Assembly (NCBI RefSeq): GCF_011758645.1
Contig: NZ_JAAMOZ010000001.1
Coordinates: 2,790,001-2,854,000 of the forward strand
Source: Brooklawnia cerclae
GTDB taxonomy: Bacteria > Actinomycetota > Actinomycetes > Propionibacteriales > Propionibacteriaceae
Direction: 5' to 3'
Length of the DNA: 64,000 bases
Below are positions 1 to 64,000 of the stretch, one piece after another. Under the pieces are notes generated by a model. The model did no database searches, was not told where the DNA came from, and saw nothing but the letters and a program-made list of their open reading frames with translations. How positions within the stretch are numbered: position 1 is the stretch's first letter; every line of letters begins with the position of its first letter. A program made the translations under genes and the position numbers.

Positions 1-60
1 TTCACCCTGGCCCTGCCGGGCGGCTCGGATGCGCACCCTTCTCGAAGCTCATAGAGACAG

Positions 61-247
61 AACAATGGCGACGCCTCCCGGGGTCGACAGGGGAGACGGA
101 GTAGGACTGAGACCTGCTCGGAAGCGAGGTCGTCCGCGACGGTCTGCGCGCTCTGTTCGCCCGCGAGCAAACCGTCGAGACCTGGCTGCGCACCGAGGTC
201 ATCTCGCCGAGTTGCACGCGGCGACTCTCCGGGAACACGACTCGTGA
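61..247 (+). pseudogene. Decayed ParD-like antitoxin remnant
   Basis: A stretch near position 139-210 reads EVVRDGLRALFAREQTVETW, which resembles the middle of ribbon-helix-helix ParD antitoxins. The reading frame then has to change to reach the terminal HLAELHAATLREHDS and its stop at 245-247. In-frame stops lie upstream, so no intact gene is present. The stop overlaps the GTG start of the ParE-like fragment, the usual arrangement of a parDE operon. A frameshift plus 5' loss, or an internal deletion, would explain it. The identification rests on motif resemblance only. Confidence 0.4.
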
Positions 248-360
248 TCCGGAGGCTCGTCTACTCACCCCGCGCACGGCAGCAGCTCACCGACCTCTAC
301 CTCTGGATCGCGGAGCAATCCGGCTACCCCGACAGGGCCGAAGGCTATGTCTCCCGTCGC
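244..360 (+). pseudogene. Truncated ParE-like toxin (N-terminal fragment)
   Basis: Translation from GTG 244 gives VIRRLVYSPRARQQLTDLYL, followed by WIAEQSGYPDRAEGYVSR. This is the typical start of RelE/ParE toxins (beta strand, then the first two helices). Family members are about 90-100 residues, but only about 36 family-like residues are present. Similarity stops near 355, where the 3' end of the convergent WYL regulator begins. The open frame continues to 720 only as antisense to that regulator. The toxin's catalytic C-terminal strands are missing, so it should be inactive. Confidence 0.5.
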
Positions 361-368
361 GCTCAGAC

Positions 369-1319
369 TCACGAGCCCGCGTCCAGCAACCGCTGCCCGA
401 GGACGCGGACAGCCGTCCTCAACTCGGTTCCCTGCTCCACACGGAAGGCCACCGGAAGCTCGGCGAGCAGTTCGGCGTACCAGGCGGGGTCGCTGGTCGA
501 CCCGACCAGCCGACACCGGTGCTCGTCCACCGGTTCAAGGTGGCCGATCGAGCGCGGCAACCAGCTCACCTCGTCAACCGGGGCCTCGATCAGCACCCGG
601 GTCGGATACTCCCATCCGGCCGCCAGGCTCTCCTCCAGGACCTCGACGGGATCCAGGTCCGCCGGGAGGTCGAACCCCGTGTCGGTGACCTCGACGCTTC
701 GCACCCGGTCGAGCCGGTAGGTTCGCACGGCTCTGGTCTCGACCCGCACGCACACCAGATACCAGCGCCGCTGGCGGGCGACCACGCCCCACGGTTCGAT
801 CAGCCTCACCCGCTCGACGCCCGCCTCCGAGCGGTATCCGAGCCGTACGACACGACGCGCCGAGCATGCCTCGACCAGCGCGGCGGTGGTGGCCGCATCC
901 GGGCGCACCGCATGCCGATCGGGGACGGCGCGCGCCGTCCGGCGGACGGAGTAGGCCTGTGCCGCGACCGCCTCGGGCAGCGCGCGCAGGATCTTGGCCA
1001 GCGCGCTCCCCACGGGATCGGCGGTGTCGGTGGCGTCCCTGCCGGCGTCGAGGGCGACCATCACGAGCCCGAGCGCCTCGATCGCGCTGAAGACCAGCGG
1101 GGGCAGCCGCACGCCCCTGCCCACGGTGTAGCCGCCGTAGGGTCCGCGACGCGAGAGGATCGGTATCTCGGCCTCACGCAGGATGCCGACGTATCGGCGC
1201 GCCGCCCGCTCGGTCACGCCCAGGGCGGCGGCCAGCCGCTCGGCACTCACACCCGGGTTCGTCTGGATGACCTCCAGGGCGAGCAGCGCTCGGGCGGTCG
1301 GGCTGGACTCCGTGGGCAC
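369..1319 (-). CDS. WYL-domain transcriptional regulator (YafY/PafC-like)
   Basis: Protein of 316 aa. The N-terminus has a helix-turn-helix (about residues 5-60: GVSAERLAAALGVTERAARR), followed by a WYL domain (RLGYRSEAGVERVRLIEPWG, then the RRWYLVC core) and a C-terminal WCX-like extension. WYL domains are thought to sense ligands or nucleic acid and to control stress or DNA-damage genes. I chose GTG 1319 because GGGAG lies about 8 nt upstream and the HTH follows at once. A frame extending to 1541 exists but its N-terminal ~75 residues are low-complexity and overlap the divergent gene. It is divergent from the small gene at 1398, a possible target. Confidence 0.8.
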   Translation of the reverse strand: MPTESSPTARALLALEVIQTNPGVSAERLAAALGVTERAARRYVGILREAEIPILSRRGPYGGYTVGRGVRLPPLVFSAIEALGLVMVALDAGRDATDTADPVGSALAKILRALPEAVAAQAYSVRRTARAVPDRHAVRPDAATTAALVEACSARRVVRLGYRSEAGVERVRLIEPWGVVARQRRWYLVCVRVETRAVRTYRLDRVRSVEVTDTGFDLPADLDPVEVLEESLAAGWEYPTRVLIEAPVDEVSWLPRSIGHLEPVDEHRCRLVGSTSDPAWYAELLAELPVAFRVEQGTELRTAVRVLGQRLLDAGS

Positions 1320-1397
1320 GAGGACTCCCGAAAACTCGTCGAATGGGCCGGCACAATCCGGAAGTGGACTGTCCGGAACCGACTCTACGGTGTCGGC

Positions 1398-1676
1398 ATG
1401 ACCGAGAGAATCCTCTTTACCGCCGCCGTCGGGATTCCGCTCGTCCTGCCGCGGACGACCGTCCCCGACCCGCAGTCCACGCCACGACGGACCGGCTCCG
1501 CACGCGGGCCGTTCCGCGCATTCGTCCGGTGGCTCCGCCACCCACGACCCGTCCCATTGACGCAGTTACCGCCCGAGGTGCTCCGGGACGCCGATCCGGC
1601 CCTCCACGACAGCGTCATTCCCCTGCGAAGGGACTGGTACGGCGGGGACGCCCGCTACCACAGCCCCTACCACTGA
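1398..1676 (+). CDS. Small hypothetical protein
   Basis: Predicted 92-aa protein starting MTERILFTAAVGIPLVLPRT, Arg/Pro-rich, ending in an aromatic, His-containing tail (RRDWYGGDARYHSPYH). There is no recognisable domain and no convincing signal peptide or membrane segment. It is transcribed divergently from the WYL regulator with a 78-bp gap, and that spacing is the main reason to accept it. The 3' half has no competing gene on the other strand. Function unknown; it could be a regulated target of the WYL protein or a spurious frame. Confidence 0.4.
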   Translation: MTERILFTAAVGIPLVLPRTTVPDPQSTPRRTGSARGPFRAFVRWLRHPRPVPLTQLPPEVLRDADPALHDSVIPLRRDWYGGDARYHSPYH

Positions 1677-1772
1677 CCGACCCCGTCCCCGGTGGCAGCA
1701 AGCGCGCGGCCGCCGGGGACGGACAGGGGTTGCCCCCGGCCTGCCCACGCTCTCGCCGGCGAGCAGTTGGCG

Positions 1773-1796
1773 AACCGTATGAACACTCCTACGGTT
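1773..1796. promoter_or_regulatory. Inverted repeat, candidate TetR operator
   Basis: Perfect 7-bp arms AACCGTA and TACGGTT separated by 10 bp, about 50 bp upstream of the TetR start at 1845. Position and symmetry suit an autoregulatory site for the TetR/Acg operon. Inferred from symmetry only. Confidence 0.45.
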
Positions 1797-1844
1797 GGAA
1801 ACCGCGAGTTTACTTCACGTCATACGAGTGCAGCCAGGTGGGTC

Positions 1845-2507
1845 ATGGGACAGGAAGAACGCCGTCAGCAGAGCATGGAACTCAAGAAGCGTGACATCGT
1901 GGACGCCGCCGAGAGGGTCTTCTTCTCGAAGGGCTACCAGAGCTCCTCGATGAACGAGGTGGCCAAGGATGCGGAGTTCAGCAAGCGCACCGTCTACACG
2001 TATTTCACCAGCAAGGAGCAGATCTACTTCGAGATCATGATCCGGGGCTACCGGTTGCTCCTCGACAGGCTCGAACGCGATCTGCGGGAGACGAACCCTG
2101 CCGACGCGCTTCAGGAACTGCGCTGCATCTTCCTCACGTTGTTCAGCTTCGGCCAGGATCATCCCGACCACTTCCGGGCGATCATGGACTACGAGACGAA
2201 GGGTTCGGACAACAGGCCGGGTGTCCCGGACGAATCCCGGGACGAGTGCTATCGGCTGGGCGAGCAGTTGTTCGGCCACCTCGCCCACGCGCTGGCCCGC
2301 GGCCGTGCCGAGGGAACGTTCAGCGATGTGGCCGATTGCGGATCGGCCGCGTTGACCCTGTGGGCATGCGCGATCGGGGTGCTCAACACCGCACTCAAGA
2401 AGGCCTCCTACCTCGAGGGCTACCACCACGTCGACCCGGACGAGTTCGTCGCCAGTTCGTTCGACATGATCACGCGCCTGATCAGCACCGGCGGCGATCC
2501 GGCATGA
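1845..2507 (+). CDS. TetR/AcrR family transcriptional regulator
   Basis: Protein of 220 aa. The N-terminal TetR HTH spans about residues 12-60, with RDIVDAAERVFFSKGYQSSS and the recognition helix region AEFSKRTVYTYFTSKEQIYF. The C-terminal ligand domain is divergent, as usual. ATG 1845 is preceded by AGGTGG at a suitable distance and leaves a normal ~10-residue lead before the HTH, whereas the upstream start at 1692 would add unlikely residues across the candidate operator. The stop overlaps the ATG of the nitroreductase-like gene by 4 bp, so the two are translationally coupled and the regulator probably controls that gene. Confidence 0.85.
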   Translation: MGQEERRQQSMELKKRDIVDAAERVFFSKGYQSSSMNEVAKDAEFSKRTVYTYFTSKEQIYFEIMIRGYRLLLDRLERDLRETNPADALQELRCIFLTLFSFGQDHPDHFRAIMDYETKGSDNRPGVPDESRDECYRLGEQLFGHLAHALARGRAEGTFSDVADCGSAALTLWACAIGVLNTALKKASYLEGYHHVDPDEFVASSFDMITRLISTGGDPA

Positions 2508-3700
2508 ACCGCAAGGTGATCAAAGTGGCGCTGATCGTGGTGGCGATCCTCGTCGGCATCTGTCTGCTCGCGGTGAGCGCGCTCATGGCGATCAGCGGAG
2601 CCTGGACGAGGCGGACGTACCTGGAACCCTGGGGCAGGGACTACGCGTCCTCGCACGCCGATCCCCGGGTGCGCCTGGTCGCCACGGGCCTGCTGGCGGC
2701 GAGCAATCACAACATGCAGCCCTGGCTGATCAGGCTCGACGAGGACGACGCGTCGTCGTTCCTCCTGTACGCCGACAGCTCCCGGATGACCCCGCAGGTC
2801 GATCCGGAGGCACGTCAGCTGATGATCTCGCAGGGAACCTTCCTGGAGTACGTCGCCGTGGCGGGCGAGCACGAGGGCTGGGACGTGCGGATCGACCTCT
2901 TCCCCGACGGCCAGTACGACGAGGACCACCTTGCCGAGAGCATGAACGAGACGCCGGTCGCCAGGGTCACGCTGTCGGCGGCGGAGGCACATGACGCCCC
3001 CCTGTTCGACGCCACCTTCCTGCCGGACACCAACCGGGCGGCCTACGAGCCCCAGGCGCTGTCCCCGGAGCAGGTCGCCACCCTCGAAGCACTTCCGGAA
3101 CAGGACGACGAGGGGACGGTGTCCGTCCTCCAGGACGACACCGATGTGCGGACGATCGGCCAGTACGCGATGCGCGCCGCCACGATCGAGGCGGGCGTGG
3201 CCCGGGTGATGGACGAGGGCAACGCCATCTTCAGGGCCAACGAACGTCAGAAGAACCTCTACCGCTACGGCTATTCCGTCGAGGGACAGGGCACGACCGG
3301 GCTGATGAAGCACATCCTGCAGGGGTTGCTCACCCTGCGTCCGTCGCTCAACACCGGCCCGGCGGCGTCCGAGAACTTCATCCGGAGCACACAGACCTCC
3401 GTGGACGCCACCCCCGCCTACGCGATGATCGTGACCGACGACAACAGCCGGCGCGCGCAGGTGGAGAGCGGCATGCTCTACAGCCGGCTCGTCCTCACCG
3501 GGCACACCCTCGGCCTGGCGATGCAGCCCCTCAGCCAGGTGCTGGAGGAGTATCCCGAGATGCGTGTGCCCCACGACGAGTTCCAGGCGCTGTATGCACC
3601 CGACGGGGGCACGGTGCAGATGGTGTTCCGCGTGGGGCAGCCCACCGAGAACGTGCCGGTGAGCATGCGGCGCGACGTCATGGACCTGATCGAGGGCTGA
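2504..3700 (+). CDS. Membrane-anchored Acg-type nitroreductase-like flavoprotein
   Basis: Protein of 398 aa. An N-terminal transmembrane anchor (about residues 5-30, VIKVALIVVAILVGICLLAV) precedes a nitroreductase-fold region with ASNHNMQPWLIRL (about residues 65-77), the motif typical of the Acg family of FMN-binding oxidoreductases. The C-terminal half contains LTGHTLGLAMQPLSQVLEEY, which matches the second half of these proteins. Acg proteins of mycobacteria are duplicated nitroreductase folds that may bind rather than turn over flavin. It overlaps the TetR gene by 4 bp. The substrate is unknown; a stress- or redox-related role is inferred. Confidence 0.75.
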   Translation: MNRKVIKVALIVVAILVGICLLAVSALMAISGAWTRRTYLEPWGRDYASSHADPRVRLVATGLLAASNHNMQPWLIRLDEDDASSFLLYADSSRMTPQVDPEARQLMISQGTFLEYVAVAGEHEGWDVRIDLFPDGQYDEDHLAESMNETPVARVTLSAAEAHDAPLFDATFLPDTNRAAYEPQALSPEQVATLEALPEQDDEGTVSVLQDDTDVRTIGQYAMRAATIEAGVARVMDEGNAIFRANERQKNLYRYGYSVEGQGTTGLMKHILQGLLTLRPSLNTGPAASENFIRSTQTSVDATPAYAMIVTDDNSRRAQVESGMLYSRLVLTGHTLGLAMQPLSQVLEEYPEMRVPHDEFQALYAPDGGTVQMVFRVGQPTENVPVSMRRDVMDLIEG

Positions 3701-3725
3701 GGCGGCGAGCCCTCACGAGGGCACA

Positions 3726-3756
3726 GCGCTGGGGCCGGGTGGTCCGGCCCCAGCGC
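3726..3756. terminator. Strong hairpin between convergent genes
   Basis: A 13-bp perfect GC-rich stem, GCGCTGGGGCCGG with CCGGCCCCAGCGC, closes a 5-nt loop. It sits between the stop of the Acg-type gene (3700) and the stop of ohr (3796), which converge. There is no clear T-run, but high-GC actinobacterial terminators often lack one. Likely a bidirectional terminator. Confidence 0.65.
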
Positions 3757-3795
3757 GTCGCGGTCACCGACAGGCGGCCGGCCGCATGCGAGTCG

Positions 3796-4221
3796 TCAGT
3801 CCTCGACGACCGAGATCGTGACGTCGATGTTGCCGCGGGTCGCGTTCGAGTACGGGCACACCTGGTGAGCCGCGTCGGCCAGCGCCTGGGCCTGGTCGTG
3901 CGGCAGGTCGGGGATGGTCACCTCGAGTTCGACGGCCAGCTGGAACCCGCCCTGGCCGTTGGGGCCGATGTGGACGCGTCCCCCGACGCTCGAGTCGGTG
4001 ACCTTGACCTTCTGCGAGCGCGCGACCGCCTGCAGCGCGGAGTGGAAGCAGGCGGCGTAGCCGGCCGCGAACAGCTCTTCGGGGTTGGCGCCCTGGCCGG
4101 AGCCGCCCATCGACTGCGGGATCGCCAGGTCGAGGTCGACGCGGCCGTCGGTCGTGCGAACGTGGCCGTTGCGGCCCTCGCCGGTCGACAGTGCTTCGGC
4201 GGTGTAGAGAATGGTCTCCAT
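3796..4221 (-). CDS. ohr: Organic hydroperoxide resistance protein Ohr
   Basis: Protein of 141 aa, normal length for Ohr in the OsmC superfamily. It reduces organic hydroperoxides using a pair of cysteines. Both are present: Cys58 in NPEELFAAGYAACFHSAL and Cys122 in HQVCPYSNATRGN, each in the canonical Ohr context. It follows ohrR on the same strand with a 67-bp gap, and GGAAGGGACG lies before its ATG. The standard ohrR-ohr arrangement and the operator upstream of ohrR support derepression by organic peroxides. Confidence 0.95.
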   Translation of the reverse strand: METILYTAEALSTGEGRNGHVRTTDGRVDLDLAIPQSMGGSGQGANPEELFAAGYAACFHSALQAVARSQKVKVTDSSVGGRVHIGPNGQGGFQLAVELEVTIPDLPHDQAQALADAAHQVCPYSNATRGNIDVTISVVED

Positions 4222-4288
4222 TGTTTCGTCCCTTCCGGATCGAACTGTGTGGTGCGGGTTGTGGTGAGTGTGGATCTCGTGGTGCGGG

Positions 4289-4717
4289 TCAGGGCCTGAC
4301 GAGGACGCGCAGCCGCCGGATCAGGTCGTCGGCCTGCTCCCGCGTGATCGACAGCCGTTCGCCGAGGCATCTCGGCACATCGGCCAGTTCGTCGCGCAGC
4401 GCCGCGCCCGCGTCCGTGAGCCCGATCGCGACGACGCGCTCGTCGTCCGCGCTGCGCGCCCGGGTGATCAGCCCTCGGGTCTCCAGCCGCTTGAGCAGCG
4501 GCGAGAGCGTGCCCGAGTCGAGCCCGAGCAGGGAGCCCAGCCGCCCCACCGTCAGATCGTCCTCGCTCCACAGGGCGACGAGCACGAGGTACTGGGTGTA
4601 ACTGAGCGACCACGGGGCGAGGAGTTCCCGGTAGACCTGCCCGATCCGCCGGTCGGCCGAGTAGACGGCGAAGCACAGCATCGGGTCGATGGCTGCTGCG
4701 GCGGGCGACTGGGTCAT
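4289..4717 (-). CDS. ohrR: MarR-family organic peroxide sensor OhrR
   Basis: Protein of 142 aa. It has the MarR winged helix (LTVGRLGSLLGLDSGTLSPL, then LLKRLETRGLITR and the DDERVV wing). The sensor cysteine is Cys15 in PMLCFAVYSA, with tyrosines at 29 and 40, as in the one- and two-Cys OhrR proteins, where the Cys thiolate is oxidised by organic peroxides and the repressor leaves DNA. It is transcribed ahead of ohr. A 25-bp palindrome lies just upstream of its start. Confidence 0.93.
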   Translation of the reverse strand: MTQSPAAAAIDPMLCFAVYSADRRIGQVYRELLAPWSLSYTQYLVLVALWSEDDLTVGRLGSLLGLDSGTLSPLLKRLETRGLITRARSADDERVVAIGLTDAGAALRDELADVPRCLGERLSITREQADDLIRRLRVLVRP

Positions 4718-4727
4718 GTGACAATGA

Positions 4728-4752
4728 TTGCACGCAATTCAATTGTGCACAA
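4728..4752. promoter_or_regulatory. OhrR operator candidate
   Basis: An imperfect AT-rich palindrome with half-sites TTGCACGCAATT and AATTGTGCACAA around a central C, starting 11 bp upstream of the ohrR ATG. OhrR operators are AT-rich dyads containing AATT elements, and the site stands out in a GC-rich neighbourhood. It probably autoregulates ohrR-ohr. Confidence 0.65.
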
Positions 4753-4805
4753 CTAAAATTCTCCGACCATCCCACCCACGGACACTCGACTCGACCCGCA
4801 GCCGG

Positions 4806-5771
4806 TCAGTATGCCGCGAGCTGTCGTTCGATGTCGCCGATCTTCAACCGGAGTTCGCGTTGAAGGCGCTTGTCCTGCTCGGACGATGCCACGACGCTCG
4901 CGTTCACCGCACGAGTGCTCGCGTCCACGCCTGCGACGGCAGCAGTGATCCCCCGCTCCGCCTGTTTGAGCGACGAGGCCAGCGCGCCCACCGAGGCGGA
5001 GATCGCGCCGCCCATCCGGCTGACCGCTTGTTCAAGGTTGGCGAACCCCTCGATGACGGCTGCGGTCGTGCGCCGCTGTTCCCAGATCTGGGCGAACACG
5101 GGGTGGCATTGCGCGTCATAGACGACCGGTGCGAGACGCCGGATCTGCGATGTGGCCGCCCGCGCCGCCTCGCTCGTGTCGATCTCCACCGGGAAGGGCG
5201 CCAGCGCCTCCGTCCCGCCGAACGAACGGTACCGACCGATCGCGTGGACGTAGTCCCCGGATAGGACACCCAGCCTGGACAGGGTGCGGTTGTACTCGCC
5301 CAGCGCCGCGTAGGCGCCCTCGATGCTCGCCCAGAACGGCGAATAGGCACCGTTGCGGTAGTGCTGTTGTGCATCGACCCCGCCCTGACGCGCCTGTGCC
5401 AGCCAACCGGGCAGGTTGCCGAACGCCTCGACCGCCTCGGCCGAGACGCGCTCCGCGCGGGCCTTCTCGACAGCCATCTCATTGAGCCGGACCCGCTCCG
5501 CCTCCGCCTCCTGTAGGGCGGCGGCCGCCCGAGCAGCCCGATTCGTCTTGTTGGCCCCGCTCAGTTCCGCGATGAGGCCGATCACCACCGCAGCGGCCAC
5601 GATCACGACCATCACGCGCAGATAGCCGAACCAGAACTGGCCCGGCGTGTCCAGGATGAGGATGTAGACACCCAGCCATCCCCCGAGGACAGGCAGCGCA
5701 CCCCACCAGGCCGCCTGAAACCCCCACGCAAGTGCATCGAACACAGCCTTGACAACCTGTTTCCCCCCCAT
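4806..5771 (-). CDS. Membrane protein with C-terminal coiled-coil region, unknown function
   Basis: Protein of 321 aa that I do not recognise as a named family. Two hydrophobic segments near the N-terminus (about residues 14-40 and 47-70, WWGALPVLGGWLGVYILILD and YLRVMVVIVAAAVVIGLIAE) are followed by an Ala/Glu-rich helix (ALQEAEAERVRLNEMAVEKA) and a mostly helical domain ending in basic heptad-like stretches (DKRLQRELRLKIGDIERQLA). ATG 5771 was chosen because membrane segments start soon after; the longer frame to 6242 runs antisense-like through ogt. It may be a cytoplasm-facing scaffold. No link to its neighbours is evident. Confidence 0.7.
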   Translation of the reverse strand: MGGKQVVKAVFDALAWGFQAAWWGALPVLGGWLGVYILILDTPGQFWFGYLRVMVVIVAAAVVIGLIAELSGANKTNRAARAAAALQEAEAERVRLNEMAVEKARAERVSAEAVEAFGNLPGWLAQARQGGVDAQQHYRNGAYSPFWASIEGAYAALGEYNRTLSRLGVLSGDYVHAIGRYRSFGGTEALAPFPVEIDTSEAARAATSQIRRLAPVVYDAQCHPVFAQIWEQRRTTAAVIEGFANLEQAVSRMGGAISASVGALASSLKQAERGITAAVAGVDASTRAVNASVVASSEQDKRLQRELRLKIGDIERQLAAY

Positions 5772-5853
5772 GGGAGGAGTCTGCCACAGCCGGATCACAG
5801 AGCCTGCCGCCGATCTCACCCAGGGAGAAAGCTGCGGGCCGAGACGAATGCGG

Positions 5854-6381
5854 TCATGCCTCCGGTTGGATGGCTCGCTCGCGTCGTAGCAGGCTCCGCT
5901 TGACGGACACTCCCCACGCGAAGCCCGCCAGCCCCCCGTTCGCGGCGACCACCCGATGGCAGGGGACGAAGAGCCCGCAGGGATTCCGGGCGCACGCCCC
6001 GGCGACGGCACGCGCACCGTTCGGCCTTCCCAGCGCCGCGGCCAGCTCGCCGTAGCCGACGACGGTTCCCGGCGCGATGTCGCGCAGGCGCTCCCAGACC
6101 TGGATCTGGAGGGGCGTCCCGCGCAGGACGACGGGCACGGACGCCGCCGTCGCCAGATCACCGCCGTAGTAGGCACGCACCGCCGCGGCCGCTCGCGTCG
6201 CATCGGTGTCGGATGCGCCGTGGGAAGCATCAGGATCGACAAGGTCGTCCAGATGCGCGCGCCGGGCGAGTGCCGCCGCGTCGTCGTCCCAGCCCGATGC
6301 GAGCACCGAGCCCTGGGCGTCCTCGATCACCGTGAACGGCCCGTCGGGGGTGTCGACGGTCTGGATCCGCACTGTTGTCAT
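5854..6381 (-). CDS. ogt: Methylated-DNA--[protein]-cysteine S-methyltransferase
   Basis: Protein of 175 aa that repairs O6-alkylguanine by suicidal transfer of the alkyl group to a cysteine. The acceptor is Cys141 in FVPCHRVV, and the DNA-binding HTH is [20 protein letters not shown], with the nucleotide-flipping Arg in RAV. The ATG at 6381 overlaps the stop of the upstream Ada-AlkA gene by 4 bp, so the two are co-transcribed as an alkylation-repair operon. The 20 extra residues offered by the longer frame are antisense-like and were dropped. Confidence 0.93.
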
Positions 6382-7871
6382 GGGTGTTGTCCCTTCTGTG
6401 TCGAGGCACGCCACAGGTGCATCGTGAGGTAGCTGCGCCACGGGGCGACGGGTGCCACCTGCCGGGCGATCGCGAGTTCGCTGTCACCGAGTCCGGTGCG
6501 CCGGGCCCCGGCCCGCATCGCGGCGTCGCTGGTCAGCAGGACGTCGGGATGCCCGAGGAGCCGCATCGCGAGGTAGTCCACGGTCCATGGGCCGACTCCC
6601 TTGACGGGGCGCAGGGTCTCGGCGAGGCTCTCGCGGGTGTCGTCGACGCCGAGTTCCAGGTCTCCGGCGGCCATCGCCTCGCACACCCGGACGACCGTGT
6701 CGATACGCGCCCGCGGGCCGGACAGGAAGTCCGCGCCGTCTTCCGCGATCGCCGAGGGGGCCGGGAACAGGCGGGTGACCTCGGGTCGGCCGTCGCCGCC
6801 GGTTCGGGCGATGCGGGACGGCAGGGGCTCGCCGAGGCCGTCGACGAGGCGCTGCAGATGGGTGCGTGCGGCGGCGACCGAGATCTGCTGACCGATCAGC
6901 GCCCGGACGATGGCCTCCTCCGGCCCGGCCGCCCCCGGAATCCGTATCCCGGGCGCGGCGGCGACCATCGGCGCCAGCCGCGGGTCGGCGGCAAGGGCGG
7001 CGTCCGCCCCTGCCGGGTCGGCGTCGAGATCCAGCAATCTGCGTACCCTGCTGACGACCACCGGGAGGTCGGCCAGATCCTCGACGCGCATCGACGCCTC
7101 CAACCGCGTCCCGGTGTCGACGATCTCGACGACGGCGGCCCGCCGGCCGATGCGCAGGCTCCGCCGATAGGAGTTCCCGGTCACCGACTCGAGGCCGTCC
7201 ACTGCGCGCGTCCCGAACCATCCGAACAGGCCCCTCACGTCGATCGGCTCCCGATACGGCAGGACGACGCGCACATCGCCGCCGAGCCCTTCGCCGTGCC
7301 CGGCCCGTCCCCCCGCTCGCGACCGCTCGCGGAGCTGGGTCGGGGACATCCCGAAGACCTCGGCGACAGTCTCGTTGAACTGCCGGATGCTGGCGAACCC
7401 AGCGGCGAACGCGAGATCGCTCATCCGCATCGTCGTCGAGACGATCAACTGCCGCGCCGTGTGCGCGCGGTGAGCCCGCGCCAGCGCGAGCGGCCCGGCG
7501 CCGAGCTCAGCAACCAGGACGCGTCCCAGCTGGCGCTCCGAGTAGCCCAGACGCCGGGCCAGTCCACTGACGCCCTCCCGCTCGACGACGCCGTCGGCGA
7601 TCAGCCGCATGGCTCGCGCAGCGACATCCTCGCGCAGGTTCCACGCGGGACTGCCCGGCATCGCCTCGGGCAGGCATCTCCGGCACGCCCGGTACCCCGC
7701 GAGATGGGCGGCCGCGCTCGTCGGGAAGAACTCGACGTTGGTGGGCTTCGGCGTCCGCGCGGGGCAGCTGGGACGACAGTAGATGCCGGTCGTGCGGACG
7801 GCCATGACGAACTGCCCGTCGAACCTGCGGTCACGGGAGGTGACCGCCCGGTAGCGCTCGTCGAAGTCCAT
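6378..7871 (-). CDS. alkA: Ada-AlkA fusion: AraC-type regulator / DNA-3-methyladenine glycosylase
   Basis: Protein of 497 aa with three modules. Residues 1-80 form an Ada zinc/methyl-acceptor domain with Cys32, 36, 63 and 66 ([17 protein letters not shown]), exactly the spacing of E. coli Ada Cys38/42/69/72. Residues ~85-190 are an AraC HTH. The rest is an AlkA glycosylase, with the helix-hairpin-helix [20 protein letters not shown] followed by the catalytic-Asp region SDAAM. It should both sense methylphosphotriesters and excise alkylated bases. Start at ATG 7871, because the Ada domain begins at once. Co-transcribed with ogt through a 4-bp overlap. Confidence 0.93.
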
Positions 7872-7966
7872 GCCGCAAGTCTCACACCGGGAAAGGCACA
7901 AAACTAGCGGAAATCGGACGCGGCACTGTGGCCGCACCCACCGTCGCTCCCCGGACCGGAACCGGG

Positions 7967-8557
7967 TCAGCCCTCGCCCCAGGGCAGCCCGTTCCACAAC
8001 TCGGGCCGGCGGGTGAGCTCGATCAGGCGATCCCCCAGTCTGCGGTACTCCGGCCCGTCGGCCGAGGCACCCCACAGCGGCGCGCTGTCGACACCGTCGG
8101 CGGCTGCGGTCACCAGGACGAGGACATCAGTCGGCAGACCGTCGGCGTCCAACTCCCTCCGGAGCTCCTCGGCATCGAGTCGCGCCAGTTCGGCGACCGC
8201 GGGAATGGTCATGAGCTGGGTGATGAGCGCGAGCGCCTTCCGGGCGGCGGCTTCGTCCTCGGCCGGGGTGAACAACGCCCGGACGTAGGCGCGGGTCAGT
8301 CGGCCCGGCATGGTGTCGTCGGGGTCGAGTTGGGAGACGATGTCGGAGCGAAACGACTGCAGCAGGTCGCGGGCGAGTTCGAGGAGCAGTTCGTCCTTGC
8401 TCGCGAAGTGATAGATCAGCCCTCCCTTGGAGACTCCGGCCAGGCGGGCCACATCGTCCAGGGATGCGTGGACGCCCCGGTTGCGGATGACCTCGCCCGC
8501 CGCGTCGAGCAGCAGTCGCCGGGTGTCCTCGGCCGATCGGCCCACGGTACGTCCCAC
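7967..8557 (-). CDS. TetR family regulator of the adjacent exporter
   Basis: Protein of 196 aa. The N-terminal TetR HTH ([20 protein letters not shown], then [20 protein letters not shown]) occupies about residues 13-60, followed by a TetR_C-like helical domain. It lies 40 bp downstream of the QacA-type exporter gene on the same strand, so it is probably co-transcribed. The near-perfect TetR operator upstream of that exporter (10131-10146) is its likely target. The inducer is presumably an exporter substrate. Confidence 0.88.
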
Positions 8558-8597
8558 GGCTCCCCCTCCTCGGTGTCGGCGTGTCCTCCCGGCAACG

Positions 8598-10118
8598 CTA
8601 GCGGCCGTCGGACGCGCGGTGCGAGGGAATCAGCCGCCAGGCGATGACGACGGCACCGAAGGTGAGGACGGCGGCGACCACCGTGGTGGACTGCATGGCC
8701 GCGACGAACGCCGCGCGCGCCGCCTCCGCCAGCGCCGAGCCGGGCTCCAGCACGTTGAGGGCCGAGCCGAGCGAGTCCCGCACCTGGGCGCCGACCCCGG
8801 GATCGATCCCGTCCGGGATGGACGCCGAGACGTTGTTCCGGTACCTGGCCGACAGGAAGGAGCCGAGCACGGCGATGCCGAGCACCACACCGAGTTCCTG
8901 GGCAGTCTCGGTGATCGCCGAGACCGCTCCGGCCCTGTCGGCGGGCGCCGCCGAGATGATGGCGTCCCCTGTCAGCGTCGAGGCCAGCCCGATGCCGAAG
9001 CCGATGAGCGCCAGGCACAGGCCCAGCCACACGTAGGCGTCCGCGCTCTCGGCGATCGCGATGAGGGCCAACCCCGTTCCTGCCATCGCCAGGCCCAGCG
9101 CGATGGCCCGGCCCCGCCCCAGTCGCCGCAGCAGGAACCCGATCAAGGCAACCACCACGACAGACGCGATGGTGGACGGCAACTCGGCCATGCCCGCTTG
9201 AAGGGGGCTGAAACCGCGGGCGAACTGGAGGTACTGGGAGAAGAAGAACAGCAGCCCACTGAGCGCGAAGATCGCGACCACGTTCGCGGCCACCGCCCCG
9301 GAGAAGGCCGGACGCCGGAACAGGTCCACGTCCAGCATGGGATTCGGCAACCTCCTCTGCCGCCGGACGAACAGCACCCCGCTGCCGGCGCCGACGACCA
9401 CACAACCGGCGATCAGCGGGGTGAGCCCCGAGCCGACGATGTGGGTGATGGCGTACACGACGGGCACGACGGCGACCATGGACAGCCCTGCGGACACGGC
9501 GTCGAAACGCCCCGGCTCCGGGTGCCGCGACTCCGGGAGCAGGACGATGCCCGAGGCCACGACGAGTACCATCACCGGCACGTTGATGAGGAACACCGAT
9601 CCCCACCAGAAGTGCTCCAGCAGGAAGCCGCCGATCAGGGGCCCGATGGCCGAGCCGGCACCGAAGGCCATCGACCAGATGGCGATCGCCCTGGTGCGCT
9701 CGGCGTCGTCCGGGAACATGTTGCGGATGAGGGACAGCGTGGAAGGCATCAGTGTCGCGCCGGCCGCGCCCAGCAGCAGCCGGGCGGCGATCAGCATCTC
9801 GGCGGAGGTCGAGAAGGCGGCCACCAGGGAGGCGAGCCCGAATCCCACCGAGCCCAGCAGCAGCACCCGCTTGCGTCCGAGCCGGTCGGCGAGGTTACCC
9901 ATCAACACCAGCAACCCGGCCAGTGCCAGGGAGTAGATGTCGCCGATCCACAGCACCTGTTCGGCCGTGGGGCCGAGGTCGGCGGTGAGCGCCGGCACGG
10001 CCAGCGACAGCACGGTGCCGTCGATGGCGAGCAGCAGCACGGCGGCGCCGAGGACGGCCAACGCCGCCCACCGGCGCCTCCCGGACAGCACGGATGCGGA
10101 GTGGGGACGAAGGGTCAT
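8598..10118 (-). CDS. MFS drug exporter, DHA2 (14-TMS, QacA/SmvA-like)
   Basis: Protein of 506 aa with about 14 predicted membrane helices. MFS motif A is GNLADRLGRKRVLLLGS after the second helix. The DHA2-type motif IDGTVLSLAVPALTADLG in helix 1 and the antiporter motif C (IGPLIGGFLLEHFWWGSVFL) in helix 5 are both visible, which places it with proton-coupled exporters of cationic drugs and disinfectants. Transcription probably starts at the operator-bearing promoter just upstream of the ATG and continues into the TetR gene. Substrates cannot be told from sequence. Confidence 0.9.
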   Translation of the reverse strand: MTLRPHSASVLSGRRRWAALAVLGAAVLLLAIDGTVLSLAVPALTADLGPTAEQVLWIGDIYSLALAGLLVLMGNLADRLGRKRVLLLGSVGFGLASLVAAFSTSAEMLIAARLLLGAAGATLMPSTLSLIRNMFPDDAERTRAIAIWSMAFGAGSAIGPLIGGFLLEHFWWGSVFLINVPVMVLVVASGIVLLPESRHPEPGRFDAVSAGLSMVAVVPVVYAITHIVGSGLTPLIAGCVVVGAGSGVLFVRRQRRLPNPMLDVDLFRRPAFSGAVAANVVAIFALSGLLFFFSQYLQFARGFSPLQAGMAELPSTIASVVVVALIGFLLRRLGRGRAIALGLAMAGTGLALIAIAESADAYVWLGLCLALIGFGIGLASTLTGDAIISAAPADRAGAVSAITETAQELGVVLGIAVLGSFLSARYRNNVSASIPDGIDPGVGAQVRDSLGSALNVLEPGSALAEAARAAFVAAMQSTTVVAAVLTFGAVVIAWRLIPSHRASDGR

Positions 10119-10130
10119 GGTCTGAAACAG

Positions 10131-10146
10131 TACCGACCAGTCGGTA
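10131..10146. promoter_or_regulatory. TetR operator of the QacA-type exporter
   Basis: A perfect palindrome TACCGAC / GTCGGTA around a CA centre, 13 bp upstream of the exporter ATG. Dyads with this half-site are common targets of actinobacterial TetR regulators in front of exporter genes. The TetR gene at 7967-8557 is the obvious partner. Confidence 0.75.
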
Positions 10147-10199
10147 TAGTTTTCAAACCTACCGCTCTCCCCCGAGCCCGGGTCTCGCTGGAACCCTGA

Positions 10200-11387
10200 T
10201 CAGCCGAGAGCGGCATACTCCTCGTCACTGACGGGTTCGAGCCACTCGCTCGTCCCCTTGGTGATCGCGATATGGGAGAACCAGCTGTCCTTCGCCGCGC
10301 CGTGCCAGTGCTTCACCCCGTCGGCGATCTCGACGACGTCCCCGGGCCTCAGCGGCCGAGCGGATTCCCCCGCCTCCTGGAACCAGCCCTCGCCGCCGGT
10401 GACCAGCAGCAGCTGATACCCGTCGTGATGGATGTGCCAGTTGTTGCGGCAGCCCGGCTCGAACGTCACGTTGCCCACCGACACGTCGAAGCGCGGATCG
10501 CCCACGAGCGTCTGCAGGTAACTCGCGCCCGTGAAGTACCGGGCGAACCGGTCGTTGGGCTCCCCCGCAGGGAAGACGACCCCGTCCTTGACGTCCTCAT
10601 TACGTGCCATGTCGCTTGTCTCTCCTTGTGGTTCGGGTGGAACGATGTCGTCGATCGCTCTGAGGGCATTGAGCGTGCGCGGGTATCCGATGTAGGGCAG
10701 CAGCTGGGTCACCACGTCGATCAAGGTCTCCCGGCCGTTGCCGACATTCAGGTTGGCGCGCACGTGGCCCCGTACCTGCGGCTCGCAGCCCCCCTGCGCC
10801 ACGAGGATCGACAGAGTCAACAACTCGCGAGTCGGGATGTCGAGCCCGGTGCGGGTGTAGTGATCGCCGAAGCAGTTGCCCGACAGGAACCGCTGTATGT
10901 GGAGTTCGTCCGCCGGGGAACCGGCATAGAGGGATTCGAGGACCTCGGCGCCGATGATCTCGCCCTGGACCCTCCTGCCCTGCTCAAGACGCGTCTGCGG
11001 CGTCGTCGTCGACTGGCTGGGAAGCGGCAACGGCACACCGCGCCGGACGAGTTCCTCGTTGACCGCATGGACGAAGTCGACGACCCTGCCCATGCCCGCG
11101 TAGGGAACTGCCTGGTACACGATCTCCTTGACCTGCACAGGGGTGACACCGGCCGTGAGCGCGGCGGACAGCATCACCCGGAACTCGCCCAGGGCCCCCA
11201 TGCCGATCAGCGCCGCGAGCTGGGTCATCAGGCGGGTGGACCGCGGCAGGTCACCATGCCGCAGCACCTCGTCGAAGGCGAAGTCGTCGAAGTAGGCGAT
11301 GAGCTCCGGATCGGTCTGTGACAAGGTCGAGCGATGGTTCGGGAAAAGCTCGTCATGGTTGCGGCGCGCGGTGTCGTTGGCTGTCAT
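10200..11387 (-). CDS. Carboxymuconolactone decarboxylase-like / cupin fusion protein
   Basis: Protein of 395 aa. Two CMD/AhpD-like domains (about residues 30-115 and 150-240; the second has LLTLSILVAQGGCEPQVRGH) are followed by a cupin (about 290-385) with metal-binding histidines in NNWHIHHDGYQLL and KHWHG. In the first domain the catalytic-type CxxC is absent (the equivalent region reads LMTQLAALIGMGA), so AhpD-like thiol reductase activity looks unlikely. Separate CMD and cupin genes often sit together; here they are fused. A role in detoxification or quinone/aromatic handling is inferred. It is next to an MmyB-type regulator and NAD(P)-dependent reductases. Confidence 0.85.
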   Translation of the reverse strand: MTANDTARRNHDELFPNHRSTLSQTDPELIAYFDDFAFDEVLRHGDLPRSTRLMTQLAALIGMGALGEFRVMLSAALTAGVTPVQVKEIVYQAVPYAGMGRVVDFVHAVNEELVRRGVPLPLPSQSTTTPQTRLEQGRRVQGEIIGAEVLESLYAGSPADELHIQRFLSGNCFGDHYTRTGLDIPTRELLTLSILVAQGGCEPQVRGHVRANLNVGNGRETLIDVVTQLLPYIGYPRTLNALRAIDDIVPPEPQGETSDMARNEDVKDGVVFPAGEPNDRFARYFTGASYLQTLVGDPRFDVSVGNVTFEPGCRNNWHIHHDGYQLLLVTGGEGWFQEAGESARPLRPGDVVEIADGVKHWHGAAKDSWFSHIAITKGTSEWLEPVSDEEYAALG

Positions 11388-11620
11388 GAGTTCTCCTGTC
11401 CTGTCCGGTGTCGGCGGGCGACAAGCACCCTGGGGCTCGTGGTCGTTCGTCGCCCGATGCCATGGCCGGACGACCCGAGCCCGTGGTCCGTGGTATCCGG
11501 TCGAGGCCCATCACACGCCGGATCACAGGGGTGCGGGAGTGGCTGATCTTCCGGGTACCAGCAGGGCCTGCCTCCCGCGGGTGGCCCGCCCGTCCGGCAT
11601 GAGCGGGCCTTCCGACCGCC

Positions 11621-12508
11621 TCACTCGCCGAGCTGACCGGCCGCCGCCGCGTCCCACTGCGTCGCCGCCCAACTCGCGAGGAGCGCGAAGGCATCCGCCG
11701 AGGGCGTGTTGGGCTCGGGGTTGTAGGCGAGGATCGTCAACCCGGTGTCGGCCGACAGGCCGAGCGCCTCGAAGGCCAGTTCCAGACGACCGACCACCGG
11801 GTGGTTGAACACCTTGACTCCCGTGCGGTGGTATTTGACGTCGTGGGACGCCCACAGCCGGCGGAAGTCCTCGCTGCGCGTGGAGAGCTCGCCGATCAGC
11901 GCGGTCAGTTGCCTGTCGTGCGGGGCCCGGCCGGCCTCGGTGCGCAGGATCGCGACGGTGTCCCAGGCGGCCTTGTCCCAGTCGCCCCAGAACTCGTGCG
12001 CCGCGGGGTCGAGGAAGCAGAATCGGGCATGGTTCACCGGACGGGCCGGGTCGCGGTACATCGGGGCATAGAGGGCCTCACCGAGGAGATTCGCCCCGAG
12101 GACGTCGAGCCGGTCGTTGCGGACGAACGCCGCCGTGCCGACCATCGAGTCGAGGATGCGCTGGATCACGGGCCGCACCGATGCCGCCGCCCGCGGGCGC
12201 GAGGACACAGAACTCGTCCCACGCTCGTTCGCCGTGCGGGCGAGATCGAACAGATGACCCCGTTCGGCCTCGTCGAACTGGAGCGCCTGCGCCAACGCCT
12301 CCAGGACGCTGTCGGAGACGCCCCGCAGGTTGCCGCGTTCCAGGCGCGTGTAGTAGTCGACGCTCACCCCCGCGAGCAAGGCGACCTCCTCCCGGCGCAG
12401 GCCGGGGACCCGGCGATGGCCCCCGTAGGCGGGCAGCCCGGCACGCTCGGGTGACAGCCGCGCCCGGCGCGACATGAGGAACTCCCGTACCTCGGTGTGG
12501 TGGTCCAT
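11621..12508 (-). CDS. XRE-family regulator with MmyB-like ligand domain
   Basis: Protein of 295 aa. An N-terminal HTH_31/XRE domain (VPGLRREEVALLAGVSVDYY, TRLERGNLRGVS; about residues 33-75) is followed by an MmyB-like PAS-type domain (from ~110) with the characteristic ANLLGEALYAPM, NHARFCFLDPAAHEFWGDWD and FNHPVVGRLEL segments. MmyB-type domains bind fatty-acid-like ligands in some structures. In actinobacteria these regulators are usually found next to short-chain reductases they control. The reductase genes downstream (by position 12654-14089) and the CMD-cupin gene are plausible targets. Confidence 0.9.
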   Translation of the reverse strand: MDHHTEVREFLMSRRARLSPERAGLPAYGGHRRVPGLRREEVALLAGVSVDYYTRLERGNLRGVSDSVLEALAQALQFDEAERGHLFDLARTANERGTSSVSSRPRAAASVRPVIQRILDSMVGTAAFVRNDRLDVLGANLLGEALYAPMYRDPARPVNHARFCFLDPAAHEFWGDWDKAAWDTVAILRTEAGRAPHDRQLTALIGELSTRSEDFRRLWASHDVKYHRTGVKVFNHPVVGRLELAFEALGLSADTGLTILAYNPEPNTPSADAFALLASWAATQWDAAAAGQLGE

Positions 12509-12653
12509 GCCCCGACGCTACGACGCGCGCCTGCCGAATGGGAGGTTCCACCAGTGCCTGCCTGGGCCTGCGCGCGGCGCCCGGCGGTTCGCTATCACGG
12601 CACTGCGGAAGGTCGCGAGACCCTCCGGGGTTCTCGCGACCCGGTGTCGCTCG

Positions 12654-13301
12654 TCAGCCGCGGACGGCCTGCGCGATCGGCGTCCGCCCGTTGCCGAAGG
12701 GCAGCGTCCGCCCGATCGTCGAGTCGTCGGCGAGCACCGCCGCCACGACCCCGGCGACGTCCCCACGCGACACGCGTCCGTCGCCGAGATCCTCGCCCAC
12801 CTCGATGAGCCCGGTCGGCTCGTCCAGCGTGAGGGGGCCGGGGGCGAGGATCGTCCAGTCCAGGCCGGACGATCGCAGGTGCTCGTCCGCGGCGGCCTTG
12901 GCCTCGGCGTACGGGAAGAACGAGTCGGCCGGGGGCACTCCGTGGTCGCGCCGCGAGCCGATGTAGGACACCATGACGTAGCGGAGGACGCCGGCCGCGC
13001 GTGCCGCGTCCATCGAGCGGATGGCCGCGTCACGGTCGACCGCGTAGGTGCGTGCCGGGTCGCCACCGCCGGCTCCCGCCGACCACACGACGGCGTCGTA
13101 CCCACCGACGAGGTCGGTGAGGCCGTCCACGTCGAGACCCTCGACGTCGGCGACCACGGGACGCGCCCCGGTCGCCGCGACGTCGGCTGCGTGTGCGGGG
13201 TTGCGGACGACGGCCGCGACCTCGTCGCCCCTCGCGACGAGCAACGGCGCCAGGCGTAGGGCCACCTTGCCGTGGCCACCGATGATCATGATGCGCGACA
13301 T
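12654..13301 (-). CDS. NAD(P)H-binding atypical SDR (NmrA/YwnB-like)
   Basis: Protein of 215 aa. The N-terminal Rossmann motif MIIGGHGKVALRLAPLLVAR is a GxxGxxG-type variant. The nearby segment VVWSAGAGGGDPARTYAVDR and the YAEAKAAADEHLRSSGLDWT region match the atypical SDR group that carries NAD(P)H and acts as a reductase or redox sensor. The YxxxK-like pair in PYAEAK is present. It is separated by ~140 bp from a second reductase on the same strand (13439). Substrate unknown. Confidence 0.85.
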   Translation of the reverse strand: MSRIMIIGGHGKVALRLAPLLVARGDEVAAVVRNPAHAADVAATGARPVVADVEGLDVDGLTDLVGGYDAVVWSAGAGGGDPARTYAVDRDAAIRSMDAARAAGVLRYVMVSYIGSRRDHGVPPADSFFPYAEAKAAADEHLRSSGLDWTILAPGPLTLDEPTGLIEVGEDLGDGRVSRGDVAGVVAAVLADDSTIGRTLPFGNGRTPIAQAVRG

Positions 13302-13438
13302 CGCGTCTCCTTCCGGCGAACGGGTCTCCAGCGTAGGCGGTCGCCTGCACCGCCCGCGTCGGATCTGTCACCACCGACCTGTCGCGGCCGGGCGCCCTGG
13401 AGCGATTCCGGCCACGACGGTGTCAGCACGGAGACACC

Positions 13439-14089
13439 TCAGTAGGCGACGGTGAACCGTGCACGACGGTGCGCCGGATGCTCGACCTCGTCCACGATCG
13501 CGAGGGCGAGATCGGCCCCGGAGATGTTCGACTGCCCGTTCTCGTCGACGAGGAGGACGTCGCCGCCGACGCGGAAGGTCCCGGTGGCCTCGCCGGGCAC
13601 CCATGCCCCGAACCCACCGGCGGGGCTCACGAAGAACCAGTCGAGAGCCTCGTCACTGACCCGAAGGTCGTCGAGGACGCCCGCCAGCTCGGCTGCCTCG
13701 GGCCTGAACTCGTCGGGGAAGCCCTCGGTGTCGACCACCCGCGGCCCACCGTCGGCCACCAGCAGCGACCCCGCGCCACCGACCACGCCGAAGCGGATTC
13801 CCTTGTCGCGGGCCAGATCAGCGACCTTCTTCTCGACGGCACGCAGCGTCCCGGCACCCTCCAGCGCCCCGCGTGGCGACAACGCCGAGACCACGACGTC
13901 GGCCCCGTCCACCGCGGCCGCGAGCACCGCGTCGTCGAGGACGTTCCCCGTGCGGTACTCGACGCCCGCTACCGGGGTCTCCGGCACCTTCCGGCTGTAG
14001 GAGACGACGGAATGCCCCTTGCCGGCCGCGACCGTGACGAGGTTGCGGCCTGCGTACCCGGTGCCACCGAGGACGGTGATGTTTGCCAT
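13439..14089 (-). CDS. NAD(P)-dependent reductase, NmrA-like, divergent from HxlR
   Basis: Protein of 216 aa with Rossmann motif VLGGTGYAGRNLVTVAAGKG at residues 5-24 and the segment ADVVVSALSPRG, followed by FGVVGGAGSLLV and DWFFVSPAGGFGAW. This is the YwnB/azoreductase-like group of atypical SDRs. The divergent partner at 14269 is an HxlR regulator, and a perfect 29-bp palindrome lies between them, so this gene is its likely target. HxlR regulators beside such reductases usually respond to electrophiles, quinones or disulphide stress. Confidence 0.88.
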   Translation of the reverse strand: MANITVLGGTGYAGRNLVTVAAGKGHSVVSYSRKVPETPVAGVEYRTGNVLDDAVLAAAVDGADVVVSALSPRGALEGAGTLRAVEKKVADLARDKGIRFGVVGGAGSLLVADGGPRVVDTEGFPDEFRPEAAELAGVLDDLRVSDEALDWFFVSPAGGFGAWVPGEATGTFRVGGDVLLVDENGQSNISGADLALAIVDEVEHPAHRRARFTVAY

Positions 14090-14208
14090 GTGAAACTCCT
14101 TGTGTTCGTGGTCCTGCGTCGTGTTCGTAGTCCTGCTCCGGACCGGGGCTTTCCCCTCCGACGTCCATTAGTTACCATAGGAGAGCCAGTCACCAAACGG
14201 AAGTAGGC

Positions 14209-14237
14209 ACTTCCTGGTGACCTGGTCACCAGGAAGT
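14209..14237. promoter_or_regulatory. Perfect palindrome, candidate HxlR operator
   Basis: Arms ACTTCCTGGTGAC and GTCACCAGGAAGT are exactly complementary across a 3-bp centre. The site lies in the 179-bp gap between the divergent reductase and hxlR, about 30 bp before the hxlR start. A related half-site (AGCCAGTCACCAAAC, around 14184-14198) precedes it. The symmetry fits a dimeric winged-helix repressor. Confidence 0.7.
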
Positions 14238-14268
14238 AAGTGAGCGGGCAACCGGCGAGGGGGACGCG

Positions 14269-14652
14269 GTGGGCGGTCAACAGTGGAACCCGTACGTTCG
14301 CGACTGCCCGACGCGGCAGTTGCTCGACCGCATCGGCGATCGATGGACCGTGCTCGTGATCGGCGCTCTCGGCGACGGGCCCCGTCGTTTCTCCGAGATC
14401 GCGCATCGCGTCGACGGCGTCTCGCAGAAGATGCTGACCCAGACGCTCCGTGCGCTGGAACGCGACGGACTCGTCACGCGCACGGCCTATCCCGAGGTGC
14501 CGCCGAGGGTCGAATACGAGCTCACGGAACTGGGCACAACGCTTCGCGAGCCCTTGAAGGCGCTGGAGGACTGGGCGACGGCCCACATGGGAGGCGTCCT
14601 CGACTCGCGCCGCCGTGCCGATCAGCCGGCGGATGCCGGATCGTCCCGATAG
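14269..14652 (+). CDS. HxlR-family transcriptional regulator
   Basis: Protein of 127 aa. It has the HxlR winged helix (DCPTRQLLDRIGDRWTVLVI, RRFSEIAHRVDGVSQKMLTQ, TLRALERDGLVTR). Cys13 in VRDCPTRQLL sits where redox-sensing HxlR proteins such as YodB and HypR carry their reactive cysteine. GTG 14269 follows a GAGGGGGA Shine-Dalgarno. It is divergent from the reductase at 13439 and probably autoregulated from the palindrome between them. Confidence 0.9.
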   Translation: MGGQQWNPYVRDCPTRQLLDRIGDRWTVLVIGALGDGPRRFSEIAHRVDGVSQKMLTQTLRALERDGLVTRTAYPEVPPRVEYELTELGTTLREPLKALEDWATAHMGGVLDSRRRADQPADAGSSR

Positions 14653-14686
14653 ACCGTCCGGGCGAGGCGGCCCAACCCTGATTCAC

Positions 14687-14744
14687 GCACATCGACACGC
14701 CCGTCGAAGCCCTGGAAAGCGCTTGCTCGGGCGTGTCGATGTGC
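14687..14744. repeat. Long inverted repeat downstream of hxlR
   Basis: A 17-bp arm, GCACATCGACACGCCCG (14687-14703), is perfectly complementary to 14728-14744. Inside the 24-nt loop, AAGC and GCTT can extend the stem. It lies 35 bp after the hxlR stop, so a terminator is possible, although it has no T-run. The rest of the 310-bp stretch 14653-14962 shows no gene. Confidence 0.6.
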
Positions 14745-14962
14745 ACGGAGCAGGGCGTAGACCCGGCGATTCGTCCGAGCGAACGGATCGAGACGGCCGG
14801 GCCCACGACGCGTGGATCACCGGCCTGCCTCATCGGCCGATGCCCGGAAACCAGCACGGCGTACACGACCGATCCCGGTGGAGCGGCGTAGCCTGACTCG
14901 CAGGAGGAGACCACCGGGCACGAGGCGTGCGCGGGCCGGTCGTCACATGGGGGTGTGAGCCG

Positions 14963-17650
14963 ATGTCGGACGAGGTCAGCGGACCGGAGTTCCCGCGGCC
15001 GGATCCGATGGCGGGCGTGCCGCGTCTCCCACCCGGCACCATCCCCCGCCGGCGCCTGCTCGACCAGCTGTCGACCGACGCAGCCCTCGTCGTCCTGCGC
15101 GGCCGGGGCGGCACCGGGAAGACGGCGCTGGTCGCACAGTGGTTGCGTTCCGGTGGCCTCGACCGCCTCGATCCGCCGGCGATCAGGGTCGCCTGGGTGA
15201 CCACGGAGCCCTCGGCGTCCTCACGGGCGAGCTACTGGCTGCAGGTGCTGGACGAGTTCCACGCCCTCGGCCTGGTTCGCGATCGCGACTACCAGCGCGA
15301 CAGCATCGCCCTGAACGGCTCCGGCAGCGACGTCGACGCGGCCGTCCGCCGGTTGCTGACCCGGTGCGGCGAGGGGCTGCTGCTGGTATTGGACGACTTC
15401 GGCCCGCCCGGTGATTTCTGGGACGAGGTCGTCACCGACCTGGTGACGGGGTTGCGCGCCACGTCCGATCTTCGCGTGGTGGCCATCGGACGCTCCCCCA
15501 CCTCGTTGGAGGACCCACTGGTGCAGATCAGTCTGCCGATGCGCATCCTGACCGACGACCACCTCGCGCTGACGAGGGACGAACAGGCCGCGATCGTGGA
15601 CGCCAGCCACCTGGACCTGGAACCCGAGGCGCGAGCCGCGCTGCTCGACGCACCCGACTCGACGCTGCCGATGATCCTGCGCTACCTGCTCGCACTGCTG
15701 AGGAACTCCACCGAGCCCGGTCAGCGGATCTCGTCGGAACGGCTCCGGCACGTGCTGCGACCGGCCGTGCAGCGGGAGTTCTCCCGGCGGGTCCCCGATC
15801 CGGCGATGCTCCGCTTCCTCGAGATCACCGCCCAGGCACCCTATTTCGACGAGGCCCTGGCGCGGACCCTGACCCAGGAGGAATCAGCGGCCGACCTTCT
15901 CGCGCGGGCCGAGCGCGGCGGGGCGGGGCACTGGACGAGTTCGCGTGGCCGCACCGTGTTCCGGTACAGCGACCATGTCCGGGCCACCGCAGCGTCCCTC
16001 GACTCGAAGCGCCGGGCGCCGGAAGCCGTGCGGGCGACGCTGTCCGAGGTCTCCCGCTGGCTCGCCGAGCAGGACGACACCTTCACCGCCCTGGAGTACG
16101 CCCTGCGAGCCGAGGATCTCGACCACGCGTCCACCCTGCTCGCCCGGGTGTTCGCCCAACTGACCTGGGACAGCGGTCAGCGGATCGCGGCGCTGGTGGA
16201 GGAGCTGCCGGTGGCACGCGTCCACCTCCACCCGATCCTCGCCATGTACCGGGGACTGATGCTCAACGCGCAGCGGGGCAGCCAACTGCAGGCGCTGGAG
16301 TACTTCGCCTCGGCAGCCGTCATGTCGAGGGCGCGAGGCTCAAAGCTGACGCCGGGTGAGCGCGCCGTGCTGTGGGTGCAGGAATCGGCGGCCATGCGGT
16401 TGTTGGGCCAGCAGAACGCCGCCGCGCACGCCGCCCGCAAGGCGGCCAAGGTCGTCGAACGCGACGCCGATCACGTGCTGGACGAACTCGCGCAGACCAC
16501 ATCGACCGTTCTGGTACAAGCCGGCTACTCCCTGTTCTATGCCGAGGGCGTGGCCTCGGCGGAGGAGGTGCTCCAGCGCAGCCGGGTGCTGGCCAGACAA
16601 CAGGGGTGGGCTCCCCAGGCCAACCGGAGCCATGCGGATCTCGCCGCGATGGCGGCCTTCACCGGGTGCGTGCGCGATGCACGGGAGCTCCTGGCGCTCA
16701 TCGATCCGGAGGCGTGGCCGGAGAGCTGGCTGAACGGCTACCACGGGGCGATGCGCAACATCGCCGAGGCATGGGTGGCGATCAACGAGGGCCGGTTCCC
16801 CGACGCGACGGCCGAACTCGCCGTGCTGCGCCCGCATTTCGACGCGATCGAGCACTGGGAGTTGATCGCGTCCCCATTGGCGCTCGCCGACACGCTGGCA
16901 GGACGCGGGGCCGCGGCCGAGGCATGGTTCAACACGACCGTCCGTGATCGCACCAACCGGCGGACGCCGCCTTCGGTGGTCGACCGGGCGTCGGTGACCA
17001 GCCGATTGCTCGCGCTGGTGACCGGCTCGAGTTTCCTGGGCGCATCGGTGCGGCGCAACTCACCGGTCGCAGCGCAGACGAAGGCACTGGAGAGTCTGCA
17101 TCTCACGCTGGCCGGCCAGGACGCCGCGGGCGTCGCCTCGCTCGCCGCCGCCGAGTCCCGGCCCGTCACCGCGCTGGACCGAATGCTCGTGGCCGTCGCA
17201 GGGCTGGCCGCCGCGCACCGGGGCGCCGCCGACCTGGACCCGGCCACATTGAGCGGACGGGTGCTGGCCATCCTCTCCGCGGACGAGCTGCGCTGGCCAC
17301 TGGCGTTGCTCGGTTCGGCAGAACGCGAACGGATGCTCGCGGAGGTCGATGCCGCCGACCGGAACCGTCTCGCCGAAGTCTTCTCATCGATTCCCTCGCT
17401 GGTGCCCGCGACGCCGCGCGGAGCCGCGCATGTGGCTCTCACCCCACGGGAACGGCTGGTGCTGCAGGAGCTCACCGAGACAGGAAGCCGCGCGGAGCTC
17501 GCCGAGCGGCTGTTCACTTCGCCGAACACGGTGAAGTCGCAGCTTCGTACCCTGTATCGCAAGTTGGACGTCTCGTCCCGGGAGGAGGCGCTCGCGAAGG
17601 CGGTCACACTCGGACTGCTCGGCGGTGACGATGCGCGCAAGGCGGGATGA
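14963..17650 (+). CDS. Large ATP-binding LuxR-type regulator (LAL/MalT family)
   Basis: Protein of 895 aa. Walker A is GRGGTGKTAL (residues 47-56), the Walker B-like LLLVLDDF follows at about 140, and then come a winged-helix/AAA-lid region, a TPR-like helical middle and a C-terminal LuxR HTH (about 825-885: LTPRERLVLQELTETGSRAE, LAERLFTSPNTVKSQLRTLY). This STAND architecture activates transcription after inducer and ATP binding. ATG 14963 gives a normal N-terminus before the nucleotide-binding domain; the earlier start at 14927 is less likely. It precedes the hydrolase at 17789, a possible target. The ligand is unknown. Confidence 0.9.
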   Translation: MSDEVSGPEFPRPDPMAGVPRLPPGTIPRRRLLDQLSTDAALVVLRGRGGTGKTALVAQWLRSGGLDRLDPPAIRVAWVTTEPSASSRASYWLQVLDEFHALGLVRDRDYQRDSIALNGSGSDVDAAVRRLLTRCGEGLLLVLDDFGPPGDFWDEVVTDLVTGLRATSDLRVVAIGRSPTSLEDPLVQISLPMRILTDDHLALTRDEQAAIVDASHLDLEPEARAALLDAPDSTLPMILRYLLALLRNSTEPGQRISSERLRHVLRPAVQREFSRRVPDPAMLRFLEITAQAPYFDEALARTLTQEESAADLLARAERGGAGHWTSSRGRTVFRYSDHVRATAASLDSKRRAPEAVRATLSEVSRWLAEQDDTFTALEYALRAEDLDHASTLLARVFAQLTWDSGQRIAALVEELPVARVHLHPILAMYRGLMLNAQRGSQLQALEYFASAAVMSRARGSKLTPGERAVLWVQESAAMRLLGQQNAAAHAARKAAKVVERDADHVLDELAQTTSTVLVQAGYSLFYAEGVASAEEVLQRSRVLARQQGWAPQANRSHADLAAMAAFTGCVRDARELLALIDPEAWPESWLNGYHGAMRNIAEAWVAINEGRFPDATAELAVLRPHFDAIEHWELIASPLALADTLAGRGAAAEAWFNTTVRDRTNRRTPPSVVDRASVTSRLLALVTGSSFLGASVRRNSPVAAQTKALESLHLTLAGQDAAGVASLAAAESRPVTALDRMLVAVAGLAAAHRGAADLDPATLSGRVLAILSADELRWPLALLGSAERERMLAEVDAADRNRLAEVFSSIPSLVPATPRGAAHVALTPRERLVLQELTETGSRAELAERLFTSPNTVKSQLRTLYRKLDVSSREEALAKAVTLGLLGGDDARKAG

Positions 17651-17788
17651 GGGCGTGACGATCCTTCCACGATCCCGGCCGCATGCGGCCGACCGCCGCC
17701 CGCGACCAGTGGAAACGTCGGAAAAGCGCGCCGACCATCCGTCGAACACTCGGATCGGTCCCCTCGTTCACACGTACCATCCGTTGTC

Positions 17789-18601
17789 ATGGTGGATTGG
17801 CTCACGGACGCCCCCGGCGCGGAGACCCAGCACGTCGTCTTCCCTAGCGGTTCCGCGACCCTGCACGGGCTGCTCTACACGCCGGGTGGCAACCGACCTC
17901 ATCCCTCCGTGGCGCTCTTCCACGGCTTCCCCGGCTGGGAGAACAACGGCGACATCGCCTACGCGCTCGCCCGGGTGGGCTGGGCGGTGTTCGTGCCCCA
18001 CTACCACGGGAACTGGGGCATGCCGGGCGATTGGTCCTGGGCCCACGCGATCGAGGACGCGGCAGCAGCCACCGACCTGCTCGGCGACCACGAATTCGCA
18101 GAGCGGTACAACCTCGATCCCACCCAGGTGGCCGTGGCCGGCAACAGTCTCGGCGGTTTCCTCGCGCTCATGACCGCCGCGGCCCGCCCGGGCATCGCCT
18201 CGGTGGCGTCGATCGCGGGCTTCGACTTCGGTGCCGCCGCCGAACAGTTCCGAGCCTCCCCGGAGACCCGGAATGCCTACGTCGACCTGTGGCACGAGGA
18301 CACGGCCGTGCTCTCCGGTACGAACGGCGAGGCTCTCATCAGCGAGATCGAGGCCGCCGGGGACGCATGGAGCCTGCGCGCGCTCGCACCCCGGCTGAGG
18401 GATCGTCGGGTGCTGCTCGTCGCGGGCGAGCGCGACACGGTCGCTCCCCCGGACATGCACCACGAGCCGCTCGTCCGGGCGCTTCGCAGCGCCGGGGGCG
18501 CCCCCACCACCCAGGTGCTCGACACGACCCACTCGTTCACGGATCAGCGCCTGGCGCTCACTGCCCTGCTCGTCGATTTCCTCGGTACGCCCGCCCGCTG
18601 A
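17789..18601 (+). CDS. Alpha/beta hydrolase (dienelactone hydrolase-like)
   Basis: Protein of 270 aa. The nucleophile elbow is GNSLGG with Ser120. The oxyanion region is HGFPGWENNGD near residue 45-55. Later candidates for the acid and base are Asp in VAGERDTVAPP and His in DTTHSF. The order fits the alpha/beta hydrolase fold of the S9/dienelactone-type group. It lies 138 bp after the LAL regulator on the same strand. The substrate cannot be told; esterase or peptidase-like activity is possible. Confidence 0.85.
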   Translation: MVDWLTDAPGAETQHVVFPSGSATLHGLLYTPGGNRPHPSVALFHGFPGWENNGDIAYALARVGWAVFVPHYHGNWGMPGDWSWAHAIEDAAAATDLLGDHEFAERYNLDPTQVAVAGNSLGGFLALMTAAARPGIASVASIAGFDFGAAAEQFRASPETRNAYVDLWHEDTAVLSGTNGEALISEIEAAGDAWSLRALAPRLRDRRVLLVAGERDTVAPPDMHHEPLVRALRSAGGAPTTQVLDTTHSFTDQRLALTALLVDFLGTPAR

Positions 18602-18631
18602 CGAGCGGCCAGGGGCACGCCGGGCCGCCCA

Positions 18632-19120
18632 CTATTCGGCCTGTTCGGCGAGACGGATGGTCGGCTCGTGGTGGACCGGAGTCCGGACGGACCTGGCGAT
18701 GAGGCAGAGTGGGCCGACGCGATCATGTAGTTCCAGCGCGAGCCCTGCGTCGTTCCCGGCCATGATGGTCACGGTGGGCCGGAGGGTGACGGAGGCGAAC
18801 TCCCCGCCACCGCTGTGGTCGGGATCCATCGCCAATTCTCCCGACGCGTCGTCGACGTAGTCGAGCACCACGATCCCCGCGTCGGCGGCGAGGTGCAGGT
18901 ACCACAGCATGTGGCACTGCGCCAGCGCGGCGACGAACAGTTGCTCGGGATTCCATCGCGCGGGGTCGCCGCGGAAAGCGGGTGCCGACGAGCCCGGCAA
19001 CGTCGGCGCCTGCCCGGCGTCGATCTCGAGATCACGGGAGTAGGCGCGATACGACGAGGTTCCCGTACCCAGGTTGCCGGTCCAGCGCAGCCGCACGTCG
19101 TGGCGATGAGGCCTTGGCAT
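18632..19120 (-). CDS. OsmC family peroxiredoxin-like protein
   Basis: Protein of 162 aa. The segment RWNPEQLFVAALAQCHMLWYL carries the first cysteine of OsmC proteins, and a second Cys occurs in GPLCLIARSVR near the C-terminus. The N-terminal VRLRWTGNLGTGTSSYRAYS is typical of the OsmC subgroup. OsmC enzymes reduce organic hydroperoxides. Start ATG 19120, because GGGGAGACGA precedes it; the frame to 19297 adds non-conserved residues. A degenerate partial copy of its first codons may exist at 22940-23065. Confidence 0.88.
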   Translation of the reverse strand: MPRPHRHDVRLRWTGNLGTGTSSYRAYSRDLEIDAGQAPTLPGSSAPAFRGDPARWNPEQLFVAALAQCHMLWYLHLAADAGIVVLDYVDDASGELAMDPDHSGGGEFASVTLRPTVTIMAGNDAGLALELHDRVGPLCLIARSVRTPVHHEPTIRLAEQAE

Positions 19121-19312
19121 TCGTCTCCCCGTTCTGTCGATCCCGATCGTCGGCCGACAGCACAACGCTATGCGCCGCACGCGAAGGGTGCGGCGCACAA
19201 GAAGACGAAGAAGACGATCGCGGCGATCGGCAGCCCCTTCGGCACGATCGCCACGGCTGCCAAGCCGGCCGACGCCGGTCTTTTCCTCCGCGTGCACCGG
19301 GTTGTCCGCCGA
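19121..19312. other. Intergenic region upstream of osmC-like gene
   Basis: No convincing gene. A minus-strand frame (19168-19350, 60 aa) has a hydrophobic tail (GLPIAAIVFFVFLCAAPFAC) that could be a small membrane peptide, but its start lies inside the palindromic repeat and no ribosome binding site is evident. Promoter of the OsmC gene is presumably here. Confidence 0.4.
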
Positions 19313-19417
19313 GGGCGTGACTCAGTTCCTTCAATCTGCGGCCGCCCCATCCTCGACTAGGCGAAACGCTCCCTTCCTTCGGCGATTCTCCCGAATTGAA
19401 GGAACTGAGTCACGCCC
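19313..19417. repeat. Palindromic repeat element, left copy
   Basis: A ~105-bp element with perfect 23-bp terminal arms (GGGCGTGACTCAGTTCCTTC plus AAT at the left, exact complement at 19395-19417) around a 59-bp centre containing CGACTAGGCGAAACG. A second, partly diverged copy lies at 23125-23226. Size and structure suit a REP- or MITE-like non-coding repeat; no transposase is nearby. The two copies bracket the gene set at 19573-22272. Confidence 0.75.
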
Positions 19418-19572
19418 ACCTGCGGGCTGGTGCCCACCCGAGCGGTGTCGCCACCGCCAACTGCCCCGATCGGCGGCCACACCGCCCCGGGGAAGGCGGC
19501 CCAGGGGCTCTGACCCCCGCCGTCGATACGATCACGGGCAAATACCGGTCAGCTGGACGAGAGGTGGCTCGG

Positions 19573-20106
19573 ATGTCTCTCCGGGACAAGGTGGAAGTCG
19601 AGGTCGAGGACAACCGGGTGCAGCGGTTGCTGATCAATACGCGCTGGAAGGATCACGGAACTCCCGAGGAACTCGCCGAGGCGATCTCGCAGGCGATCAA
19701 GGCCGCGATGCCGCAGCAGGAGCCGTCGGACGACACCGACCCGCAGCGTCCCCGCGTCCGCCACATGTCGGTCAACGAGCTGCGTGAGTACATGGCGATG
19801 CATCGGGCCTACAGCCGTCGGGCACTCGAGTTCAGCCGGCGGGCGGTGCGAGGAGAGTTCCGGGGAGAGGCGAGCCCGGGTCCCGCGCCCGAAGGGCAGA
19901 ACGTGGACGTGCGCTTCTCGGCCGGTCGCTTCGACAGGATCCTGCTCAACCCCACATGGGCGTCCCGGACCGCGACGAACTCGATCATGGAAGCAATACT
20001 GCGGGTGCTCGACGGGGTCGACCTGGTGGCCGCCGACCCCGGTTCGGACGAGTTGGCGGCCCTCCGAGACGAGCGGGCCCGCGTCCGCGATTTCGCGAGA
20101 GCGTGA
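19573..20106 (+). CDS. Protein with two YbaB/EbfC-like halves
   Basis: Protein of 177 aa. Two stretches look homologous to each other: VEVEVEDNRVQRLLINTRWK (residues ~6-25) with TPEELAEAISQAI, and VDVRFSAGRFDRILLNPTWA (residues ~103-122) with ATNSIMEAILRVL. Each resembles the beta-hairpin plus helix of YbaB-like proteins, which bind DNA; YbaB-like genes occur often in actinobacterial ESX/type VII loci. ATG 19573 is preceded by GAGGTGG. It is followed after 10 bp by the 425-aa gene. Identification is from pattern only. Confidence 0.6.
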   Translation: MSLRDKVEVEVEDNRVQRLLINTRWKDHGTPEELAEAISQAIKAAMPQQEPSDDTDPQRPRVRHMSVNELREYMAMHRAYSRRALEFSRRAVRGEFRGEASPGPAPEGQNVDVRFSAGRFDRILLNPTWASRTATNSIMEAILRVLDGVDLVAADPGSDELAALRDERARVRDFARA

Positions 20107-20116
20107 GGGGGCGGAC

Positions 20117-21394
20117 GTGAGCGACGCATACGACGCCACCAAGGCGATCGAGCAGACCTGCAACGACCTGGTGGACAGCTACGAGGATCTCGCCGAGATG
20201 GGCGCCGGCCTCCTGGCGACGATCAAGTCCACGATCGGGCAGCTGAGGCAGTACAAGTACACCGTCCACTGGTCGGGCAGCTATTCGAACCCGAGTGTGG
20301 AGTACCGCGACGACCCGTACTCGTGGTGGGAGAAGGCGCTCATCTGGACCGGCGGCGGAGCGATCACGGAGGAGATCGTCGATCACCCTCGTCAGCAGGA
20401 GGCCCTGGATGCGCTGGCCGACACCCAGGGCATCGTCGACGGCGCCGACGAGAAGTTCGAGTTCGACGCCGGCCACATGCGTGACTCGGTGGCCAGCATC
20501 GCCAGCCACATGTCGGGGTGGGTCGGTGTCTCCTCGCTGGTCTCGCGGCTGATCTTCCCGAGCCGCGCCAGCCAGGTGCCGACCTCCGGCGACATCGACG
20601 GCTGGCGCAGCCCCTCGGCCTTCAGTACGTACGAGGACAACCTCGCCATCCAGCACGACGCCCACGAGACGACAGCCACTAGCATCGAGACCATGCTCAC
20701 GCGGGACGGGAACTTCGTCGAGACTCTCGGCGACCACCTCATCGTCTTCGCGGAGTTGCAGGGTGACCAGAACGAGTACTACGCCGGGCTCGTCGCCCAG
20801 GACTGGGCGCCGGACAAGTGGAGCATCACGTCGGTCATCCAGATCGTGGGCGAGATCGGCACAAAGGTGACCCAGTTCCAGCAGTTGCAGGTGGACGAGA
20901 TCAAGGCCGTGGTGTCCACGCTCAATTCCGCGGTGTCCGACATCCTCCAGACCGAGGAGCAGAAGAACACCATCAACCGCCTCAGCGAACCCAGCGGCCA
21001 GGGCGAGGTGGGCTGGCCCGAGCCGGCCCCGTTGTCGTCCAAGAAGGGCGCGGGTGAGACGTCCTACTACGACCTCACGTTCCAGACCCAGTACTTCAAG
21101 GACCACATCACACACTGGTCGGACCTGTCGGGTGACTTCACGGCCCCGGTCGACCAGGCCGAGGCGGCACCGGCCATCGAGACGATGTTCCACCAGTTCC
21201 CCGGTTTCATGGCGACCACCGCGTCCGGGCTGAACAGCCTGGCCGACCACATCAAGGACAAGGCTCTGGTCCGCGGCAAGGCCGCCACGAAGGAGATCTC
21301 GGAGATCCTGGACGACACCATCCGCACCTACGTCGCGGGCGAGGACCTCAACGCGCAGCAGGCGAACGAACTGCAGAAGCTGCTGGACGAATGA
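20117..21394 (+). CDS. Helical protein of unknown function, possible secreted (T7SS-like) protein
   Basis: Protein of 425 aa with no signal peptide or membrane helix and strongly helical composition. The N-terminal ~50 residues (ATKAIEQTCNDLVDSYEDLA, EMGAGLLATIKSTIGQLRQY) suggest a helical hairpin like those of ESX-related proteins, but a WXG motif is not evident. There are many Trp/Tyr and Asp/Glu residues. GTG 20117 was chosen because it is 10 bp after the YbaB-like gene; the longer frame begins inside that gene. The stop overlaps the lipoprotein ATG by 4 bp. Function unknown; secretion is inference. Confidence 0.65.
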   Translation: MSDAYDATKAIEQTCNDLVDSYEDLAEMGAGLLATIKSTIGQLRQYKYTVHWSGSYSNPSVEYRDDPYSWWEKALIWTGGGAITEEIVDHPRQQEALDALADTQGIVDGADEKFEFDAGHMRDSVASIASHMSGWVGVSSLVSRLIFPSRASQVPTSGDIDGWRSPSAFSTYEDNLAIQHDAHETTATSIETMLTRDGNFVETLGDHLIVFAELQGDQNEYYAGLVAQDWAPDKWSITSVIQIVGEIGTKVTQFQQLQVDEIKAVVSTLNSAVSDILQTEEQKNTINRLSEPSGQGEVGWPEPAPLSSKKGAGETSYYDLTFQTQYFKDHITHWSDLSGDFTAPVDQAEAAPAIETMFHQFPGFMATTASGLNSLADHIKDKALVRGKAATKEISEILDDTIRTYVAGEDLNAQQANELQKLLDE

Positions 21395-22272
21395 CACGGC
21401 GTCCGATCGTCCTGGGGGCGGTGGCTCTGGCCATGACGCTCGTACTCGGCGCCTGCACACAGTCGCCCCCGGACGCCCCGGAGCCGTCGTCCCTGGTGGC
21501 AGAACGGCTGGCGCAGCTCGCCGAGGCCGCAGACGGGTTCTCCAAGGTCAGCGTCGGCCCCGAGGATCTCGACGCGTACGCCCTCGACGGATCGGACCTC
21601 AAACTCTGGCATCTCCTCGACGGCGTCGAGCCGACGACCGCCGTCAGCACAAGCGGGCCCGCAGTGTCCTTCGACAGTGTGGACGGCGCGGCGATCCAGC
21701 AGCAGGTCGAGACCCTCTCCGCGCAGTGTCAGACCGCCGGATACCGGGTGGACGTGGAGGCGATCACGCCCACCGCCTTCGCCGCCGAGCTGCGATGCGG
21801 GGACGACTCCTTCAGTGGCCTGCTCACGACCGAGCCGACCAGCGTGCTGCTCAACGGCGATCCGCTCCCCGATCACTCCGGTGCCTCGATCGAGCAGACC
21901 TGGCAGACGGTTCTCGACCAGGTGGCGACCCTCGATCCGAGCACCACCATCGCCCAGCTCCAGATCGACGAGGACGACGTCTCGCTCCGGCTGGCGGACG
22001 ACTCGGCGACCAACGGGTGCAGGCCGGCCCTCGTCATCGCCAAGGACGGCAGCGCCCTGACCTGGGCATGCTGGGCCACCGGAACCGAGGCAGCCATCCC
22101 GCTCGACGGGTTGACCGCCTCCGGCCTCGCCGCCACACAGCAGGCAGCGATGTCCGCCGCGGGCGTCGCCGGCACGTCGGGGCTGGAGGTCACGATCTCG
22201 ACCAGCGCCACGCGCGAACCCGAGCTGCGCGTGCAGCAGGGGTCGCAGAGTGCGACCGTCCCGCTCAGATGA
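21391..22272 (+). CDS. Lipoprotein of unknown function
   Basis: Protein of 293 aa with a lipoprotein signal: MTRRPIVLGAVALAMTLVLG followed by the lipobox ACT with Cys22, then a Ser/Pro-rich linker. The mature part (about 260 residues) contains Cys in LSAQCQTAGY, ELRCGDDSF, NGCRPA and LTWACWA, so disulphides are likely. Its start overlaps the previous gene by 4 bp, so the three genes form one operon. It should be anchored on the outer face of the membrane. No named family recognised; a partner role to the 425-aa protein is inferred. Confidence 0.8.
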   Translation: MTRRPIVLGAVALAMTLVLGACTQSPPDAPEPSSLVAERLAQLAEAADGFSKVSVGPEDLDAYALDGSDLKLWHLLDGVEPTTAVSTSGPAVSFDSVDGAAIQQQVETLSAQCQTAGYRVDVEAITPTAFAAELRCGDDSFSGLLTTEPTSVLLNGDPLPDHSGASIEQTWQTVLDQVATLDPSTTIAQLQIDEDDVSLRLADDSATNGCRPALVIAKDGSALTWACWATGTEAAIPLDGLTASGLAATQQAAMSAAGVAGTSGLEVTISTSATREPELRVQQGSQSATVPLR

Positions 22273-22324
22273 GGTGACCGGCGCGGTTCGGCGGGGGGCC
22301 CTCCGCGGGCGCTATCGGGCCACG

Positions 22325-22693
22325 TCAGGCCTGATGCCACTGGGCCAACTGCATGGCCGCCTCTTGATAGGCGATGTTTCCGCTGGCCATCGCCACGACC
22401 ACGTCGTAAGCATCGTCGTCGGGAGCGTCGAGACAGACGCCGTTCAGACCGTAGAAGACAACAGTCACAAGCCAGCCGAGGCGTTTGTCGCCGTCGATCA
22501 GGGCGTGATTGCGGACCAAGGACTCGAGAAGAACCGCTGCTTTGTCATCGAGGCCGGGATACGCATCATCGCCGAACACACTGACTCGAGGTCGGTGCAC
22601 GGCGGAGTCGAGGAGCCCGATGTCGCGGATCGGTCCGACGCCCAGGTCGCCGACCAACGCGAGCAGATCGTCCAGGGCTAGGTACTCGATCAC
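22325..22693 (-). CDS. doc: Doc-type toxin (Fic/Doc family)
   Basis: Protein of 122 aa, the length of Doc toxins. The Fic-fold core motif reads NHALIDGDKRLGW (His63, Asp67, Lys70, Arg71), compared with HxFx(D/E)(A/G)NKR. The Asn before Lys is Asp here, a departure from the consensus. Doc kinases inactivate EF-Tu by phosphorylation. GTG 22693 matches family N-termini (VIEYLALDDLLALV). The upstream frame that would hold the antitoxin appears disrupted (22694-22795). It is convergent with the lipoprotein gene. Confidence 0.8.
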   Translation of the reverse strand: MIEYLALDDLLALVGDLGVGPIRDIGLLDSAVHRPRVSVFGDDAYPGLDDKAAVLLESLVRNHALIDGDKRLGWLVTVVFYGLNGVCLDAPDDDAYDVVVAMASGNIAYQEAAMQLAQWHQA

Positions 22694-22795
22694 TGGCCGA
22701 GACGGTCGAGCAGACCGGCATAGCGATCTCGACTTCGAAGACCCGATGGCGTACCCCGCATTCGTCAGACGAATCGGAGCAATCGTTATGGGCAC
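22694..22795 (-). pseudogene. Remnant of a Doc antitoxin
   Basis: From GTG 22795 the frame reads VPITIAPIRLTNAG, similar to the start of ribbon-helix-helix antitoxins, and then runs straight on into doc. Another frame ends RYAGLLDRLGQ with a stop one base before doc, like the C-termini of Doc antitoxins. No single frame connects the two pieces, and stops interrupt the frames. An internal deletion with frameshift is the simplest reading. Judged from motif resemblance. Confidence 0.4.
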
Positions 22796-22939
22796 CTTCG
22801 GCAGGCAGCTTCATGGCACTCCCATGTAGTGATCGAAGGAACGTGCGATCGCCTTCGAGTGAGTCCGGGGTCGATTGCAGCCGACAGCGCGGTTCAGCAC
22901 CGCCGGCGCTCGGCTTACGCACCGCCCCGGACGCCTCGG
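22796..22939. other. No gene recognised
   Basis: Only short, non-conserved frames on both strands. Nothing beyond the decayed material next to it is visible; no promoter-like dyad was found. Confidence 0.5.
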
Positions 22940-23065
22940 TTCTGCCGAGATCAACTCTTTGGCGCTTCCTCGTTGCCAGCGAGTGGGAATCAGGATCCCC
23001 GGGCACCCGCGAGCACACATGACAGGCTCGCACGAGCTTGCCGGTCCGGCGCAGCCACACCGCAT
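22940..23065 (-). pseudogene. Degenerate osmC-like fragment
   Basis: Positions 23035-23060 match 19071-19096 (the region coding VRLRWTGNL of the intact OsmC gene) in about 23 of 26 bases, on the same strand. Downstream of that the similarity is weak (a possible TRWQRGS trace of ARWNPEQ), with frames disrupted. As at the left copy, a palindromic repeat lies upstream of this fragment, 23125-23226. This suggests an old duplication. Confidence 0.35.
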
Positions 23066-23124
23066 GCCGATCGGGCCCTTGCCGTCAGCCTCTCCCGCTC
23101 CGCCGATCAGGGTTGCCGGCCGAC

Positions 23125-23226
23125 GGCGTGACACAGTTCCTTGAATTTGCGTCAGCCTCGGCGCCGACTAGGCAAAACACCTCATTGGCGCGGTAGTTCC
23201 ACCGAATTGAAGGAACTCAGTCACGC
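23125..23226. repeat. Palindromic repeat element, right copy
   Basis: Second copy of the ~105-bp element: terminal arms 23126-23147 and 23205-23226 pair with three mismatches, and the centre shares CGACTAGGC and the right arm is nearly identical to the left copy (ATTGAAGGAACT, AGTCACGC). It is more diverged than the left copy. It lies in the 709-bp region 22796-23504 between doc and the PH-domain gene. Confidence 0.75.
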
Positions 23227-23504
23227 ATGCTCGCCGTCTCCTGGTCCGCGACGACCCGCTACTCGGGTGGAAAGCACGCTGTCAGGCAGGATTGTGCTCG
23301 GAAGGCGGGTATCCGCCCCACCGTCGCCACCATCACGGCGCGGCAAGCAAACGGACAGGGTCGCGGCACCGAGATACCTGCCGTCCGGGCCGGTGAACAG
23401 GGTCAGCACGCTTTTGTCCTGGCCGGTGGATACCGTATCTCGTGCCTCACAGACGAGGCACCGCGAGCGGAACCTCCCTCGCGCCGTGATCCGAGGAGCC
23501 AGCA

Positions 23505-23876
23505 ATGGAGACATCAGAGATTCTCGCCTGGACGCTAGTAGCCGAATGCCCGATTCCGCAGGACGTGCAGCCGCTGCTCGCCCAGGGCGAGCAGCCCGTG
23601 GCCGCCTACCGCACCTTCCGCGACACCGCGATCTTCACCAACATGCGCCTGATCGTCCGCGACGCCCAGGGCATGATGGGAAAGAAGATCGAGATCTACT
23701 CACTGCCGTACTCACGGATCGACATGTGGTCGTCGGAAAACGCCGGCACGCTCGACTGGAATTCCGAACTGGAGATGTGGACTCGTGTCGGCCACATCAA
23801 GGTGAAGCTCGGGAAAGGTATCGACGTGCGCAGGCTCGACAACCTGATCGCCAATCTCGTGCTCCATTCGCGCTAG
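23505..23876 (+). CDS. PH-domain (bPH_1-like) protein
   Basis: Protein of 123 aa. The core reads VAAYRTFRDTAIFTNMRLIV, then KKIEIYSLPYSRIDMWSSEN and LEMWTRVGHIKVKLGKGID, which match the small bacterial PH-like proteins (bPH_1/YvbH_ext-like) that have a beta-barrel and form higher oligomers. No signal or membrane segment. ATG 23505 is preceded by CCAGCAA and GAGGAG a few bases earlier (about 23493). It lies outside the repeat-bracketed segment. Role unknown; these proteins are often stress-associated. Confidence 0.75.
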   Translation: METSEILAWTLVAECPIPQDVQPLLAQGEQPVAAYRTFRDTAIFTNMRLIVRDAQGMMGKKIEIYSLPYSRIDMWSSENAGTLDWNSELEMWTRVGHIKVKLGKGIDVRRLDNLIANLVLHSR

Positions 23877-23925
23877 CGGCCGATCCTGGCCGCGGGGCAG
23901 GTTCCGCGGCAATCCCCCGACCGCC

Positions 23926-24420
23926 CTAGCCGACGATCGCAACCCTCACCGTGCGCTGACGCGCGCGAACCTGGTCGAAGTCGGCGAAATAGATCCTGCC
24001 GAACTCGCCCAGCTCAAGCTGGTGGCCCACCAGCGGGATGACCACAGAACGCCCGAGGAGCACCGACCGCAGGTGCGCGTCGGTGTTGAGGCTCCAGACG
24101 GGCTCCTCCGCACGCTCGGCCTGAGCGATGCGGATGTGCTCCGGCCCCGGGTGCAAGTAGTCCCCCTCGGTCGTGCAGGTGGGGAAGATCTGCGAGAGCC
24201 CGTTCACCATGTCCTGCAGGACGAACTGGGTGCCCCAGTAGTTGACGTCGTCCGACTGCTCCTGGATGAGCACACTGCACGTCGTGTGCTGCGAATACAC
24301 CGTCACCAAGCCGTCGGCCATCTCACTGGCCTTCACCGCCTGAACGACCCTGTCGGTGACGTCGTCGAAGGTCACCCGGCGGTCGGACTGGATCGTGAAA
24401 TGCTCGTGCACTGTCGTCAT
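23926..24420 (-). CDS. YjbQ/UPF0047 family protein, paralogue 1
   Basis: Protein of 164 aa. It carries the family landmarks SQHTTCSVLIQE and LNTDAHLRSVLLGRS, with the GRIYFADFD end of the fold. E. coli YjbQ has weak thiamine-phosphate synthase activity in vitro, but its true role is not settled. Here the usual HTSA motif is HTTC, placing a Cys next to the conserved His-Thr pair. It is the last gene of the operon that starts at the ABC ATPase, 30 bp after paralogue 2. The tandem pair in a sugar locus suggests a metabolic job. Confidence 0.9.
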   Translation of the reverse strand: MTTVHEHFTIQSDRRVTFDDVTDRVVQAVKASEMADGLVTVYSQHTTCSVLIQEQSDDVNYWGTQFVLQDMVNGLSQIFPTCTTEGDYLHPGPEHIRIAQAERAEEPVWSLNTDAHLRSVLLGRSVVIPLVGHQLELGEFGRIYFADFDQVRARQRTVRVAIVG

Positions 24421-24450
24421 TGTTCCCCTGTTCCTCTGAATATCAGCTTG

Positions 24451-24948
24451 TCAATCGCCCATCACGGTGATGGAGACCTCCCGCTCGCGTGGGCGGGTGT
24501 GATCGAAGTCGATGAAGTAGATGTGCCCGAACGAGCCGAGGTCGAGCGTCCCATCGACGACCGGCAGCGTCTCGCTCCTGCCGATGAAGACCGATCGCAG
24601 ATGGGCGTCGGTGTTGAGGGTCTCGGGCTTCGACTCACCGTGCTCGCGCGAGAACTCCGTCAGCTCGGGCCCCGGATGCCGGTACTGTCCCTCGGCGCGC
24701 GTTGTCGGGATGAGTTGCTCGAAGACGTCCCACAGATCCTGCTGAAGATACTCGAGCCCGTTGTAGGTGAGATCGATCGAGTCTTCCTGCGTCATGACAG
24801 AGCAGGTCGTGTGGTGGGTCGAGACGACACACACCCCGTCGTTGATGCCGGACTCCGCGATGAACGCGCGTACCTCGTCGGTGATCCTGTGGAACGAGGG
24901 CCGCCCACCGACGGAGGTGATCTTCACGGTAGAGCGCCTAGTCGCCAT
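24451..24948 (-). CDS. YjbQ/UPF0047 family protein, paralogue 2
   Basis: Protein of 165 aa, homologous to the neighbour at 23926: THHTTCSVMTQEDS, LNTDAHLRSVFIGRSE and GHIYFIDFDH. Both have the HTTC form of the motif. ATG 24948 is favoured over ATG 24957 because AGAAAGGA sits at the right distance from the former and directly abuts the latter. Its start overlaps the end of the TIM-barrel gene by 11 bp, so the two are translationally coupled. The two paralogues could form one heteromeric enzyme or act on related substrates. Confidence 0.9.
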   Translation of the reverse strand: MATRRSTVKITSVGGRPSFHRITDEVRAFIAESGINDGVCVVSTHHTTCSVMTQEDSIDLTYNGLEYLQQDLWDVFEQLIPTTRAEGQYRHPGPELTEFSREHGESKPETLNTDAHLRSVFIGRSETLPVVDGTLDLGSFGHIYFIDFDHTRPREREVSITVMGD

Positions 24949-25675
24949 GGCACGCATTCCTTTCTGACGCGGGAACCGTTCCCGCGATCCTTTGGTCTCT
25001 CGCATGCGCGAGCGCGCCGATCATGTCCCGAGCCGCGCGCACGGGGTCGGGAGCAGCCACGATGCCGGAGGCGACGCCGACGCCGTCGGCGCCGGAGGCG
25101 ATCAGCGCGTGGACGTCCTCGGGCGAGGTGATACCCGCGGCTTGTTCGACGAGCGTTTGCGGGCTCACCGCATGTACGGCCCGCGTCGAATCCGCAGCGA
25201 AGCCGAGGGGGACGCCGCCCGAGGTCCCGATGCGGTCGCTGGGCTCGGGGTTGATGACATCAGGACGGAACCGGGCCAACGCCTCAGCTTCCTCGATGCT
25301 GTCGGCACACACGAACGAGAGCAGGCCGAGTTCCCGGGCCCGCTCGATCGATCGACGGAGCATGCCGATGGACATGGGGTCCTCGATGTGATTCATGACC
25401 ACTCCGGCCGCCCCCACCGCCCTCACCGACTCGGGCAGGATCTTGGACAGCCCGCGTCCGGGATCGATCAGGTCCATGTGCGGGGCGAGGACGATCAGCC
25501 GACTCGTGTGTTCACAGACCCGCCGGAGTTCGACGAGCGGCGCGATGAACAGCACGTCCACGTCGTAGCGGCCCGCCTCCTCGTCCGCGACACGCGCCAG
25601 TTCCAGCACGGCATCGCCATACAGGTAGTTCTTCACCCCGATCTCGAAGAAGGGCGCCCGCACATGCCGGGTCAT
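24938..25675 (-). CDS. Triosephosphate isomerase-like TIM-barrel isomerase
   Basis: Protein of 245 aa. It resembles archaeal-type TIMs, with equivalents of the catalytic residues: Lys15 (EIGVKNYLYGD), His96 (GVVMNHIEDP), Glu144 (INPEPSDRIGTSGG), and the phosphate-binding GITSPEDV and GVGVASG loops. Members of this group in sugar loci, such as EryH of erythritol catabolism, isomerise four-carbon sugar phosphates rather than triose phosphates, which is the likely role here. It overlaps the amidohydrolase gene by 4 bp. A housekeeping TIM would normally sit with gap and pgk, and here it does not. Confidence 0.85.
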   Translation of the reverse strand: MTRHVRAPFFEIGVKNYLYGDAVLELARVADEEAGRYDVDVLFIAPLVELRRVCEHTSRLIVLAPHMDLIDPGRGLSKILPESVRAVGAAGVVMNHIEDPMSIGMLRRSIERARELGLLSFVCADSIEEAEALARFRPDVINPEPSDRIGTSGGVPLGFAADSTRAVHAVSPQTLVEQAAGITSPEDVHALIASGADGVGVASGIVAAPDPVRAARDMIGALAHARDQRIAGTVPASERNACHGD

Positions 25676-26733
25676 GGGCGTGCCGTCCAGGTCGCGGCGA
25701 CCGGCCCGTACGTTCGGGCGGCGTTGTCCCAGAAGACGGCGGTCACCTCGTCGTGGCCGAGCCCGGCCGACTCCGCCGCGTCCAGGAACGCGGCAACCTC
25801 TTCATAGAGCATCATCGTCAGGCTTCCCGCATCGTCGGTCTCCCGCATCGAGGGATCGTCGCTCACGTCGCCGTACAGCCCGCGGGGCACGACGTTCACG
25901 TAGCGGCCGTCCTCGACCACTCGGTGACCCCGCAGCCCGAAGATCGGGAGGTCCGACCCGAACATCACCCGGGATGGGTCGACGGCGGCGAGCAGCAGGC
26001 GCATGACGTCGGAGTTCGTGTTCGCGGTGATGTCGAAGAGCAGGTGCTCGCTCCTTTCGAGGGTGGCCATGGCGTCGCCGACGTCCGCCAATGCGTAGGC
26101 GCGACCGATGTGGGTGACGATGACCTGCGCACCGGGATAGTCCCGGTCGATCTGCATGAGCTGGGCAAGGTTGACCGGATCACCGAGCCTGCCCGGTCGC
26201 GGGACGTGCAGCATGACGACCCAACCGCGCCGATCCGCCACCTCGAGTTGATGCCGGGGCAGGAAGTCGAAGATCTCGATGTCGTCCTTCGGGATCGAAG
26301 GGTCCGCGAAGTTCAGGTAGGGCTTGCATCCTGCGAATCCACCGGCATCGATCCGCCGCTCGAACTCCGCGGCGTCCCAGGTGGGCCGCGTGACAGCCAA
26401 CGCCGGAAGCCTGTGTGCATGGGCGTCTGCGCTCACATGGTCGTTGTTCGCGTCCACGTCGGTACTGGTGTCGATGTTGCCGAAGATGGCGGGGGTGACC
26501 GACTGCGCCGGGAACATACGCCGATAGGTCTCCAGAAGGTCGGCCAAGGGGTTGGTCGCTGCGATCCGCGCGGCCCACGCCGCCGAACGACGGGGTGGAT
26601 ACGAGCCTTCCGGCAGGACGTCGTCGGCATACCACACATGTGCGTGGCCGTCCATCATCCGCTCAGGGAGCGCATCGCGCAGGTATCGGTCGTAGAACCG
26701 TATGTCGGTTTCGGTGATCTCGGGCACGGCCAT
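25672..26733 (-). CDS. Amidohydrolase_2-family metal-dependent hydrolase
   Basis: Protein of 353 aa. Metal-binding candidates are His30 and His32 (DGHAHVW), His176 (VMLHVPR), His208 (VTHIGR) and Asp261 (FGSDLP), with a possible bridging Lys137 (GCKPYL). The family includes lactonases, decarboxylases and hydrolases of aromatic or sugar acids. In this locus a lactonase- or aldolase-like step on a sugar derivative is plausible, but nothing fixes the reaction. It overlaps the TIM-like gene by 4 bp and lies 3 bp after the kinase gene, so it is in the operon. Confidence 0.85.
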   Translation of the reverse strand: MAVPEITETDIRFYDRYLRDALPERMMDGHAHVWYADDVLPEGSYPPRRSAAWAARIAATNPLADLLETYRRMFPAQSVTPAIFGNIDTSTDVDANNDHVSADAHAHRLPALAVTRPTWDAAEFERRIDAGGFAGCKPYLNFADPSIPKDDIEIFDFLPRHQLEVADRRGWVVMLHVPRPGRLGDPVNLAQLMQIDRDYPGAQVIVTHIGRAYALADVGDAMATLERSEHLLFDITANTNSDVMRLLLAAVDPSRVMFGSDLPIFGLRGHRVVEDGRYVNVVPRGLYGDVSDDPSMRETDDAGSLTMMLYEEVAAFLDAAESAGLGHDEVTAVFWDNAARTYGPVAATWTARP

Positions 26734-26736
26734 CGA

Positions 26737-28233
26737 TCAGTTCCTCTCCGGGGTGGACGCCTGACGCTGGGCAGCGTCCAGGCTCGAGACGAAAGCGGCG
26801 CGCCGGGGCACCGCGTCCTGGTAGAAAGCCGAGTCGGGGCCTGGTTCCAGCCGGGTCGAGCCCGGCATCATGCGCAGACAGCATTCCCCGATACGCGCGG
26901 GATCGGCTGCTGCGGCGAGCATCGCCGCACCTCGGCAGGCCGCGTCGGGCTCTCGCAGCACGTCGATCGGCTCGCCCAGTACGTCGGCGATGATCCGCGG
27001 CCACACCGGGCTCTGGGTGGCTCCGCCCATCACGCGCACGGCGCTGACCTGCGGATTGACGCCGCGGTGCAGAGCGACGAGCGTCGCCGCCTCGTAACAG
27101 ATGCCCTCGAGTGTGGCGCGGACGAAGTGCCTGCGCTCGTGGGTGAGATCCATACCCACGAAGCCTCCGCGCGACCGCTCGTCCCATACAGGGACGGTCG
27201 CCCCGAAGTGTGGCACGAGCATGAGGCCGTCGGAACCCGCGGGGGTGGCGAGCACGTCCTGGGTGACGGCGTCGAACGACAGCGGTTCGCCGCTCGTCCC
27301 CCACAGGCCGCGAACCCACTCCAGGGACGAGCCGCCGTTGAGCAGCGAGCAGAATGCGCCCCACAGCCCGGGAAGCACGTGGTCGCTGAAGGACAGGTTC
27401 TCTCTCGGGTCGGGCAGCGGCACCGCCGAGGCACCGAGGACGACCCAGGCCGTGCCGGTCGACAGGACGAGGGTCGACGCGTCGAGTGCCCCGGCGCCGA
27501 GCGCGGCACAGTACTGGTCATGGCCCCCGGCGACCACCACGACGTCCCGCGGCAATCCGAGATCGGCTGCCGCGCGGGGCGTGAGGGTGCCGATGGCCTC
27601 GCCAGGGTCCACGAGCCCCGGTAACACGGACTCGTCGATGCCGATGGCCTCGAGGATGTCGGGGTCGTAACGGCGTTCGGCGGCATTCGTCAGTTGCGTG
27701 ATGCCCGCGCTGTTGCGGTCGAGGCACGGACGCCCGGTGAGCCTCATCGCGAGGAAATCATGCGTGGACAAGAACAGGCCGGTCGCCGCGAACAGATCGT
27801 GGTCGTGGCTGCGCATGTCGGCGATCTGCGCCGCGTTGTATCGGGGGCCGAGCTTCCAGCCCGTGCGCTCGTAGAAGCCGTGGGCACCGAAGCGCGCGTC
27901 CAGCGCCTGTGCGGCAGCGGCGGCACGCGAGTCGAGCCACGATCGCGCCGGGGCGAGCGGATTCCCGTCGCGATCGGCGTTGACCAACGTGCCACCCTGA
28001 ACTGACATCGCCAGTGCACCGATTCGGGCGGGGTCGATGCCGTCGGTCACCGCGCGCACCGACCGTACGATCGCCGTCCACCAGTCCTCCGCGTCCTGCT
28101 CCACCTCGACCGGCGAGCGCCGGTCGATGGCGTAGTGCCAGGACGCCGACGCCAGTGCTGTGCCGTCGTCGGCCATGAGGACTGTCTTGGTGCCCGATGT
28201 TCCCACGTCGAGACCGATGACCAGATCTGCCAT
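26737..28233 (-). CDS. FGGY-family carbohydrate kinase
   Basis: Protein of 498 aa. The N-terminal phosphate-1 motif is IGLDVGTSGTKTVLM. The middle carries the catalytic-Asp region VVAGGHDQYCAALG and the STGTAWVV segment. The C-terminal adenosine motif is MGGATQSPVWPRII, and the FGGY signature 2 region is FVGMDLTHERRHFVRATLEG. Family members phosphorylate pentoses, hexoses, tetritols or glycerol; the substrate cannot be read from sequence. ATG 28233 follows AGGAAGGAATC. The hairpin 28245-28279 separates it from the binding-protein gene. Confidence 0.92.
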   Translation of the reverse strand: MADLVIGLDVGTSGTKTVLMADDGTALASASWHYAIDRRSPVEVEQDAEDWWTAIVRSVRAVTDGIDPARIGALAMSVQGGTLVNADRDGNPLAPARSWLDSRAAAAAQALDARFGAHGFYERTGWKLGPRYNAAQIADMRSHDHDLFAATGLFLSTHDFLAMRLTGRPCLDRNSAGITQLTNAAERRYDPDILEAIGIDESVLPGLVDPGEAIGTLTPRAAADLGLPRDVVVVAGGHDQYCAALGAGALDASTLVLSTGTAWVVLGASAVPLPDPRENLSFSDHVLPGLWGAFCSLLNGGSSLEWVRGLWGTSGEPLSFDAVTQDVLATPAGSDGLMLVPHFGATVPVWDERSRGGFVGMDLTHERRHFVRATLEGICYEAATLVALHRGVNPQVSAVRVMGGATQSPVWPRIIADVLGEPIDVLREPDAACRGAAMLAAAADPARIGECCLRMMPGSTRLEPGPDSAFYQDAVPRRAAFVSSLDAAQRQASTPERN

Positions 28234-28244
28234 GATTCCTTCCT

Positions 28245-28279
28245 GTCGGTGCCCGGCACTAGGCCTGCCGGGCACCGAC
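28245..28279 (-). terminator. Hairpin between binding-protein and kinase genes
   Basis: A 14-bp perfect stem, GTCGGTGCCCGGCA with TGCCGGGCACCGAC, around a 7-nt loop, lies in the 66-bp gap. No T-run. Such stems after sugar-binding protein genes often stabilise the upstream mRNA or attenuate transcription, so the binding protein is made in excess. The kinase ribosome binding site begins right after it. Confidence 0.6.
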
Positions 28280-28299
28280 CCATGGACTGTGCGAACAGC

Positions 28300-29328
28300 T
28301 CAGTAGTCGTACTCGTCGATGTTGTCGGCCGTGAAGTCGAGGAACTCGTTGAACAGGAGCACATCGCCCGAGTAGGTCAACTGGTCGTACCCGTCGTAAC
28401 CGGAGACCGTCCCCTCGGAGTAGGTCTTGCCGTCCAGAAGGTCCTTGGTGACGTAGACCGCGAGCTTCGCGTACTTCTCCAGATCCCAGAAGTTGATGAT
28501 CTGAGCGGAGTCGTCGGCGATGTAGGGCTTCATGACGTTCGGCGTCGAGATGCCGGTGACATACACCTGGCCCTGCTTACCGGCCTGCTGAACCGCGCGT
28601 GCCGCGCCGACGGCCGCCTCGGAACTGTTCGAGATGATGCCCTTGAGATCGGGGTAGGCGGTGAGCAGGTTCTGGGCGATCGTGTACGCCTTGGCGGGAT
28701 CGACGTCCGCGCCCTCCACACTGACCAGATCGAGGCCGGGGTAGGTCTCGGCGCTGTATGCCTTGATCGCGTCGATCCGCTCGTTGAGGAGGTTCGCGCT
28801 GAGCGAGCCGGTGATCACCGCGTACTGGCCCGATTCACCCATCTGGCTGACCAGGGAGTCGACCATATGCGCGCCGAAGTCTTCCATGCTCCCGATGCCG
28901 ATGTAGTTCTCGCGGCCGTCGGGGTCGGTGTCGACGTCCCACGTGTAGACGTGGATGCCGGCGTCCATCGCCTGCTGGAGCACGGGCACCACGGAGGTGC
29001 CGTCGACGGCCGAGATGACGATCGCGTCCACGCCGCGAGTGATCATGTTCTGGACGATCTCCGACTGCTTGGCAGCATCGGCGGTATCAGGGCCCTGATA
29101 GATCCAGTTGATACCGCCGATCTCCTCGGCGGCTTCCTGCATCGCGGTGTTGGCGGTCTCGAAATACGGGGCGCCGACCACCATCGGGATGAAGGCGACG
29201 TCGTAGGTGGAATCGTCGGACGACCCCGCGCTCGCCCCGGTGCCCCCCGGTGTTCCCGTCGTACAGCCGGTGACCGCGAGTGCTGCGACGGTGGCAGCGA
29301 CCGCTGCCACTCTCAGGCGTTTGATCAT
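28300..29328 (-). CDS. Ribose-type sugar-binding lipoprotein of ABC importer
   Basis: Protein of 342 aa. A lipoprotein signal (MIKRLRVAAVAATVAALAVT, then lipobox GC at Cys22) is followed by a type I periplasmic-binding fold (Peripla_BP_4): VDAIVISAVDGTSVVPVLQQ, GIHVYTWDVDTD, QYAVITGSLSANLLNERIDA. This is the RbsB/LsrB-like class that binds sugars and AI-2-type molecules. It is the fourth gene of the importer operon, with a 4-bp overlap to the second permease. Anchored on the outer face of the membrane. The ligand is not predictable from sequence. Confidence 0.92.
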   Translation of the reverse strand: MIKRLRVAAVAATVAALAVTGCTTGTPGGTGASAGSSDDSTYDVAFIPMVVGAPYFETANTAMQEAAEEIGGINWIYQGPDTADAAKQSEIVQNMITRGVDAIVISAVDGTSVVPVLQQAMDAGIHVYTWDVDTDPDGRENYIGIGSMEDFGAHMVDSLVSQMGESGQYAVITGSLSANLLNERIDAIKAYSAETYPGLDLVSVEGADVDPAKAYTIAQNLLTAYPDLKGIISNSSEAAVGAARAVQQAGKQGQVYVTGISTPNVMKPYIADDSAQIINFWDLEKYAKLAVYVTKDLLDGKTYSEGTVSGYDGYDQLTYSGDVLLFNEFLDFTADNIDEYDY

Positions 29329-30326
29329 GCTTGTCTCTCCTTGCTGGTTGTGATTGCGCCGAAGACGGGCGCAGTTTTCCTTCGGGAAGTTCGGACGCGC
29401 TTGGCGATCTCGCGACCGGTGAGGACGATGATGAGGATCGATCCGATCACCACCGTCTGGATGAAGACCGAGACGTTGGCCAGTCCCAGGCCGTTCTGGA
29501 TCACGGTGAACACCGCGACACCGAGAATCGCGCCGACGACGTTGCCCCGCCCACCCGCGATGCTGATGCCCCCGAAGACCACCGCCGAGATGGCCGAGAG
29601 CACGTAGGCGTCGCCCAGGTCGACCCGCGCGGTGGCCGTGCGGCTCGACAGCACCACCGCCACGACGTAGGCGAGGAGCGCGGCGAACACGTACGTCGCC
29701 ATCAGGGTGCGAGCTGTGCGTATGCCGGCGAAGCGGGCCGCGACCGGGTTCGCCCCGATGAGGTAGACGTGTCGTCCCCAGCGGGTGGACGTCAGGAGGT
29801 AGGCCGTGATGATGACGATCGCGATCATCAGGAAAACCTGCGCTGGAACCGGGCCGACGAAGCTCTGACCGAACACGAAATAGGACGTGGGGAAGCTGGA
29901 GACCGCACGTCCGTCACTCATCACCGTGGCTGCGCCGCCGTAGGCGAGGCTGGTGCCCAGTGTGGCCACGAGGGACGGCACCCCGAGCACCCCCACGAGA
30001 GCCCCGTTGATCAGGCCCGCGGCGACGGCGACGAGCAGCCCGGCGAGCATGGCTGCGGGCAGCGGCCACCCGTGTGCGACCAGCACGGCCATGGTGACGG
30101 CGACGAGCCCGACCTGTGCGCCGATCGACAGGTCGATGCCGCCCGTGATGATGACCACGGACATACCGCAGGTGATGATCGCGAGTTCCACCATCTGCCG
30201 GGCGAGCTGGAACAGATTGCCCGCGGTGAGGAAGCTGGGACTCAGTGCGGACACCACGATGAACAGGAGCGCGAAGAGGCCCACCAGCACCCACTCCGTC
30301 GGGTACCTCGAGAAAAGCCGCTTCAT
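29325..30326 (-). CDS. ABC sugar permease 2 (RbsC-like)
   Basis: Protein of 333 aa with about ten hydrophobic helices typical of BPD_transp_2. The EAA-like coupling region lies around AGIRTARTLMATYVFAALLAY, and GGISIAGGRGNVVGAILGVA is the conserved glycine-rich segment of this permease class. It is paralogous to the permease at 30323, suggesting a heterodimeric channel. 4-bp overlaps on both sides show one translation unit. Confidence 0.92.
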   Translation of the reverse strand: MKRLFSRYPTEWVLVGLFALLFIVVSALSPSFLTAGNLFQLARQMVELAIITCGMSVVIITGGIDLSIGAQVGLVAVTMAVLVAHGWPLPAAMLAGLLVAVAAGLINGALVGVLGVPSLVATLGTSLAYGGAATVMSDGRAVSSFPTSYFVFGQSFVGPVPAQVFLMIAIVIITAYLLTSTRWGRHVYLIGANPVAARFAGIRTARTLMATYVFAALLAYVVAVVLSSRTATARVDLGDAYVLSAISAVVFGGISIAGGRGNVVGAILGVAVFTVIQNGLGLANVSVFIQTVVIGSILIIVLTGREIAKRVRTSRRKTAPVFGAITTSKERQA

Positions 30327-31330
30327 CGTTCCTCCTTGGTCGTAGCGGACGAGTTCAATCGCGCCATGAGAAGGGCACGGTCCTGGATCACCGCGGCGGT
30401 CACGGCGGCGACGACGATCAGGCCGCTCACGAGGTCCTGCCAGTACACGGGCACTCCGCTGAGTACCAGGCCGTTCTGGATCACACCCAGGAGCAGCACG
30501 CCGAGCAGAGTGCCGCCGATGTGGATGCGCCCGCCGAAGACGCTCGCACCTCCGAGGATGGCCGCCGCGATCGCCGTCATCTCGAAGCCGACGCCCGCGC
30601 CGGGCTGCGCGGAGCCCATCTGGACGAGATAGAGCACCCCGGCCAGCCCCGAGAACGCACCCATGATCACGAAGACGAGGAAATCGACGCGGGACACGTT
30701 GACACCGAATCGCAATGCCGCCTCGCGGTTGCCGCCGAGAGCGACGACGTCACGTCCGCTCGTGGTCCGGTGCATGTACACGGCCAGCAGAACCGTTGCC
30801 ACGGCCACCACGATGAGTACCCCTGGGATGCCGACAGGCCCGTCCACCTGGGACGACGTCAACCATGCGGGCACGCCGCTCGTCCAGGCACCGTTGGTCG
30901 TCGAATACAGGACGCCCCGCAGGATGCTCGATGTACCGAGTGTGACGATGATCGCGGGAAGACGTATCAACGCGACGAACAACCCGTTCAGAGCTCCGAG
31001 AACGCAACCGATCACGACGCCCAGCAGGAGCATGGTGCCCGTGTTCACGATGGCGGACTGCGTCTGAGCTGCCGTGACGATGTCGCCGACGACAACGGCG
31101 GTGACCGCGAGTTGCGCCCCGACGGACACGTCGATGTGGGCCGGGACCAACACGATCGTCATGCCCAGCGCGAGCACGGCCATGACCGCGTTGCTGGTGA
31201 GCACGTTGCGGATGTTGCTCACGGTCATGAACTGCGGCGAGATGACCGCGACGACGCAGGATATGACGACGATGCTTGCGGCGATGACGATTTCGCGTCG
31301 TCGGACGATCGCAGCGAGCGTGGCATTCAC
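30323..31330 (-). CDS. ABC sugar permease 1 (RbsC-like)
   Basis: Protein of 335 aa, BPD_transp_2 class. Conserved elements are LALGMTIVLVPAHIDVSVGA in the N-terminal part and AAILGGASVFGGRIHIGGTL near the C-terminus. It matches permease 2 in organisation but differs in sequence, so both are needed for the transporter. Its start overlaps the ATPase stop by 4 bp. With the ATPase and binding lipoprotein it forms an import system like those for ribose, xylose or autoinducer-2. Confidence 0.92.
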   Translation of the reverse strand: MNATLAAIVRRREIVIAASIVVISCVVAVISPQFMTVSNIRNVLTSNAVMAVLALGMTIVLVPAHIDVSVGAQLAVTAVVVGDIVTAAQTQSAIVNTGTMLLLGVVIGCVLGALNGLFVALIRLPAIIVTLGTSSILRGVLYSTTNGAWTSGVPAWLTSSQVDGPVGIPGVLIVVAVATVLLAVYMHRTTSGRDVVALGGNREAALRFGVNVSRVDFLVFVIMGAFSGLAGVLYLVQMGSAQPGAGVGFEMTAIAAAILGGASVFGGRIHIGGTLLGVLLLGVIQNGLVLSGVPVYWQDLVSGLIVVAAVTAAVIQDRALLMARLNSSATTKEER

Positions 31331-32841
31331 TGATGGTCTCCTTGCAGCTCGAGCGTCAGGATCGATTCCTGCGTGCTTTCACCGGGCGTTGTCTCGCCCA
31401 CGATTCGTCCACCACGCATGACGAGAATGCGGTTGGCCAGTGCAAGCACCTCGGACAGCTCCGACGAGATGACCAGCACACCCGTCCCGGAGGCCGCGAG
31501 GCCTTGTAAGAGCCGGTGGATCTCGCGTTTGGCGCCGATGTCGACCCCGCTGGTCGGTTCGTCGACGATCAGCAGGCGAGGTTCGGCGGCCATCCAGCGG
31601 GCGAGCAGTACCTTCTGCTGGTTGCCGCCGCTGAGGGTGCTCGCGTCGGCGCTCGGAAGAGCGGGGCGTATGTCCAGGTCGCGGGTGTAGCGGGCGACGA
31701 GCGCGTCCTCCTTGCGTGGCACGATGCGCCGGAACCGGTCGACCAGCCTGTCGAGCGCCGCGACGGTGGCGTTCGTCCGGATCGAGTGGCCGGCGAAGAT
31801 CCCCTGGAGCCTGCGATCCTCCGGCAGGTAACCGATGCCATGGGCGAGCGCATCGGCCGGCGACCCGATGACGACCTCCTTGCCGTCGACGCGCAGACGA
31901 CCCGAGCGGGCCGGTGTCATGCCGAAGATGGTGTGCGCGAGTTCGGTGCGCCCGGACCCGACGAGGCCGGTGATCGCGACGATCTCGTTGCGCCGGACGC
32001 TGAAGGACACCCCCTGCGTCGTGCCACCGACCAGTAGGTCGTCGACGCCCAGGATCTCCTCACCCGCCTCGCCCTCGACCCGGGACGCGGCGTACTCGGT
32101 GCGCCGACCCACCATCGCTGCTATCAGATCGTCCTGCGTGAAGTCGGGGATGCCGCCCGTCGTGACCACCTGTCCGTCGCGCAAGACCATCACCCGGTCA
32201 CAGATGCGAAACACCTCGTCAAGCTTGTGGCTGATGAAGACGATGCCGACCTGCGCCGCCCGGAGTTCGTCGACGATCCGGTAGAGGATCTCGGTCTCCA
32301 CCGCGGACAGGGCACTTGTGGGCTCGTCCATGACGATCACCCGCGCTTCGGTCGCGACCGCTCTGGCGATGGCGAGCATCTGTTGCTGCCCGAAGCTCAG
32401 CGTCTCGACGGGGGCGTCGACATCGAAGTCGAGGCCGAGCCTTTCGAGAACCTCCACGGCAGCCGAACGCCAGGCCGACGGCCGGTAGACCCCGTGGCCC
32501 TCCCGGGCACGGGTGAATCCGAGGTTCTCGGCAACCGTGAGATTCGGGAACAGGCTCAAGTCCTGGTAGATGACCGAGACGCCCCAGTGCAGCGTCCGTA
32601 CCGGGTCGACGGCGTCGTGCGTCTGGCCGAAATATGTGAGTTGCGCTCCGGGATCGGGGTGCTCGGCGCCCGACAGGATCTTGATGAGCGTCGACTTCCC
32701 CGCGCCGTTCTCACCGACGAGCGCGAGCACCTCCCCAGCACGAATCTCGATCGACGCATCACGAAGCACCGTGATGCCCGAGTAGGTCTTCGACACGTGG
32801 TCAAGGGCGATGAGGGTCTCGGACCCTGTGCGCATCGGCAT
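31327..32841 (-). CDS. Sugar ABC importer ATPase (RbsA-like, two nucleotide-binding domains)
   Basis: Protein of 504 aa with two ABC modules. The N-domain has Walker A GENGAGKSTLIK, Q-loop IYQDLSLF, signature LSFGQQQMLAIARA, and Walker B VIVMDEPTSAL. The C-domain has the degenerate Walker A GLVGSGRTELAH, signature LSGGNQQKVLLARW and Walker B LLIVDEPTSGVDIG. This is the RbsA/XylG architecture. It is the first gene of the eight-plus-gene catabolic operon; its promoter lies in the 267-bp gap to the DeoR gene. Confidence 0.95.
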   Translation of the reverse strand: MPMRTGSETLIALDHVSKTYSGITVLRDASIEIRAGEVLALVGENGAGKSTLIKILSGAEHPDPGAQLTYFGQTHDAVDPVRTLHWGVSVIYQDLSLFPNLTVAENLGFTRAREGHGVYRPSAWRSAAVEVLERLGLDFDVDAPVETLSFGQQQMLAIARAVATEARVIVMDEPTSALSAVETEILYRIVDELRAAQVGIVFISHKLDEVFRICDRVMVLRDGQVVTTGGIPDFTQDDLIAAMVGRRTEYAASRVEGEAGEEILGVDDLLVGGTTQGVSFSVRRNEIVAITGLVGSGRTELAHTIFGMTPARSGRLRVDGKEVVIGSPADALAHGIGYLPEDRRLQGIFAGHSIRTNATVAALDRLVDRFRRIVPRKEDALVARYTRDLDIRPALPSADASTLSGGNQQKVLLARWMAAEPRLLIVDEPTSGVDIGAKREIHRLLQGLAASGTGVLVISSELSEVLALANRILVMRGGRIVGETTPGESTQESILTLELQGDHQ

Positions 32842-32943
32842 TCTCCCCCACTCTCACAAGGGCCGACCCGCCAGCAACCACTGACGGGGGACGGCCACCC
32901 GGTCCGTCATGCAACACGAGGAGTATTGCACCTTTCTGACGTA

Positions 32944-32973
32944 TTGATGACGCTACGATGCAACTAACATCAA
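32944..32973. promoter_or_regulatory. Inverted repeat in the divergent promoter region, candidate DeoR operator
   Basis: TTGATG (32944-32949) pairs with CATCAA (32968-32973) across 18 bp. The surrounding ~80 bp is AT-rich for this genome and contains a GTTAC/GTTAAC cluster (32976-32994). It lies ~100 bp upstream of the ABC ATPase and ~135 bp upstream of the DeoR gene. Inferred from symmetry and position. Confidence 0.45.
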
Positions 32974-33108
32974 AACGTTACAAGTAGTTAACACTCTTCA
33001 ACCGGCTCCGGGACGTCGGCATGCAGCTCCGGCCTCGTCCGGAAATACTGAACCGCAAGCGGCTTCGCGATATCGTGGCCGTAAAGTCCAAGAAAGGCGA
33101 CCAGCTAC

Positions 33109-33894
33109 ATGAAGGCACGCGACCGCTGGAACCACATCCTTGGCCTGATATCACGTGAGGGCTACGCCGAGATCACCTCCATCGCGGAGGATCTCGGCGT
33201 CTCCGTGGCCACAGTGCGGCGCGATGTCGACAGGCTGGCGGAACAGCAGTTGCTCACCCGCACGCGCGGCGGCGCCGTGTCGAACTCCACGGCCTACGAC
33301 CTTCCCCTGCGCTACAACGCGGAACGCAACGTCGCCCAGAAGGCCGCCATCGCGGATCTGGCGATCAGCCGCGTCGCCGAAGGTGCGGTCGTGGCGATCA
33401 GCGGGGGGACGACAACGACGGAGGTCGCGCGCGCACTGGCGCTCAGGTCGGAACGGCACACCGGCTCGCGGTGGCCGGCGATCACCCTCGTCACCAACGC
33501 CATCAACATCGCCAACGAGTTGGCTGTACGGCCGAACATCCGTCTGGTCGTGTTGGGAGGGGTTGTCCGCCCGCAGTCGTACGAGCTCACCGGTCACCTC
33601 GCCGAACTCGCGCTCGCGGAGATCGCCATCGACGTCGCGGTCATCGGCGGCAACGCGGTGGACGTCAGGTACGGCTTGAGCTGCCACAACGAAGGAGAAG
33701 CAGCCATCGCCCGCGCCATCCAGGCCCGTGCGGCACAGACCCTCGTCGTGGCCGACTCCTCCAAGCTCGGCGCGCACGCATTCGCCCGCATCTGCCCTGC
33801 CGAGGCGATCACGACCCTGATCACGGACAAGGCGGCACCTGATGGCACGGTGGCCGAACTCCGGGAGGCAGGCGTCGAGGTGCTGTTGGCCTGA
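33109..33894 (+). CDS. DeoR/GlpR-family repressor of the sugar locus
   Basis: Protein of 261 aa. The N-terminal DeoR HTH is RWNHILGLISREGYAEITSI, AEDLGVSVATVRRDVDRLAE (about residues 6-50), and the C-terminal DeoR-type sugar-phosphate sensor domain has AISGGTTTTEVARAL, VTNAINIANEL and GVVRPQSYELTGHLAE. It is divergent from the ABC ATPase. The family normally senses a phosphorylated intermediate of the pathway it controls, here presumably the product of the FGGY kinase. Confidence 0.93.
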   Translation: MKARDRWNHILGLISREGYAEITSIAEDLGVSVATVRRDVDRLAEQQLLTRTRGGAVSNSTAYDLPLRYNAERNVAQKAAIADLAISRVAEGAVVAISGGTTTTEVARALALRSERHTGSRWPAITLVTNAINIANELAVRPNIRLVVLGGVVRPQSYELTGHLAELALAEIAIDVAVIGGNAVDVRYGLSCHNEGEAAIARAIQARAAQTLVVADSSKLGAHAFARICPAEAITTLITDKAAPDGTVAELREAGVEVLLA

Positions 33895-33969
33895 GCCGCC
33901 ACGTGTCCCGATCCGAACGCCGTGACAGAGATGACCTAAGGAATCACTGATCAATGTGGGCAACGCTGG

Positions 33970-34027
33970 CTGAGCCTGTCGAAGCCCGTTGCCGGATGGC
34001 AGTTCCACGACCCTTCGACAGGCTCAG
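33970..34027. repeat. Inverted repeat CTGAGCCTGTCGAAG
   Basis: 15-bp arms CTGAGCCTGTCGAAG (33970-33984) and CTTCGACAGGCTCAG (34013-34027) are exact complements around 28 bp; TGATCA also occurs on each side, about 20 bp beyond the left arm and 7 bp beyond the right. It lies between the convergent DeoR and SDR genes in a 270-bp gap with no other gene. It may terminate both transcripts or be a dispersed palindromic repeat. Confidence 0.6.
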
Positions 34028-34164
34028 GGATCGTTGATCAGCGTTTCCCCAAGCCGTGCGGCGAGCGAATCGTTCACCGCAGCGCGCACGGCCGCTCCGT
34101 CATCGTCGTGGTTGATGTGCGGACGACCGCGATCTGTCGGTGGGACGTGAGGACCCGGAGTGCC

Positions 34165-35109
34165 TCAGTCGTTCGGGAACCGAACCCCCGTGAGTTCCTC
34201 GGAGACCTGCCACATGCGCCGGGCGTCCTCGACGCTGCGTAGGCGGGAGTAGAGCCTCTGTTCCCCGGGTGCGCCGCCCATGTGCCCGAGCCCGCGCGGC
34301 CCGTAGAAACCACCGCCCCTGGCGTCGGGAGATGTGGCGGCGTACAGGGCGGGAAGCCCGGCGCTCTCGACGGTGCCGACGAGGATGCCTCGTTCGGACA
34401 GAGCACCGATGAGCCGTCGTCCGCCCGTGGCGTCGGTGCGACCGAGTTCGGGCCGGGCGGCGAGGAGGCTTGTCGGAGCGACCCCGGGGTGGGACAGGTT
34501 ACTCGTGATGCCCCAGCCACCGGCCCTGCTGCGACGGTCGAGCTCGAGCCCGAACAGCCCGAACGCGATCTTCGACTGGCTGTAGGCGTTCATGCCGGCG
34601 TAGGAGCGTTCCCAGTTCAGATCGTCCCAATTGACGGCACCCTGGTTCGCCGCGACGCTGATCTGCGAAGTCACGCGCGCATGCCCCGCGCGCAGCAGCG
34701 GAAACAGCTGCGCCACCAGGGCGAAGTGCCCGAGGTGGTTGGTGCCGAACTGCAGTTCGAACCCGTCGGCTGTCGTCTGCCGCTCCGGTGGAGTCATGAC
34801 GCCGGCGTTGTTGATGAGGACGCGGATCGGCCGGCCCTCCCGCCGCAGCGTCTCGCCGAGAGCGGCGACCGAGCCGAGCGAGGACAGGTCGAGGTCACGG
34901 AGCGTCACGTTCGCGGCAGGGGTCACCTGCTTGATCCTGGCGAGCGCGGCTTCACCTTTACGCCGGTTGCGGACGGGCATGATCACCTCGGCGCCGGCCG
35001 CGGCCAGCCTCATGACGATCCCGAGGCCGATACCGTCGCTCGCCCCGGTGACGAGCGCGCGCTCACCGGACACGTCGGGGACGGTGATGTCGATTGATCT
35101 GTGTGGCAT
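34165..35109 (-). CDS. Short-chain dehydrogenase/reductase
   Basis: Protein of 314 aa. The cofactor motif [10 protein letters not shown] (residues ~20-29), NNAGVM, catalytic Ser in SQISVAA and YSQSK (YxxxK) are all present, so it is a classical SDR, of the larger retinol/protochlorophyllide-like size. Start at ATG 35109; the longer frame to 35187 adds non-conserved residues. It is divergent from an MmyB-type regulator at 35379, the common arrangement in which the regulator controls the reductase. Substrate unknown. Confidence 0.9.
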
Positions 35110-35378
35110 GTGTTCACTCCTGACGGTGGTGTTGTCTCCTCCACCGTGACCGAAGACCGCGTCCCGATTAAGGACCACTCGATCCACTGATCCGCAGAGC
35201 CAGGCTCCGATCGAGCCCGCGTCCAGGGCTCGGGTACCCGCCCGGTAGTCGCTTCCCCTGCTCAGGTGCCACAGCAGCGCCGCGCGACGACGCCCGCCCC
35301 GCCGACGGGGGGATCATCAGGCCGTGGATGTGAGAGCCCGAGGACACTAGAAAGGACACGACACCGAAGGAGGCACGC

Positions 35379-36221
35379 ATGCTGATCGACCGGACCGGAC
35401 TGGCGGATTTCCTCCGGCGCCGCCGGGAATCGCTGCAACCCGAGGACGTCGGCCTTCCGCGCGGGCAACGCCGCAGGACGAGCGGGTTGCGCCGGGAAGA
35501 AGTCGCCTCGCTCTGCCACATGTCGACCGACTACTACTCCCGGCTCGAGCGGGGACGCGGCCCGCAGCCCTCCGAGCAGATGACCGCCTCCATCGCCCAG
35601 GGACTCCACCTCTCGCTGGACGAACGCGACCATCTGTTCCGACTCGCCGGGCACAACCCGCCCGAGCGCGGCGGGGCGAGCGAGCACATCAGCCCCGGTC
35701 TGCTGCGCATCTTCGACCGGCTGCAGGACACCCCCGCGGAGATCGTCACCGAACTCGGCGAGACCCTGCGTCAGACCGCGCTCAGCGTCGCGCTCACCGG
35801 CGACCTGACCGTCTACGCCGGCCCGGCTCGCAGCATCGGCTACCGGTGGTTCACCGACCCCCTCACCAGGCAACTCTACGAACCCGCCGACCATCCGTTC
35901 CTCACCCGCATGTTCGTCTCGGGCCTCCGCGAGACCGTCACGCTGCGAGGCCCCGGCTCTCGAGCGGCGCATCTCGCCGACCTACTCCTCGCTCGAAGCG
36001 AGGAGTTCCGTGACGTCTGGAACGACCACGAGGTCGGCGTCCGCCCCAACGAGGTGAAGCACTTCGTCCACCCCGAACTCGGCACGCTCGAGTTGGCCTG
36101 CCAGACCTTGCTCGACCCGAGTCAGTCGCATTCCCTGCTCGTCTACACCGCCGCCCCCGGGAGCGAGAGCCACGAGAAGCTCCAGCTGCTCTCCGTCATC
36201 GGGACACAGACGCTCAGTTGA
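35379..36221 (+). CDS. XRE-family regulator with MmyB-like domain (second copy)
   Basis: Protein of 280 aa. The N-terminal XRE HTH (TSGLRREEVASLCHMSTDYY, SRLERGRGPQPSEQM) occupies about residues 34-75, and an MmyB-like PAS-type domain follows (VYAGPARSIGYRWFTDPLTR, KHFVHPELGTLELACQ). It shares domain order with the regulator at 11621. It is divergent from the SDR gene by 269 bp. The gap has no other gene. Likely ligand: a small hydrophobic molecule, by family. Confidence 0.9.
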   Translation: MLIDRTGLADFLRRRRESLQPEDVGLPRGQRRRTSGLRREEVASLCHMSTDYYSRLERGRGPQPSEQMTASIAQGLHLSLDERDHLFRLAGHNPPERGGASEHISPGLLRIFDRLQDTPAEIVTELGETLRQTALSVALTGDLTVYAGPARSIGYRWFTDPLTRQLYEPADHPFLTRMFVSGLRETVTLRGPGSRAAHLADLLLARSEEFRDVWNDHEVGVRPNEVKHFVHPELGTLELACQTLLDPSQSHSLLVYTAAPGSESHEKLQLLSVIGTQTLS

Positions 36222-36305
36222 GCCTGCCCCTCGTCCGCTGGTCGACCAGAGTGGCTCCATCGCACTGACCACTGCATCGAGGCCGGCCGCAGTATCACAT
36301 GTTTT

Positions 36306-36321
36306 GTACGCGATACGAACG
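36306..36321. promoter_or_regulatory. IclR operator candidate 1 upstream of atoE-type gene
   Basis: The site reads GTACGCGATACGAACG. It matches the site upstream of the iclR genes (43275-43291) in 15 of 16 positions over TACGCGAT-CGAACG. Centre about 120 bp before the atoE GTG. Confidence 0.6.
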
Positions 36322-36386
36322 TTTCTACACTTCCTCTTGACGATTGGCGACTACTGGCCTAGGTTTCAAGCGCCGACACGAACACT

Positions 36387-36401
36387 GTTCGCTTCGCGTA
36401 C
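36387..36401. promoter_or_regulatory. IclR operator candidate 2 upstream of atoE-type gene
   Basis: GTTCGCTTCGCGTAC is the reverse-complement form of site 1, with two differences. It lies 66 bp after site 1 and ~30 bp before the GTG of the carrier gene. The inverted pair suggests cooperative binding or looping. Confidence 0.6.
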
Positions 36402-36431
36402 AGACACTGACGTCTTGAAAGGAACACGCGC

Positions 36432-37814
36432 GTGCAGACAGCAGAACAGAGCCCGCCTACCGTCACGAAGGCAACCGGCCTCGACAAGGTAACCGGGTTC
36501 TTCACCGAGTTGATGCGGAAGTACCTGCCCGAGCCGATCGTCTTCGCCATCGGGCTGACCGTCCTCACCTTCATCCTCGCCATCACCGTTCAACAGTCCA
36601 ACCCGATCGACATCGTCTACGCCTGGGGCGCCGGGTTCTGGGACATTCTCTCCTTCACGATGCAGATGGCTTTCATCCTCATCGCGGGCTACGTTCTGGC
36701 CAAAGCGCCCATCACCGACAAACTGCTGGACAAACTGTGCTCGCTGGTGAAGACCCCGCGCGGCGCGGTGGCCCTGGCAACGGTCGTGGGCGCGGTCGGC
36801 TCGTACATCAACTGGGGCTTCGGCCTGATGATCGGTGGTGTGCTGGCCAAGAAACTGGCCGTCCAGATCAAGGGCATCCACTATCCCGCGATCATCGCAT
36901 CGGCCTACTCCGGGTTCACGCTCTACGGGCTGGGCCTGTCGGCCACGATCCCGGTGGTGATCTCCGCCAAAGGCCATCCGCTGGAGGAGGGCATGGGGAT
37001 CATCCCGTTGGCCGAGACCATCTTCTCGCCGCCGATGCTCATCCTCTCGGCAGTCACCGTCATCACCCTGCCGATCCTGAACTACTTCCTCCACCCCGCT
37101 CCGGGCAAGCCGGTCACCGAGTACGACCCGAGCGTCGAGGTCGAGCCCGCTGTCACGGTGCCTGCCGCCGGCGTCGACCTCGACAAGTCGTTCGCGTACC
37201 GCGCCAACAACTCGCGGATCGTGATCTGGGTGGTCTGCGCGATGGCGCTGGTGTTCGGCATCATTTACTTCACCCGCGGCGGGCAACTCAACATCAACAT
37301 CATCAACTTCATCATCCTGTTCCTGGGCATGGTGCTGATGCGCACCCCGCTGCGCTACATCGGCGCCTTCGGTGCCGGCACGAAGATGGCCTCGGGAATC
37401 ATCCTGCAGTTCCCCTTCTACGCGGGAATCCTGGCGATCATGGCCGCATCCGGGCTGGTGGAGACGATCTCACAACTGTTCGTGAGCATCTCCACTCCGG
37501 AGACACTGCCCTTCTGGGGCATCGTCTCATCCTTCGTGATCAATTTCTTCGCCCCTTCAGGAGGTGGCCACTGGGTGATTCAAGGCCCGTTCATGATCGG
37601 GGCCGCCAACACTCTCGGCGCGGATCTCGGCTGGACCGCGATGTCGGTCCAACTCGGCAACGCCTGGAACGACCTCGTCCAACCGTTCTGGATCCTGCCC
37701 GCTCTGGCGCTGTCGGGCCTGAAGCTGAAGGACATCATGGGCTTCACGGTCGTCGACATGGTCTGGGTCGGGTTCCTGTACTGCGGCGCGATGCTGCTCG
37801 TCAACCTCGTATAA
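36432..37814 (+). CDS. atoE: AtoE-type short-chain fatty acid transporter
   Basis: Protein of 460 aa with about ten membrane helices. It matches the AtoE (TIGR00366) family: LMRKYLPEPIVFAIGLTVLT, QIKGIHYPAIIASAYSGFTL, FFAPSGGGHWVIQGPFMIGA. AtoE proteins carry short-chain acids such as acetoacetate. Here the gene heads a beta-ketoadipate cluster, so the cargo may be a lactone or oxoacid such as muconolactone or 3-oxoadipate. GTG 36432 starts ten residues ahead of the conserved region. Two operator-like sites lie in its upstream region. Confidence 0.92.
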   Translation: MQTAEQSPPTVTKATGLDKVTGFFTELMRKYLPEPIVFAIGLTVLTFILAITVQQSNPIDIVYAWGAGFWDILSFTMQMAFILIAGYVLAKAPITDKLLDKLCSLVKTPRGAVALATVVGAVGSYINWGFGLMIGGVLAKKLAVQIKGIHYPAIIASAYSGFTLYGLGLSATIPVVISAKGHPLEEGMGIIPLAETIFSPPMLILSAVTVITLPILNYFLHPAPGKPVTEYDPSVEVEPAVTVPAAGVDLDKSFAYRANNSRIVIWVVCAMALVFGIIYFTRGGQLNINIINFIILFLGMVLMRTPLRYIGAFGAGTKMASGIILQFPFYAGILAIMAASGLVETISQLFVSISTPETLPFWGIVSSFVINFFAPSGGGHWVIQGPFMIGAANTLGADLGWTAMSVQLGNAWNDLVQPFWILPALALSGLKLKDIMGFTVVDMVWVGFLYCGAMLLVNLV

Positions 37815-37853
37815 CCCGGAACGACCCGATCCACCATCGTCGAAGGACCTGCC

Positions 37854-38150
37854 ATGCCCTACCTGATCGAGACCTACGACAAACCCGATTCATTCGGTCT
37901 GCGGACGGCGACCCGCGACGAGCACCTTGCGTTCCTGGCTGCCAACGCCGACCTACTGCTCGCTTGCGGCGCCAAGATCGGCGACGACGGCACCGGCGCC
38001 TCCGGTGGGATCTATCTGCTGGACGTGGAGTCCCGGACCGAGGCAGAGACCTTCATCGCCCAGGATCCGTTCTCGAAGGCGAGCCTCTTCGAGCGCATCT
38101 ACATCACCCGCTGGCGCAAGGCATACGTCGCCGGCGAGTGCTACCTCTAG
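37854..38150 (+). CDS. YciI-like protein
   Basis: Protein of 98 aa. The sequence MPYLIETYDKPDSFGLRTAT with HLAFLAANADLLLACG, GGIYLLDVESRTEAETFIAQ and DPFSKASLFERIYITRWRKA matches the YCII-related fold, a ferredoxin-like barrel seen in small enzymes and fused to other catabolic domains. It lies 39 bp after the carrier gene and 9 bp before pcaD, so it belongs to the operon. A lactone hydrolysis or isomerase role is possible; no direct evidence. Confidence 0.85.
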   Translation: MPYLIETYDKPDSFGLRTATRDEHLAFLAANADLLLACGAKIGDDGTGASGGIYLLDVESRTEAETFIAQDPFSKASLFERIYITRWRKAYVAGECYL

Positions 38151-38159
38151 GAGAATCGC

Positions 38160-38939
38160 ATGCCCGTCGCACAACTTCCCGCGGTGAGTCTCTACTACGA
38201 GACCCACGGCGACCCAACCAACCCGGCAGTCGTCCTGTCGAATTCCATCGGCACCAACGCTGATCTCTGGGAACCGCTCGTCACCCAACTGGTCGCGACC
38301 CACCACGTCATCAGCTTCGATGCCCGGGGACACCGCAACTCCAGCACTCCTGTCGGTGACTACACCCTGTCCGCTCTCGCCGACGACATCGTGGGCCTGC
38401 TCGACATCCTGGGCATCGCTCGGACGAGCCTCGTGGGGCTGTCGATCGGGGGGCAGATCGGGCTCACTTTCGCCCTTGAGCACCCCGACCGGCTCGACCG
38501 CCTGGTGGTGTCGAACACAGGAGCGAAGATCGGTACAGCCGAGTCGTGGTCCGATCGAGCCGCCACAGTACGGGGCGAAGGTCTGGGATCGATCGTCGAC
38601 AAGGTGGTCGCCGGTTGGCTCACCCCGGGCTTCGCCGCCGTCCATCCCGAGCTACACGCGCGGATGCGGGAGTGGTTCTTGGCCAACGACGCCGAAGGCT
38701 ACGCAGCCACCTGCTACGCCCTTGCCCATGGCGACCTTCGCGATTCCCTGGGACGGATCACCGCACCCACCCTGGTGATCGGCGCCACTGGTGACCTGCC
38801 CACGCCTCCGGCGCTCACCGGGCAGATCGCCGAGGCGATCCCGGGGGCCGGGTTCGTCGCGATACCTGGCGCTCATCTGAGTGTCCAAGAGTCCCCGAAC
38901 GAGTACGGACGAGCAGTTCTCGCCCACCTCAATTCCTGA
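38160..38939 (+). CDS. pcaD: 3-oxoadipate enol-lactonase
   Basis: Protein of 259 aa. It is an alpha/beta hydrolase of PcaD type with nucleophile elbow GLSIGGQ (Ser95), oxyanion region LSNSIGTNADLWEPL, FDARGHRNSS and a C-terminal His in PGAHLSVQESP. It hydrolyses 3-oxoadipate enol-lactone to 3-oxoadipate. Its neighbours CatC (making the enol-lactone) and PcaIJF (using the product) support the call. It starts 9 bp after the YciI gene. Confidence 0.92.
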   Translation: MPVAQLPAVSLYYETHGDPTNPAVVLSNSIGTNADLWEPLVTQLVATHHVISFDARGHRNSSTPVGDYTLSALADDIVGLLDILGIARTSLVGLSIGGQIGLTFALEHPDRLDRLVVSNTGAKIGTAESWSDRAATVRGEGLGSIVDKVVAGWLTPGFAAVHPELHARMREWFLANDAEGYAATCYALAHGDLRDSLGRITAPTLVIGATGDLPTPPALTGQIAEAIPGAGFVAIPGAHLSVQESPNEYGRAVLAHLNS

Positions 38940-38966
38940 ACAACAAACGACAAGAAGGAGAAGACG

Positions 38967-39245
38967 ATGAAGTTCATGTGCCAGATGTCGATCACGTTCC
39001 CGGAGTCCATGTCGCCCGAGACGAAAGCCGACTACCAGGCCCAGGAGAAGGAGTACTCGCAGGCGCTGCAGCGTGCGGGCGAGTTCGAGGCGATCTACCG
39101 GGTCGCCGGCAGGTATGCCAACGTCTCCATCTTCGAGGTGGAATCCAACGACCGGCTGCACGAGATCTTGTCCGGGTTCCCGATGTTCCCCTACATGGAC
39201 ATCGTGACGACCCCGTTGTGCAAGCACCCGAACTCGATCAAGTAG
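38967..39245 (+). CDS. catC: Muconolactone delta-isomerase
   Basis: Protein of 92 aa, the normal CatC length. The sequence starts MKFMCQMSITFPESMSPETK, has the typical RAGEFEAIYRVAGRYANVSI and NDRLHEILSGFPMFPYMDIV, and ends PLCKHPNSIK, all matching CatC. It converts muconolactone to 3-oxoadipate enol-lactone. GAAGGAGAAG lies 5 bp before the ATG. It sits between pcaD and pcaI, a mixed order of the cat and pca branches. Confidence 0.95.
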   Translation: MKFMCQMSITFPESMSPETKADYQAQEKEYSQALQRAGEFEAIYRVAGRYANVSIFEVESNDRLHEILSGFPMFPYMDIVTTPLCKHPNSIK

Positions 39246-39273
39246 ATCCACCGAGCGCTGGAAGGAGAAGGAC

Positions 39274-39945
39274 TTGCTGGAGGTCATGCCGACCGCAAGG
39301 GCGGCTGTGGAGGACATCGGCAACGGGGCCACCGTCATGATCGGTGGGTTCGGCACCGCCGGGCAGCCCGTTGAACTCATCGATGCCCTGATCGAACAGG
39401 GCGCCACAGAACTCACCGTGGTGAACAACAACGCCGGAAACGGCGACGTCGGACTCGCGGAACTCATCCGGCTCGGCCGGGTCCGCAGGATCATCTGTTC
39501 GTTTCCCCGGCAGTCCGACTCCTGGCACTTCGACGCCAGATATCTCGCCGGCGAGATCGAACTGGAGGTTGTTCCACAAGGAAACCTCGCTGAACGGATC
39601 AGGGCCGGAGGGGCCGGCATCGGTGCCTTCTTCACTCCGACCGGCTACGGGACGCTGTTGGCCGAGGGCAAGGAGACTCGGATCATCGACGGACGCGGTC
39701 AGGTTCTCGAATACCCGATCAAAGCCGACATCGCTCTCATCAAAGCGGCCCGGGCCGATCGCGCCGGCAATCTCGTGTATCGCAAGACCGCACGCAACTT
39801 CGGCCCCATCATGGCCACTGCGGCGCGCACCACCATCGTCCAGGTCGCCGACCTGGTCGACATCGGCGGGATCGACCCTGAGGCCGTCGTCACTCCCGGG
39901 ATCTACGTGAACCGGATCGTCGTCACCGCAGAGGCCACCGCATGA
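39274..39945 (+). CDS. pcaI: 3-oxoadipate CoA-transferase subunit A
   Basis: Protein of 223 aa, subunit A of the succinyl-CoA:3-oxoadipate CoA-transferase. The motif GATVMIGGFGTAGQPVELID and the segment TVVNNNAGNGDVGLAELI match CoA-transferase family I subunit A. TTG 39274 follows GGAAGGAGAAGG at a good distance; ATG 39286 has its GGAGG only 2 bp upstream. The family usually starts a few residues before GATVMIGGFG, so the TTG start fits better. The 3' end overlaps pcaJ by 4 bp. Confidence 0.93.
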   Translation: MLEVMPTARAAVEDIGNGATVMIGGFGTAGQPVELIDALIEQGATELTVVNNNAGNGDVGLAELIRLGRVRRIICSFPRQSDSWHFDARYLAGEIELEVVPQGNLAERIRAGGAGIGAFFTPTGYGTLLAEGKETRIIDGRGQVLEYPIKADIALIKAARADRAGNLVYRKTARNFGPIMATAARTTIVQVADLVDIGGIDPEAVVTPGIYVNRIVVTAEATA

Positions 39946-40616
39946 GCAACTCCACCCCACTGAGCCGCGACCAGTTGGCACAACGAGTCGCGGCGGACGT
40001 CACCGTCGGTTCCTTCGTCAACCTCGGCATCGGCATGCCGACGAAGGTCTCCGACTATCTGGACGCGGACCGCCGTGTCACCCTCCACACCGAGAACGGC
40101 ATGCTCGGAATGGGCCCCGAGGCGCACGACGGCGAGATCGACGACGACTTGATCAACGCCGGCAAGATCCCCGTCACCGAACTGCCGGGAGCGTCCTATT
40201 TCCATCACGCCGACTCGTTCGCGATGATGCGTGGCGGCCACCTCGACCTGTGCGTCATGGGTGCCTACCAGGTGTCGGTGACAGGAGACCTCGCCAACTG
40301 GCACACCGGCAAACCGGGAGCGATCCCGGCCGTCGGTGGCGCCATGGATCTCGCCATCGGTGCCCGCGAGGTGTACGTGATGATGACTCTCTTCACCCGG
40401 GACGGCCGACCGAAGCTGGTCGCCGAGCTGACCTACCCCATCACCGGGCTGGCCTGCGTCAACCGGGTTTACACCGACGTCGCGACCTTCCATCTGGTCG
40501 ACGGACGCGCACACGTCGTGGACATCCACGGCATCGACTTCGCCGAACTCCTCGCCCGTACCGGTCTCGACCTCGTCGACGCCCGAGCGAACTCCGTCCC
40601 CACGAACAAGGAGTGA
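39942..40616 (+). CDS. pcaJ: 3-oxoadipate CoA-transferase subunit B
   Basis: Protein of 224 aa, subunit B. The catalytic glutamate that forms the CoA thioester is Glu51 in TENGMLGMG, and GSFVNLGIGMPTKVSDYL and the GGAMDLAIGAREVYVMM segments match CoA-transferase subunit B. It transfers CoA from succinyl-CoA to 3-oxoadipate with PcaI. It overlaps pcaI by 4 bp and stops 1 bp before the pcaF ATG, so the three genes form one tight operon. Confidence 0.95.
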   Translation: MSNSTPLSRDQLAQRVAADVTVGSFVNLGIGMPTKVSDYLDADRRVTLHTENGMLGMGPEAHDGEIDDDLINAGKIPVTELPGASYFHHADSFAMMRGGHLDLCVMGAYQVSVTGDLANWHTGKPGAIPAVGGAMDLAIGAREVYVMMTLFTRDGRPKLVAELTYPITGLACVNRVYTDVATFHLVDGRAHVVDIHGIDFAELLARTGLDLVDARANSVPTNKE

Positions 40617-40617
40617 C

Positions 40618-41793
40618 ATGAGCGCATACCTCTACGACGCTGTCCGCACCCCCTTCGGGCGCTATGGCAAGGGCTTGGCCGCGATCCGGCCGGACGACCT
40701 CCTGTCCACCACGATCACCCAACTTCTGGCCCGCCACGACTCGCTCGACCCCGCGGATGTCGAGGACGTCCTCATGGGCAACGCCAACGGCGCTGGGGAA
40801 GAGAACAGGGATGTCGCCAGGATGGCATGGCTGCTGGCAGGTCTGCCGGTGACGGTGCCTGGTGCGACCGTCAACCGGCTCTGTGGCTCCGGGCTGGAGG
40901 CGTGCATCCAAGCGGCCCGCCTGGTCGAAGCCGGGGATGCGTCGGTGGTCGTCGCGGGTGGGGTCGAGTCCATGTCGCGCGCACCGTGGGTCATGTTGAA
41001 GCCCGAGCGTCCATACCCGGTGGGGCCTGCCCGCCTGGAGTCGACCTCGATCGGGTGGCGGCTCACCAACCCACTCATGCCGACGACCTACACCGTCGCC
41101 CTCGGAGAGGGAGCCGAGATCCTGGCTGACCAGTACGCGATCAGTCGCGAGGAGCAGGATGCCTTCGCGCTGCGCTCCCATCAACTGGCCGCCGCGGCCT
41201 GGGACGAAGGGCGGTACGACGACGAGATCGTCCAGGTGCCGGGAGCAGAACTCGCCCGCGACGAGGGAATCCGGCCGGACACCTCCGCCGAGGCCCTCGC
41301 ACGGCTCCGGCCGGCCTTTCGATCGGAGCGCGGCACCGTCACAGCGGGTAACAGTTCCCCTCTCAACGACGGCGCGGCCGCCGTCCTCATCGGTGACGAA
41401 GATGCAGCCGACAGCCTGGGTGACCCGCTGGCGAGGATCGTCTCCCGTGGAGCCGCCGGAGTCTCACCCGAGGTGTTCGGGATCGGTCCGGTGGAGGCGG
41501 CCGAGCAGGCGCTGCACCGTGCAAACCTCGGTTGGGACGATCTCGACCTCGTCGAACTCAACGAGGCGTTCGCCGCACAGTCGCTCGCCTGCCTCAGGTT
41601 GTGGCCGGGCCTCGATCCGGAGAAGGTCAATGTCGACGGCGGCGCGATCGCCATCGGGCATCCGCTGGGCGCTTCCGGAGCTCGAATTCTCGGCCACCTG
41701 GCACACGCGCTCAAGCGCCGGGGCGGAGGCCGCGGAATGGCAGCGATCTGCATCGGAGTCGGTCAGGGACTGGCGGTCATCCTGGAGGTGTGA
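40618..41793 (+). CDS. pcaF: 3-oxoadipyl-CoA thiolase
   Basis: Protein of 391 aa. The acyl-enzyme Cys89 lies in NRLCGSGLEAC, the GHPLGASGAR motif (VDGGAIAIGHPLGASGARIL) and the second catalytic Cys in CIGVGQG are present, so it is a complete thiolase. It splits 3-oxoadipyl-CoA into succinyl-CoA and acetyl-CoA, the last step of the pathway. The stop overlaps the convergent iclR gene at 41777 by 17 bp. Confidence 0.95.
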   Translation: MSAYLYDAVRTPFGRYGKGLAAIRPDDLLSTTITQLLARHDSLDPADVEDVLMGNANGAGEENRDVARMAWLLAGLPVTVPGATVNRLCGSGLEACIQAARLVEAGDASVVVAGGVESMSRAPWVMLKPERPYPVGPARLESTSIGWRLTNPLMPTTYTVALGEGAEILADQYAISREEQDAFALRSHQLAAAAWDEGRYDDEIVQVPGAELARDEGIRPDTSAEALARLRPAFRSERGTVTAGNSSPLNDGAAAVLIGDEDAADSLGDPLARIVSRGAAGVSPEVFGIGPVEAAEQALHRANLGWDDLDLVELNEAFAAQSLACLRLWPGLDPEKVNVDGGAIAIGHPLGASGARILGHLAHALKRRGGGRGMAAICIGVGQGLAVILEV

Positions 41794-42547
41794 CGCGCTC
41801 CGTATAGGCCTCGCCGATCTCGGACGCGGTCGCCCGCAGGGCGGTGACCTTCTCGGCCACCTGGGACTCATCGAACTCGGTCAGCGGAGTCGGCAGATTC
41901 AGCGCTGCGATCACAGCTCCGCCAGGGCCGAGGACCGGCACGGCCACGGTGACCAGTTCCGGCTCGAATTCGCCTCTGACGACGCAGAATCCTTGCGAAC
42001 GCACGTCGTCCACCACTGCCATGATCTCGTCCGGACTCGTCCTGGTCGCACCGGTGAGAGGCCGCAAAGCCATCTCCTCCAGGAGGTTGCGCATCGCTTC
42101 TTCCGTCTCGCCTGCCAGGAGCACGCGGCCCATCGCGGTGGCGTGGAGCGGTATGCGAGTGCCGATCCTGATGACCGCGTGCACGATCCTGCGACCGGGG
42201 ATGCGCTGCACGTAGACAGCCTCGAAGCCGTCCCTCACAGCCAGCGAGGTCGACTGGTGGGTGGCACCCGCGAGGCTTCGCATCGGCCCCAGTGCCACCC
42301 CCGGTAGGATCGCCGATTCCAGATATGCGTCGGCAAGCGCCAGCGCACGCGGAGTGAGCGACCACAGCCGGTTCCGGCTGGTGGCGAACCCCATGGTCTC
42401 CAGCGATCTGAGGATCCGTCGCGCCACCGCCCGGGGGACGCCGCACGCGTCCGCCACCTCACTGAGCGCCTGAGGCTGATCGGACGCGTTGAGCGCGCGG
42501 ATCACGCTCAGCCCGCGCGCGAGAGTCTGCATCGAGGACGAGGTCAC
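41777..42547 (-). CDS. IclR-family regulator A (PcaR/PcaU-like)
   Basis: Protein of 256 aa. N-terminal winged helix (AQ ALSEVADACGVPRAVARR ILRSLETMGF; residues ~25-55) and an IclR effector domain (SLAVRDGFEAVYVQRIPGRR, HATAMGRVLLA) are present at full family length. It shares a 4-bp overlap with the shorter iclR gene at 42544. PcaR/PcaU-type regulators sense beta-ketoadipate or protocatechuate, so it is the likely sensor of this pathway. It converges on pcaF with a 17-bp overlap. Confidence 0.88.
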   Translation of the reverse strand: MTSSSMQTLARGLSVIRALNASDQPQALSEVADACGVPRAVARRILRSLETMGFATSRNRLWSLTPRALALADAYLESAILPGVALGPMRSLAGATHQSTSLAVRDGFEAVYVQRIPGRRIVHAVIRIGTRIPLHATAMGRVLLAGETEEAMRNLLEEMALRPLTGATRTSPDEIMAVVDDVRSQGFCVVRGEFEPELVTVAVPVLGPGGAVIAALNLPTPLTEFDESQVAEKVTALRATASEIGEAYTERVTPPG

Positions 42548-43227
42548 AGGCCCACCGTTTCCACTCGGGGATCGAGGTGGACGAGGTGCGCCAGGTCGGC
42601 CTCGAGTTCGGATGCGCTCGCACGCAGGTGCTCCCCGATCAGGGCACGCCGGGCCTCGTCCAGCGGCACCGACACCACACAGCCCAGTGCCAGCTGCACC
42701 ACTCCCCCGCGTCCCCGCACCTGAACGGCAGCCGAGTTCAGCCCGGCGATCGGGTCACCGTCCGCCGTCCACACCCTGCCCGGGTCGGCTGGGGAGACCA
42801 GCGCCTGATCGAAAGCACCCTCATGGCGTCCCCGGGCGAGCCCGGCCGGCAGTGCGACCTGGATGATCTTGCGGGGGGCCGCCTGCGCCAGGTAGGCGGG
42901 ATGACCGCCCACGCGCACCGCGGCCAGGGCGACCTCTCCGAGTGCGTCCGCGATCGTGCGCAACCGCGGACCGGTCACCTGCGCGAGCGTCGTCCCTCCG
43001 AAGCTGGTCAGGCCGAGACTCAGCAACTGCGGAGTCAACCGGTAGCCGCCGCCGACCTCGACCGCGTATCCTTCCTCGACCAGCGTGAGCAGAATCCGTC
43101 GCGCGGTCGGGCGGGACAGCCCGGCCAGGTTCGCGAGCGAGGTGATCGTGTGCGTGGGGTGTTCAGCGTCGAAGCAGGCGACCGCAGACAACGCCCTCAC
43201 CAACGACTTGACCGTCTCGTCCTGCAC
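42544..43227 (-). CDS. IclR-family regulator B (short)
   Basis: Protein of 227 aa, slightly short. The N-terminal HTH (ITSLANLAGLSRPTARRILL, TLVEEGYAVEVGGG) is typical. The effector domain is divergent but has the GEVALAAVRVGGHPAYLAQA and ALVSPADPGRVW segments in the right places. It is the first gene of the two-gene regulator operon, with a stop-start overlap to regulator A. The upstream operator-like motif matches those near atoE. The pair may form one heterodimeric regulator or bind different effectors. Confidence 0.85.
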   Translation of the reverse strand: MQDETVKSLVRALSAVACFDAEHPTHTITSLANLAGLSRPTARRILLTLVEEGYAVEVGGGYRLTPQLLSLGLTSFGGTTLAQVTGPRLRTIADALGEVALAAVRVGGHPAYLAQAAPRKIIQVALPAGLARGRHEGAFDQALVSPADPGRVWTADGDPIAGLNSAAVQVRGRGGVVQLALGCVVSVPLDEARRALIGEHLRASASELEADLAHLVHLDPRVETVGL

Positions 43228-43274
43228 CGCCCCTCCTCACACCGCGTCATCAAGATTCATCGTCAGGACGAGCG

Positions 43275-43291
43275 TATACGCGATCCGAACG
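43275..43291. promoter_or_regulatory. IclR operator candidate 3 upstream of iclR genes
   Basis: TATACGCGATCCGAACG: reverse complement starts CGTTCGGATCGCG. It matches the site at 36306 in TACGCGAT-CGAACG with one mismatch, and lies ~50 bp before the iclR-B start. Suggests autoregulation. Confidence 0.6.
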
Positions 43292-43393
43292 CGTGTCCGA
43301 GCGCCCTCCGTGACGCTCGGGGACGAAGTGCTCAACCTGCCAGGCGGGCATGGGGAGATGCGGCAGAACAGCGCCTGCCGAACGACGGCTCAC

Positions 43394-44800
43394 TCAACGA
43401 CCTTGCGTCGTCGCAGGTGCCCTGTCGCCGTCCCGGAGTGCTCGATCGGCGAGCGTGAGGATCAGCGCCGCCACGGCGATGATGACGATGATCCAGGCGA
43501 TGACGTGCAGGCCCGGGTCGCTCGCGCTGGGCCCGAAGATGCGTCCGATGAGGCTGGACGCCACGATCGCACCTATCTGCACCGAGGTGCGGGACAGGCC
43601 TGCCGCGGAGCCCATCTGCGCGCCGGGCGCCTGCCGATAAAGCGCGGCCTGATTGGAGACCGAGGCGAGCCCCTGCGGGATGCCGAACAGGGCGACGACG
43701 ACGAGCAGGAGCCACAGCGGACTGTCTGCGTGGACGGTGGCGAGGAGCATCCCACCGAGTATCGGCGTGCCCGCCGCGATCACGAGTGGCCAGCGCACGC
43801 GTGAGCTGCGCGAGACGAGGACGGTCGCCACGGCCGCGCAGATCGCGGCGGGCAGTTGCATGAGCCCGGCGGCCTCACTGGAGAGCCCGGCGACGGCCTG
43901 CACCCATTGCGTGAAGGCGTAGACGACGAGGTAGATGCACATGTAGACGAGAAACAGGCGCAGATAGGTGCGCGTGAGCGCCGCGTTGTGGGCGAGCATG
44001 CGCACGTCCAGGAACGGGGCAGGCTGTCGCAGTTCCCACAGAACCAGGATGACCGCCGCCGCGATCGCGATCGGGACGAGCCAGTAAAGCCTGCCACCGG
44101 GGTCGAGGAGGAAGAACAACGCCGATGTGACGGCGATCGCGAAACATGCGATACCCGGCAGGTCGAGCGCACGGATGCCCGCGGGTCGTGGACTGCTTCC
44201 GGCGACCCGCGTGCTGTCCGCAGGAAGCCACAGGCAGACGAGAACGATCGCGACCAGAGCGAAGGGCACGTTGACGAGGAAGATCGATTGCCAACCGAAG
44301 TGTTCGATGAGTACCCCGCCGAGGACGGGGCCGATGGCGGCGGTGACGAGGCTCGATATCGACAGGCCCGACAGCAGTATCTGCGGTGTCTCGACACCGA
44401 GGCGAAGGGACTGGTCCTTGATGAGCGTCATCGCGGACGGATACGCCGACGAGGTGCCGATGCCGATCGCCAGCCGTGAGACGAGCGCGCCGGTGAAGGT
44501 GGGCGAGATCAGGGGGATCAGGCCGCCGAGCCCTGCGATGGCCAACCCGGTGATGTAGACCTTTCGCGGCCCGAACAGGTCTGCGAGCTTGCCCATCGTG
44601 GGCTGGAAGATCGCGCTGACAAGGTAGAGGCCCGCGACGAGCCAGATGACCACCGAGGCCGGCGCGCCGGTGGCCTGCGAGATCGGTACGAGTGCGACGG
44701 AGATCATCGTGGTGTTGATCGGGTTCAACGCCGGGCCGATCAGCACGGGGGCCGCGAACCGGCCGCCGAACCCCGAACGCTGCGGTTCTTCGGAAGTCAT
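43394..44800 (-). CDS. MFS transporter, DHA2-like
   Basis: Protein of 468 aa with 12-14 predicted helices. MFS motif A is GKLADLFGPRKVYITGL, and antiporter-type motif C is present as AIGPVLGGVLIEHFGWQSIFL. Helix 1 has INTTMISVALVPISQATGAP, a DHA2 signature-like sequence. It is preceded by and overlaps (ATGA) the MarR gene, so the pair is a regulator-exporter operon. Substrate unknown; aromatic acids or antibiotics are possible given the neighbours. Confidence 0.9.
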   Translation of the reverse strand: MTSEEPQRSGFGGRFAAPVLIGPALNPINTTMISVALVPISQATGAPASVVIWLVAGLYLVSAIFQPTMGKLADLFGPRKVYITGLAIAGLGGLIPLISPTFTGALVSRLAIGIGTSSAYPSAMTLIKDQSLRLGVETPQILLSGLSISSLVTAAIGPVLGGVLIEHFGWQSIFLVNVPFALVAIVLVCLWLPADSTRVAGSSPRPAGIRALDLPGIACFAIAVTSALFFLLDPGGRLYWLVPIAIAAAVILVLWELRQPAPFLDVRMLAHNAALTRTYLRLFLVYMCIYLVVYAFTQWVQAVAGLSSEAAGLMQLPAAICAAVATVLVSRSSRVRWPLVIAAGTPILGGMLLATVHADSPLWLLLVVVALFGIPQGLASVSNQAALYRQAPGAQMGSAAGLSRTSVQIGAIVASSLIGRIFGPSASDPGLHVIAWIIVIIAVAALILTLADRALRDGDRAPATTQGR

Positions 44801-45234
44801 CTGCGGTTACCCAGATCCTCCAGCCACGACAGCGTCTCCGCCATCTGCTCACGCTGGCGCGCCGAGAGTTCACGTTCCAGCAGAATCGCCAGGTCCCGAT
44901 CGCGCAGTTCGTTGACCGAAGCCATCATGGCCAGACCCGCCTGTGTGATGTGGACGTTCTCACGCCGCCGATCGGACGGGTCCGAGGTCTTCCGGACGAG
45001 CCCCCGGCCGACCAGCGACCGCACCACGGTGCTCATCGTCTGGGACCGCAGCCTCTCTCGATCCGCGAGCTCGGCCGTTGTCAACGGCCCGACGCGCTCC
45101 AGTCTGCTGAGCGTCGCCTCCTCGGTGCGAGACAGTCCCTCGACGAGCCCGGCCTGGCGCACCACGCGGCGAAGGCGATCCACGACCAGTCGCAGCCGCT
45201 GCGCGGTGCGCAGCGTGTCTTCCTCGTCACTCAT
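44797..45234 (-). CDS. MarR-family regulator of the MFS exporter
   Basis: Protein of 145 aa. The winged helix reads SRTEEATLSRLERVGPLTTA, ELADRERLRSQTMSTVVRSL and GLVRKTSDPSDRRRENVHIT. Start ATG 45234 chosen over GTG 45240, since neither has a strong Shine-Dalgarno and ATG is more usual. Its stop overlaps the MFS start by 4 bp. It has a good palindrome upstream (45250-45274), so it probably represses its own operon. Confidence 0.9.
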   Translation of the reverse strand: MSDEEDTLRTAQRLRLVVDRLRRVVRQAGLVEGLSRTEEATLSRLERVGPLTTAELADRERLRSQTMSTVVRSLVGRGLVRKTSDPSDRRRENVHITQAGLAMMASVNELRDRDLAILLERELSARQREQMAETLSWLEDLGNRR

Positions 45235-45249
45235 GCGCACAAGGGTAGC

Positions 45250-45274
45250 AACTAATCAGTTAAACTGACCAGTT
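45250..45274. promoter_or_regulatory. MarR operator candidate
   Basis: AACTAATCAGTT pairs with AACTGACCAGTT; the arms of the 25-bp dyad differ at two positions. It starts 15 bp upstream of the MarR start, in an AT-rich stretch between the divergent MarR and MFS genes. It may also cover the promoter of the divergent MFS gene. Confidence 0.6.
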
Positions 45275-45359
45275 TTTCTTACTAGATGGACGAAGGGCTC
45301 GACTCGATGGTGGTGAAGCCGGAGACGTCCTGCAAGGATCCAGCCGTCACCGCAAGAAA

Positions 45360-45389
45360 TTGCCAGGTCGGCCACGCGGTCGATACGGT
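45360..45389 (+). promoter_or_regulatory. Possible promoter of a leaderless MFS gene
   Basis: TTGCCA (45360) and TACGGT (45384) are separated by 18 bp, and the GTG start (45398) would fall almost at the transcription start. Leaderless GTG mRNAs are common in actinobacteria. The only Shine-Dalgarno-like sequence, AGGAG, is 2 bp from the start. Confidence 0.35.
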
Positions 45390-45397
45390 TAGGAGTC

Positions 45398-46645
45398 GTG
45401 CTCTCGAACTACGCGGAAATCTTGCGCCTCCCCGGAGCATGGACCTTCTCACTGGCCGGATTCATCCTGCGCATCCCGATGTCGCTGGTGGGGATCTCGA
45501 CGATCCTGCTGATCAAGGCCATGTACGGGAACTACACGACGGCCGGCGCGGTCAGCGCGGTCTCCGTGATCGGCGTGGTCGTCGGGGCGCCGATCCTGGC
45601 GCGCCTCGTCGACGCCCACGGGCAACGCCGCGTCATGGGCCCGGCGCTCACGATCTCGACGCTGGCACTGGCCGGCTTGGTCGTCACCGCCGTCAGCCAC
45701 GCGCCGATCCCGGTCCTCTTCATTGCAGCCGCCGTGTCCGGCGCCTCCTGGGGATCACCGGGCGCGCTCGTCCGATCGCGCTGGTCGCTGGTGGCGACCT
45801 CACCCCGGCAGCTCAACACCGCCTACGCGCTCGAGGCCGCCATCGACGAGTTCGTCTTCATCGTCGGGCCGATCCTCGCCACCACCCTCGGCACGGCGAT
45901 CCACCCGGCGTCCGGGCTCGTGTTGGCGATCGTCTGCCTGACGATCGGAGGCGTCGCCTTCCTCGGCCAGCGCGCGACCGAACCGCCCGTCGTCGCACGC
46001 GTGCACGGCGAGAAGCGCCCGACCGTCCTGCTCAACCCGGTCGTCGTCGTCCTCGCCCTCACCTACATCGGGGCCGGAACAATGTTCGGCGCGAACGACG
46101 TCGCCGTCGTCGCCTTCACCGAGGAACACGGCGCACCCCAACTGGCCGGATTGCTCCTGGCGTTCTTCGCGCTGGGCTCCTTCACAGCCGCCCTGATCTA
46201 CGGTGCGCGGACGTGGCGTCAGCCCTTGTGGAAGCTGTTCGCGATCGGCGTCGTCCTGCTGGCACTCGGGGCGTCCACGTTTCTGCTGGCCCGCTCGCTG
46301 GTGATGCTCGGCATCATCATGTGGATCACGGGCCTGACTATCGCCCCGACGATGACCAACGTCAATACGATCATCTCGAAGGTCGTGCCCCGGGTTCAGC
46401 TCACAGAGGGCCTCACCTGGATGTCGACGGCGATGAACCTCGGTGCGTCCGCGGGGTCGTTCCTGGGCGGACGCGCGATCGACGCGCAGGGCGCGCACGG
46501 CGGCTTCCTCGTCGTCGTGGTGTTCGCGTGGGTCATGGCGGTGCTCATGCTCGTCGGGCTCCCCCGGTTGCGGCGCGACACAGGCAAGGACGAAGTCGCC
46601 ACGACGGTGGACGAGAGGCACGAGCCGGACGCTGCGCGCTGCTAG
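45398..46645 (+). CDS. MFS transporter (12-TMS, exporter-like)
   Basis: Protein of 415 aa with 12 predicted helices. MFS motif A is VSVIGVVVGAPILARLVDAH-like: the loop reads ARLVDAHGQRRVMG after helix 2. LAGFILRIPMSLVGISTILL marks helix 1. This group resembles exporters of small compounds in actinobacteria. It is divergent from the MarR gene with a 160-bp gap that holds the MarR operator. It converges on the VapC-type gene. Confidence 0.88.
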   Translation: MLSNYAEILRLPGAWTFSLAGFILRIPMSLVGISTILLIKAMYGNYTTAGAVSAVSVIGVVVGAPILARLVDAHGQRRVMGPALTISTLALAGLVVTAVSHAPIPVLFIAAAVSGASWGSPGALVRSRWSLVATSPRQLNTAYALEAAIDEFVFIVGPILATTLGTAIHPASGLVLAIVCLTIGGVAFLGQRATEPPVVARVHGEKRPTVLLNPVVVVLALTYIGAGTMFGANDVAVVAFTEEHGAPQLAGLLLAFFALGSFTAALIYGARTWRQPLWKLFAIGVVLLALGASTFLLARSLVMLGIIMWITGLTIAPTMTNVNTIISKVVPRVQLTEGLTWMSTAMNLGASAGSFLGGRAIDAQGAHGGFLVVVVFAWVMAVLMLVGLPRLRRDTGKDEVATTVDERHEPDAARC

Positions 46646-46659
46646 CGGATCTCGCCTGA

Positions 46660-47043
46660 TCAGGCCGCGACGACCGCGACGAAACCTTCGAGTCCGGCGA
46701 AGTCGTCGGTGTTCCGGGTGATGACAGCGGCACCGTGCGCGGCCGCTGTCGCCGCGATCATGAGGTCGATGGCACGGCCACGGACCTCACGTCCCCCGGC
46801 AAGGACGAGCCCGCACACGGTCTCGTACGCGGTCGCCGCGGAGTCGTCGAACGGGACGCCGGGGCCGAGAACTGTGCGAAGCCGGGCGATCCGTGCCTCG
46901 CGGCGTGCACGTTCGACCGGGTCCGCGGTCTTGCGAATGCCGTATCCGAGTTCGGCCCACGACAGCGACGAGACAGCGACCTCATAACCAGGATGCGAGA
47001 GCGACTCCGCCACTAAAAGGTTGGTGTCGAGGATCGCCTTCAT
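46660..47043 (-). CDS. vapC: VapC-type PIN-domain toxin
   Basis: Protein of 127 aa. PIN-fold acidic residues are Asp6 (ILDTNLLVAE), Glu31 (LSWAELGYG), the Asp in RAIDLMIAATA and the Asp in TRNTDDF, as needed for a Mg-dependent RNase. VapC toxins cleave tRNA or rRNA. The ATG overlaps the antitoxin stop by 4 bp. Together with 47040-47303 it is a complete type II toxin-antitoxin operon. Confidence 0.92.
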   Translation of the reverse strand: MKAILDTNLLVAESLSHPGYEVAVSSLSWAELGYGIRKTADPVERARREARIARLRTVLGPGVPFDDSAATAYETVCGLVLAGGREVRGRAIDLMIAATAAAHGAAVITRNTDDFAGLEGFVAVVAA

Positions 47044-47303
47044 GCGGTGTGCGCCCACGGGTCAGTCATGCCCTCCGCCGCACGGTCGGCAGCGATCTCA
47101 CGGGCCCAAGCGCCATCCGCGCCCAGCTGCCGGAGCACCGCGTCGACCTCGCCGCTCGGCACCCAACGCTGACGACGGACACCCGTGACCTCCGCCACCG
47201 GCTCGCCATGATCGGTGATGGTGTAAGTGGCGCCGGTCTTGACCTCACGAAGCATGCGCGTGGGATTCTGGCGGAGTTCGCCGATGCTGATGGTGCTGGC
47301 CAT
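47040..47303 (-). CDS. vapB: Phd/YefM-family antitoxin of VapC
   Basis: Protein of 87 aa. The N-terminal part, TISIGELRQNPTRMLREVKT, GATYTITDHGEPVAEVTGV, matches the Phd/YefM DNA-binding fold. The C-terminal tail should bind and neutralise VapC. ATG 47303 is 17 bp downstream of the perfect palindrome at 47321-47334, a typical autoregulatory operator. It is the first gene of the operon. Confidence 0.92.
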   Translation of the reverse strand: MASTISIGELRQNPTRMLREVKTGATYTITDHGEPVAEVTGVRRQRWVPSGEVDAVLRQLGADGAWAREIAADRAAEGMTDPWAHTA

Positions 47304-47320
47304 GCTAGTCGTGTCCTTTC

Positions 47321-47334
47321 TAGATAATTATCTA
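47321..47334. promoter_or_regulatory. Operator palindrome of the vapBC operon
   Basis: TAGATAATTATCTA is a perfect 14-bp palindrome in an AT-rich stretch upstream of the antitoxin. It fits a conditional-cooperativity operator bound by the antitoxin or toxin-antitoxin complex. Confidence 0.75.
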
Positions 47335-47465
47335 CACAGTCTACGACAAATATGCTGTCAGCGTCGACCACCGACAACAGGTTCAACCATTGCCGGAGAA
47401 GTCGGCCCACCCGAGGTCGCCGAAATCGTCCACTCATGCCTCACTGCTGCGGATAAGGTCGCCTC

Positions 47466-47792
47466 ATGGCCAGCTCGCAGTTCGACTCGTGGCCCGGGAC
47501 CGCCGAGGCGCTCATGCGCTCACGCTTCGCCGCGTTCCGCGACGGTGACGCCGACTGGCTCCTCGCGTCCTGGCACTCCTCCACCCGACCAGCCACGATC
47601 GACCTCACCGACAACCCTCAGTGGCGTGGCCTCCAGATCATCGACACCGTGGACGGCGGCCCGGACGACGACACGGGCATCGTCGAGTTCCGCGCCACCT
47701 ACCTCATCCCCGGAGGGGGTATCGGCGTACAGCACGAGCGATCGCGATTCGTCCACGAGAACGGACGCTGGTACTACCTCGACGCCGTGTGA
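47466..47792 (+). CDS. YchJ-domain protein lacking the zinc-binding N-terminus
   Basis: Protein of 108 aa. The segment TAEALMRSRFAAFRDGDADW, LLASWHSSTRPATID and ERSRFVHENGRWYYLDAV matches the YchJ/UPF0225 domain (SnoaL-like fold). Usual YchJ proteins have an N-terminal Cys-rich segment (CPC...CCG) which is missing here, and also a C-terminal SEC-C motif in some. It may be a shortened paralogue. No partner gene is obvious. Upstream there is a 160-bp gap. Confidence 0.75.
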   Translation: MASSQFDSWPGTAEALMRSRFAAFRDGDADWLLASWHSSTRPATIDLTDNPQWRGLQIIDTVDGGPDDDTGIVEFRATYLIPGGGIGVQHERSRFVHENGRWYYLDAV

Positions 47793-47902
47793 TAGCTGCG
47801 AAGGGACCGCGTCGTTGTACTCACCGCCGACCGAAACGCACCCACTCGAGCGCTACTGAGCAGAAGCGCTGACCACCCCGGCCCGACGCCAATGCCACCC
47901 GC

Positions 47903-48220
47903 ATGACCGACGAGGACGACGCCGGGTATTTCCTCTTCGCCACGTACGCCGACAGCCCGCCAGCCTCCGGCGACGCACTGGCCAAACACATCACCACCGT
48001 GCTCGCCGAGTGCCGACCGCAACCGGCCTGCCAGCGCTGCGGCGGCAACGAGGTGAGCCTCGAACCACGTGGCTCGGACGCGGTCGCGGTCACGGTGCAA
48101 CTCCACCTCGGACCGGCCACCAAACCCGGACTGGCTACGATCACCGCAGAACTGCCGATCGATCCGGACGCTCCCTTGCACATCCGGCTCTTCACGGTCG
48201 AGGGTGTAGATGTGGTCTGA
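47903..48220 (+). CDS. Hypothetical CxxC-containing protein
   Basis: Protein of 105 aa. It contains CRPQPACQRCGGNEVSLEP near residue 37-55, so a CxxC possibly binds metal. The rest is beta-rich with VAVTVQLHLGPATKPGLATI. No family recognised. It overlaps the end of a minus-strand transposase-like remnant by 29 bp. The high-GC third-position use is normal for the region. It may be a real small gene or part of the decayed mobile region. Confidence 0.45.
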   Translation: MTDEDDAGYFLFATYADSPPASGDALAKHITTVLAECRPQPACQRCGGNEVSLEPRGSDAVAVTVQLHLGPATKPGLATITAELPIDPDAPLHIRLFTVEGVDVV

Positions 48221-48311
48221 AGCCTCTGGCTTCGAGTAGTGATCTCGCGACATAGTGGGTGAGGTTGCGCAAGCTGAGGGCGGTCCCGCGGAGGTGTTCG
48301 ATCCGGGTTGC
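48192..48311 (-). pseudogene. C-terminal remnant of a probable ISL3-like transposase
   Basis: The minus-strand frame reads TRIEHLRGTALSLRNLTHYV, ARSLLEARGFRPHLHPRP and stop. This resembles the C-terminal tail of ISL3-type transposases (NxIxxxKRxAxGFRNFxNY and similar). Upstream sequence of the frame is not transposase-like, and no terminal repeats were seen. The rest of the 331-bp region to 48551 shows no gene. Family assignment is tentative. Confidence 0.35.
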
Positions 48312-48551
48312 TCTGGGATGCCGACGCTGGTCTTCTCGATCGTGTGCGCGAGGAAGAATCTGCCCAGGCCGCGGTCCTTCTCCCGAGACGTGGTGATCAT
48401 ATCTTGGTGGATACCCCACGTTGCCTAGATCTCCGCGTGCCGGTCATCGGCAAACAGCGCGTCCAGCCGCGGGCGAGATCAGGCAGCGACGTATCCCAGT
48501 GGAAGGTCTCGAAGAATCCGCAGTTCTTGATCCAGTCAATCCTCTTCAGCA

Positions 48552-49277
48552 TCAGTCGGTGTCCCAAACCTCATCAGCCAGTGGGGCCCCGTTCAGCTCA
48601 TCCCGGCGTGCGCGCCAGTCCGGCAGGAACCGGTCCATCAAGTCGGTGAAGCGTTGGTTATGGCTGCGTTCGTACAGGTGGACCAGCTCGTGGACCACGA
48701 CGTATTCGAGGCAGCGCGGGTGCTTCTTGGCTAGCTCGGGGTTGAGCCAGATGGCGCGCGAGGCGGTCTGGCAGGTTCCCCACTTGGTCTTCATGTGGCG
48801 GACGACGACCGAGTCGACCTTGACGCCGACAACCGGCTGCCACTTCTCCAGCAGCGCCGGGATCGCAGCCTTGAGCTCACGCCGGTACCAGTTGTCGAGG
48901 ATCCGGCGTCGCTTGTCGGCGTCTGTGCCGGCGGGGGCTGACAGCCAGAGGGTGTTGCCCTTGGGTTCGATGGCGATGCGGCCGGAGTGCGAGACGTCCA
49001 ACTGGTAGCGGCTACCCCATACGTAGTGGGTCTCGCCGGAGATCATTTCGCGTTCTGTCTGACGATCGGCGTTCTGCAACTGCTCGCGCTGCTTCTTGAT
49101 CCAGGGCAGGCGCTGCACTATGGCCAGCCGGATGGCGTCCTCGTCGAGACGGTGCGGTGCGGCCACACGAACCCGGCCTACCGGCGGGTAGACCGAGATG
49201 TGCATGTTCTTGATGTCCTTGTAGATGACATCCACGCCGAGCCCAGCGACCGTGAGATAGGCGTTAGCGGTATTCAT
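48552..49277 (-). CDS. DUF45/M48-type zinc metalloprotease (YgjP-like)
   Basis: Protein of 241 aa. The zinc motif HELVHLYERSH (HExxH) and the typical RHMKTKWGTCQTASRAIWLN (WGTC) of YgjP/DUF45 are present. The start overlaps hsdR by 14 bp, so it is co-transcribed with the restriction system. Genes of this family are often encoded next to type I restriction loci, where their function is unclear. The second zinc-ligand Glu or His may be in the C-terminal SHNQRFTDLMDRF region. Confidence 0.9.
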   Translation of the reverse strand: MNTANAYLTVAGLGVDVIYKDIKNMHISVYPPVGRVRVAAPHRLDEDAIRLAIVQRLPWIKKQREQLQNADRQTEREMISGETHYVWGSRYQLDVSHSGRIAIEPKGNTLWLSAPAGTDADKRRRILDNWYRRELKAAIPALLEKWQPVVGVKVDSVVVRHMKTKWGTCQTASRAIWLNPELAKKHPRCLEYVVVHELVHLYERSHNQRFTDLMDRFLPDWRARRDELNGAPLADEVWDTD

Positions 49278-52200
49278 CGCGTGCCCTCACCAGGTCAAAC
49301 AGTTCATCGAAGCGGTCGAAGTCGTCCGGAAGGATCTTGTGCAGCGCCCTGACGACGACCTTCTCCTTCATCTTGTTGCCGACCCAGTCGTGGTGCTTGG
49401 AGGTCATTACGGTGGTGTCGACCTGGATCGCTAGCTCTGGCGGCGCAAAACCAAAGTCGACCAGCGCCTTCTGCGCCCCAGTCCTGGCCCACGCTGGGTA
49501 GACGGTGTCGGACTCCTTCTTGCCGACCTTCGTGGCCAGCTCGAGCAGCCGGGCGAGGTACTCCTTGTAGTCGAGCGCCTCCTGCTTGGCCTGCAGGATC
49601 AGGGCATCGAGGAGCGAGGACATCGAGTCGTAGTACTTCGGGTTCATGGCGTGCTCGTCGACGATCGTCTTGCGGACGTTGTTGATGATCGTCTCGGCCG
49701 CGGCCTCGGGGTTCTTGCGGATCCCGGCCGGCAGGGTGTCGAGTGCGCCCTCGCCTCGTTCGACGATCAGCTCGACCAAGCCCTTGTCGAAGATCGCCAC
49801 GTCCTCGACCGGGTCGGCCTGGATGTAGGTGTCGAGCAGTGAGCGCATACCGGCCTCGAACTGCTTCATGTCGATGTTTTCGCCGGCGCCGAGCTCGACC
49901 TCGTCGCGGACGGCGACGTAGTGGGCGACCTCGTCCTTGATCTGCTTCGCCTCGGCGGCGGTGTAGCCCGCGGTCTCCATGTCGTTGGCCAGCACGCCGT
50001 AGGTGCGGACGAGTGAGGCGACCGACTTGTACAGCTCGACGCGCTTGTTCTCGTTGGCCTTGATCTGCTCCGCATCGCCAGGGATGTCGGCGACGAAGTA
50101 GTGCTGGTACTCCAGCGTGCCCTTCGGCGGAGCGACCGGCTCACACAGGGCACGGATCCGCTCGAGGGCCTCGTCAAGGTCCTTCTTCGCCTGGTCCGTG
50201 CGGTCCTTGAGCAGGCCTTCGATGTCCTGTTTCTCGTAGCCGTCCAGCGCGCCCGACGTGTAGTCGGTGATGGCGTTCTCGAGGGAGTTGAACAGGTCGC
50301 GGTAGTCGATGATGTAGCCGTAGGTCTTGTCGTCACCGTCCAGGCGGTTGACCCGGCAGATGGCCTGAAACAGGCCGTGGTCACGCATCTTCTTGTCGAT
50401 GTACAGGTAGGTGGCGCTCGGCGCGTCGAAGCCGGTCAGGAGCTTGTCCACCACGATGAGCAGACGCATCTGGCCTGGCTCCTTGATGAACTTCTCCTTG
50501 ACCTCCTTCTCGAACTGAGCGACCTTCTCCGGCGTCGAGGCACGGTCGGCAGGCTCACCGAAGTAGTCGGCCAGCATCTGCCGGTAGATGTCGTACTGCC
50601 GCAGCTTCTCGGTCGCGCCCTCACCCGAGTCCTCCTTGGAAATGTCGGAGGCGTTCGGGACGTAGCTGGTCACGATCGCGACCTTGCCCTTGAAGCCGGC
50701 GGCCACGAACAACTCGTAGAACTTGCAGGCCTGGTAGATCGACTCACCGACCAGCATGGCGTTACCCCGCCCGGAGACCAGGCGCGGCTGGGTGTCGAAG
50801 TCCCACAGGATGTTCTGAACGATCATGTCGGCGCGGCTCTTGGCGCTGAACACCTTCTGCATGGTGCCCCAGCGCTTCTTCAACCGGGCCTTGCTCAGGT
50901 CGGTCATGCCCTGGGTCCAGTGCTCGAACTTCTTGTCGATCTGGGCGGCGCCCTTGAGCTCCTGGTCGACGTTGCGAGCCTCATAGCGCAGATCGAGCAC
51001 GACTCCGTCAGCCACAGCCTCGTCGAACTTGTAGGTGTGGATGAACGAGCCAAACGTCTCGATACTGGTCGCCTTGTCAGCCTTGAGCAGCGGCGTACCT
51101 GTGAAGCCGATGAACATCGCCCCAGGCAGCAGCTCCTTCATCGCCTTGTGCATCTTGCCCGACTGGGTACGGTGCGCCTCGTCGACGAAGATGTACAGGT
51201 TGCCCTTCGGGCTGAAGTTCGCCGGCAGCCGCGAGTGCAACTCGGCGATGAATTCCTCGCCAGCGTCGTCCAGGTCCTTGTCGTCGTCACTGCCACGGAA
51301 CTTGTGGACCAGCGAACCGATCAGCCACGGGTCGGACTTGTTGATCGCGCTCAGCAGGTCCGCACCCGAGGTGGTGCGGTAGATGTCCTCGTTGACACCG
51401 CCGAAGACCTTCTCGATCTGCTCGTCGAGCTCGGTGCGGTCGGTGATGATCAGGACTCGGGCAGCCTTCTGGTGCTCCCGGATCCACTTGGCCAGCCAGA
51501 CCATGGTCAGGCTCTTGCCCGAGCCCTGGGTGTGCCAGACGATGCCGCCCTCGCGCTTGGCGATCCGGGCCTGCGCAGCCTTCACCCCGAAGTACTGGTT
51601 GTGCCGGGCGGCCTTCTTCACACCCGAGTCGAAGACGACGAAGTCATGGACCAGCTCAAGAAGGCGCTCCTTCGAGCACATCTGCACGAACGCCTTGTCC
51701 AGTGGCTCAGCGACGTCGGCGCCGACTGGGCTGTCCTGTGGCTCCTTCCACTCCAGCCAGTACTTCTCCGGCGTCTCGATCACGCCGTAGCGCAGGCCCT
51801 CGACGTCGTTGCCGGCGAACAGTAGCTGGACCGTCGAGAAGAATGGACGGATGAAGTCGGCCCGCTGGTTGCCGATGTTCTGACGGATACCCTCGCTGAC
51901 ACTCACCTTCGAGCGCTTGAACTCCACCACACCCAGGGCAATGCCGTTGACGTACAGCACGACGTCCGGGCGCTTGTTGTGCTCGCCCGCGATCGAGACT
52001 TCCTCGGCGATGTGGAAGTCATTGGCCTCGGGCTCGGCCCAGTCGACCAGCCAGACAGTCTCGAAGTTCGACTGCACGTCACGCTTGACCTTCACGCCGT
52101 AGCGCAGCAGCTCGTAGACCTTGCGGTTCGCTTCGTACAGCGAACGGTTGCTGCCCACCGCAGCCTCATTGCGCAGCACGTGCAGCGCACGGCCGATCAG

Positions 52201-52371
52201 GTCGTCGTCGACGCCACGGGCCTGCAGATTGGCACGAAGCAGAGCCTCCTCGATGTTCGAGTTACCCTCGCGGTCCTCCCACTTATCCAGGTACGAGTAC
52301 CCAAGCTGCTCCCGGAACAGCTTGACCACGCGATCCTGCGTCTTGCGCTCGATCTGACCTACGGTGCTCAT
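49264..52371 (-). CDS. hsdR: Type I restriction endonuclease subunit R
   Basis: Protein of 1035 aa, normal for HsdR. The N-terminal nuclease has RPDVVLYVNGIALGVVEFKR, which carries the PD-(D/E)xK residues. The helicase has Walker A HTQGSGKSLTM, DEAH-type motif II FVDEAHRTQSG and motif III GFTGTPLL, and a second RecA domain after ~residue 480. It translocates DNA and cuts unmodified DNA with HsdM and HsdS. It overlaps hsdS by 4 bp and the metalloprotease by 14 bp. Confidence 0.95.
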   Translation of the reverse strand: MSTVGQIERKTQDRVVKLFREQLGYSYLDKWEDREGNSNIEEALLRANLQARGVDDDLIGRALHVLRNEAAVGSNRSLYEANRKVYELLRYGVKVKRDVQSNFETVWLVDWAEPEANDFHIAEEVSIAGEHNKRPDVVLYVNGIALGVVEFKRSKVSVSEGIRQNIGNQRADFIRPFFSTVQLLFAGNDVEGLRYGVIETPEKYWLEWKEPQDSPVGADVAEPLDKAFVQMCSKERLLELVHDFVVFDSGVKKAARHNQYFGVKAAQARIAKREGGIVWHTQGSGKSLTMVWLAKWIREHQKAARVLIITDRTELDEQIEKVFGGVNEDIYRTTSGADLLSAINKSDPWLIGSLVHKFRGSDDDKDLDDAGEEFIAELHSRLPANFSPKGNLYIFVDEAHRTQSGKMHKAMKELLPGAMFIGFTGTPLLKADKATSIETFGSFIHTYKFDEAVADGVVLDLRYEARNVDQELKGAAQIDKKFEHWTQGMTDLSKARLKKRWGTMQKVFSAKSRADMIVQNILWDFDTQPRLVSGRGNAMLVGESIYQACKFYELFVAAGFKGKVAIVTSYVPNASDISKEDSGEGATEKLRQYDIYRQMLADYFGEPADRASTPEKVAQFEKEVKEKFIKEPGQMRLLIVVDKLLTGFDAPSATYLYIDKKMRDHGLFQAICRVNRLDGDDKTYGYIIDYRDLFNSLENAITDYTSGALDGYEKQDIEGLLKDRTDQAKKDLDEALERIRALCEPVAPPKGTLEYQHYFVADIPGDAEQIKANENKRVELYKSVASLVRTYGVLANDMETAGYTAAEAKQIKDEVAHYVAVRDEVELGAGENIDMKQFEAGMRSLLDTYIQADPVEDVAIFDKGLVELIVERGEGALDTLPAGIRKNPEAAAETIINNVRKTIVDEHAMNPKYYDSMSSLLDALILQAKQEALDYKEYLARLLELATKVGKKESDTVYPAWARTGAQKALVDFGFAPPELAIQVDTTVMTSKHHDWVGNKMKEKVVVRALHKILPDDFDRFDELFDLVRARDEYR

Positions 52372-53567
52372 GCGCTTGCCTCCGTTGGAACCAGCCTTGT
52401 GCGACCGGTCAGGAGCTCCTGCATCATGCTCTGCTTGATGTCGCGAGTGGCTTCGAGGCGACGCTCGAGGGCCGCGATCTCGGCGTCAGAACTCTGTAAA
52501 GCCAATCCGATCGCCGCCTGCTCATCGAGAGTTGGCAGCTCCAGTTCGTATCTAGACACGACTTTCCAATCGGAACGCGGCATGTGCGTGCCATAGGCAG
52601 TACTCGCCGCCTCAATAAAATCATCCTGTTCCACCACGTACCTCAAGAACGCGCTAATCGCGACTCCGGTCCGTGGTCGCAATGCCCAGATCTCCGTGGA
52701 AGCATACCCATCCCTGTCGGCAAGCCAGTATTTGCGTAGGTACGCACGAAGCTTTCCGAAGAGGACGTCGCCCTTCAGGAATCTGGTCTTCAGCGATACT
52801 GACGAAGCGAGATCGGAATCACCAATCAGACGACCTGTTCGGGCCGATATGTGTTCAAGTTCGACCACACGCCCGCTCGTCACGCTTGGATCCGAACGCT
52901 CCTTCGACGGGGTCGCAATGTCACCAAAGATGACCGGCGTCCACGCACCCGCAAACCCGGGCAGTCGCGTGCGACCAGTCAGGAGCTCCTGCATCATGCC
53001 CTGCTTGATGGCGCGCTTCTTGGCGATCAGTTCACGAAGTGAATAGATCAGACCATCTGCGTCGGTCAGCGCCTCAGCAATTGCATCCTGCTCACCAATT
53101 CTCGGCATAGGAATTTCAATCGACCCAACCTGCTGAAAGTTCAGGCCCTGACGATTGCCACCTGCCTGGAACGAGTCGATCTGGTCTTGTCCAATGCGTG
53201 AGTTCAGTACTGCGCACACGAAGTGCGGGTTCATGAGTCCGCCTCGAACGCGAATCTCGCACACATGCTGGTTCACATTGCCTCCATCAAGTTGTGCCGT
53301 GGCGACTGCAGAGCGCCCGATGGATGCACCAGTGATGTTCAGGAGTACGTCCCCCTCACGGACCTCGGTTGCCGGGAAGGTGTCGTGTGTTGCATCGTCG
53401 ATGTAGGCAAGGTCATCTAGGCGCAAGTCCCCCCAGCCGACATTTTGGCTTCGAATGAATGGCCTGCCAGTCGGTTGATAGACACTTGAGCCACCGCGAG
53501 GCGTAACTCCACTGCCGATTCGCGTAGTCACGTTCGCAAGCTTCGCTGTAGGAAGCCCAGACATCAC
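52368..53567 (-). CDS. hsdS: Type I restriction specificity subunit S
   Basis: Protein of 399 aa with two target-recognition domains. Each ends in a coiled-coil-type spacer: KRAIKQGMMQELLTGRTRLP in the middle and RDIKQSMMQELLTGRTRLVP at the C-terminus. The two spacers are nearly identical at the DNA level (52401-52440 and 52971-53010, 37 of 40 bases). The TRDs are less GC-rich than neighbours, as is common for exchanged hsdS parts. HsdS sets the sequence that HsdM methylates and HsdR guards. 4-bp overlaps on both sides. Confidence 0.95.
   Translation of the reverse strand: MMSGLPTAKLANVTTRIGSGVTPRGGSSVYQPTGRPFIRSQNVGWGDLRLDDLAYIDDATHDTFPATEVREGDVLLNITGASIGRSAVATAQLDGGNVNQHVCEIRVRGGLMNPHFVCAVLNSRIGQDQIDSFQAGGNRQGLNFQQVGSIEIPMPRIGEQDAIAEALTDADGLIYSLRELIAKKRAIKQGMMQELLTGRTRLPGFAGAWTPVIFGDIATPSKERSDPSVTSGRVVELEHISARTGRLIGDSDLASSVSLKTRFLKGDVLFGKLRAYLRKYWLADRDGYASTEIWALRPRTGVAISAFLRYVVEQDDFIEAASTAYGTHMPRSDWKVVSRYELELPTLDEQAAIGLALQSSDAEIAALERRLEATRDIKQSMMQELLTGRTRLVPTEASA
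52401..52440. repeat. hsdS spacer repeat, copy 1
   Basis: This 40-bp stretch encodes the KQSMMQELLTGRTR-type end and matches 52971-53010 in about 37 positions. It is the C-terminal spacer repeat of hsdS. Confidence 0.8.
52971..53010. repeat. hsdS spacer repeat, copy 2
   Basis: The central-spacer copy of the 40-bp repeat within hsdS. It could act as a homologous recombination site for exchanging half-genes. Confidence 0.8.
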
Positions 53568-55999
53568 CTAACCCCCATCACAGCCAGGTGTTCCGCGACC
53601 TTGGCGCTGAGCCGCTCAACCTCGGCATCAAGGTCGCCCACGGTCTCGGCGTAGCGATCGCCGAGCACGTCGAGTCGGTCGACCAGTTGGCGGATTAGGG
53701 CGTCCAGCTCGGCCTGGGCGCCGCGCACGAAGCGGGCTCCCCACTTGTCGTCGATGACCAGCGTGTGGATCTCGCCTGTCGAGAGCCTGCCGTACTGCTT
53801 GAGGGTGACTTCGTCGAGCTTGACCTGAGCGTCCCTGGCCGCCTTCTTCGCGTTGGCCTCAGCGTCGTAGAGCGCGATCAGCTCGACCAGCGCCTTCACC
53901 TCGTCGCTCTTCGGGTCCTCACGTTTGGCGATACGCAGGCGAGCAGCGGCGAGAGCCTTGCTGATCTTGTCGTCGTCCATGGCATCGGCGAGCAAGCCTT
54001 CCTCGCCCGAGTTCTCCTCGATGAACTCCTCGACAGCCTGGCCGGCGGCTTCAGCCGCGGCGTTGAGCTCCTCGAGCTTGGCTTTCTCGTCGGCGAAGTA
54101 GCGGTCCACGATCAGGGCCGGTGGAATCAGGTCCATCTTGTACTTGGTAGCGCTTCGGCCAGCTCCGACGATGAGGTCAGGTGTTTCTGAGAGCTTGCGC
54201 TCCTTGTTCTCGATCGCGGTGCGTGGCTTGGCCGCCTCGTCCCAGCCCGCGCTCATCACCAGTGCGACGTCGTCGTGCATGGTTTCGTTCCAGTAGCTCA
54301 TGAGCTGCTCGTACACGCCGTACTCGTCGATGAGCGGCTTCGGACGGAAGCGCTCAAGCAGGGTGTCGCCTAGCAGCGCGATCAGGGCATTCGGGCGGGT
54401 GCTACTAGAGATGTCGACCAGCTCGTCGTGGTGGACGTTCCACCAGTGCGTCACCGTGCCGGTCGTGGTGCTCGCGAAGGCCTCGTACTCCGGTGAGCCG
54501 GTGATCGTTGCCTGGATCTCGCTCTTGTCGACGGCAAGCTCCGAGTAACCAGGGCGTAGCGGCTTGAACAGCGTGCCACGCAGGCTCGGGAAGGCGTCCC
54601 AGTAGCGCTGCAGGGCATCGAGATCACGGTCCGGGATGCCGCCCTTGAGATGGGCGTGCAGGTCCTGGATGTCCTCAGGCTCCGAGCTGTCGATGTAGCG
54701 CGGGATGTTGAGGTTGTAGTCGTTCTTGGCGTCGGCGATCTCAGCGACCGGGACCATGCGCGAGTAGCGCTCGACCTCGGTCTGCTTGTTGAACACGTCG
54801 ATGATCTGGTGCATGTCGCGCGGGCGCAGACGGTTCTTGTTGCCGTCCTTCACAAAGCCCTTGCTGGCGTCGATCATGAAGATGCCAGTCCTGGCCTGGG
54901 CGTTCTCCTTGTCGAGCACGATGATGCAGGCCGGAATCCCGGTGCCGTAGAAGAGGTTCGCCGGCAGGCCGATGATCCCCTTGATGTAGCCCTTGCGGAT
55001 CAGGGCCTTGCGGATGGTCGCCTCCGCGTTGCCGCGGAACAGCACGCCGTGCGGCAAGATCACCGCACCCTTGCCGGTGCTCTTGAGGCTCTTGACCATG
55101 TGCAGCAGGAACGCGTAGTCGCCGTTCTTCTCCGGCGGGCGGCCGTAGCCGTCGAAGCGGCCGAACTCGTTCTCCAGACCGTTGGTCCAGCTCTTGACGC
55201 TGAACGGCGGGTTGGCGACGAGGAAGTCAAAGGTCTCCAGGCGGTCGCCGTCCCGGAACTTCGGGTCGACCAGCGTGTCACCCTGACGGACGTCGGCCGT
55301 CTCGTTGCCGTGCAGGATCATGTTCATCTTGGCCAGCGCCCAGGTGGCGTTGTCCTTCTCCTGGCCATAGATCGTCAGGCCGTGCGGCGCAGCGTCCGCG
55401 ACCTTGAGCAGCAACGAACCAGACCCACAGGTCGGGTCGTAGACAGTTGCCGACTTCGGCGTCCTTGGCTGGATACCGACGAGCTGGGCCATCACGCGCG
55501 AGACCTCAGCTGGCGTGTAGAACTGGCCTTTGCTCTTGCCCGACTCCGTCGCGAAGTGCCGCATCAAGTACTCGTAGGCGTCACCGAGTAGGTCGTCGCC
55601 CTCGGTTCTGGAACTCGAGAAGTCCAGGTCCTGGAAGATGCCGATCAGCTTGCTCAGCCGGTCGACCAATGCCTTGCCTTCACCAAGCTTGTTCGGGTCG
55701 TCGAAGTCGGCGTTGTTGATGACGCCGACGAGGTCGTTGGCGTCGGCGAGCCTGCGGATAGCCTTGTTAACCTGGTCACCGATGTCGCTCTTGCCCCGGA
55801 ACGAAACGAGGTCGTCGAACGACCCGCCCTCCGGCACATCGACGAGGCTGTCCGGGTCGGCCTTGGCCTTGTCAGAGACGTACTTCACGAAGAGCAGCGT
55901 CAGAACGTAGTCCTTGTACTGGCTGGCGTCCATGCCGCCACGAAGCTCGTCCGCTCCGGCCCAGAGCGAACTGTACAGATCTGACTTCTTGAGAGCCAT
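53564..55999 (-). CDS. hsdM: Type I restriction methyltransferase subunit M
   Basis: Protein of 811 aa, long for HsdM. It has the HsdM_N helical domain, SAM motif I TVYDPTCGSGSLLLKVADAA and the N6-adenine catalytic motif FDFLVANPPFSVKSW. The C-terminal ~300 residues, after the methylase fold, are helical with charged coiled coils and probably contact HsdS. ATG 55999 chosen because it lies right before ALKKSDLYSSLWAGADELRG, the conserved start; the frame to 56161 is antisense-like. It overlaps hsdS by 4 bp and is the first gene of the operon. Confidence 0.95.
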   Translation of the reverse strand: MALKKSDLYSSLWAGADELRGGMDASQYKDYVLTLLFVKYVSDKAKADPDSLVDVPEGGSFDDLVSFRGKSDIGDQVNKAIRRLADANDLVGVINNADFDDPNKLGEGKALVDRLSKLIGIFQDLDFSSSRTEGDDLLGDAYEYLMRHFATESGKSKGQFYTPAEVSRVMAQLVGIQPRTPKSATVYDPTCGSGSLLLKVADAAPHGLTIYGQEKDNATWALAKMNMILHGNETADVRQGDTLVDPKFRDGDRLETFDFLVANPPFSVKSWTNGLENEFGRFDGYGRPPEKNGDYAFLLHMVKSLKSTGKGAVILPHGVLFRGNAEATIRKALIRKGYIKGIIGLPANLFYGTGIPACIIVLDKENAQARTGIFMIDASKGFVKDGNKNRLRPRDMHQIIDVFNKQTEVERYSRMVPVAEIADAKNDYNLNIPRYIDSSEPEDIQDLHAHLKGGIPDRDLDALQRYWDAFPSLRGTLFKPLRPGYSELAVDKSEIQATITGSPEYEAFASTTTGTVTHWWNVHHDELVDISSSTRPNALIALLGDTLLERFRPKPLIDEYGVYEQLMSYWNETMHDDVALVMSAGWDEAAKPRTAIENKERKLSETPDLIVGAGRSATKYKMDLIPPALIVDRYFADEKAKLEELNAAAEAAGQAVEEFIEENSGEEGLLADAMDDDKISKALAAARLRIAKREDPKSDEVKALVELIALYDAEANAKKAARDAQVKLDEVTLKQYGRLSTGEIHTLVIDDKWGARFVRGAQAELDALIRQLVDRLDVLGDRYAETVGDLDAEVERLSAKVAEHLAVMGVR

Positions 56000-56182
56000 C
56001 GCTATGCCACCGCGCTCACTCTGAGAGTGACGAATGGGGGCATCGACAGCTGGCTCATGGGTAAGCGGATCTCCTTCATGGCTCCAACGCGCACACGGTT
56101 CTACAACCGCATCCCAACTTAGCGATGCAAGCCGGGGAGCGCTATTGAGGCCCGCCACCACTGTGCTGGGAGAACACGATAG

Positions 56183-56644
56183 CTATCCCAGACCAGCCAC
56201 TCTTTGCTTCACCAGCGCAACAAGGCCAGCTAGGTCGGCCGAGGACAGCGGCAACTCAAACCGGGTGGTGGTCTTCTCGCGCAACGGATCGGCGGGATCG
56301 ACTGGGTCGCCGTCACGAAACACGTCTACACCAATCCGGTCCATGAGCACATGGATGTTCTTCGACTTCGGATCCTGATCAAGAGTTTGCAGGCTCACAA
56401 CCACGATCACATCACCCCGGCGAGCCTCGACCCACAGCCAGCCAGACAAATCGAACGACGGCTCCAGGCGTCCACCACTCGTATAGCTCGTCAAACCGCG
56501 CCCAGCGTTGCCACGGTTCTTTACCTCGAAGCCCTCCGCCCGCAACGCCTCGACGACGCGACCCCGCTGATCGCGCCTGCTCTTCAGATACGCGGCCCTC
56601 GCCTCAAGGAACTGTTGACGCAGTTGGTCGCCTTCAAGCTTCAC
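56183..56644 (-). CDS. Hypothetical protein upstream of hsdM
   Basis: Protein of 153 aa, no family recognised. It begins VKLEGDQLRQQFLEARAAYL, then has a basic stretch and GWLWVEARRGDVIVVVSLQT and a predicted beta/alpha tail DLAGLVALVKQRV. The GTG at 56644 is preceded by AGGAGG at a 7-bp spacing; the ORF itself could begin at 56767 but those residues look non-coding. It is on the same strand as hsdM, 184 bp upstream, so it could be part of the restriction locus. Confidence 0.5.
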   Translation of the reverse strand: MKLEGDQLRQQFLEARAAYLKSRRDQRGRVVEALRAEGFEVKNRGNAGRGLTSYTSGGRLEPSFDLSGWLWVEARRGDVIVVVSLQTLDQDPKSKNIHVLMDRIGVDVFRDGDPVDPADPLREKTTTRFELPLSSADLAGLVALVKQRVAGLG

Positions 56645-56872
56645 CACTACCCCTCCTCGCAAAGCCGTACCTGCGTCGCAGGTACGGCGACGTTGGCCAG
56701 CGCACCTACTACGCCCGCGCTTTGTGACGACAGAGCGATTTTCCATACGAAACAGGGACCTTTGCAACTCACCATGAGGTCAGGCGAGCAGGCCCCGCAG
56801 CAAATCACCTAAGGCCTTCACACCAGGCAAACGTAAGTAACACTGCTTGCGAACGGGAACTTAAGAAAACTG
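56645..56872. other. No gene recognised
   Basis: Only short non-conserved frames between the hypothetical gene and tRNA-Ala. No clear promoter or terminator seen. Confidence 0.5.
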
Positions 56873-56945
56873 TGGAGCTAGGGGGATTCGAACCCCCGAC
56901 CTTCTCATTGCGAACGAGACGCGCTACCAACTGCGCTATAGCCCC
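56873..56945 (-). tRNA. tRNA-Ala(CGC)
   Basis: 73-nt cloverleaf on the minus strand: 7-bp acceptor stem GGGGCTA / TAGCTCC with the G3:U70 pair that marks alanine tRNAs, D-arm GCGC-AGTTGGTA-GCGC, anticodon loop TTCGCAA giving anticodon CGC, and T-arm GGGGG-TTCGAAT-CCCCC. The 3' CCA is not encoded (CAG follows the discriminator A). It may serve as an attachment site for integrating elements. Confidence 0.95.
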
Positions 56946-57008
56946 ATGCCGTGCGGCAACACCTGATGCTACACGACTTGCTCGGCGAGCCAAAAGCGGC
57001 GGGCGGCC

Positions 57009-57848
57009 TCACTCCCCCACAGCGCGCGGCATGTCGGGCAGTTCGTCCTGCTGGGCCTCGGGATCCTCGACGGCAGACGCCTGCTCGTCCTGGGCATCCT
57101 GTGGCGAGGCCTGCTCCGCGACGCCCGCGGGTGGCTGCTGATCCGCGGTCACGGGGACGCGCACCTCGCTGGAGGCCACCGGCGCGGCGAGGTCGATCGT
57201 CCGCACCGACCGTGGCAGCAGCGGACGAGAGGTGTAGGCCGTCGGCGTCACGGGGATCGGGTCCCACAGCGAGCCGATGGTGTCGGGTGAGTCCGACAGC
57301 CGGATCGAGCGCTCGGTCTCGTTGGCCGTCAGCGCGGTGGTCTCCTCGTCCGACCCCGGCGAGATGAGCACGGTCGGCTCGGCGCTGGTGCAGCTCACGC
57401 TGGCACGGCGCTCGGCGATCATCCGGTTGACGGTGACGGTGCTGATCCGACTCAGGATCAGGAAGACGAACAACAGCCCCACGGGGATGAGCGACCACGT
57501 GTGAGGAAGCGGCGCGAAGAACGGGATGATCGCGCCGATCACGACGAGGGAGAGGTGCACGACCAGACCCAGGCGACGGCGCTTCACGGCGATCTGCATC
57601 GCCCGTCGATGGTCGAACCGAGCGGCCCGGCGCATGAGCGGGGTCGACACGTCGGCGCCCGAATCGGTCAGGAACCCCTGACCGCCGAACCCGTCGCTAC
57701 CCCGCCGGACGACGTGCATCGAATCGGCGAAGCCGTCGATCGCGTCGTCGTCCAACTGTGCACCCTGGTCACGTCGTCCCAGGTACCAGGGAACCAGGTA
57801 CGCGATCCAGGCGACGACGATCGTCCCGAAGATCACCCCCGTAAGCAT
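57009..57848 (-). CDS. glpR: GlpR: membrane receptor of the MoeA-like protein Glp
   Basis: Protein of 279 aa. There is a first membrane helix at residues ~3-22 (TGVIFGTIVVAWIAYLVPWY), then a loop with RRDQGAQ, and two adjacent helices about residues 100-140 (RRRLGLVVHLSLVVIGAIIP, LIPVGLLFVFLILSRI). A long acidic C-terminal tail follows. This matches the actinobacterial GlpR, which binds the Glp (gephyrin-like) protein and FtsZ at the septum in Corynebacterium. Its neighbours glp and rimJ support that. Start ATG 57848 was chosen as it begins the helix directly. Confidence 0.85.
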   Translation of the reverse strand: MLTGVIFGTIVVAWIAYLVPWYLGRRDQGAQLDDDAIDGFADSMHVVRRGSDGFGGQGFLTDSGADVSTPLMRRAARFDHRRAMQIAVKRRRLGLVVHLSLVVIGAIIPFFAPLPHTWSLIPVGLLFVFLILSRISTVTVNRMIAERRASVSCTSAEPTVLISPGSDEETTALTANETERSIRLSDSPDTIGSLWDPIPVTPTAYTSRPLLPRSVRTIDLAAPVASSEVRVPVTADQQPPAGVAEQASPQDAQDEQASAVEDPEAQQDELPDMPRAVGE

Positions 57849-57909
57849 GCACTCAACGTACGGGCGAACCACATCGTTGTGATTCAGGCGCGCCGCCGGT
57901 GGCGGGCAA

Positions 57910-58659
57910 TCAGCCGGCAGCGAATTCGCCGCCCGTGCCGAACGGCGTTCCGCCGCTTCTCCCGATCACCGGGAGCGGCCGTCCGTCCAGGTACCGATCG
58001 AGCAACCCGCCGGGCACCTCCTCCGCGTTCAACGCGAAGATCCGGTGATCGCGCCAGTCACCGTCGATGTGCAGGAACGCGGGACGCAGCCCCTCCTCGC
58101 GGAAACCGAGTTTCTCGACCACGCGCAGGCTGGGCCGGTTCTCGGGACGGATGGCGATCTCGACACGGTGCAGCCGCAGCACCTGCCACAGGTAGTCGCA
58201 GGCCAGGGCGACCGCCACCGGGGTCAGGCCGCGACCGGCGTAGTGCCGGTCGATCCAGTAGCCGATCGTGGCCGAACGGGCCGATCCGAGGACGATGTTC
58301 GCCACCGTCAGCTGCCCCATCAGGCGTGTCCGGTCGGGCGGGCGGGGATCGGAGGGCCAGTCGGGATCGATCGCCATCCCCCAGGGGATGAGCGTGCCCG
58401 CCCGCCCCTGTTGGTTCGTCTGGCGTAGCCAGCGGTCGAAGGGCAGCGGACGCGTCGTCGTGGCGGGCGGCATGGTGGCATCCCATTCACGCGTCCAGAA
58501 GTAGTTGGACGCCCGCAACGCGTCCCAGATGATCGCCTCGTGCTTGCCGATCGGGCGCAGCACCAGCGCCCCGGCCCGCAGGACCACGGGCCAGGAATGA
58601 TGCTCGGGCCAGACGACGCCCTCGGGAACCCGGTGAGGTCCGGATCCGGAACTCGGCAC
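57910..58659 (-). CDS. rimJ: GNAT acetyltransferase (RimJ-like)
   Basis: Protein of 249 aa. It has an N-terminal segment and a GNAT fold with RSATIGYWIDRHYAGRGLTP, then VALACDYLWQVLRLHRVEIA and NRPSLRVVEKLGFREEGLRP, the last being the acetyl-CoA/acceptor region of RimJ/RimL. Starts at GTG 58659, 1 bp after the glp stop; the ATG at 58689 would overlap glp more. The RimJ-like gene occurs with glp and glpR in related genomes. Its substrate is not known. Confidence 0.85.
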   Translation of the reverse strand: MPSSGSGPHRVPEGVVWPEHHSWPVVLRAGALVLRPIGKHEAIIWDALRASNYFWTREWDATMPPATTTRPLPFDRWLRQTNQQGRAGTLIPWGMAIDPDWPSDPRPPDRTRLMGQLTVANIVLGSARSATIGYWIDRHYAGRGLTPVAVALACDYLWQVLRLHRVEIAIRPENRPSLRVVEKLGFREEGLRPAFLHIDGDWRDHRIFALNAEEVPGGLLDRYLDGRPLPVIGRSGGTPFGTGGEFAAG

Positions 58660-58660
58660 G

Positions 58661-59926
58661 TCAGTCGGCCAGCAACCAGCAGCCGACACGTTCGCCCAAC
58701 CCCACCGAGGTCGTCGCCTCGGGAAGCACGACGACGGCGTCGGCGGCCACGAGATCGGCCAGACGCGGGTTGTCGGGCCGCCCGATCGGGACGACGACCT
58801 TCTCGCCCGACTGCTCCCGCACGGTGCCGAACCGCAGGTCGAACAGGCCGCGCGAGCTGGACAGCTCGCCCCCGACCAGGCAACTCACCTGCTCCCGCTG
58901 CACGACCGGGGTGCCCATGAGCTTGCGGACGAGCGGGCGGACGAAGACCTGGTAGTCGGCGTAGGCGGCCACGGGATCGTCCGGGAGCATCACCATGGGG
59001 ATCTCGTCCTCGCCGATCAACCCGAACCCGATGCGCCCACCCGGCGACATCAGCACGCTCGCCATGTCGGTGGGCCCCATGGTGGACACCACCCGCGGAA
59101 GCTGTGCCTGCCCGTCCAGCGCCCCGGTGGCGACCACGATGTCGGCGCGGATCAACTGGTCGCTGATCAGGTCGTGCAGTTCGCGGTCGGTGCCCGTGGC
59201 CAGCCCGACGCGCCAGACCTGTGCCCCGTCGGCCTTGGCCGCGGCCGCCAGCAGGTGCGAGTCGACGTCGGCCGGATCGGAATCCGCGTCGGCCAGGCTG
59301 AGGACGACGACCCTCGGCCGGGGACGCGCGAGCACCCGGTCGACGCCCGCCATCGCCAACAGGGCGCTGCGGCGGGCATCGAGCCGCTCACCCGAGCGCA
59401 TGAGGGGAACACCCGCCCTGACCTCCGACCCGGCCCTGCGGACGAAGTCGCCCGGCGCCACCGGCCGTTCGACGGTCAGCACCGTGCCCTCCAGGACCGC
59501 CCGGCCGGCGGGGACGACGGCGTCCGCCCCCTCCGGGAGCACCTGGCCACTGCGCACCCGCACGGCCGCGCTCACCTTCGCGACGCGGTCGTCGTCCCGC
59601 AGCCGCAACGTGATGGGGCTGCTCGCATCGGCCCCCTCCAGGTCGCTGGACCTCACCGCGTATCCGTCGACCGCCACCAGGTCGTCGATCGGCTGGAACG
59701 TGTCGGCCACGATGTCCTCGCACACCGCCGTGCCCCAGGCATCGAGCAGGTACATGCCGAACGCCGGCAGCGGCTGGACCAGCGAGAGCAGGTACTTCTG
59801 CTGATCGCCGACCACGCGTCGTCCCGCATGATCGGACGGAGGCGGGGGCGGCAGGACGGGGGCGGGGGCGACCTCGACGGGCTCGACCACCGTGGTCTCC
59901 GCGGGGCGACGTTTGAACAGACCCAT
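58661..59926 (-). CDS. glp: Glp: MoeA-like, gephyrin-related protein (cell-division partner)
   Basis: Protein of 421 aa with MoeA domain order (N-terminal beta-barrel, MoCF-biosynth, C-terminal). The start MGLFKRRP and a Pro-rich segment precede the MoeA homology (PIDDLVAVDGYAVRSSDLEG, and the MoaB-like region near 250-310). Two canonical elements are altered: the GGxSxGxxD-type motif reads TGALDGQAQLPRV, and the GNP of MoeA reads PDDPVAAY. So molybdopterin chemistry may be lost, consistent with the actinobacterial Glp that binds FtsZ. ATG 59926. Confidence 0.85.
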   Translation of the reverse strand: MGLFKRRPAETTVVEPVEVAPAPVLPPPPPSDHAGRRVVGDQQKYLLSLVQPLPAFGMYLLDAWGTAVCEDIVADTFQPIDDLVAVDGYAVRSSDLEGADASSPITLRLRDDDRVAKVSAAVRVRSGQVLPEGADAVVPAGRAVLEGTVLTVERPVAPGDFVRRAGSEVRAGVPLMRSGERLDARRSALLAMAGVDRVLARPRPRVVVLSLADADSDPADVDSHLLAAAAKADGAQVWRVGLATGTDRELHDLISDQLIRADIVVATGALDGQAQLPRVVSTMGPTDMASVLMSPGGRIGFGLIGEDEIPMVMLPDDPVAAYADYQVFVRPLVRKLMGTPVVQREQVSCLVGGELSSSRGLFDLRFGTVREQSGEKVVVPIGRPDNPRLADLVAADAVVVLPEATTSVGLGERVGCWLLAD

Positions 59927-59943
59927 GCCCCTACGATAAGCGA

Positions 59944-60600
59944 GTGGCTTCCCCCGACCCTGTTTGCCCGACCGCGCGCCTCGAGATTCGCGAGCGCAGC
60001 ACACGCGGCCGGGCATCGCGCACCGAGCGACAGCGGCGCGACGACGACCGCGCCCGCGACGTCCTCGCACTGGCGCTGGTCGAGCGGCTGACCTCCGGTC
60101 GCAGGGACGCGGCCGTCTCCTGTTACCTGTCGGCCGGCACCGAGCCCGGCACCTCGCTCCTGGTGGACGCGCTCGCCGCGTCGGGGCATCCCGTCCTGGT
60201 CCCCAGGCTCGGGCCCCTGCCCGACGGCACCCGGCGTGGTGGACCCGACTGGGCCTGGTACGCCGGACGCGAGGATCTGCGGCCCGGCCTGTTCGGCATC
60301 CCCGAGCCCTCCGCGGACGGGCTCGGGCCCGATGCCCTGTCGCAGGCGATCGTCGTCGTGGCCTCGGCGCTACGCGCGGGCACCGACGGCAGCCGGCTGG
60401 GCACCGGCGGCGGCTGGTACGACCGGGCGCTCGTCCACGCGGCCGCCGGCACGCCGGTGATCGTCCTGCTCAACGACGACGAGATCGAGTCCGTGCCGCA
60501 GGCGCCGCACGACCGGCCGATCGACTGGATCGTCACCCCGACGCGCACCGTCCGCTGCCATCCGCGATTCGGACCCCCCACCGAGGCGGAGTACCATTAG
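59944..60600 (+). CDS. 5-formyltetrahydrofolate cyclo-ligase
   Basis: Protein of 218 aa (5-FCL family, MTHFS). The C-terminal signature GTDGSRLGTGGGWYDRALVH is intact, and the N-terminal RRDDDRARDVLALALVERLT and SCYLSAGTEPGTSLLVDALA are typical. It makes 5,10-methenyl-THF from 5-formyl-THF using ATP. GTG 59944 is 7 bp after TACGAT (-10-like at 59932), so the mRNA is probably leaderless. It diverges from glp with a 17-bp gap. Confidence 0.93.
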   Translation: MASPDPVCPTARLEIRERSTRGRASRTERQRRDDDRARDVLALALVERLTSGRRDAAVSCYLSAGTEPGTSLLVDALAASGHPVLVPRLGPLPDGTRRGGPDWAWYAGREDLRPGLFGIPEPSADGLGPDALSQAIVVVASALRAGTDGSRLGTGGGWYDRALVHAAAGTPVIVLLNDDEIESVPQAPHDRPIDWIVTPTRTVRCHPRFGPPTEAEYH

Positions 60601-60668
60601 CAATCGGGACTCGAGAGTGCCACCGCCCTCCCCGCGATCACACCGATCACACCAGCGAAAGCAGACCC

Positions 60669-60977
60669 ATGCCCACCTACCAATACCGCTGCCAGACCTG
60701 CCACAACGAGCTCGAAGCATTCCAGAAGTTCAGCGACGACCCACTGACCATCTGCCCCGAATGCGGCGGCCCCCTGCGCAAGGTCTTCAACTCGGTGGGC
60801 ATCGTCTTCAAGGGCTCCGGCTTCTACGCCACCGACTCCCGCAAGTCGTCCACCGCCGCCGATCTGACGGCGAAGACGACGCACTCCTCGGAGTCGGGCG
60901 CCTCCTCGTCCTCGACCTCGTCGACCTCCTCGGATTCCTCCGGCTCGGCATCCTCGTCGGGCAAGGACGCCGCCTGA
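60669..60977 (+). CDS. FmdB-family zinc-ribbon protein
   Basis: Protein of 102 aa. The N-terminal zinc ribbon MPTYQYRCQTCHNELEAFQK with the second pair CPECGGPLRKVFNSVG is the FmdB_reg domain. GIVFKGSGFYATDSRKSS follows, and a long Ser-rich tail ends in SSGKDAA. Its role is unclear; a regulatory or rRNA-related role has been proposed in some species. It follows the 5-FCL gene by 68 bp and is usually found beside it in Actinomycetota. Confidence 0.9.
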   Translation: MPTYQYRCQTCHNELEAFQKFSDDPLTICPECGGPLRKVFNSVGIVFKGSGFYATDSRKSSTAADLTAKTTHSSESGASSSSTSSTSSDSSGSASSSGKDAA

Positions 60978-61056
60978 GCCCACGGGAGCCCGGCCCGGCG
61001 TCCATCGGGCCTGTGGACAGTGACCGACTCACTCGTCCCGCACCCACAACCAGGGT

Positions 61057-61710
61057 GTGATCTCCTCCTCTTCTTCCTCGCCTGCATCCGCCGCTCGTCC
61101 CGGCCGTTTCGCGCACCTGGCTCGCGCCGTGCGATGGCACCGCCGCGGGCTCGGGATCGCCTCGGCCGTCGTCTGCCTGTTCGCCACTCTCTCGGCGCTC
61201 GCGCCGCAACAGCCCGACTCGGTCACCGTCGTGGTCGCGGCGCACGAACTGGCCTCCGGTGACCGGATCTCCGCCGACGATGTGCGTGAGATCGACATTC
61301 CCGGCCAGTTCGTCCCGGCCTCGGCGCTGACGAGCCTGGACGAGGCCGTCGGCGCCACACTGACCGGCGCCCAGACCGCCGGCAGCGTGCTCACCGCGGC
61401 GTCCCTCATGGGCGCTCGACCCGGCGACGCGTCGGCCGACGAGCGGCTCGTGCCCTTCCGCATCACCGATGCCGGGGTCGCCGCGCTCCTCCACGTCGGT
61501 GACCGGATCAGTGTGGTCGGGTCGACGAGCGACGGCGGGCCCGTCGACCTGGCCACCGACGTGCGCGTGGCAGCCCTCCCCGCAAGCGCGGACGACGACT
61601 TCACCACAGGGGAATCCGGTGCGCTGGTGGTGGTCGCCACCGATCCCGGCACCGCCGCGACCCTCGCCGCTGCCGCCAGCCAGATGCGCATGAGCATCGT
61701 CCTGCGTTGA
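61057..61710 (+). CDS. SAF-domain protein (CpaB/RcpC-like)
   Basis: Protein of 217 aa. One membrane helix (about residues 28-50, RRGLGIASAVVCLFATLSAL) is followed by a SAF domain (VTVVVAAHELASGDRISADD, then VREIDIPGQFVPASALTS) and a CpaB-like C-terminus. It should face the cell exterior. In Actinomycetota the gene often follows fmdB. GTG 61057 is taken because the Ser-rich N-tail precedes the helix. A role in pilus assembly or cell-envelope work is inferred, not shown. Confidence 0.8.
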   Translation: MISSSSSSPASAARPGRFAHLARAVRWHRRGLGIASAVVCLFATLSALAPQQPDSVTVVVAAHELASGDRISADDVREIDIPGQFVPASALTSLDEAVGATLTGAQTAGSVLTAASLMGARPGDASADERLVPFRITDAGVAALLHVGDRISVVGSTSDGGPVDLATDVRVAALPASADDDFTTGESGALVVVATDPGTAATLAAAASQMRMSIVLR

Positions 61711-61817
61711 GTGGCGCTATTGACATGGTCGTCGTCGCAAGGTGTATTGGGTGGCGCGTACTGCCCCAACCAGCTGACGCGCCCCATGGGCGCGCTCCAC
61801 CCCACGAGGAGAGAATC

Positions 61818-62186
61818 ATGAAGGGCTTCAAAGAATTCGTCATGCGCGGCAACCTCATCGAGATGGCCGTCGCGTTCATCATGGGCACCGCATTCGGCAA
61901 GGTCGTGGAGGCGTTCACCAACATCATCCTCAGCCTGGTCTCCAAGGTGCTGGGCGGCGAGCCCAACTTCGACAACTTCGCGCCCGGCGGGGTGCCCGTC
62001 GGCCCCTTCCTGACCGTGACCGTGAGCTTCCTGCTTCTCGCGGTCGTCATCTACTTCGGCATCATCCTGCCGATCAACAAATACAAGGAACTCACCAGCA
62101 AGCCCGAAGAGGCCGAGGAAGCCGCGGCGACCGAGACGGAGCTCCTGTCCGAGATCCGCGACCTGCTCGCGAGCAAGCAGAACTGA
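61818..62186 (+). CDS. mscL: Large-conductance mechanosensitive channel
   Basis: Protein of 122 aa. MKGFKEFVMRGNLIEMAVAF followed by IMGTAFGKVVEAFTNIILSL (TM1) and FLTVTVSFLLLAVVIYFGII (TM2) matches MscL, with the cytoplasmic helix ELLSEIRDLLASK at the end. It opens under membrane tension to release osmolytes. GAGGAGAG lies 7 bp before ATG 61818; the longer frame from 61707 adds non-conserved residues. Confidence 0.96.
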   Translation: MKGFKEFVMRGNLIEMAVAFIMGTAFGKVVEAFTNIILSLVSKVLGGEPNFDNFAPGGVPVGPFLTVTVSFLLLAVVIYFGIILPINKYKELTSKPEEAEEAAATETELLSEIRDLLASKQN

Positions 62187-62202
62187 CCCTCGCCCGCTCC
62201 GT

Positions 62203-63129
62203 CTACGCCAGGGCCACGGTGCTGGAGCGGTCGGTGGTCATCGCGATGACCACCGGGCCGTCCACCAGCATGTCCGTGACGACGTAGTACATCACCTCGT
62301 CGTGCGTGAACCCGCCGCGCTGGACGGCGAGTGCCATCGCGTCCACCACGGCCTGCGCGTCGACCGTCGTCGGCACGAACTGCTGCTGGACGTCGCTGCT
62401 GGTGCTCCTCTGCTGGCCGTAGCCGTCGCATCGGTAGCGCCAGGGCGCCTCGCCCGACTGCGGACGCTCGAGCCGTTCGTACACCACCTGACACGACGAA
62501 CCGTCGGGCAGTCCCCACAGCCCGCCCTCGGCCCGCGCCGTCGCCCCGCGCGGCGAACTGGGCCCTGGGATGGACACCTGCCACGCGGCGGCACCCGGCA
62601 CCGCGACGGCAGCCTCCCGCAGCAGCTGTGCCACGCCGTCGATCGTGGTGAAGTCGAGCTCGGTGGCTCCCTCGACCCCGGCGACCGACACCGTGGGCCC
62701 GGGCTCACCCGCGCAGGTCGAATACACGAACAACGCCCCGGCCGGGCTGAGCTGGGCCTCCACCCCTGGTTCCGCATCGCACGAGGCCCGCACGGCGTCG
62801 AGTCGCGCGGTCAGCGCGTCCAGGTCGAGATCGTCCACCAGACTCGCACCGGACGGGCGAAGTTGGCCGTCCACCGCCGGGTCGCTACGTCCTTCCGCGT
62901 CGACGGCCACGTCGCCGCCCGGTAGCCGGACGACGGCACCCACGTCCTGTGCACCGTCCCCGAGGCTCACCGCGGTGACGAGCCGGCCTCCCGCGTCCTC
63001 GACGATGCGGTCGAGCGCCCGCTCGGTCGGGTCGCCGGTGAGCGAACAAGCGCTCACGAGCGTGGTCGCACAACAGACCGCCACGAGTCCCGGCTTCGCC
63101 CGCACGCCACGCTCCCTCACTGGTTCCAT
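62203..63129 (-). CDS. Lipoprotein of unknown function
   Basis: Protein of 308 aa. The signal has RAKPGLVAVCCATTLVSACS with lipobox LVSAC. The mature region contains Cys in RASCDAEPG, STCAGEPG, SSCQVVYE and YRCDGYG, so disulphides are likely. No family recognised. ATG 63129 was chosen because the signal starts about 12 residues in; the longer frame runs antisense-like. It converges with mscL and diverges from the binding-protein gene at 63319. Confidence 0.8.
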   Translation of the reverse strand: MEPVRERGVRAKPGLVAVCCATTLVSACSLTGDPTERALDRIVEDAGGRLVTAVSLGDGAQDVGAVVRLPGGDVAVDAEGRSDPAVDGQLRPSGASLVDDLDLDALTARLDAVRASCDAEPGVEAQLSPAGALFVYSTCAGEPGPTVSVAGVEGATELDFTTIDGVAQLLREAAVAVPGAAAWQVSIPGPSSPRGATARAEGGLWGLPDGSSCQVVYERLERPQSGEAPWRYRCDGYGQQRSTSSDVQQQFVPTTVDAQAVVDAMALAVQRGGFTHDEVMYYVVTDMLVDGPVVIAMTTDRSSTVALA

Positions 63130-63318
63130 CCGCGTCTGGCCATAGACCCTAGCGCCCGGGCGCGCCAGGACGACGGGAGGATGCGTAACCATTTCGTTAT
63201 CCATACCCCCATCTCGTCGGCCAGAACTCGCCCGGCGTTCACCTGCATGAAACGACCCCGTCGGTCCCGACGTGTTGATTGGGATCCAAGCGCAAGAGAT
63301 ATGCAAGGGAGAATCCAG

Positions 63319-64000
63319 ATGCGTTCTGTCACCCGAATCGCCGCTGCGGCGGTCGCAGGCCTTGCGGCCCTCGCGATCGCGGGTTGTGGTAGCGACTCGA
63401 ATTCCACCGGCTCCGGTTCGTCCGACGCCCCCGCCGAGAAGACCACCATCGTGTTCGCCGCCGTGCCCTCCGAGGAGTCGTCGAGCCTGCAGGCTCAGTA
63501 CGACGTCCTCCTGCAGAAGATCGAGAAGGACGCCGGCGTCACCATCGAGTTCCAGGAGGCCACGAACTACGCGGCCGTCATCGAGGGCCAGCGCTCCGGT
63601 CAGATCGACATCGCCGGCTACGGCCCGTTCTCCTACAAGATCGCCAAGGACAGCGGCGCGACCATCGAGCCCGTCGGCTCCATGGTCAGCAAGGAAGGCG
63701 CCGAGCCCGGCTACTCCTCGTACCTGTGGACGAAGAGCGGCTCCGGCATCACCACGATCGACGATGTCAAGGGCAAGACGGTCTGCTTCGTCGACAAGGC
63801 CTCCACCTCCGGGTACCTCTACCCGAGCGCCGGCCTGCTCGAAGTCGGCATCGACCCCGAGGCCGACATCACCCCGGTGATGGCCGGCAGCCACGACGGC
63901 TCCCTGCTGACCCTGAGCCAGGGCGGCTGCGACGCGGCCTTCGCGTACGACACCATGATGAGCACGCTGTCCGACAAGGGCAGCCTCAACGAGGCCGACT
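63319..64000 (+). CDS. PhnD-like phosphonate/phosphite-binding lipoprotein (partial)
   Basis: The first 227 residues only; the gene runs off the window. Lipoprotein signal MRSVTRIAAAAVAGLAALAI with lipobox AGC, then a PhnD-type fold: TIVFAAVPSEESSSLQAQYD, GQRSGQIDIAGYGPFSYKIA, TVCFVDKASTSGYLYPSAGL. The TSGY-SAG contact region is the expected ligand-contact loop. ABC transport of phosphonate, phosphite or phosphate esters is likely. GGGAGAATCC precedes ATG 63319. Further transporter genes probably lie beyond. Confidence 0.9.
   Translation, partial: MRSVTRIAAAAVAGLAALAIAGCGSDSNSTGSGSSDAPAEKTTIVFAAVPSEESSSLQAQYDVLLQKIEKDAGVTIEFQEATNYAAVIEGQRSGQIDIAGYGPFSYKIAKDSGATIEPVGSMVSKEGAEPGYSSYLWTKSGSGITTIDDVKGKTVCFVDKASTSGYLYPSAGLLEVGIDPEADITPVMAGSHDGSLLTLSQGGCDAAFAYDTMMSTLSDKGSLNEAD

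Follow-up and report, generated by a model that had tools for sequence, protein, structure and literature searches.

Archaeal-type triosephosphate-isomerase-like and long-form YjbQ genes paired in a putative rare-sugar operon of Brooklawnia cerclae

The stretch of 64,000 nucleotides from Brooklawnia cerclae analysed here, referred to as the window, carries an operon in which the genes of a sugar importer and a kinase stand together with those of an amidohydrolase, a triosephosphate-isomerase-like (TIM-like) protein and two paralogues of YjbQ (UPF0047), a family for which we know of no settled function. This raises the question of whether the YjbQ proteins take part in the breakdown of a sugar and, if so, in which kind of step. 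The original prediction of the gene set was borne out by profile matches for all members, with two permease genes instead of one. The features are as follows, in positions of the window:

31327..32841, minus strand: RbsA-type double ATPase (PF00005, two stretches)
30323..31330, minus strand: RbsC-type ABC permease 1 (PF02653, BPD_transp_2)
29325..30326, minus strand: RbsC-type ABC permease 2 (PF02653, BPD_transp_2)
28300..29328, minus strand: sugar-binding lipoprotein, RhaS/LsrB-like (Peripla_BP_4; lipobox AVTGC in the sequence)
about 26737..28233, minus strand: FGGY carbohydrate kinase, 498 aa (PF00370/PF02782; ATG start assumed, the reading frame opens at 28275)
25672..26733, minus strand: Amidohydro_2 protein, 353 aa (PF04909, metal-ligand-like pattern)
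24938..25675, minus strand: archaeal-type TIM-like protein, 245 aa (PRK04302)
about 24451..24948, minus strand: YjbQ1, long-form UPF0047/YjbQ paralogue, 165 aa (PF01894, TIGR00149; start codon assumed)
23926..24420, minus strand: YjbQ2, long-form UPF0047/YjbQ paralogue, 164 aa (PF01894, TIGR00149)
33109..33894, plus strand: divergent DeoR-family regulator (PF00455/PF08220)
32934..32983, no strand: imperfect inverted repeat, a possible operator (weak, may be chance)

Overlaps of 4 bp, which had been described for most junctions, are exact at four of the eight (RbsA/permease 1, permease 1/permease 2, permease 2/lipoprotein and amidohydrolase/TIM-like) and do not hold at the other four: the TIM-like and YjbQ1 genes overlap by about 11 bp, and gaps of 66 bp, 3 bp and 30 bp lie between lipoprotein and kinase, kinase and amidohydrolase, and YjbQ1 and YjbQ2, respectively, with start codons assumed. 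As predicted, no dehydrogenase and no RpiB is found by Pfam among the ten genes; the four RpiB-family (PF02502) matches of the genome all lie outside the operon, the closest being separated from it by some 0.68 Mb of the same contig. Relatives of the DeoR regulator at 62-64% are present in L030 and L038, two loci of the survey described below. The operator search yielded only the single weak inverted repeat, and no words of 9-11 bases are common to the window and the short DeoR-proximal stretches of these two loci.

The TIM-like protein scores above the cut-off of the archaeal-type family PRK04302 (145.5 against 132 bits) and matches PDB entry 1hg3 with an E-value of 1.1e-31. Residues K15, H96 and E144, which we take to be the catalytic lysine, histidine and glutamate of TIM, are present and, in an alignment of 88 rows, are kept in every row covering those columns. 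The protein differs from archaeal-type TIM in having Gly13 in place of the active-site asparagine of the N-x-K motif and in sitting in a kinase operon. This asparagine is retained in 21 of 21 loci of the aldolase type, and Gly or Ser takes its place in all 43 loci of the kinase type. Judged from the alignment, the catalytic residues are intact, with one architecture-specific change in the substrate site. The TIM-like isomerase of the original prediction, which had likened it to EryH, is thus present, the protein being of the archaeal type. The source genome also has two classical TIM genes, neither with a YjbQ gene nearby.

The amidohydrolase matches PF04909 with 81.6 bits (cut-off 26.4) and no NCBIfam model at E ≤ 0.001. 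Its pattern H30-x-H32, H176, H208 and D261, presumably the metal ligands, is invariant in 16 of 16 aligned rows. The best fold matches of its model are amidohydrolase-2 decarboxylases and lactonase-like proteins at TM-scores of about 0.5-0.7, a mixture from which no function was assigned. The protein probably carries out a metal-dependent first step, as a lactonase, hydrolase or isomerase. It was dismissed as the defining gene of the locus, since the plasmid search gave no match and the only one of 96 near relatives carrying it is the window itself; in the own phylum it occurs in 10 of 396 genomes including the window, the others being distant. As these matches are few and distant, the TIM-like protein was used as the survey query. 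In loci L028 and L033, an AraA-like gene occupies the amidohydrolase's place beside the kinase. However, both genes coexist in L027, which makes a replacement of one by the other less likely and, together with L038, which has neither, rules out a clean swap for sugar isomerases.

Retrieved on TIM patterns or similarity alone, the best 80 loci come mostly from Clostridia and other Bacillota, to judge by their record titles. A complete YjbQ gene lies on the same strand within 200 bp of the TIM-like gene in 63 of them; in six it is found within 1.5 kb and in three it is cut by the contig end. Eight loci lack YjbQ, two where the contig ends (L052, L086) and six (L034, L058, L072, L075, L083, L102) despite at least 3 kb on the downstream side. 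Two phylum samples, in which TIM-like proteins were called at E ≤ 1e-25, contained 15 carriers among the 396 genomes of the own phylum, counting the window genome, and 9 among the 299 genomes of the phylum of G498, a known carrier; YjbQ lies within 1.5 kb of the TIM-like gene in 25 of the 26 loci and in all 24 carrier genomes. Among 96 near relatives, 14 TIM-like loci were found in 13 genomes, and in this family only seven loci have YjbQ near the TIM-like gene. No YjbQ lies within about 1.5 kb in the other seven, two of them at contig ends and three (L191-L193) without YjbQ over the 19 kb read, and a strict rule that TIM always occurs with YjbQ therefore fails. In the source genome, three YjbQ genes adjoin the two archaeal-type TIM genes; the third (77 bits against TIGR00149, cut-off 67.75) belongs to the second TIM-like locus, which has sorbitol-type PTS genes.

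The surroundings of the pair vary. A locus of Mycolicibacterium komossense (L030/L113) contains the kinase, amidohydrolase, DeoR regulator, TIM, both YjbQ and Rbs-type transport genes. On an E. faecium plasmid (L024), YjbQ is accompanied by a Gat-like PTS, an Rpe-type epimerase and 6-phospho-3-hexuloisomerase (HxlB), and in the five annotated plasmid records of Enterococcus, Lacticaseibacillus and Shinella examined from among the matches of the TIM-like protein, YjbQ comes immediately next. Galactitol/sorbitol-type PTS loci with a class II aldolase (L019, L020, L103, L112) also hold the TIM-YjbQ pair, whereas the window has an ABC importer and an FGGY kinase and lacks the aldolase. Of the predicted co-occurrence of TIM-like, amidohydrolase and YjbQ genes, the recurrent part is TIM with YjbQ, the amidohydrolase being rare (4 of 80 loci). 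The core pairing is TIM and YjbQ, combined with several different uptake systems, and this kind of locus is widespread. UPF0047 genes are common, occurring in 301 of the 396 own-phylum genomes, and half of the own-family TIM-like loci lack YjbQ, both of which would suit chance neighbours; the adjacency across the 80 loci and the sampled carrier genomes already refutes this explanation, which is hardly credible any more, and agrees with the expectation that YjbQ is conserved with the locus type.

Both YjbQ proteins of the window score well above the cut-offs of their family (105.5 and 93 bits against PF01894, cut-off 27; 85.2 and 83.4 against TIGR00149, cut-off 67.75). At 165 and 164 aa they exceed the canonical length of about 130-140 aa, and the YjbQ matches of TIM loci are long throughout (160-179 aa matched in 111 of 111, some loci represented twice). 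In the phylogenetic tree, they separate with a support of 1.0 from 30 short proteins of 110-139 aa, those that score highest against PF01894 in the own phylum. YjbQ1 falls into a clade with a support of 0.97 and YjbQ2, together with YjbQ2-type proteins of other loci, into one with 0.989; by their tree positions, the tandem pair represents two old paralogue clades, retained together in seven loci.

Both bacteria and archaea carry the family, which was present in 10 of 14 control genomes, and the PDB contains nine distinct sequences of solved structure that match YjbQ. The AF2 model of YjbQ1 (pLDDT 95.3) gave 17 PDB matches at E < 0.001, all of them YjbQ-family structures, and the fold search thus provided no functional lead. 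According to a study title, the YjbQ family reportedly has thiamine-phosphate synthase activity. The proteins of the window share with TIGR00149, annotated as secondary thiamine-phosphate synthase, scores above the cut-offs and the same predicted fold, but are about 30 residues longer and linked to TIM, and no thiamine gene is among the ten. The literature searched contained no sugar activity or settled function of YjbQ. In an E. coli pdxB mutant, pyridoxal-phosphate auxotrophy is relieved by overexpressed yjbQ, and a passage of the same article suggests that yjbQ, its function unknown, feeds in upstream of SerC and PdxJ (PMC7954711).

In the reading that we prefer, with a probability of roughly 0.5, the locus imports a rare sugar, the kinase phosphorylates a ketose, and the TIM-like protein and the two YjbQ proteins route it through isomerase-type steps. 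The importer would take up a small rare sugar; a ketose, made or accepted, would then be phosphorylated by the FGGY kinase, and its phosphate would reach central metabolism through a chain of the TIM-like protein, YjbQ1 and YjbQ2. Our first bet for the substrate is a sugar of four carbons that ends up as erythrose 4-phosphate; a longer ketose whose carbonyl is shifted along the chain may be considered instead. As YjbQ and the TIM-like gene are found paired in widely differing bacteria, YjbQ probably serves as an active enzyme in the breakdown of rare sugars, although it could instead be a mutarotase, a binding or a regulatory partner.

As to the kind of step, of the 50 one-YjbQ loci that lack an aldolase, 43 encode a SIS-domain isomerase, and of the seven two-YjbQ loci none does (Fisher p 1.3e-5, a comparison confounded by ancestry and made with a profile built from the SIS genes of the very loci surveyed). 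Since the two-YjbQ loci are without the SIS isomerase common in one-YjbQ loci, we infer that YjbQ may act as a sugar-phosphate isomerase or epimerase downstream of the kinase. Seven of these 50 loci lack SIS, only 32 have an FGGY kinase within reach, L061 and L087 carry a YjbQ2-clade gene alongside SIS, and SIS occurs in 3 of 19 aldolase-type loci. The label 'NagB-like', considered for cluster c5, had no Pfam support and was dropped. A bolder and rather unlikely extension is that long-form YjbQ constitutes a novel class of sugar-phosphate isomerase, lacking relatives by fold, which together with the TIM-like protein would shift the carbonyl stepwise along the ketose phosphate, the third step falling to the second YjbQ or, elsewhere, to the SIS-domain isomerase; a ketose phosphorylated at one end would thus become a pathway sugar phosphorylated at the other. 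It is likewise rather unlikely, in our estimate, that YjbQ is an accessory partner of the TIM-like protein (a sugar-phosphate mutarotase, stabiliser or repair enzyme) while TIM and ordinary enzymes carry the flux. TIM is the gene to which YjbQ lies closest, the two overlapping slightly in the window, L019 and L020, and YjbQ has no fold relatives beyond its own family, which suits a partner role; against it, YjbQ in L024 stands beside Rpe and HxlB with no TIM-like gene in the displayed stretch, and two paralogues are kept in loci lacking the SIS isomerase.

The pathway might instead be a variant of the known tetritol/tetrulose route, the TIM-like protein taking the EryH/LerI step and YjbQ standing in for RpiB or EryC, which we regard as possible but doubtful. 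Erythritol/threitol catabolism (EryA/B/C/H/I; LerI/DerI) likewise has a kinase, a TIM-homologous isomerase and several isomerase-type steps in a row. According to PMC10733421, tetrulose is converted to erythrose 4-phosphate by way of several isomerase-type steps, among them one catalysed by a TpiA homologue; that study made use of an E. coli tktAB deletion strain, which requires erythrose 4-phosphate. By its title, a 2014 study by Barbier reportedly bears on such a step as well. A Shinella locus combines an SDR, an epimerase-like gene, TIM, YjbQ and an FGGY kinase. However, of the hallmarks of Ery/Ler/Der loci, a polyol or polyol-phosphate dehydrogenase and an RpiB-type isomerase, the operon has neither; EryC and any other AP_endonuc_2-type gene are also missing, the TIM is archaeal-type without the site asparagine, and a YjbQ pair and an amidohydrolase are added. 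In keeping with the original statement, no locus with this gene set and an assigned substrate was found in the literature searched, and the searched passages of the DXR-II paper (PMC3847144) make no mention of sorbitol, aldolase or PTS.

An autoinducer-2-type (Lsr-like) system for uptake and phosphorylation, in place of sugar catabolism, is very improbable. Among PDB sequences, the binding lipoprotein matches LsrB best (5gta, 3.7e-45), and Lsr systems, as this locus, have a binding protein, two permeases and an FGGY kinase. However, the LsrB model reaches only 172 bits (cut-off 384) and is outscored by RhaS (203 bits), which also stays below its cut-off. The kinase scores 126 of 528 against the AI-2 kinase (LsrK) model and 290 bits against the xylulokinase model (XylB, TIGR01312; cut-off 380), its closest PDB sequence being the xylulose kinase 2itm (1.2e-52). 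The window further differs in its DeoR regulator, TIM-like and YjbQ genes, and the Pfam families of the ten genes leave none for what we take to be the Lsr processing enzymes.

From its conserved pairing with TIM and a kinase or PTS, YjbQ gains a definite class of substrates, an enzymatic partner and a genetic context. Should the sugar prove to be a tetrose, the locus would supply candidates for the transporter and kinase that a passage of PMC12780249 calls unreported. If long-form YjbQ is indeed an isomerase, the canonical short YjbQ of most bacteria would also be a sugar-phosphate enzyme. The proposed pathway, a new variant within sugar catabolism, would define a catabolic route common to Clostridia, enterococci, vibrios, spirochaetes and actinobacteria, and it opens YjbQ, an old family of unknown function, to experiment.

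All ten genes of the sugar locus listed in the original prediction were found in their positions, the permeases being two separate genes and the triosephosphate isomerase (TIM)-like protein being of the archaeal type. The 4-bp overlaps said to join most of these genes are exact at only four of the eight junctions. A dehydrogenase and RpiB are missing from the set, as had been claimed, and the RpiB-family matches of the genome are all located elsewhere. An imperfect inverted repeat, a possible operator, lies at 32934-32983 of the window between the DeoR and RbsA genes.

YjbQ is not a chance neighbour of the TIM-like gene. A scan of genome contigs with an alignment of six TIM-like proteins confirmed 394 relatives, and among the best 80 of these, a set that leans towards window-like proteins, a complete YjbQ ORF lies on the same strand within 200 bp of the TIM-like gene in 63 loci and within 1.5 kb in 6 further loci. 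In L039, L050 and L094, YjbQ directly behind the TIM-like gene is cut by the contig end, and in L052 and L086 the contig stops 42 and 158 bp past the TIM-like gene, respectively; six loci (L034, L058, L072, L075, L083, L102) contain no YjbQ in at least 3 kb downstream of it. In samples spread evenly over two phyla, TIM-like genes counted at E <= 1e-25 were carried by 9 of the 299 genomes from one phylum and by 15 of the 396 from Brooklawnia's own, and YjbQ was located within about 1.5 kb of them in 25 of 26 loci and in all 24 carrier genomes, two of which (the window's own genome and G498, from the other phylum) were known carriers in advance. The UPF0047 family is frequent in the phylum of Brooklawnia (301/396 genomes); at one to a few copies per genome and genome sizes of 1-4 Mb, the chance of a placement within 2 kb would be about 1 in 100 or less. 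Among plasmids, 15 records matched the TIM-like protein and seven were looked at in detail: YjbQ adjoins TIM in all five annotated records examined (Enterococcus, Lacticaseibacillus, Shinella), it is absent from the stretch examined around the TIM-like gene of a haloarchaeal record, and the remaining record carried no annotation. The survey therefore came out against the possibility, raised with the original prediction, that the YjbQ genes are chance neighbours not conserved with the locus, and their status as genuine pathway parts is well supported.

The near relatives count against a strict TIM-YjbQ rule. Fourteen TIM-like loci were found in 13 of 96 genomes, all of the own family, with YjbQ present at seven and absent at seven, two of the latter being at contig ends. 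The Asn of the N-x-K motif, an active-site residue of TIM, is kept in all seven loci without YjbQ and in six of the seven with it, the window alone among the latter having Gly. Three near-relative loci with the ordinary Asn (L191, L192, L193) lack YjbQ across the 19 kb read: the neighbours of the TIM-like gene in L191 are a Gat-like PTS and a gene of SorC type, only a weak RbsA-like match is found about 0.8 kb away on the opposite strand in L192, and a DeoR-like match is about 5 kb distant in L193.

Over the wider set, the catalytic Lys, His and Glu of the TIM-like protein are retained wherever covered (88 rows). The motif position is Asn in 21/21 loci of the aldolase type, and in the 43 of the kinase type, to which L081 (weak aldolase match plus kinase) was assigned by hand, it is Gly in 42 and Ser in one; 22 other loci have Gly in 21 and Asn in the archaeal L025, and the short row L003 does not span the position. 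Because of this replacement, the kinase-type enzyme probably acts on a substrate other than triose phosphates.

The genome's third YjbQ is located on contig 3 near a second archaeal-type TIM gene, and no YjbQ was found in the vicinity of its two classical TIM genes. This second locus (L112) contains:

L112 positions 1531-11165, at about 158.5-168.2 kb of contig 3, where the genome's other TIM-YjbQ pair lies
SorC-like regulator
DRL-type oxidoreductase (PF21135)
sorbitol-type PTS components (PF03608, PF03612, PF07663)
Enzyme-I-family protein (TIGR01417, 386 bits, cut-off 341.7)
YjbQ (TIGR00149, 77 bits, cut-off 67.75)
class-II-aldolase-like gene between YjbQ and TIM (TIGR00167, 203.7 bits, below the cut-off of 215.6)

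A gene set resembling it, compared without the Enzyme-I gene, is present in the relative G052 (L190).

Partners within 6 kb of the TIM-like gene in the best 80 TIM loci (number of loci); labels denote similarity to one reference each, with weak Pfam support for several
YjbQ: 71
SIS-domain isomerase: 46
FGGY kinase: 40
DeoR: 26
family c5: 20
class II aldolase: 19
RbsA: 16
Rpe: 15
NagA-like: 14
ceramidase-like: 13
Gat-type PTS: 11
FucI-like: 10
transaldolase/FSA-like: 9
AH, DRL, Gut-type PTS: 4 each
AraA-like, SDR: 3 each
creatininase: 2

The Amidohydro_2 protein (AH), named originally as a member of the set, is thus a minority part. Five of the 12 carrier genomes examined have a match to it, and in one of these five AH and TIM are on different contigs. 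Its HxH, His, His, Asp pattern is conserved in 16/16 rows, and its predicted fold is confident (pLDDT 91.1), with fold matches scattered over decarboxylases and lactonase-like proteins. The loci closest to the window type are those of M. komossense (L030/L113; identity to the window 46% for the kinase, 55% for AH, 62% for DeoR, 56% for TIM, 68% for YjbQ1 and 75% for YjbQ2), together with L027, L029, L031 and L038. In L027, from a spirochaete MAG, a frame change, real or an assembly error, breaks the AraA-like gene (5071-6420). Seven Clostridia loci (L041, L045, L049, L057, L065, L070, L087) hold c5, a family without a Pfam match, and NagA-like amidohydrolases near TIM-YjbQ, most of them also ceramidase-like proteins. 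Enterococcal plasmids often carry YjbQ (152 Enterococcus plasmid records matched YjbQ1). On the E. faecium plasmid pAA620-1 (L024, 5935-11773), a Gat-like PTS, YjbQ, an Rpe-type epimerase and a 6-phospho-3-hexuloisomerase are consecutive, the last two scoring over their model cut-offs, and a TIM-like gene is absent from the stretch examined.

All 111 YjbQ matches from the TIM-locus set, which include L024 and count the own genome, L030 and L103 twice, are of a long form (160-179 aa matched). In a tree of 139 rows, after removal of four duplicates of the own genome, they split with a support of 1.0 from 30 short YjbQ of the own phylum, a non-random sample of its top PF01894 scorers. YjbQ1 and YjbQ2 form separate clades (support 0.97 and 0.989), both of which contain the window, L027, L028, L029, L030, L033 and L038, from actinobacteria, a spirochaete and Clostridia. 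Since the pair is retained together over such phylogenetic distance, the two likely do different things. For a comparison of SIS content, the 80 loci were combined with the window and a further two from Shinella, leaving out 8 loci without a YjbQ match and 19 aldolase-type loci (3/19 with SIS). The SIS-domain isomerase, whose nearest named model is GutQ/KpsF with a score below cut-off, is present in 43 of 50 one-YjbQ loci as opposed to none of the seven two-YjbQ loci (p 1.3e-5, a guide only, given the shared ancestry of the genomes and a SIS profile derived from the same loci). The exceptions are L061 and L087, which combine a YjbQ2-clade gene with SIS, and the seven one-YjbQ loci without SIS. 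Read most simply, one and the same slot can be taken either by a second YjbQ or by the SIS isomerase, in which case YjbQ would be a sugar-phosphate isomerase-type enzyme.

In the proposed pathway, the Rbs-type system would import a sugar, AH would form the ketose unless this step is unnecessary, the FGGY kinase would phosphorylate the ketose, and TIM, YjbQ1 and YjbQ2 would carry out isomerase-type steps. These could be a walk of the carbonyl along a six-carbon sugar as the other reading. The pdxB branch begins at erythrose 4-phosphate, and our first bet would be a four-carbon substrate with this compound as the end product. The four-carbon bet is made because tetrulose routes employ a TpiA homologue plus further isomerases (PMC10733421) and overexpressed yjbQ in E. 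coli overcomes a block in that branch (PMC7954711). The literature searched by title and abstract, with most subscription journals outside its coverage, assigned neither a substrate to this gene set, which had been named as grounds for refutation, nor a sugar function to YjbQ. The original observation stands, and the enzymatic role in the pathway that we infer for YjbQ is open to test.
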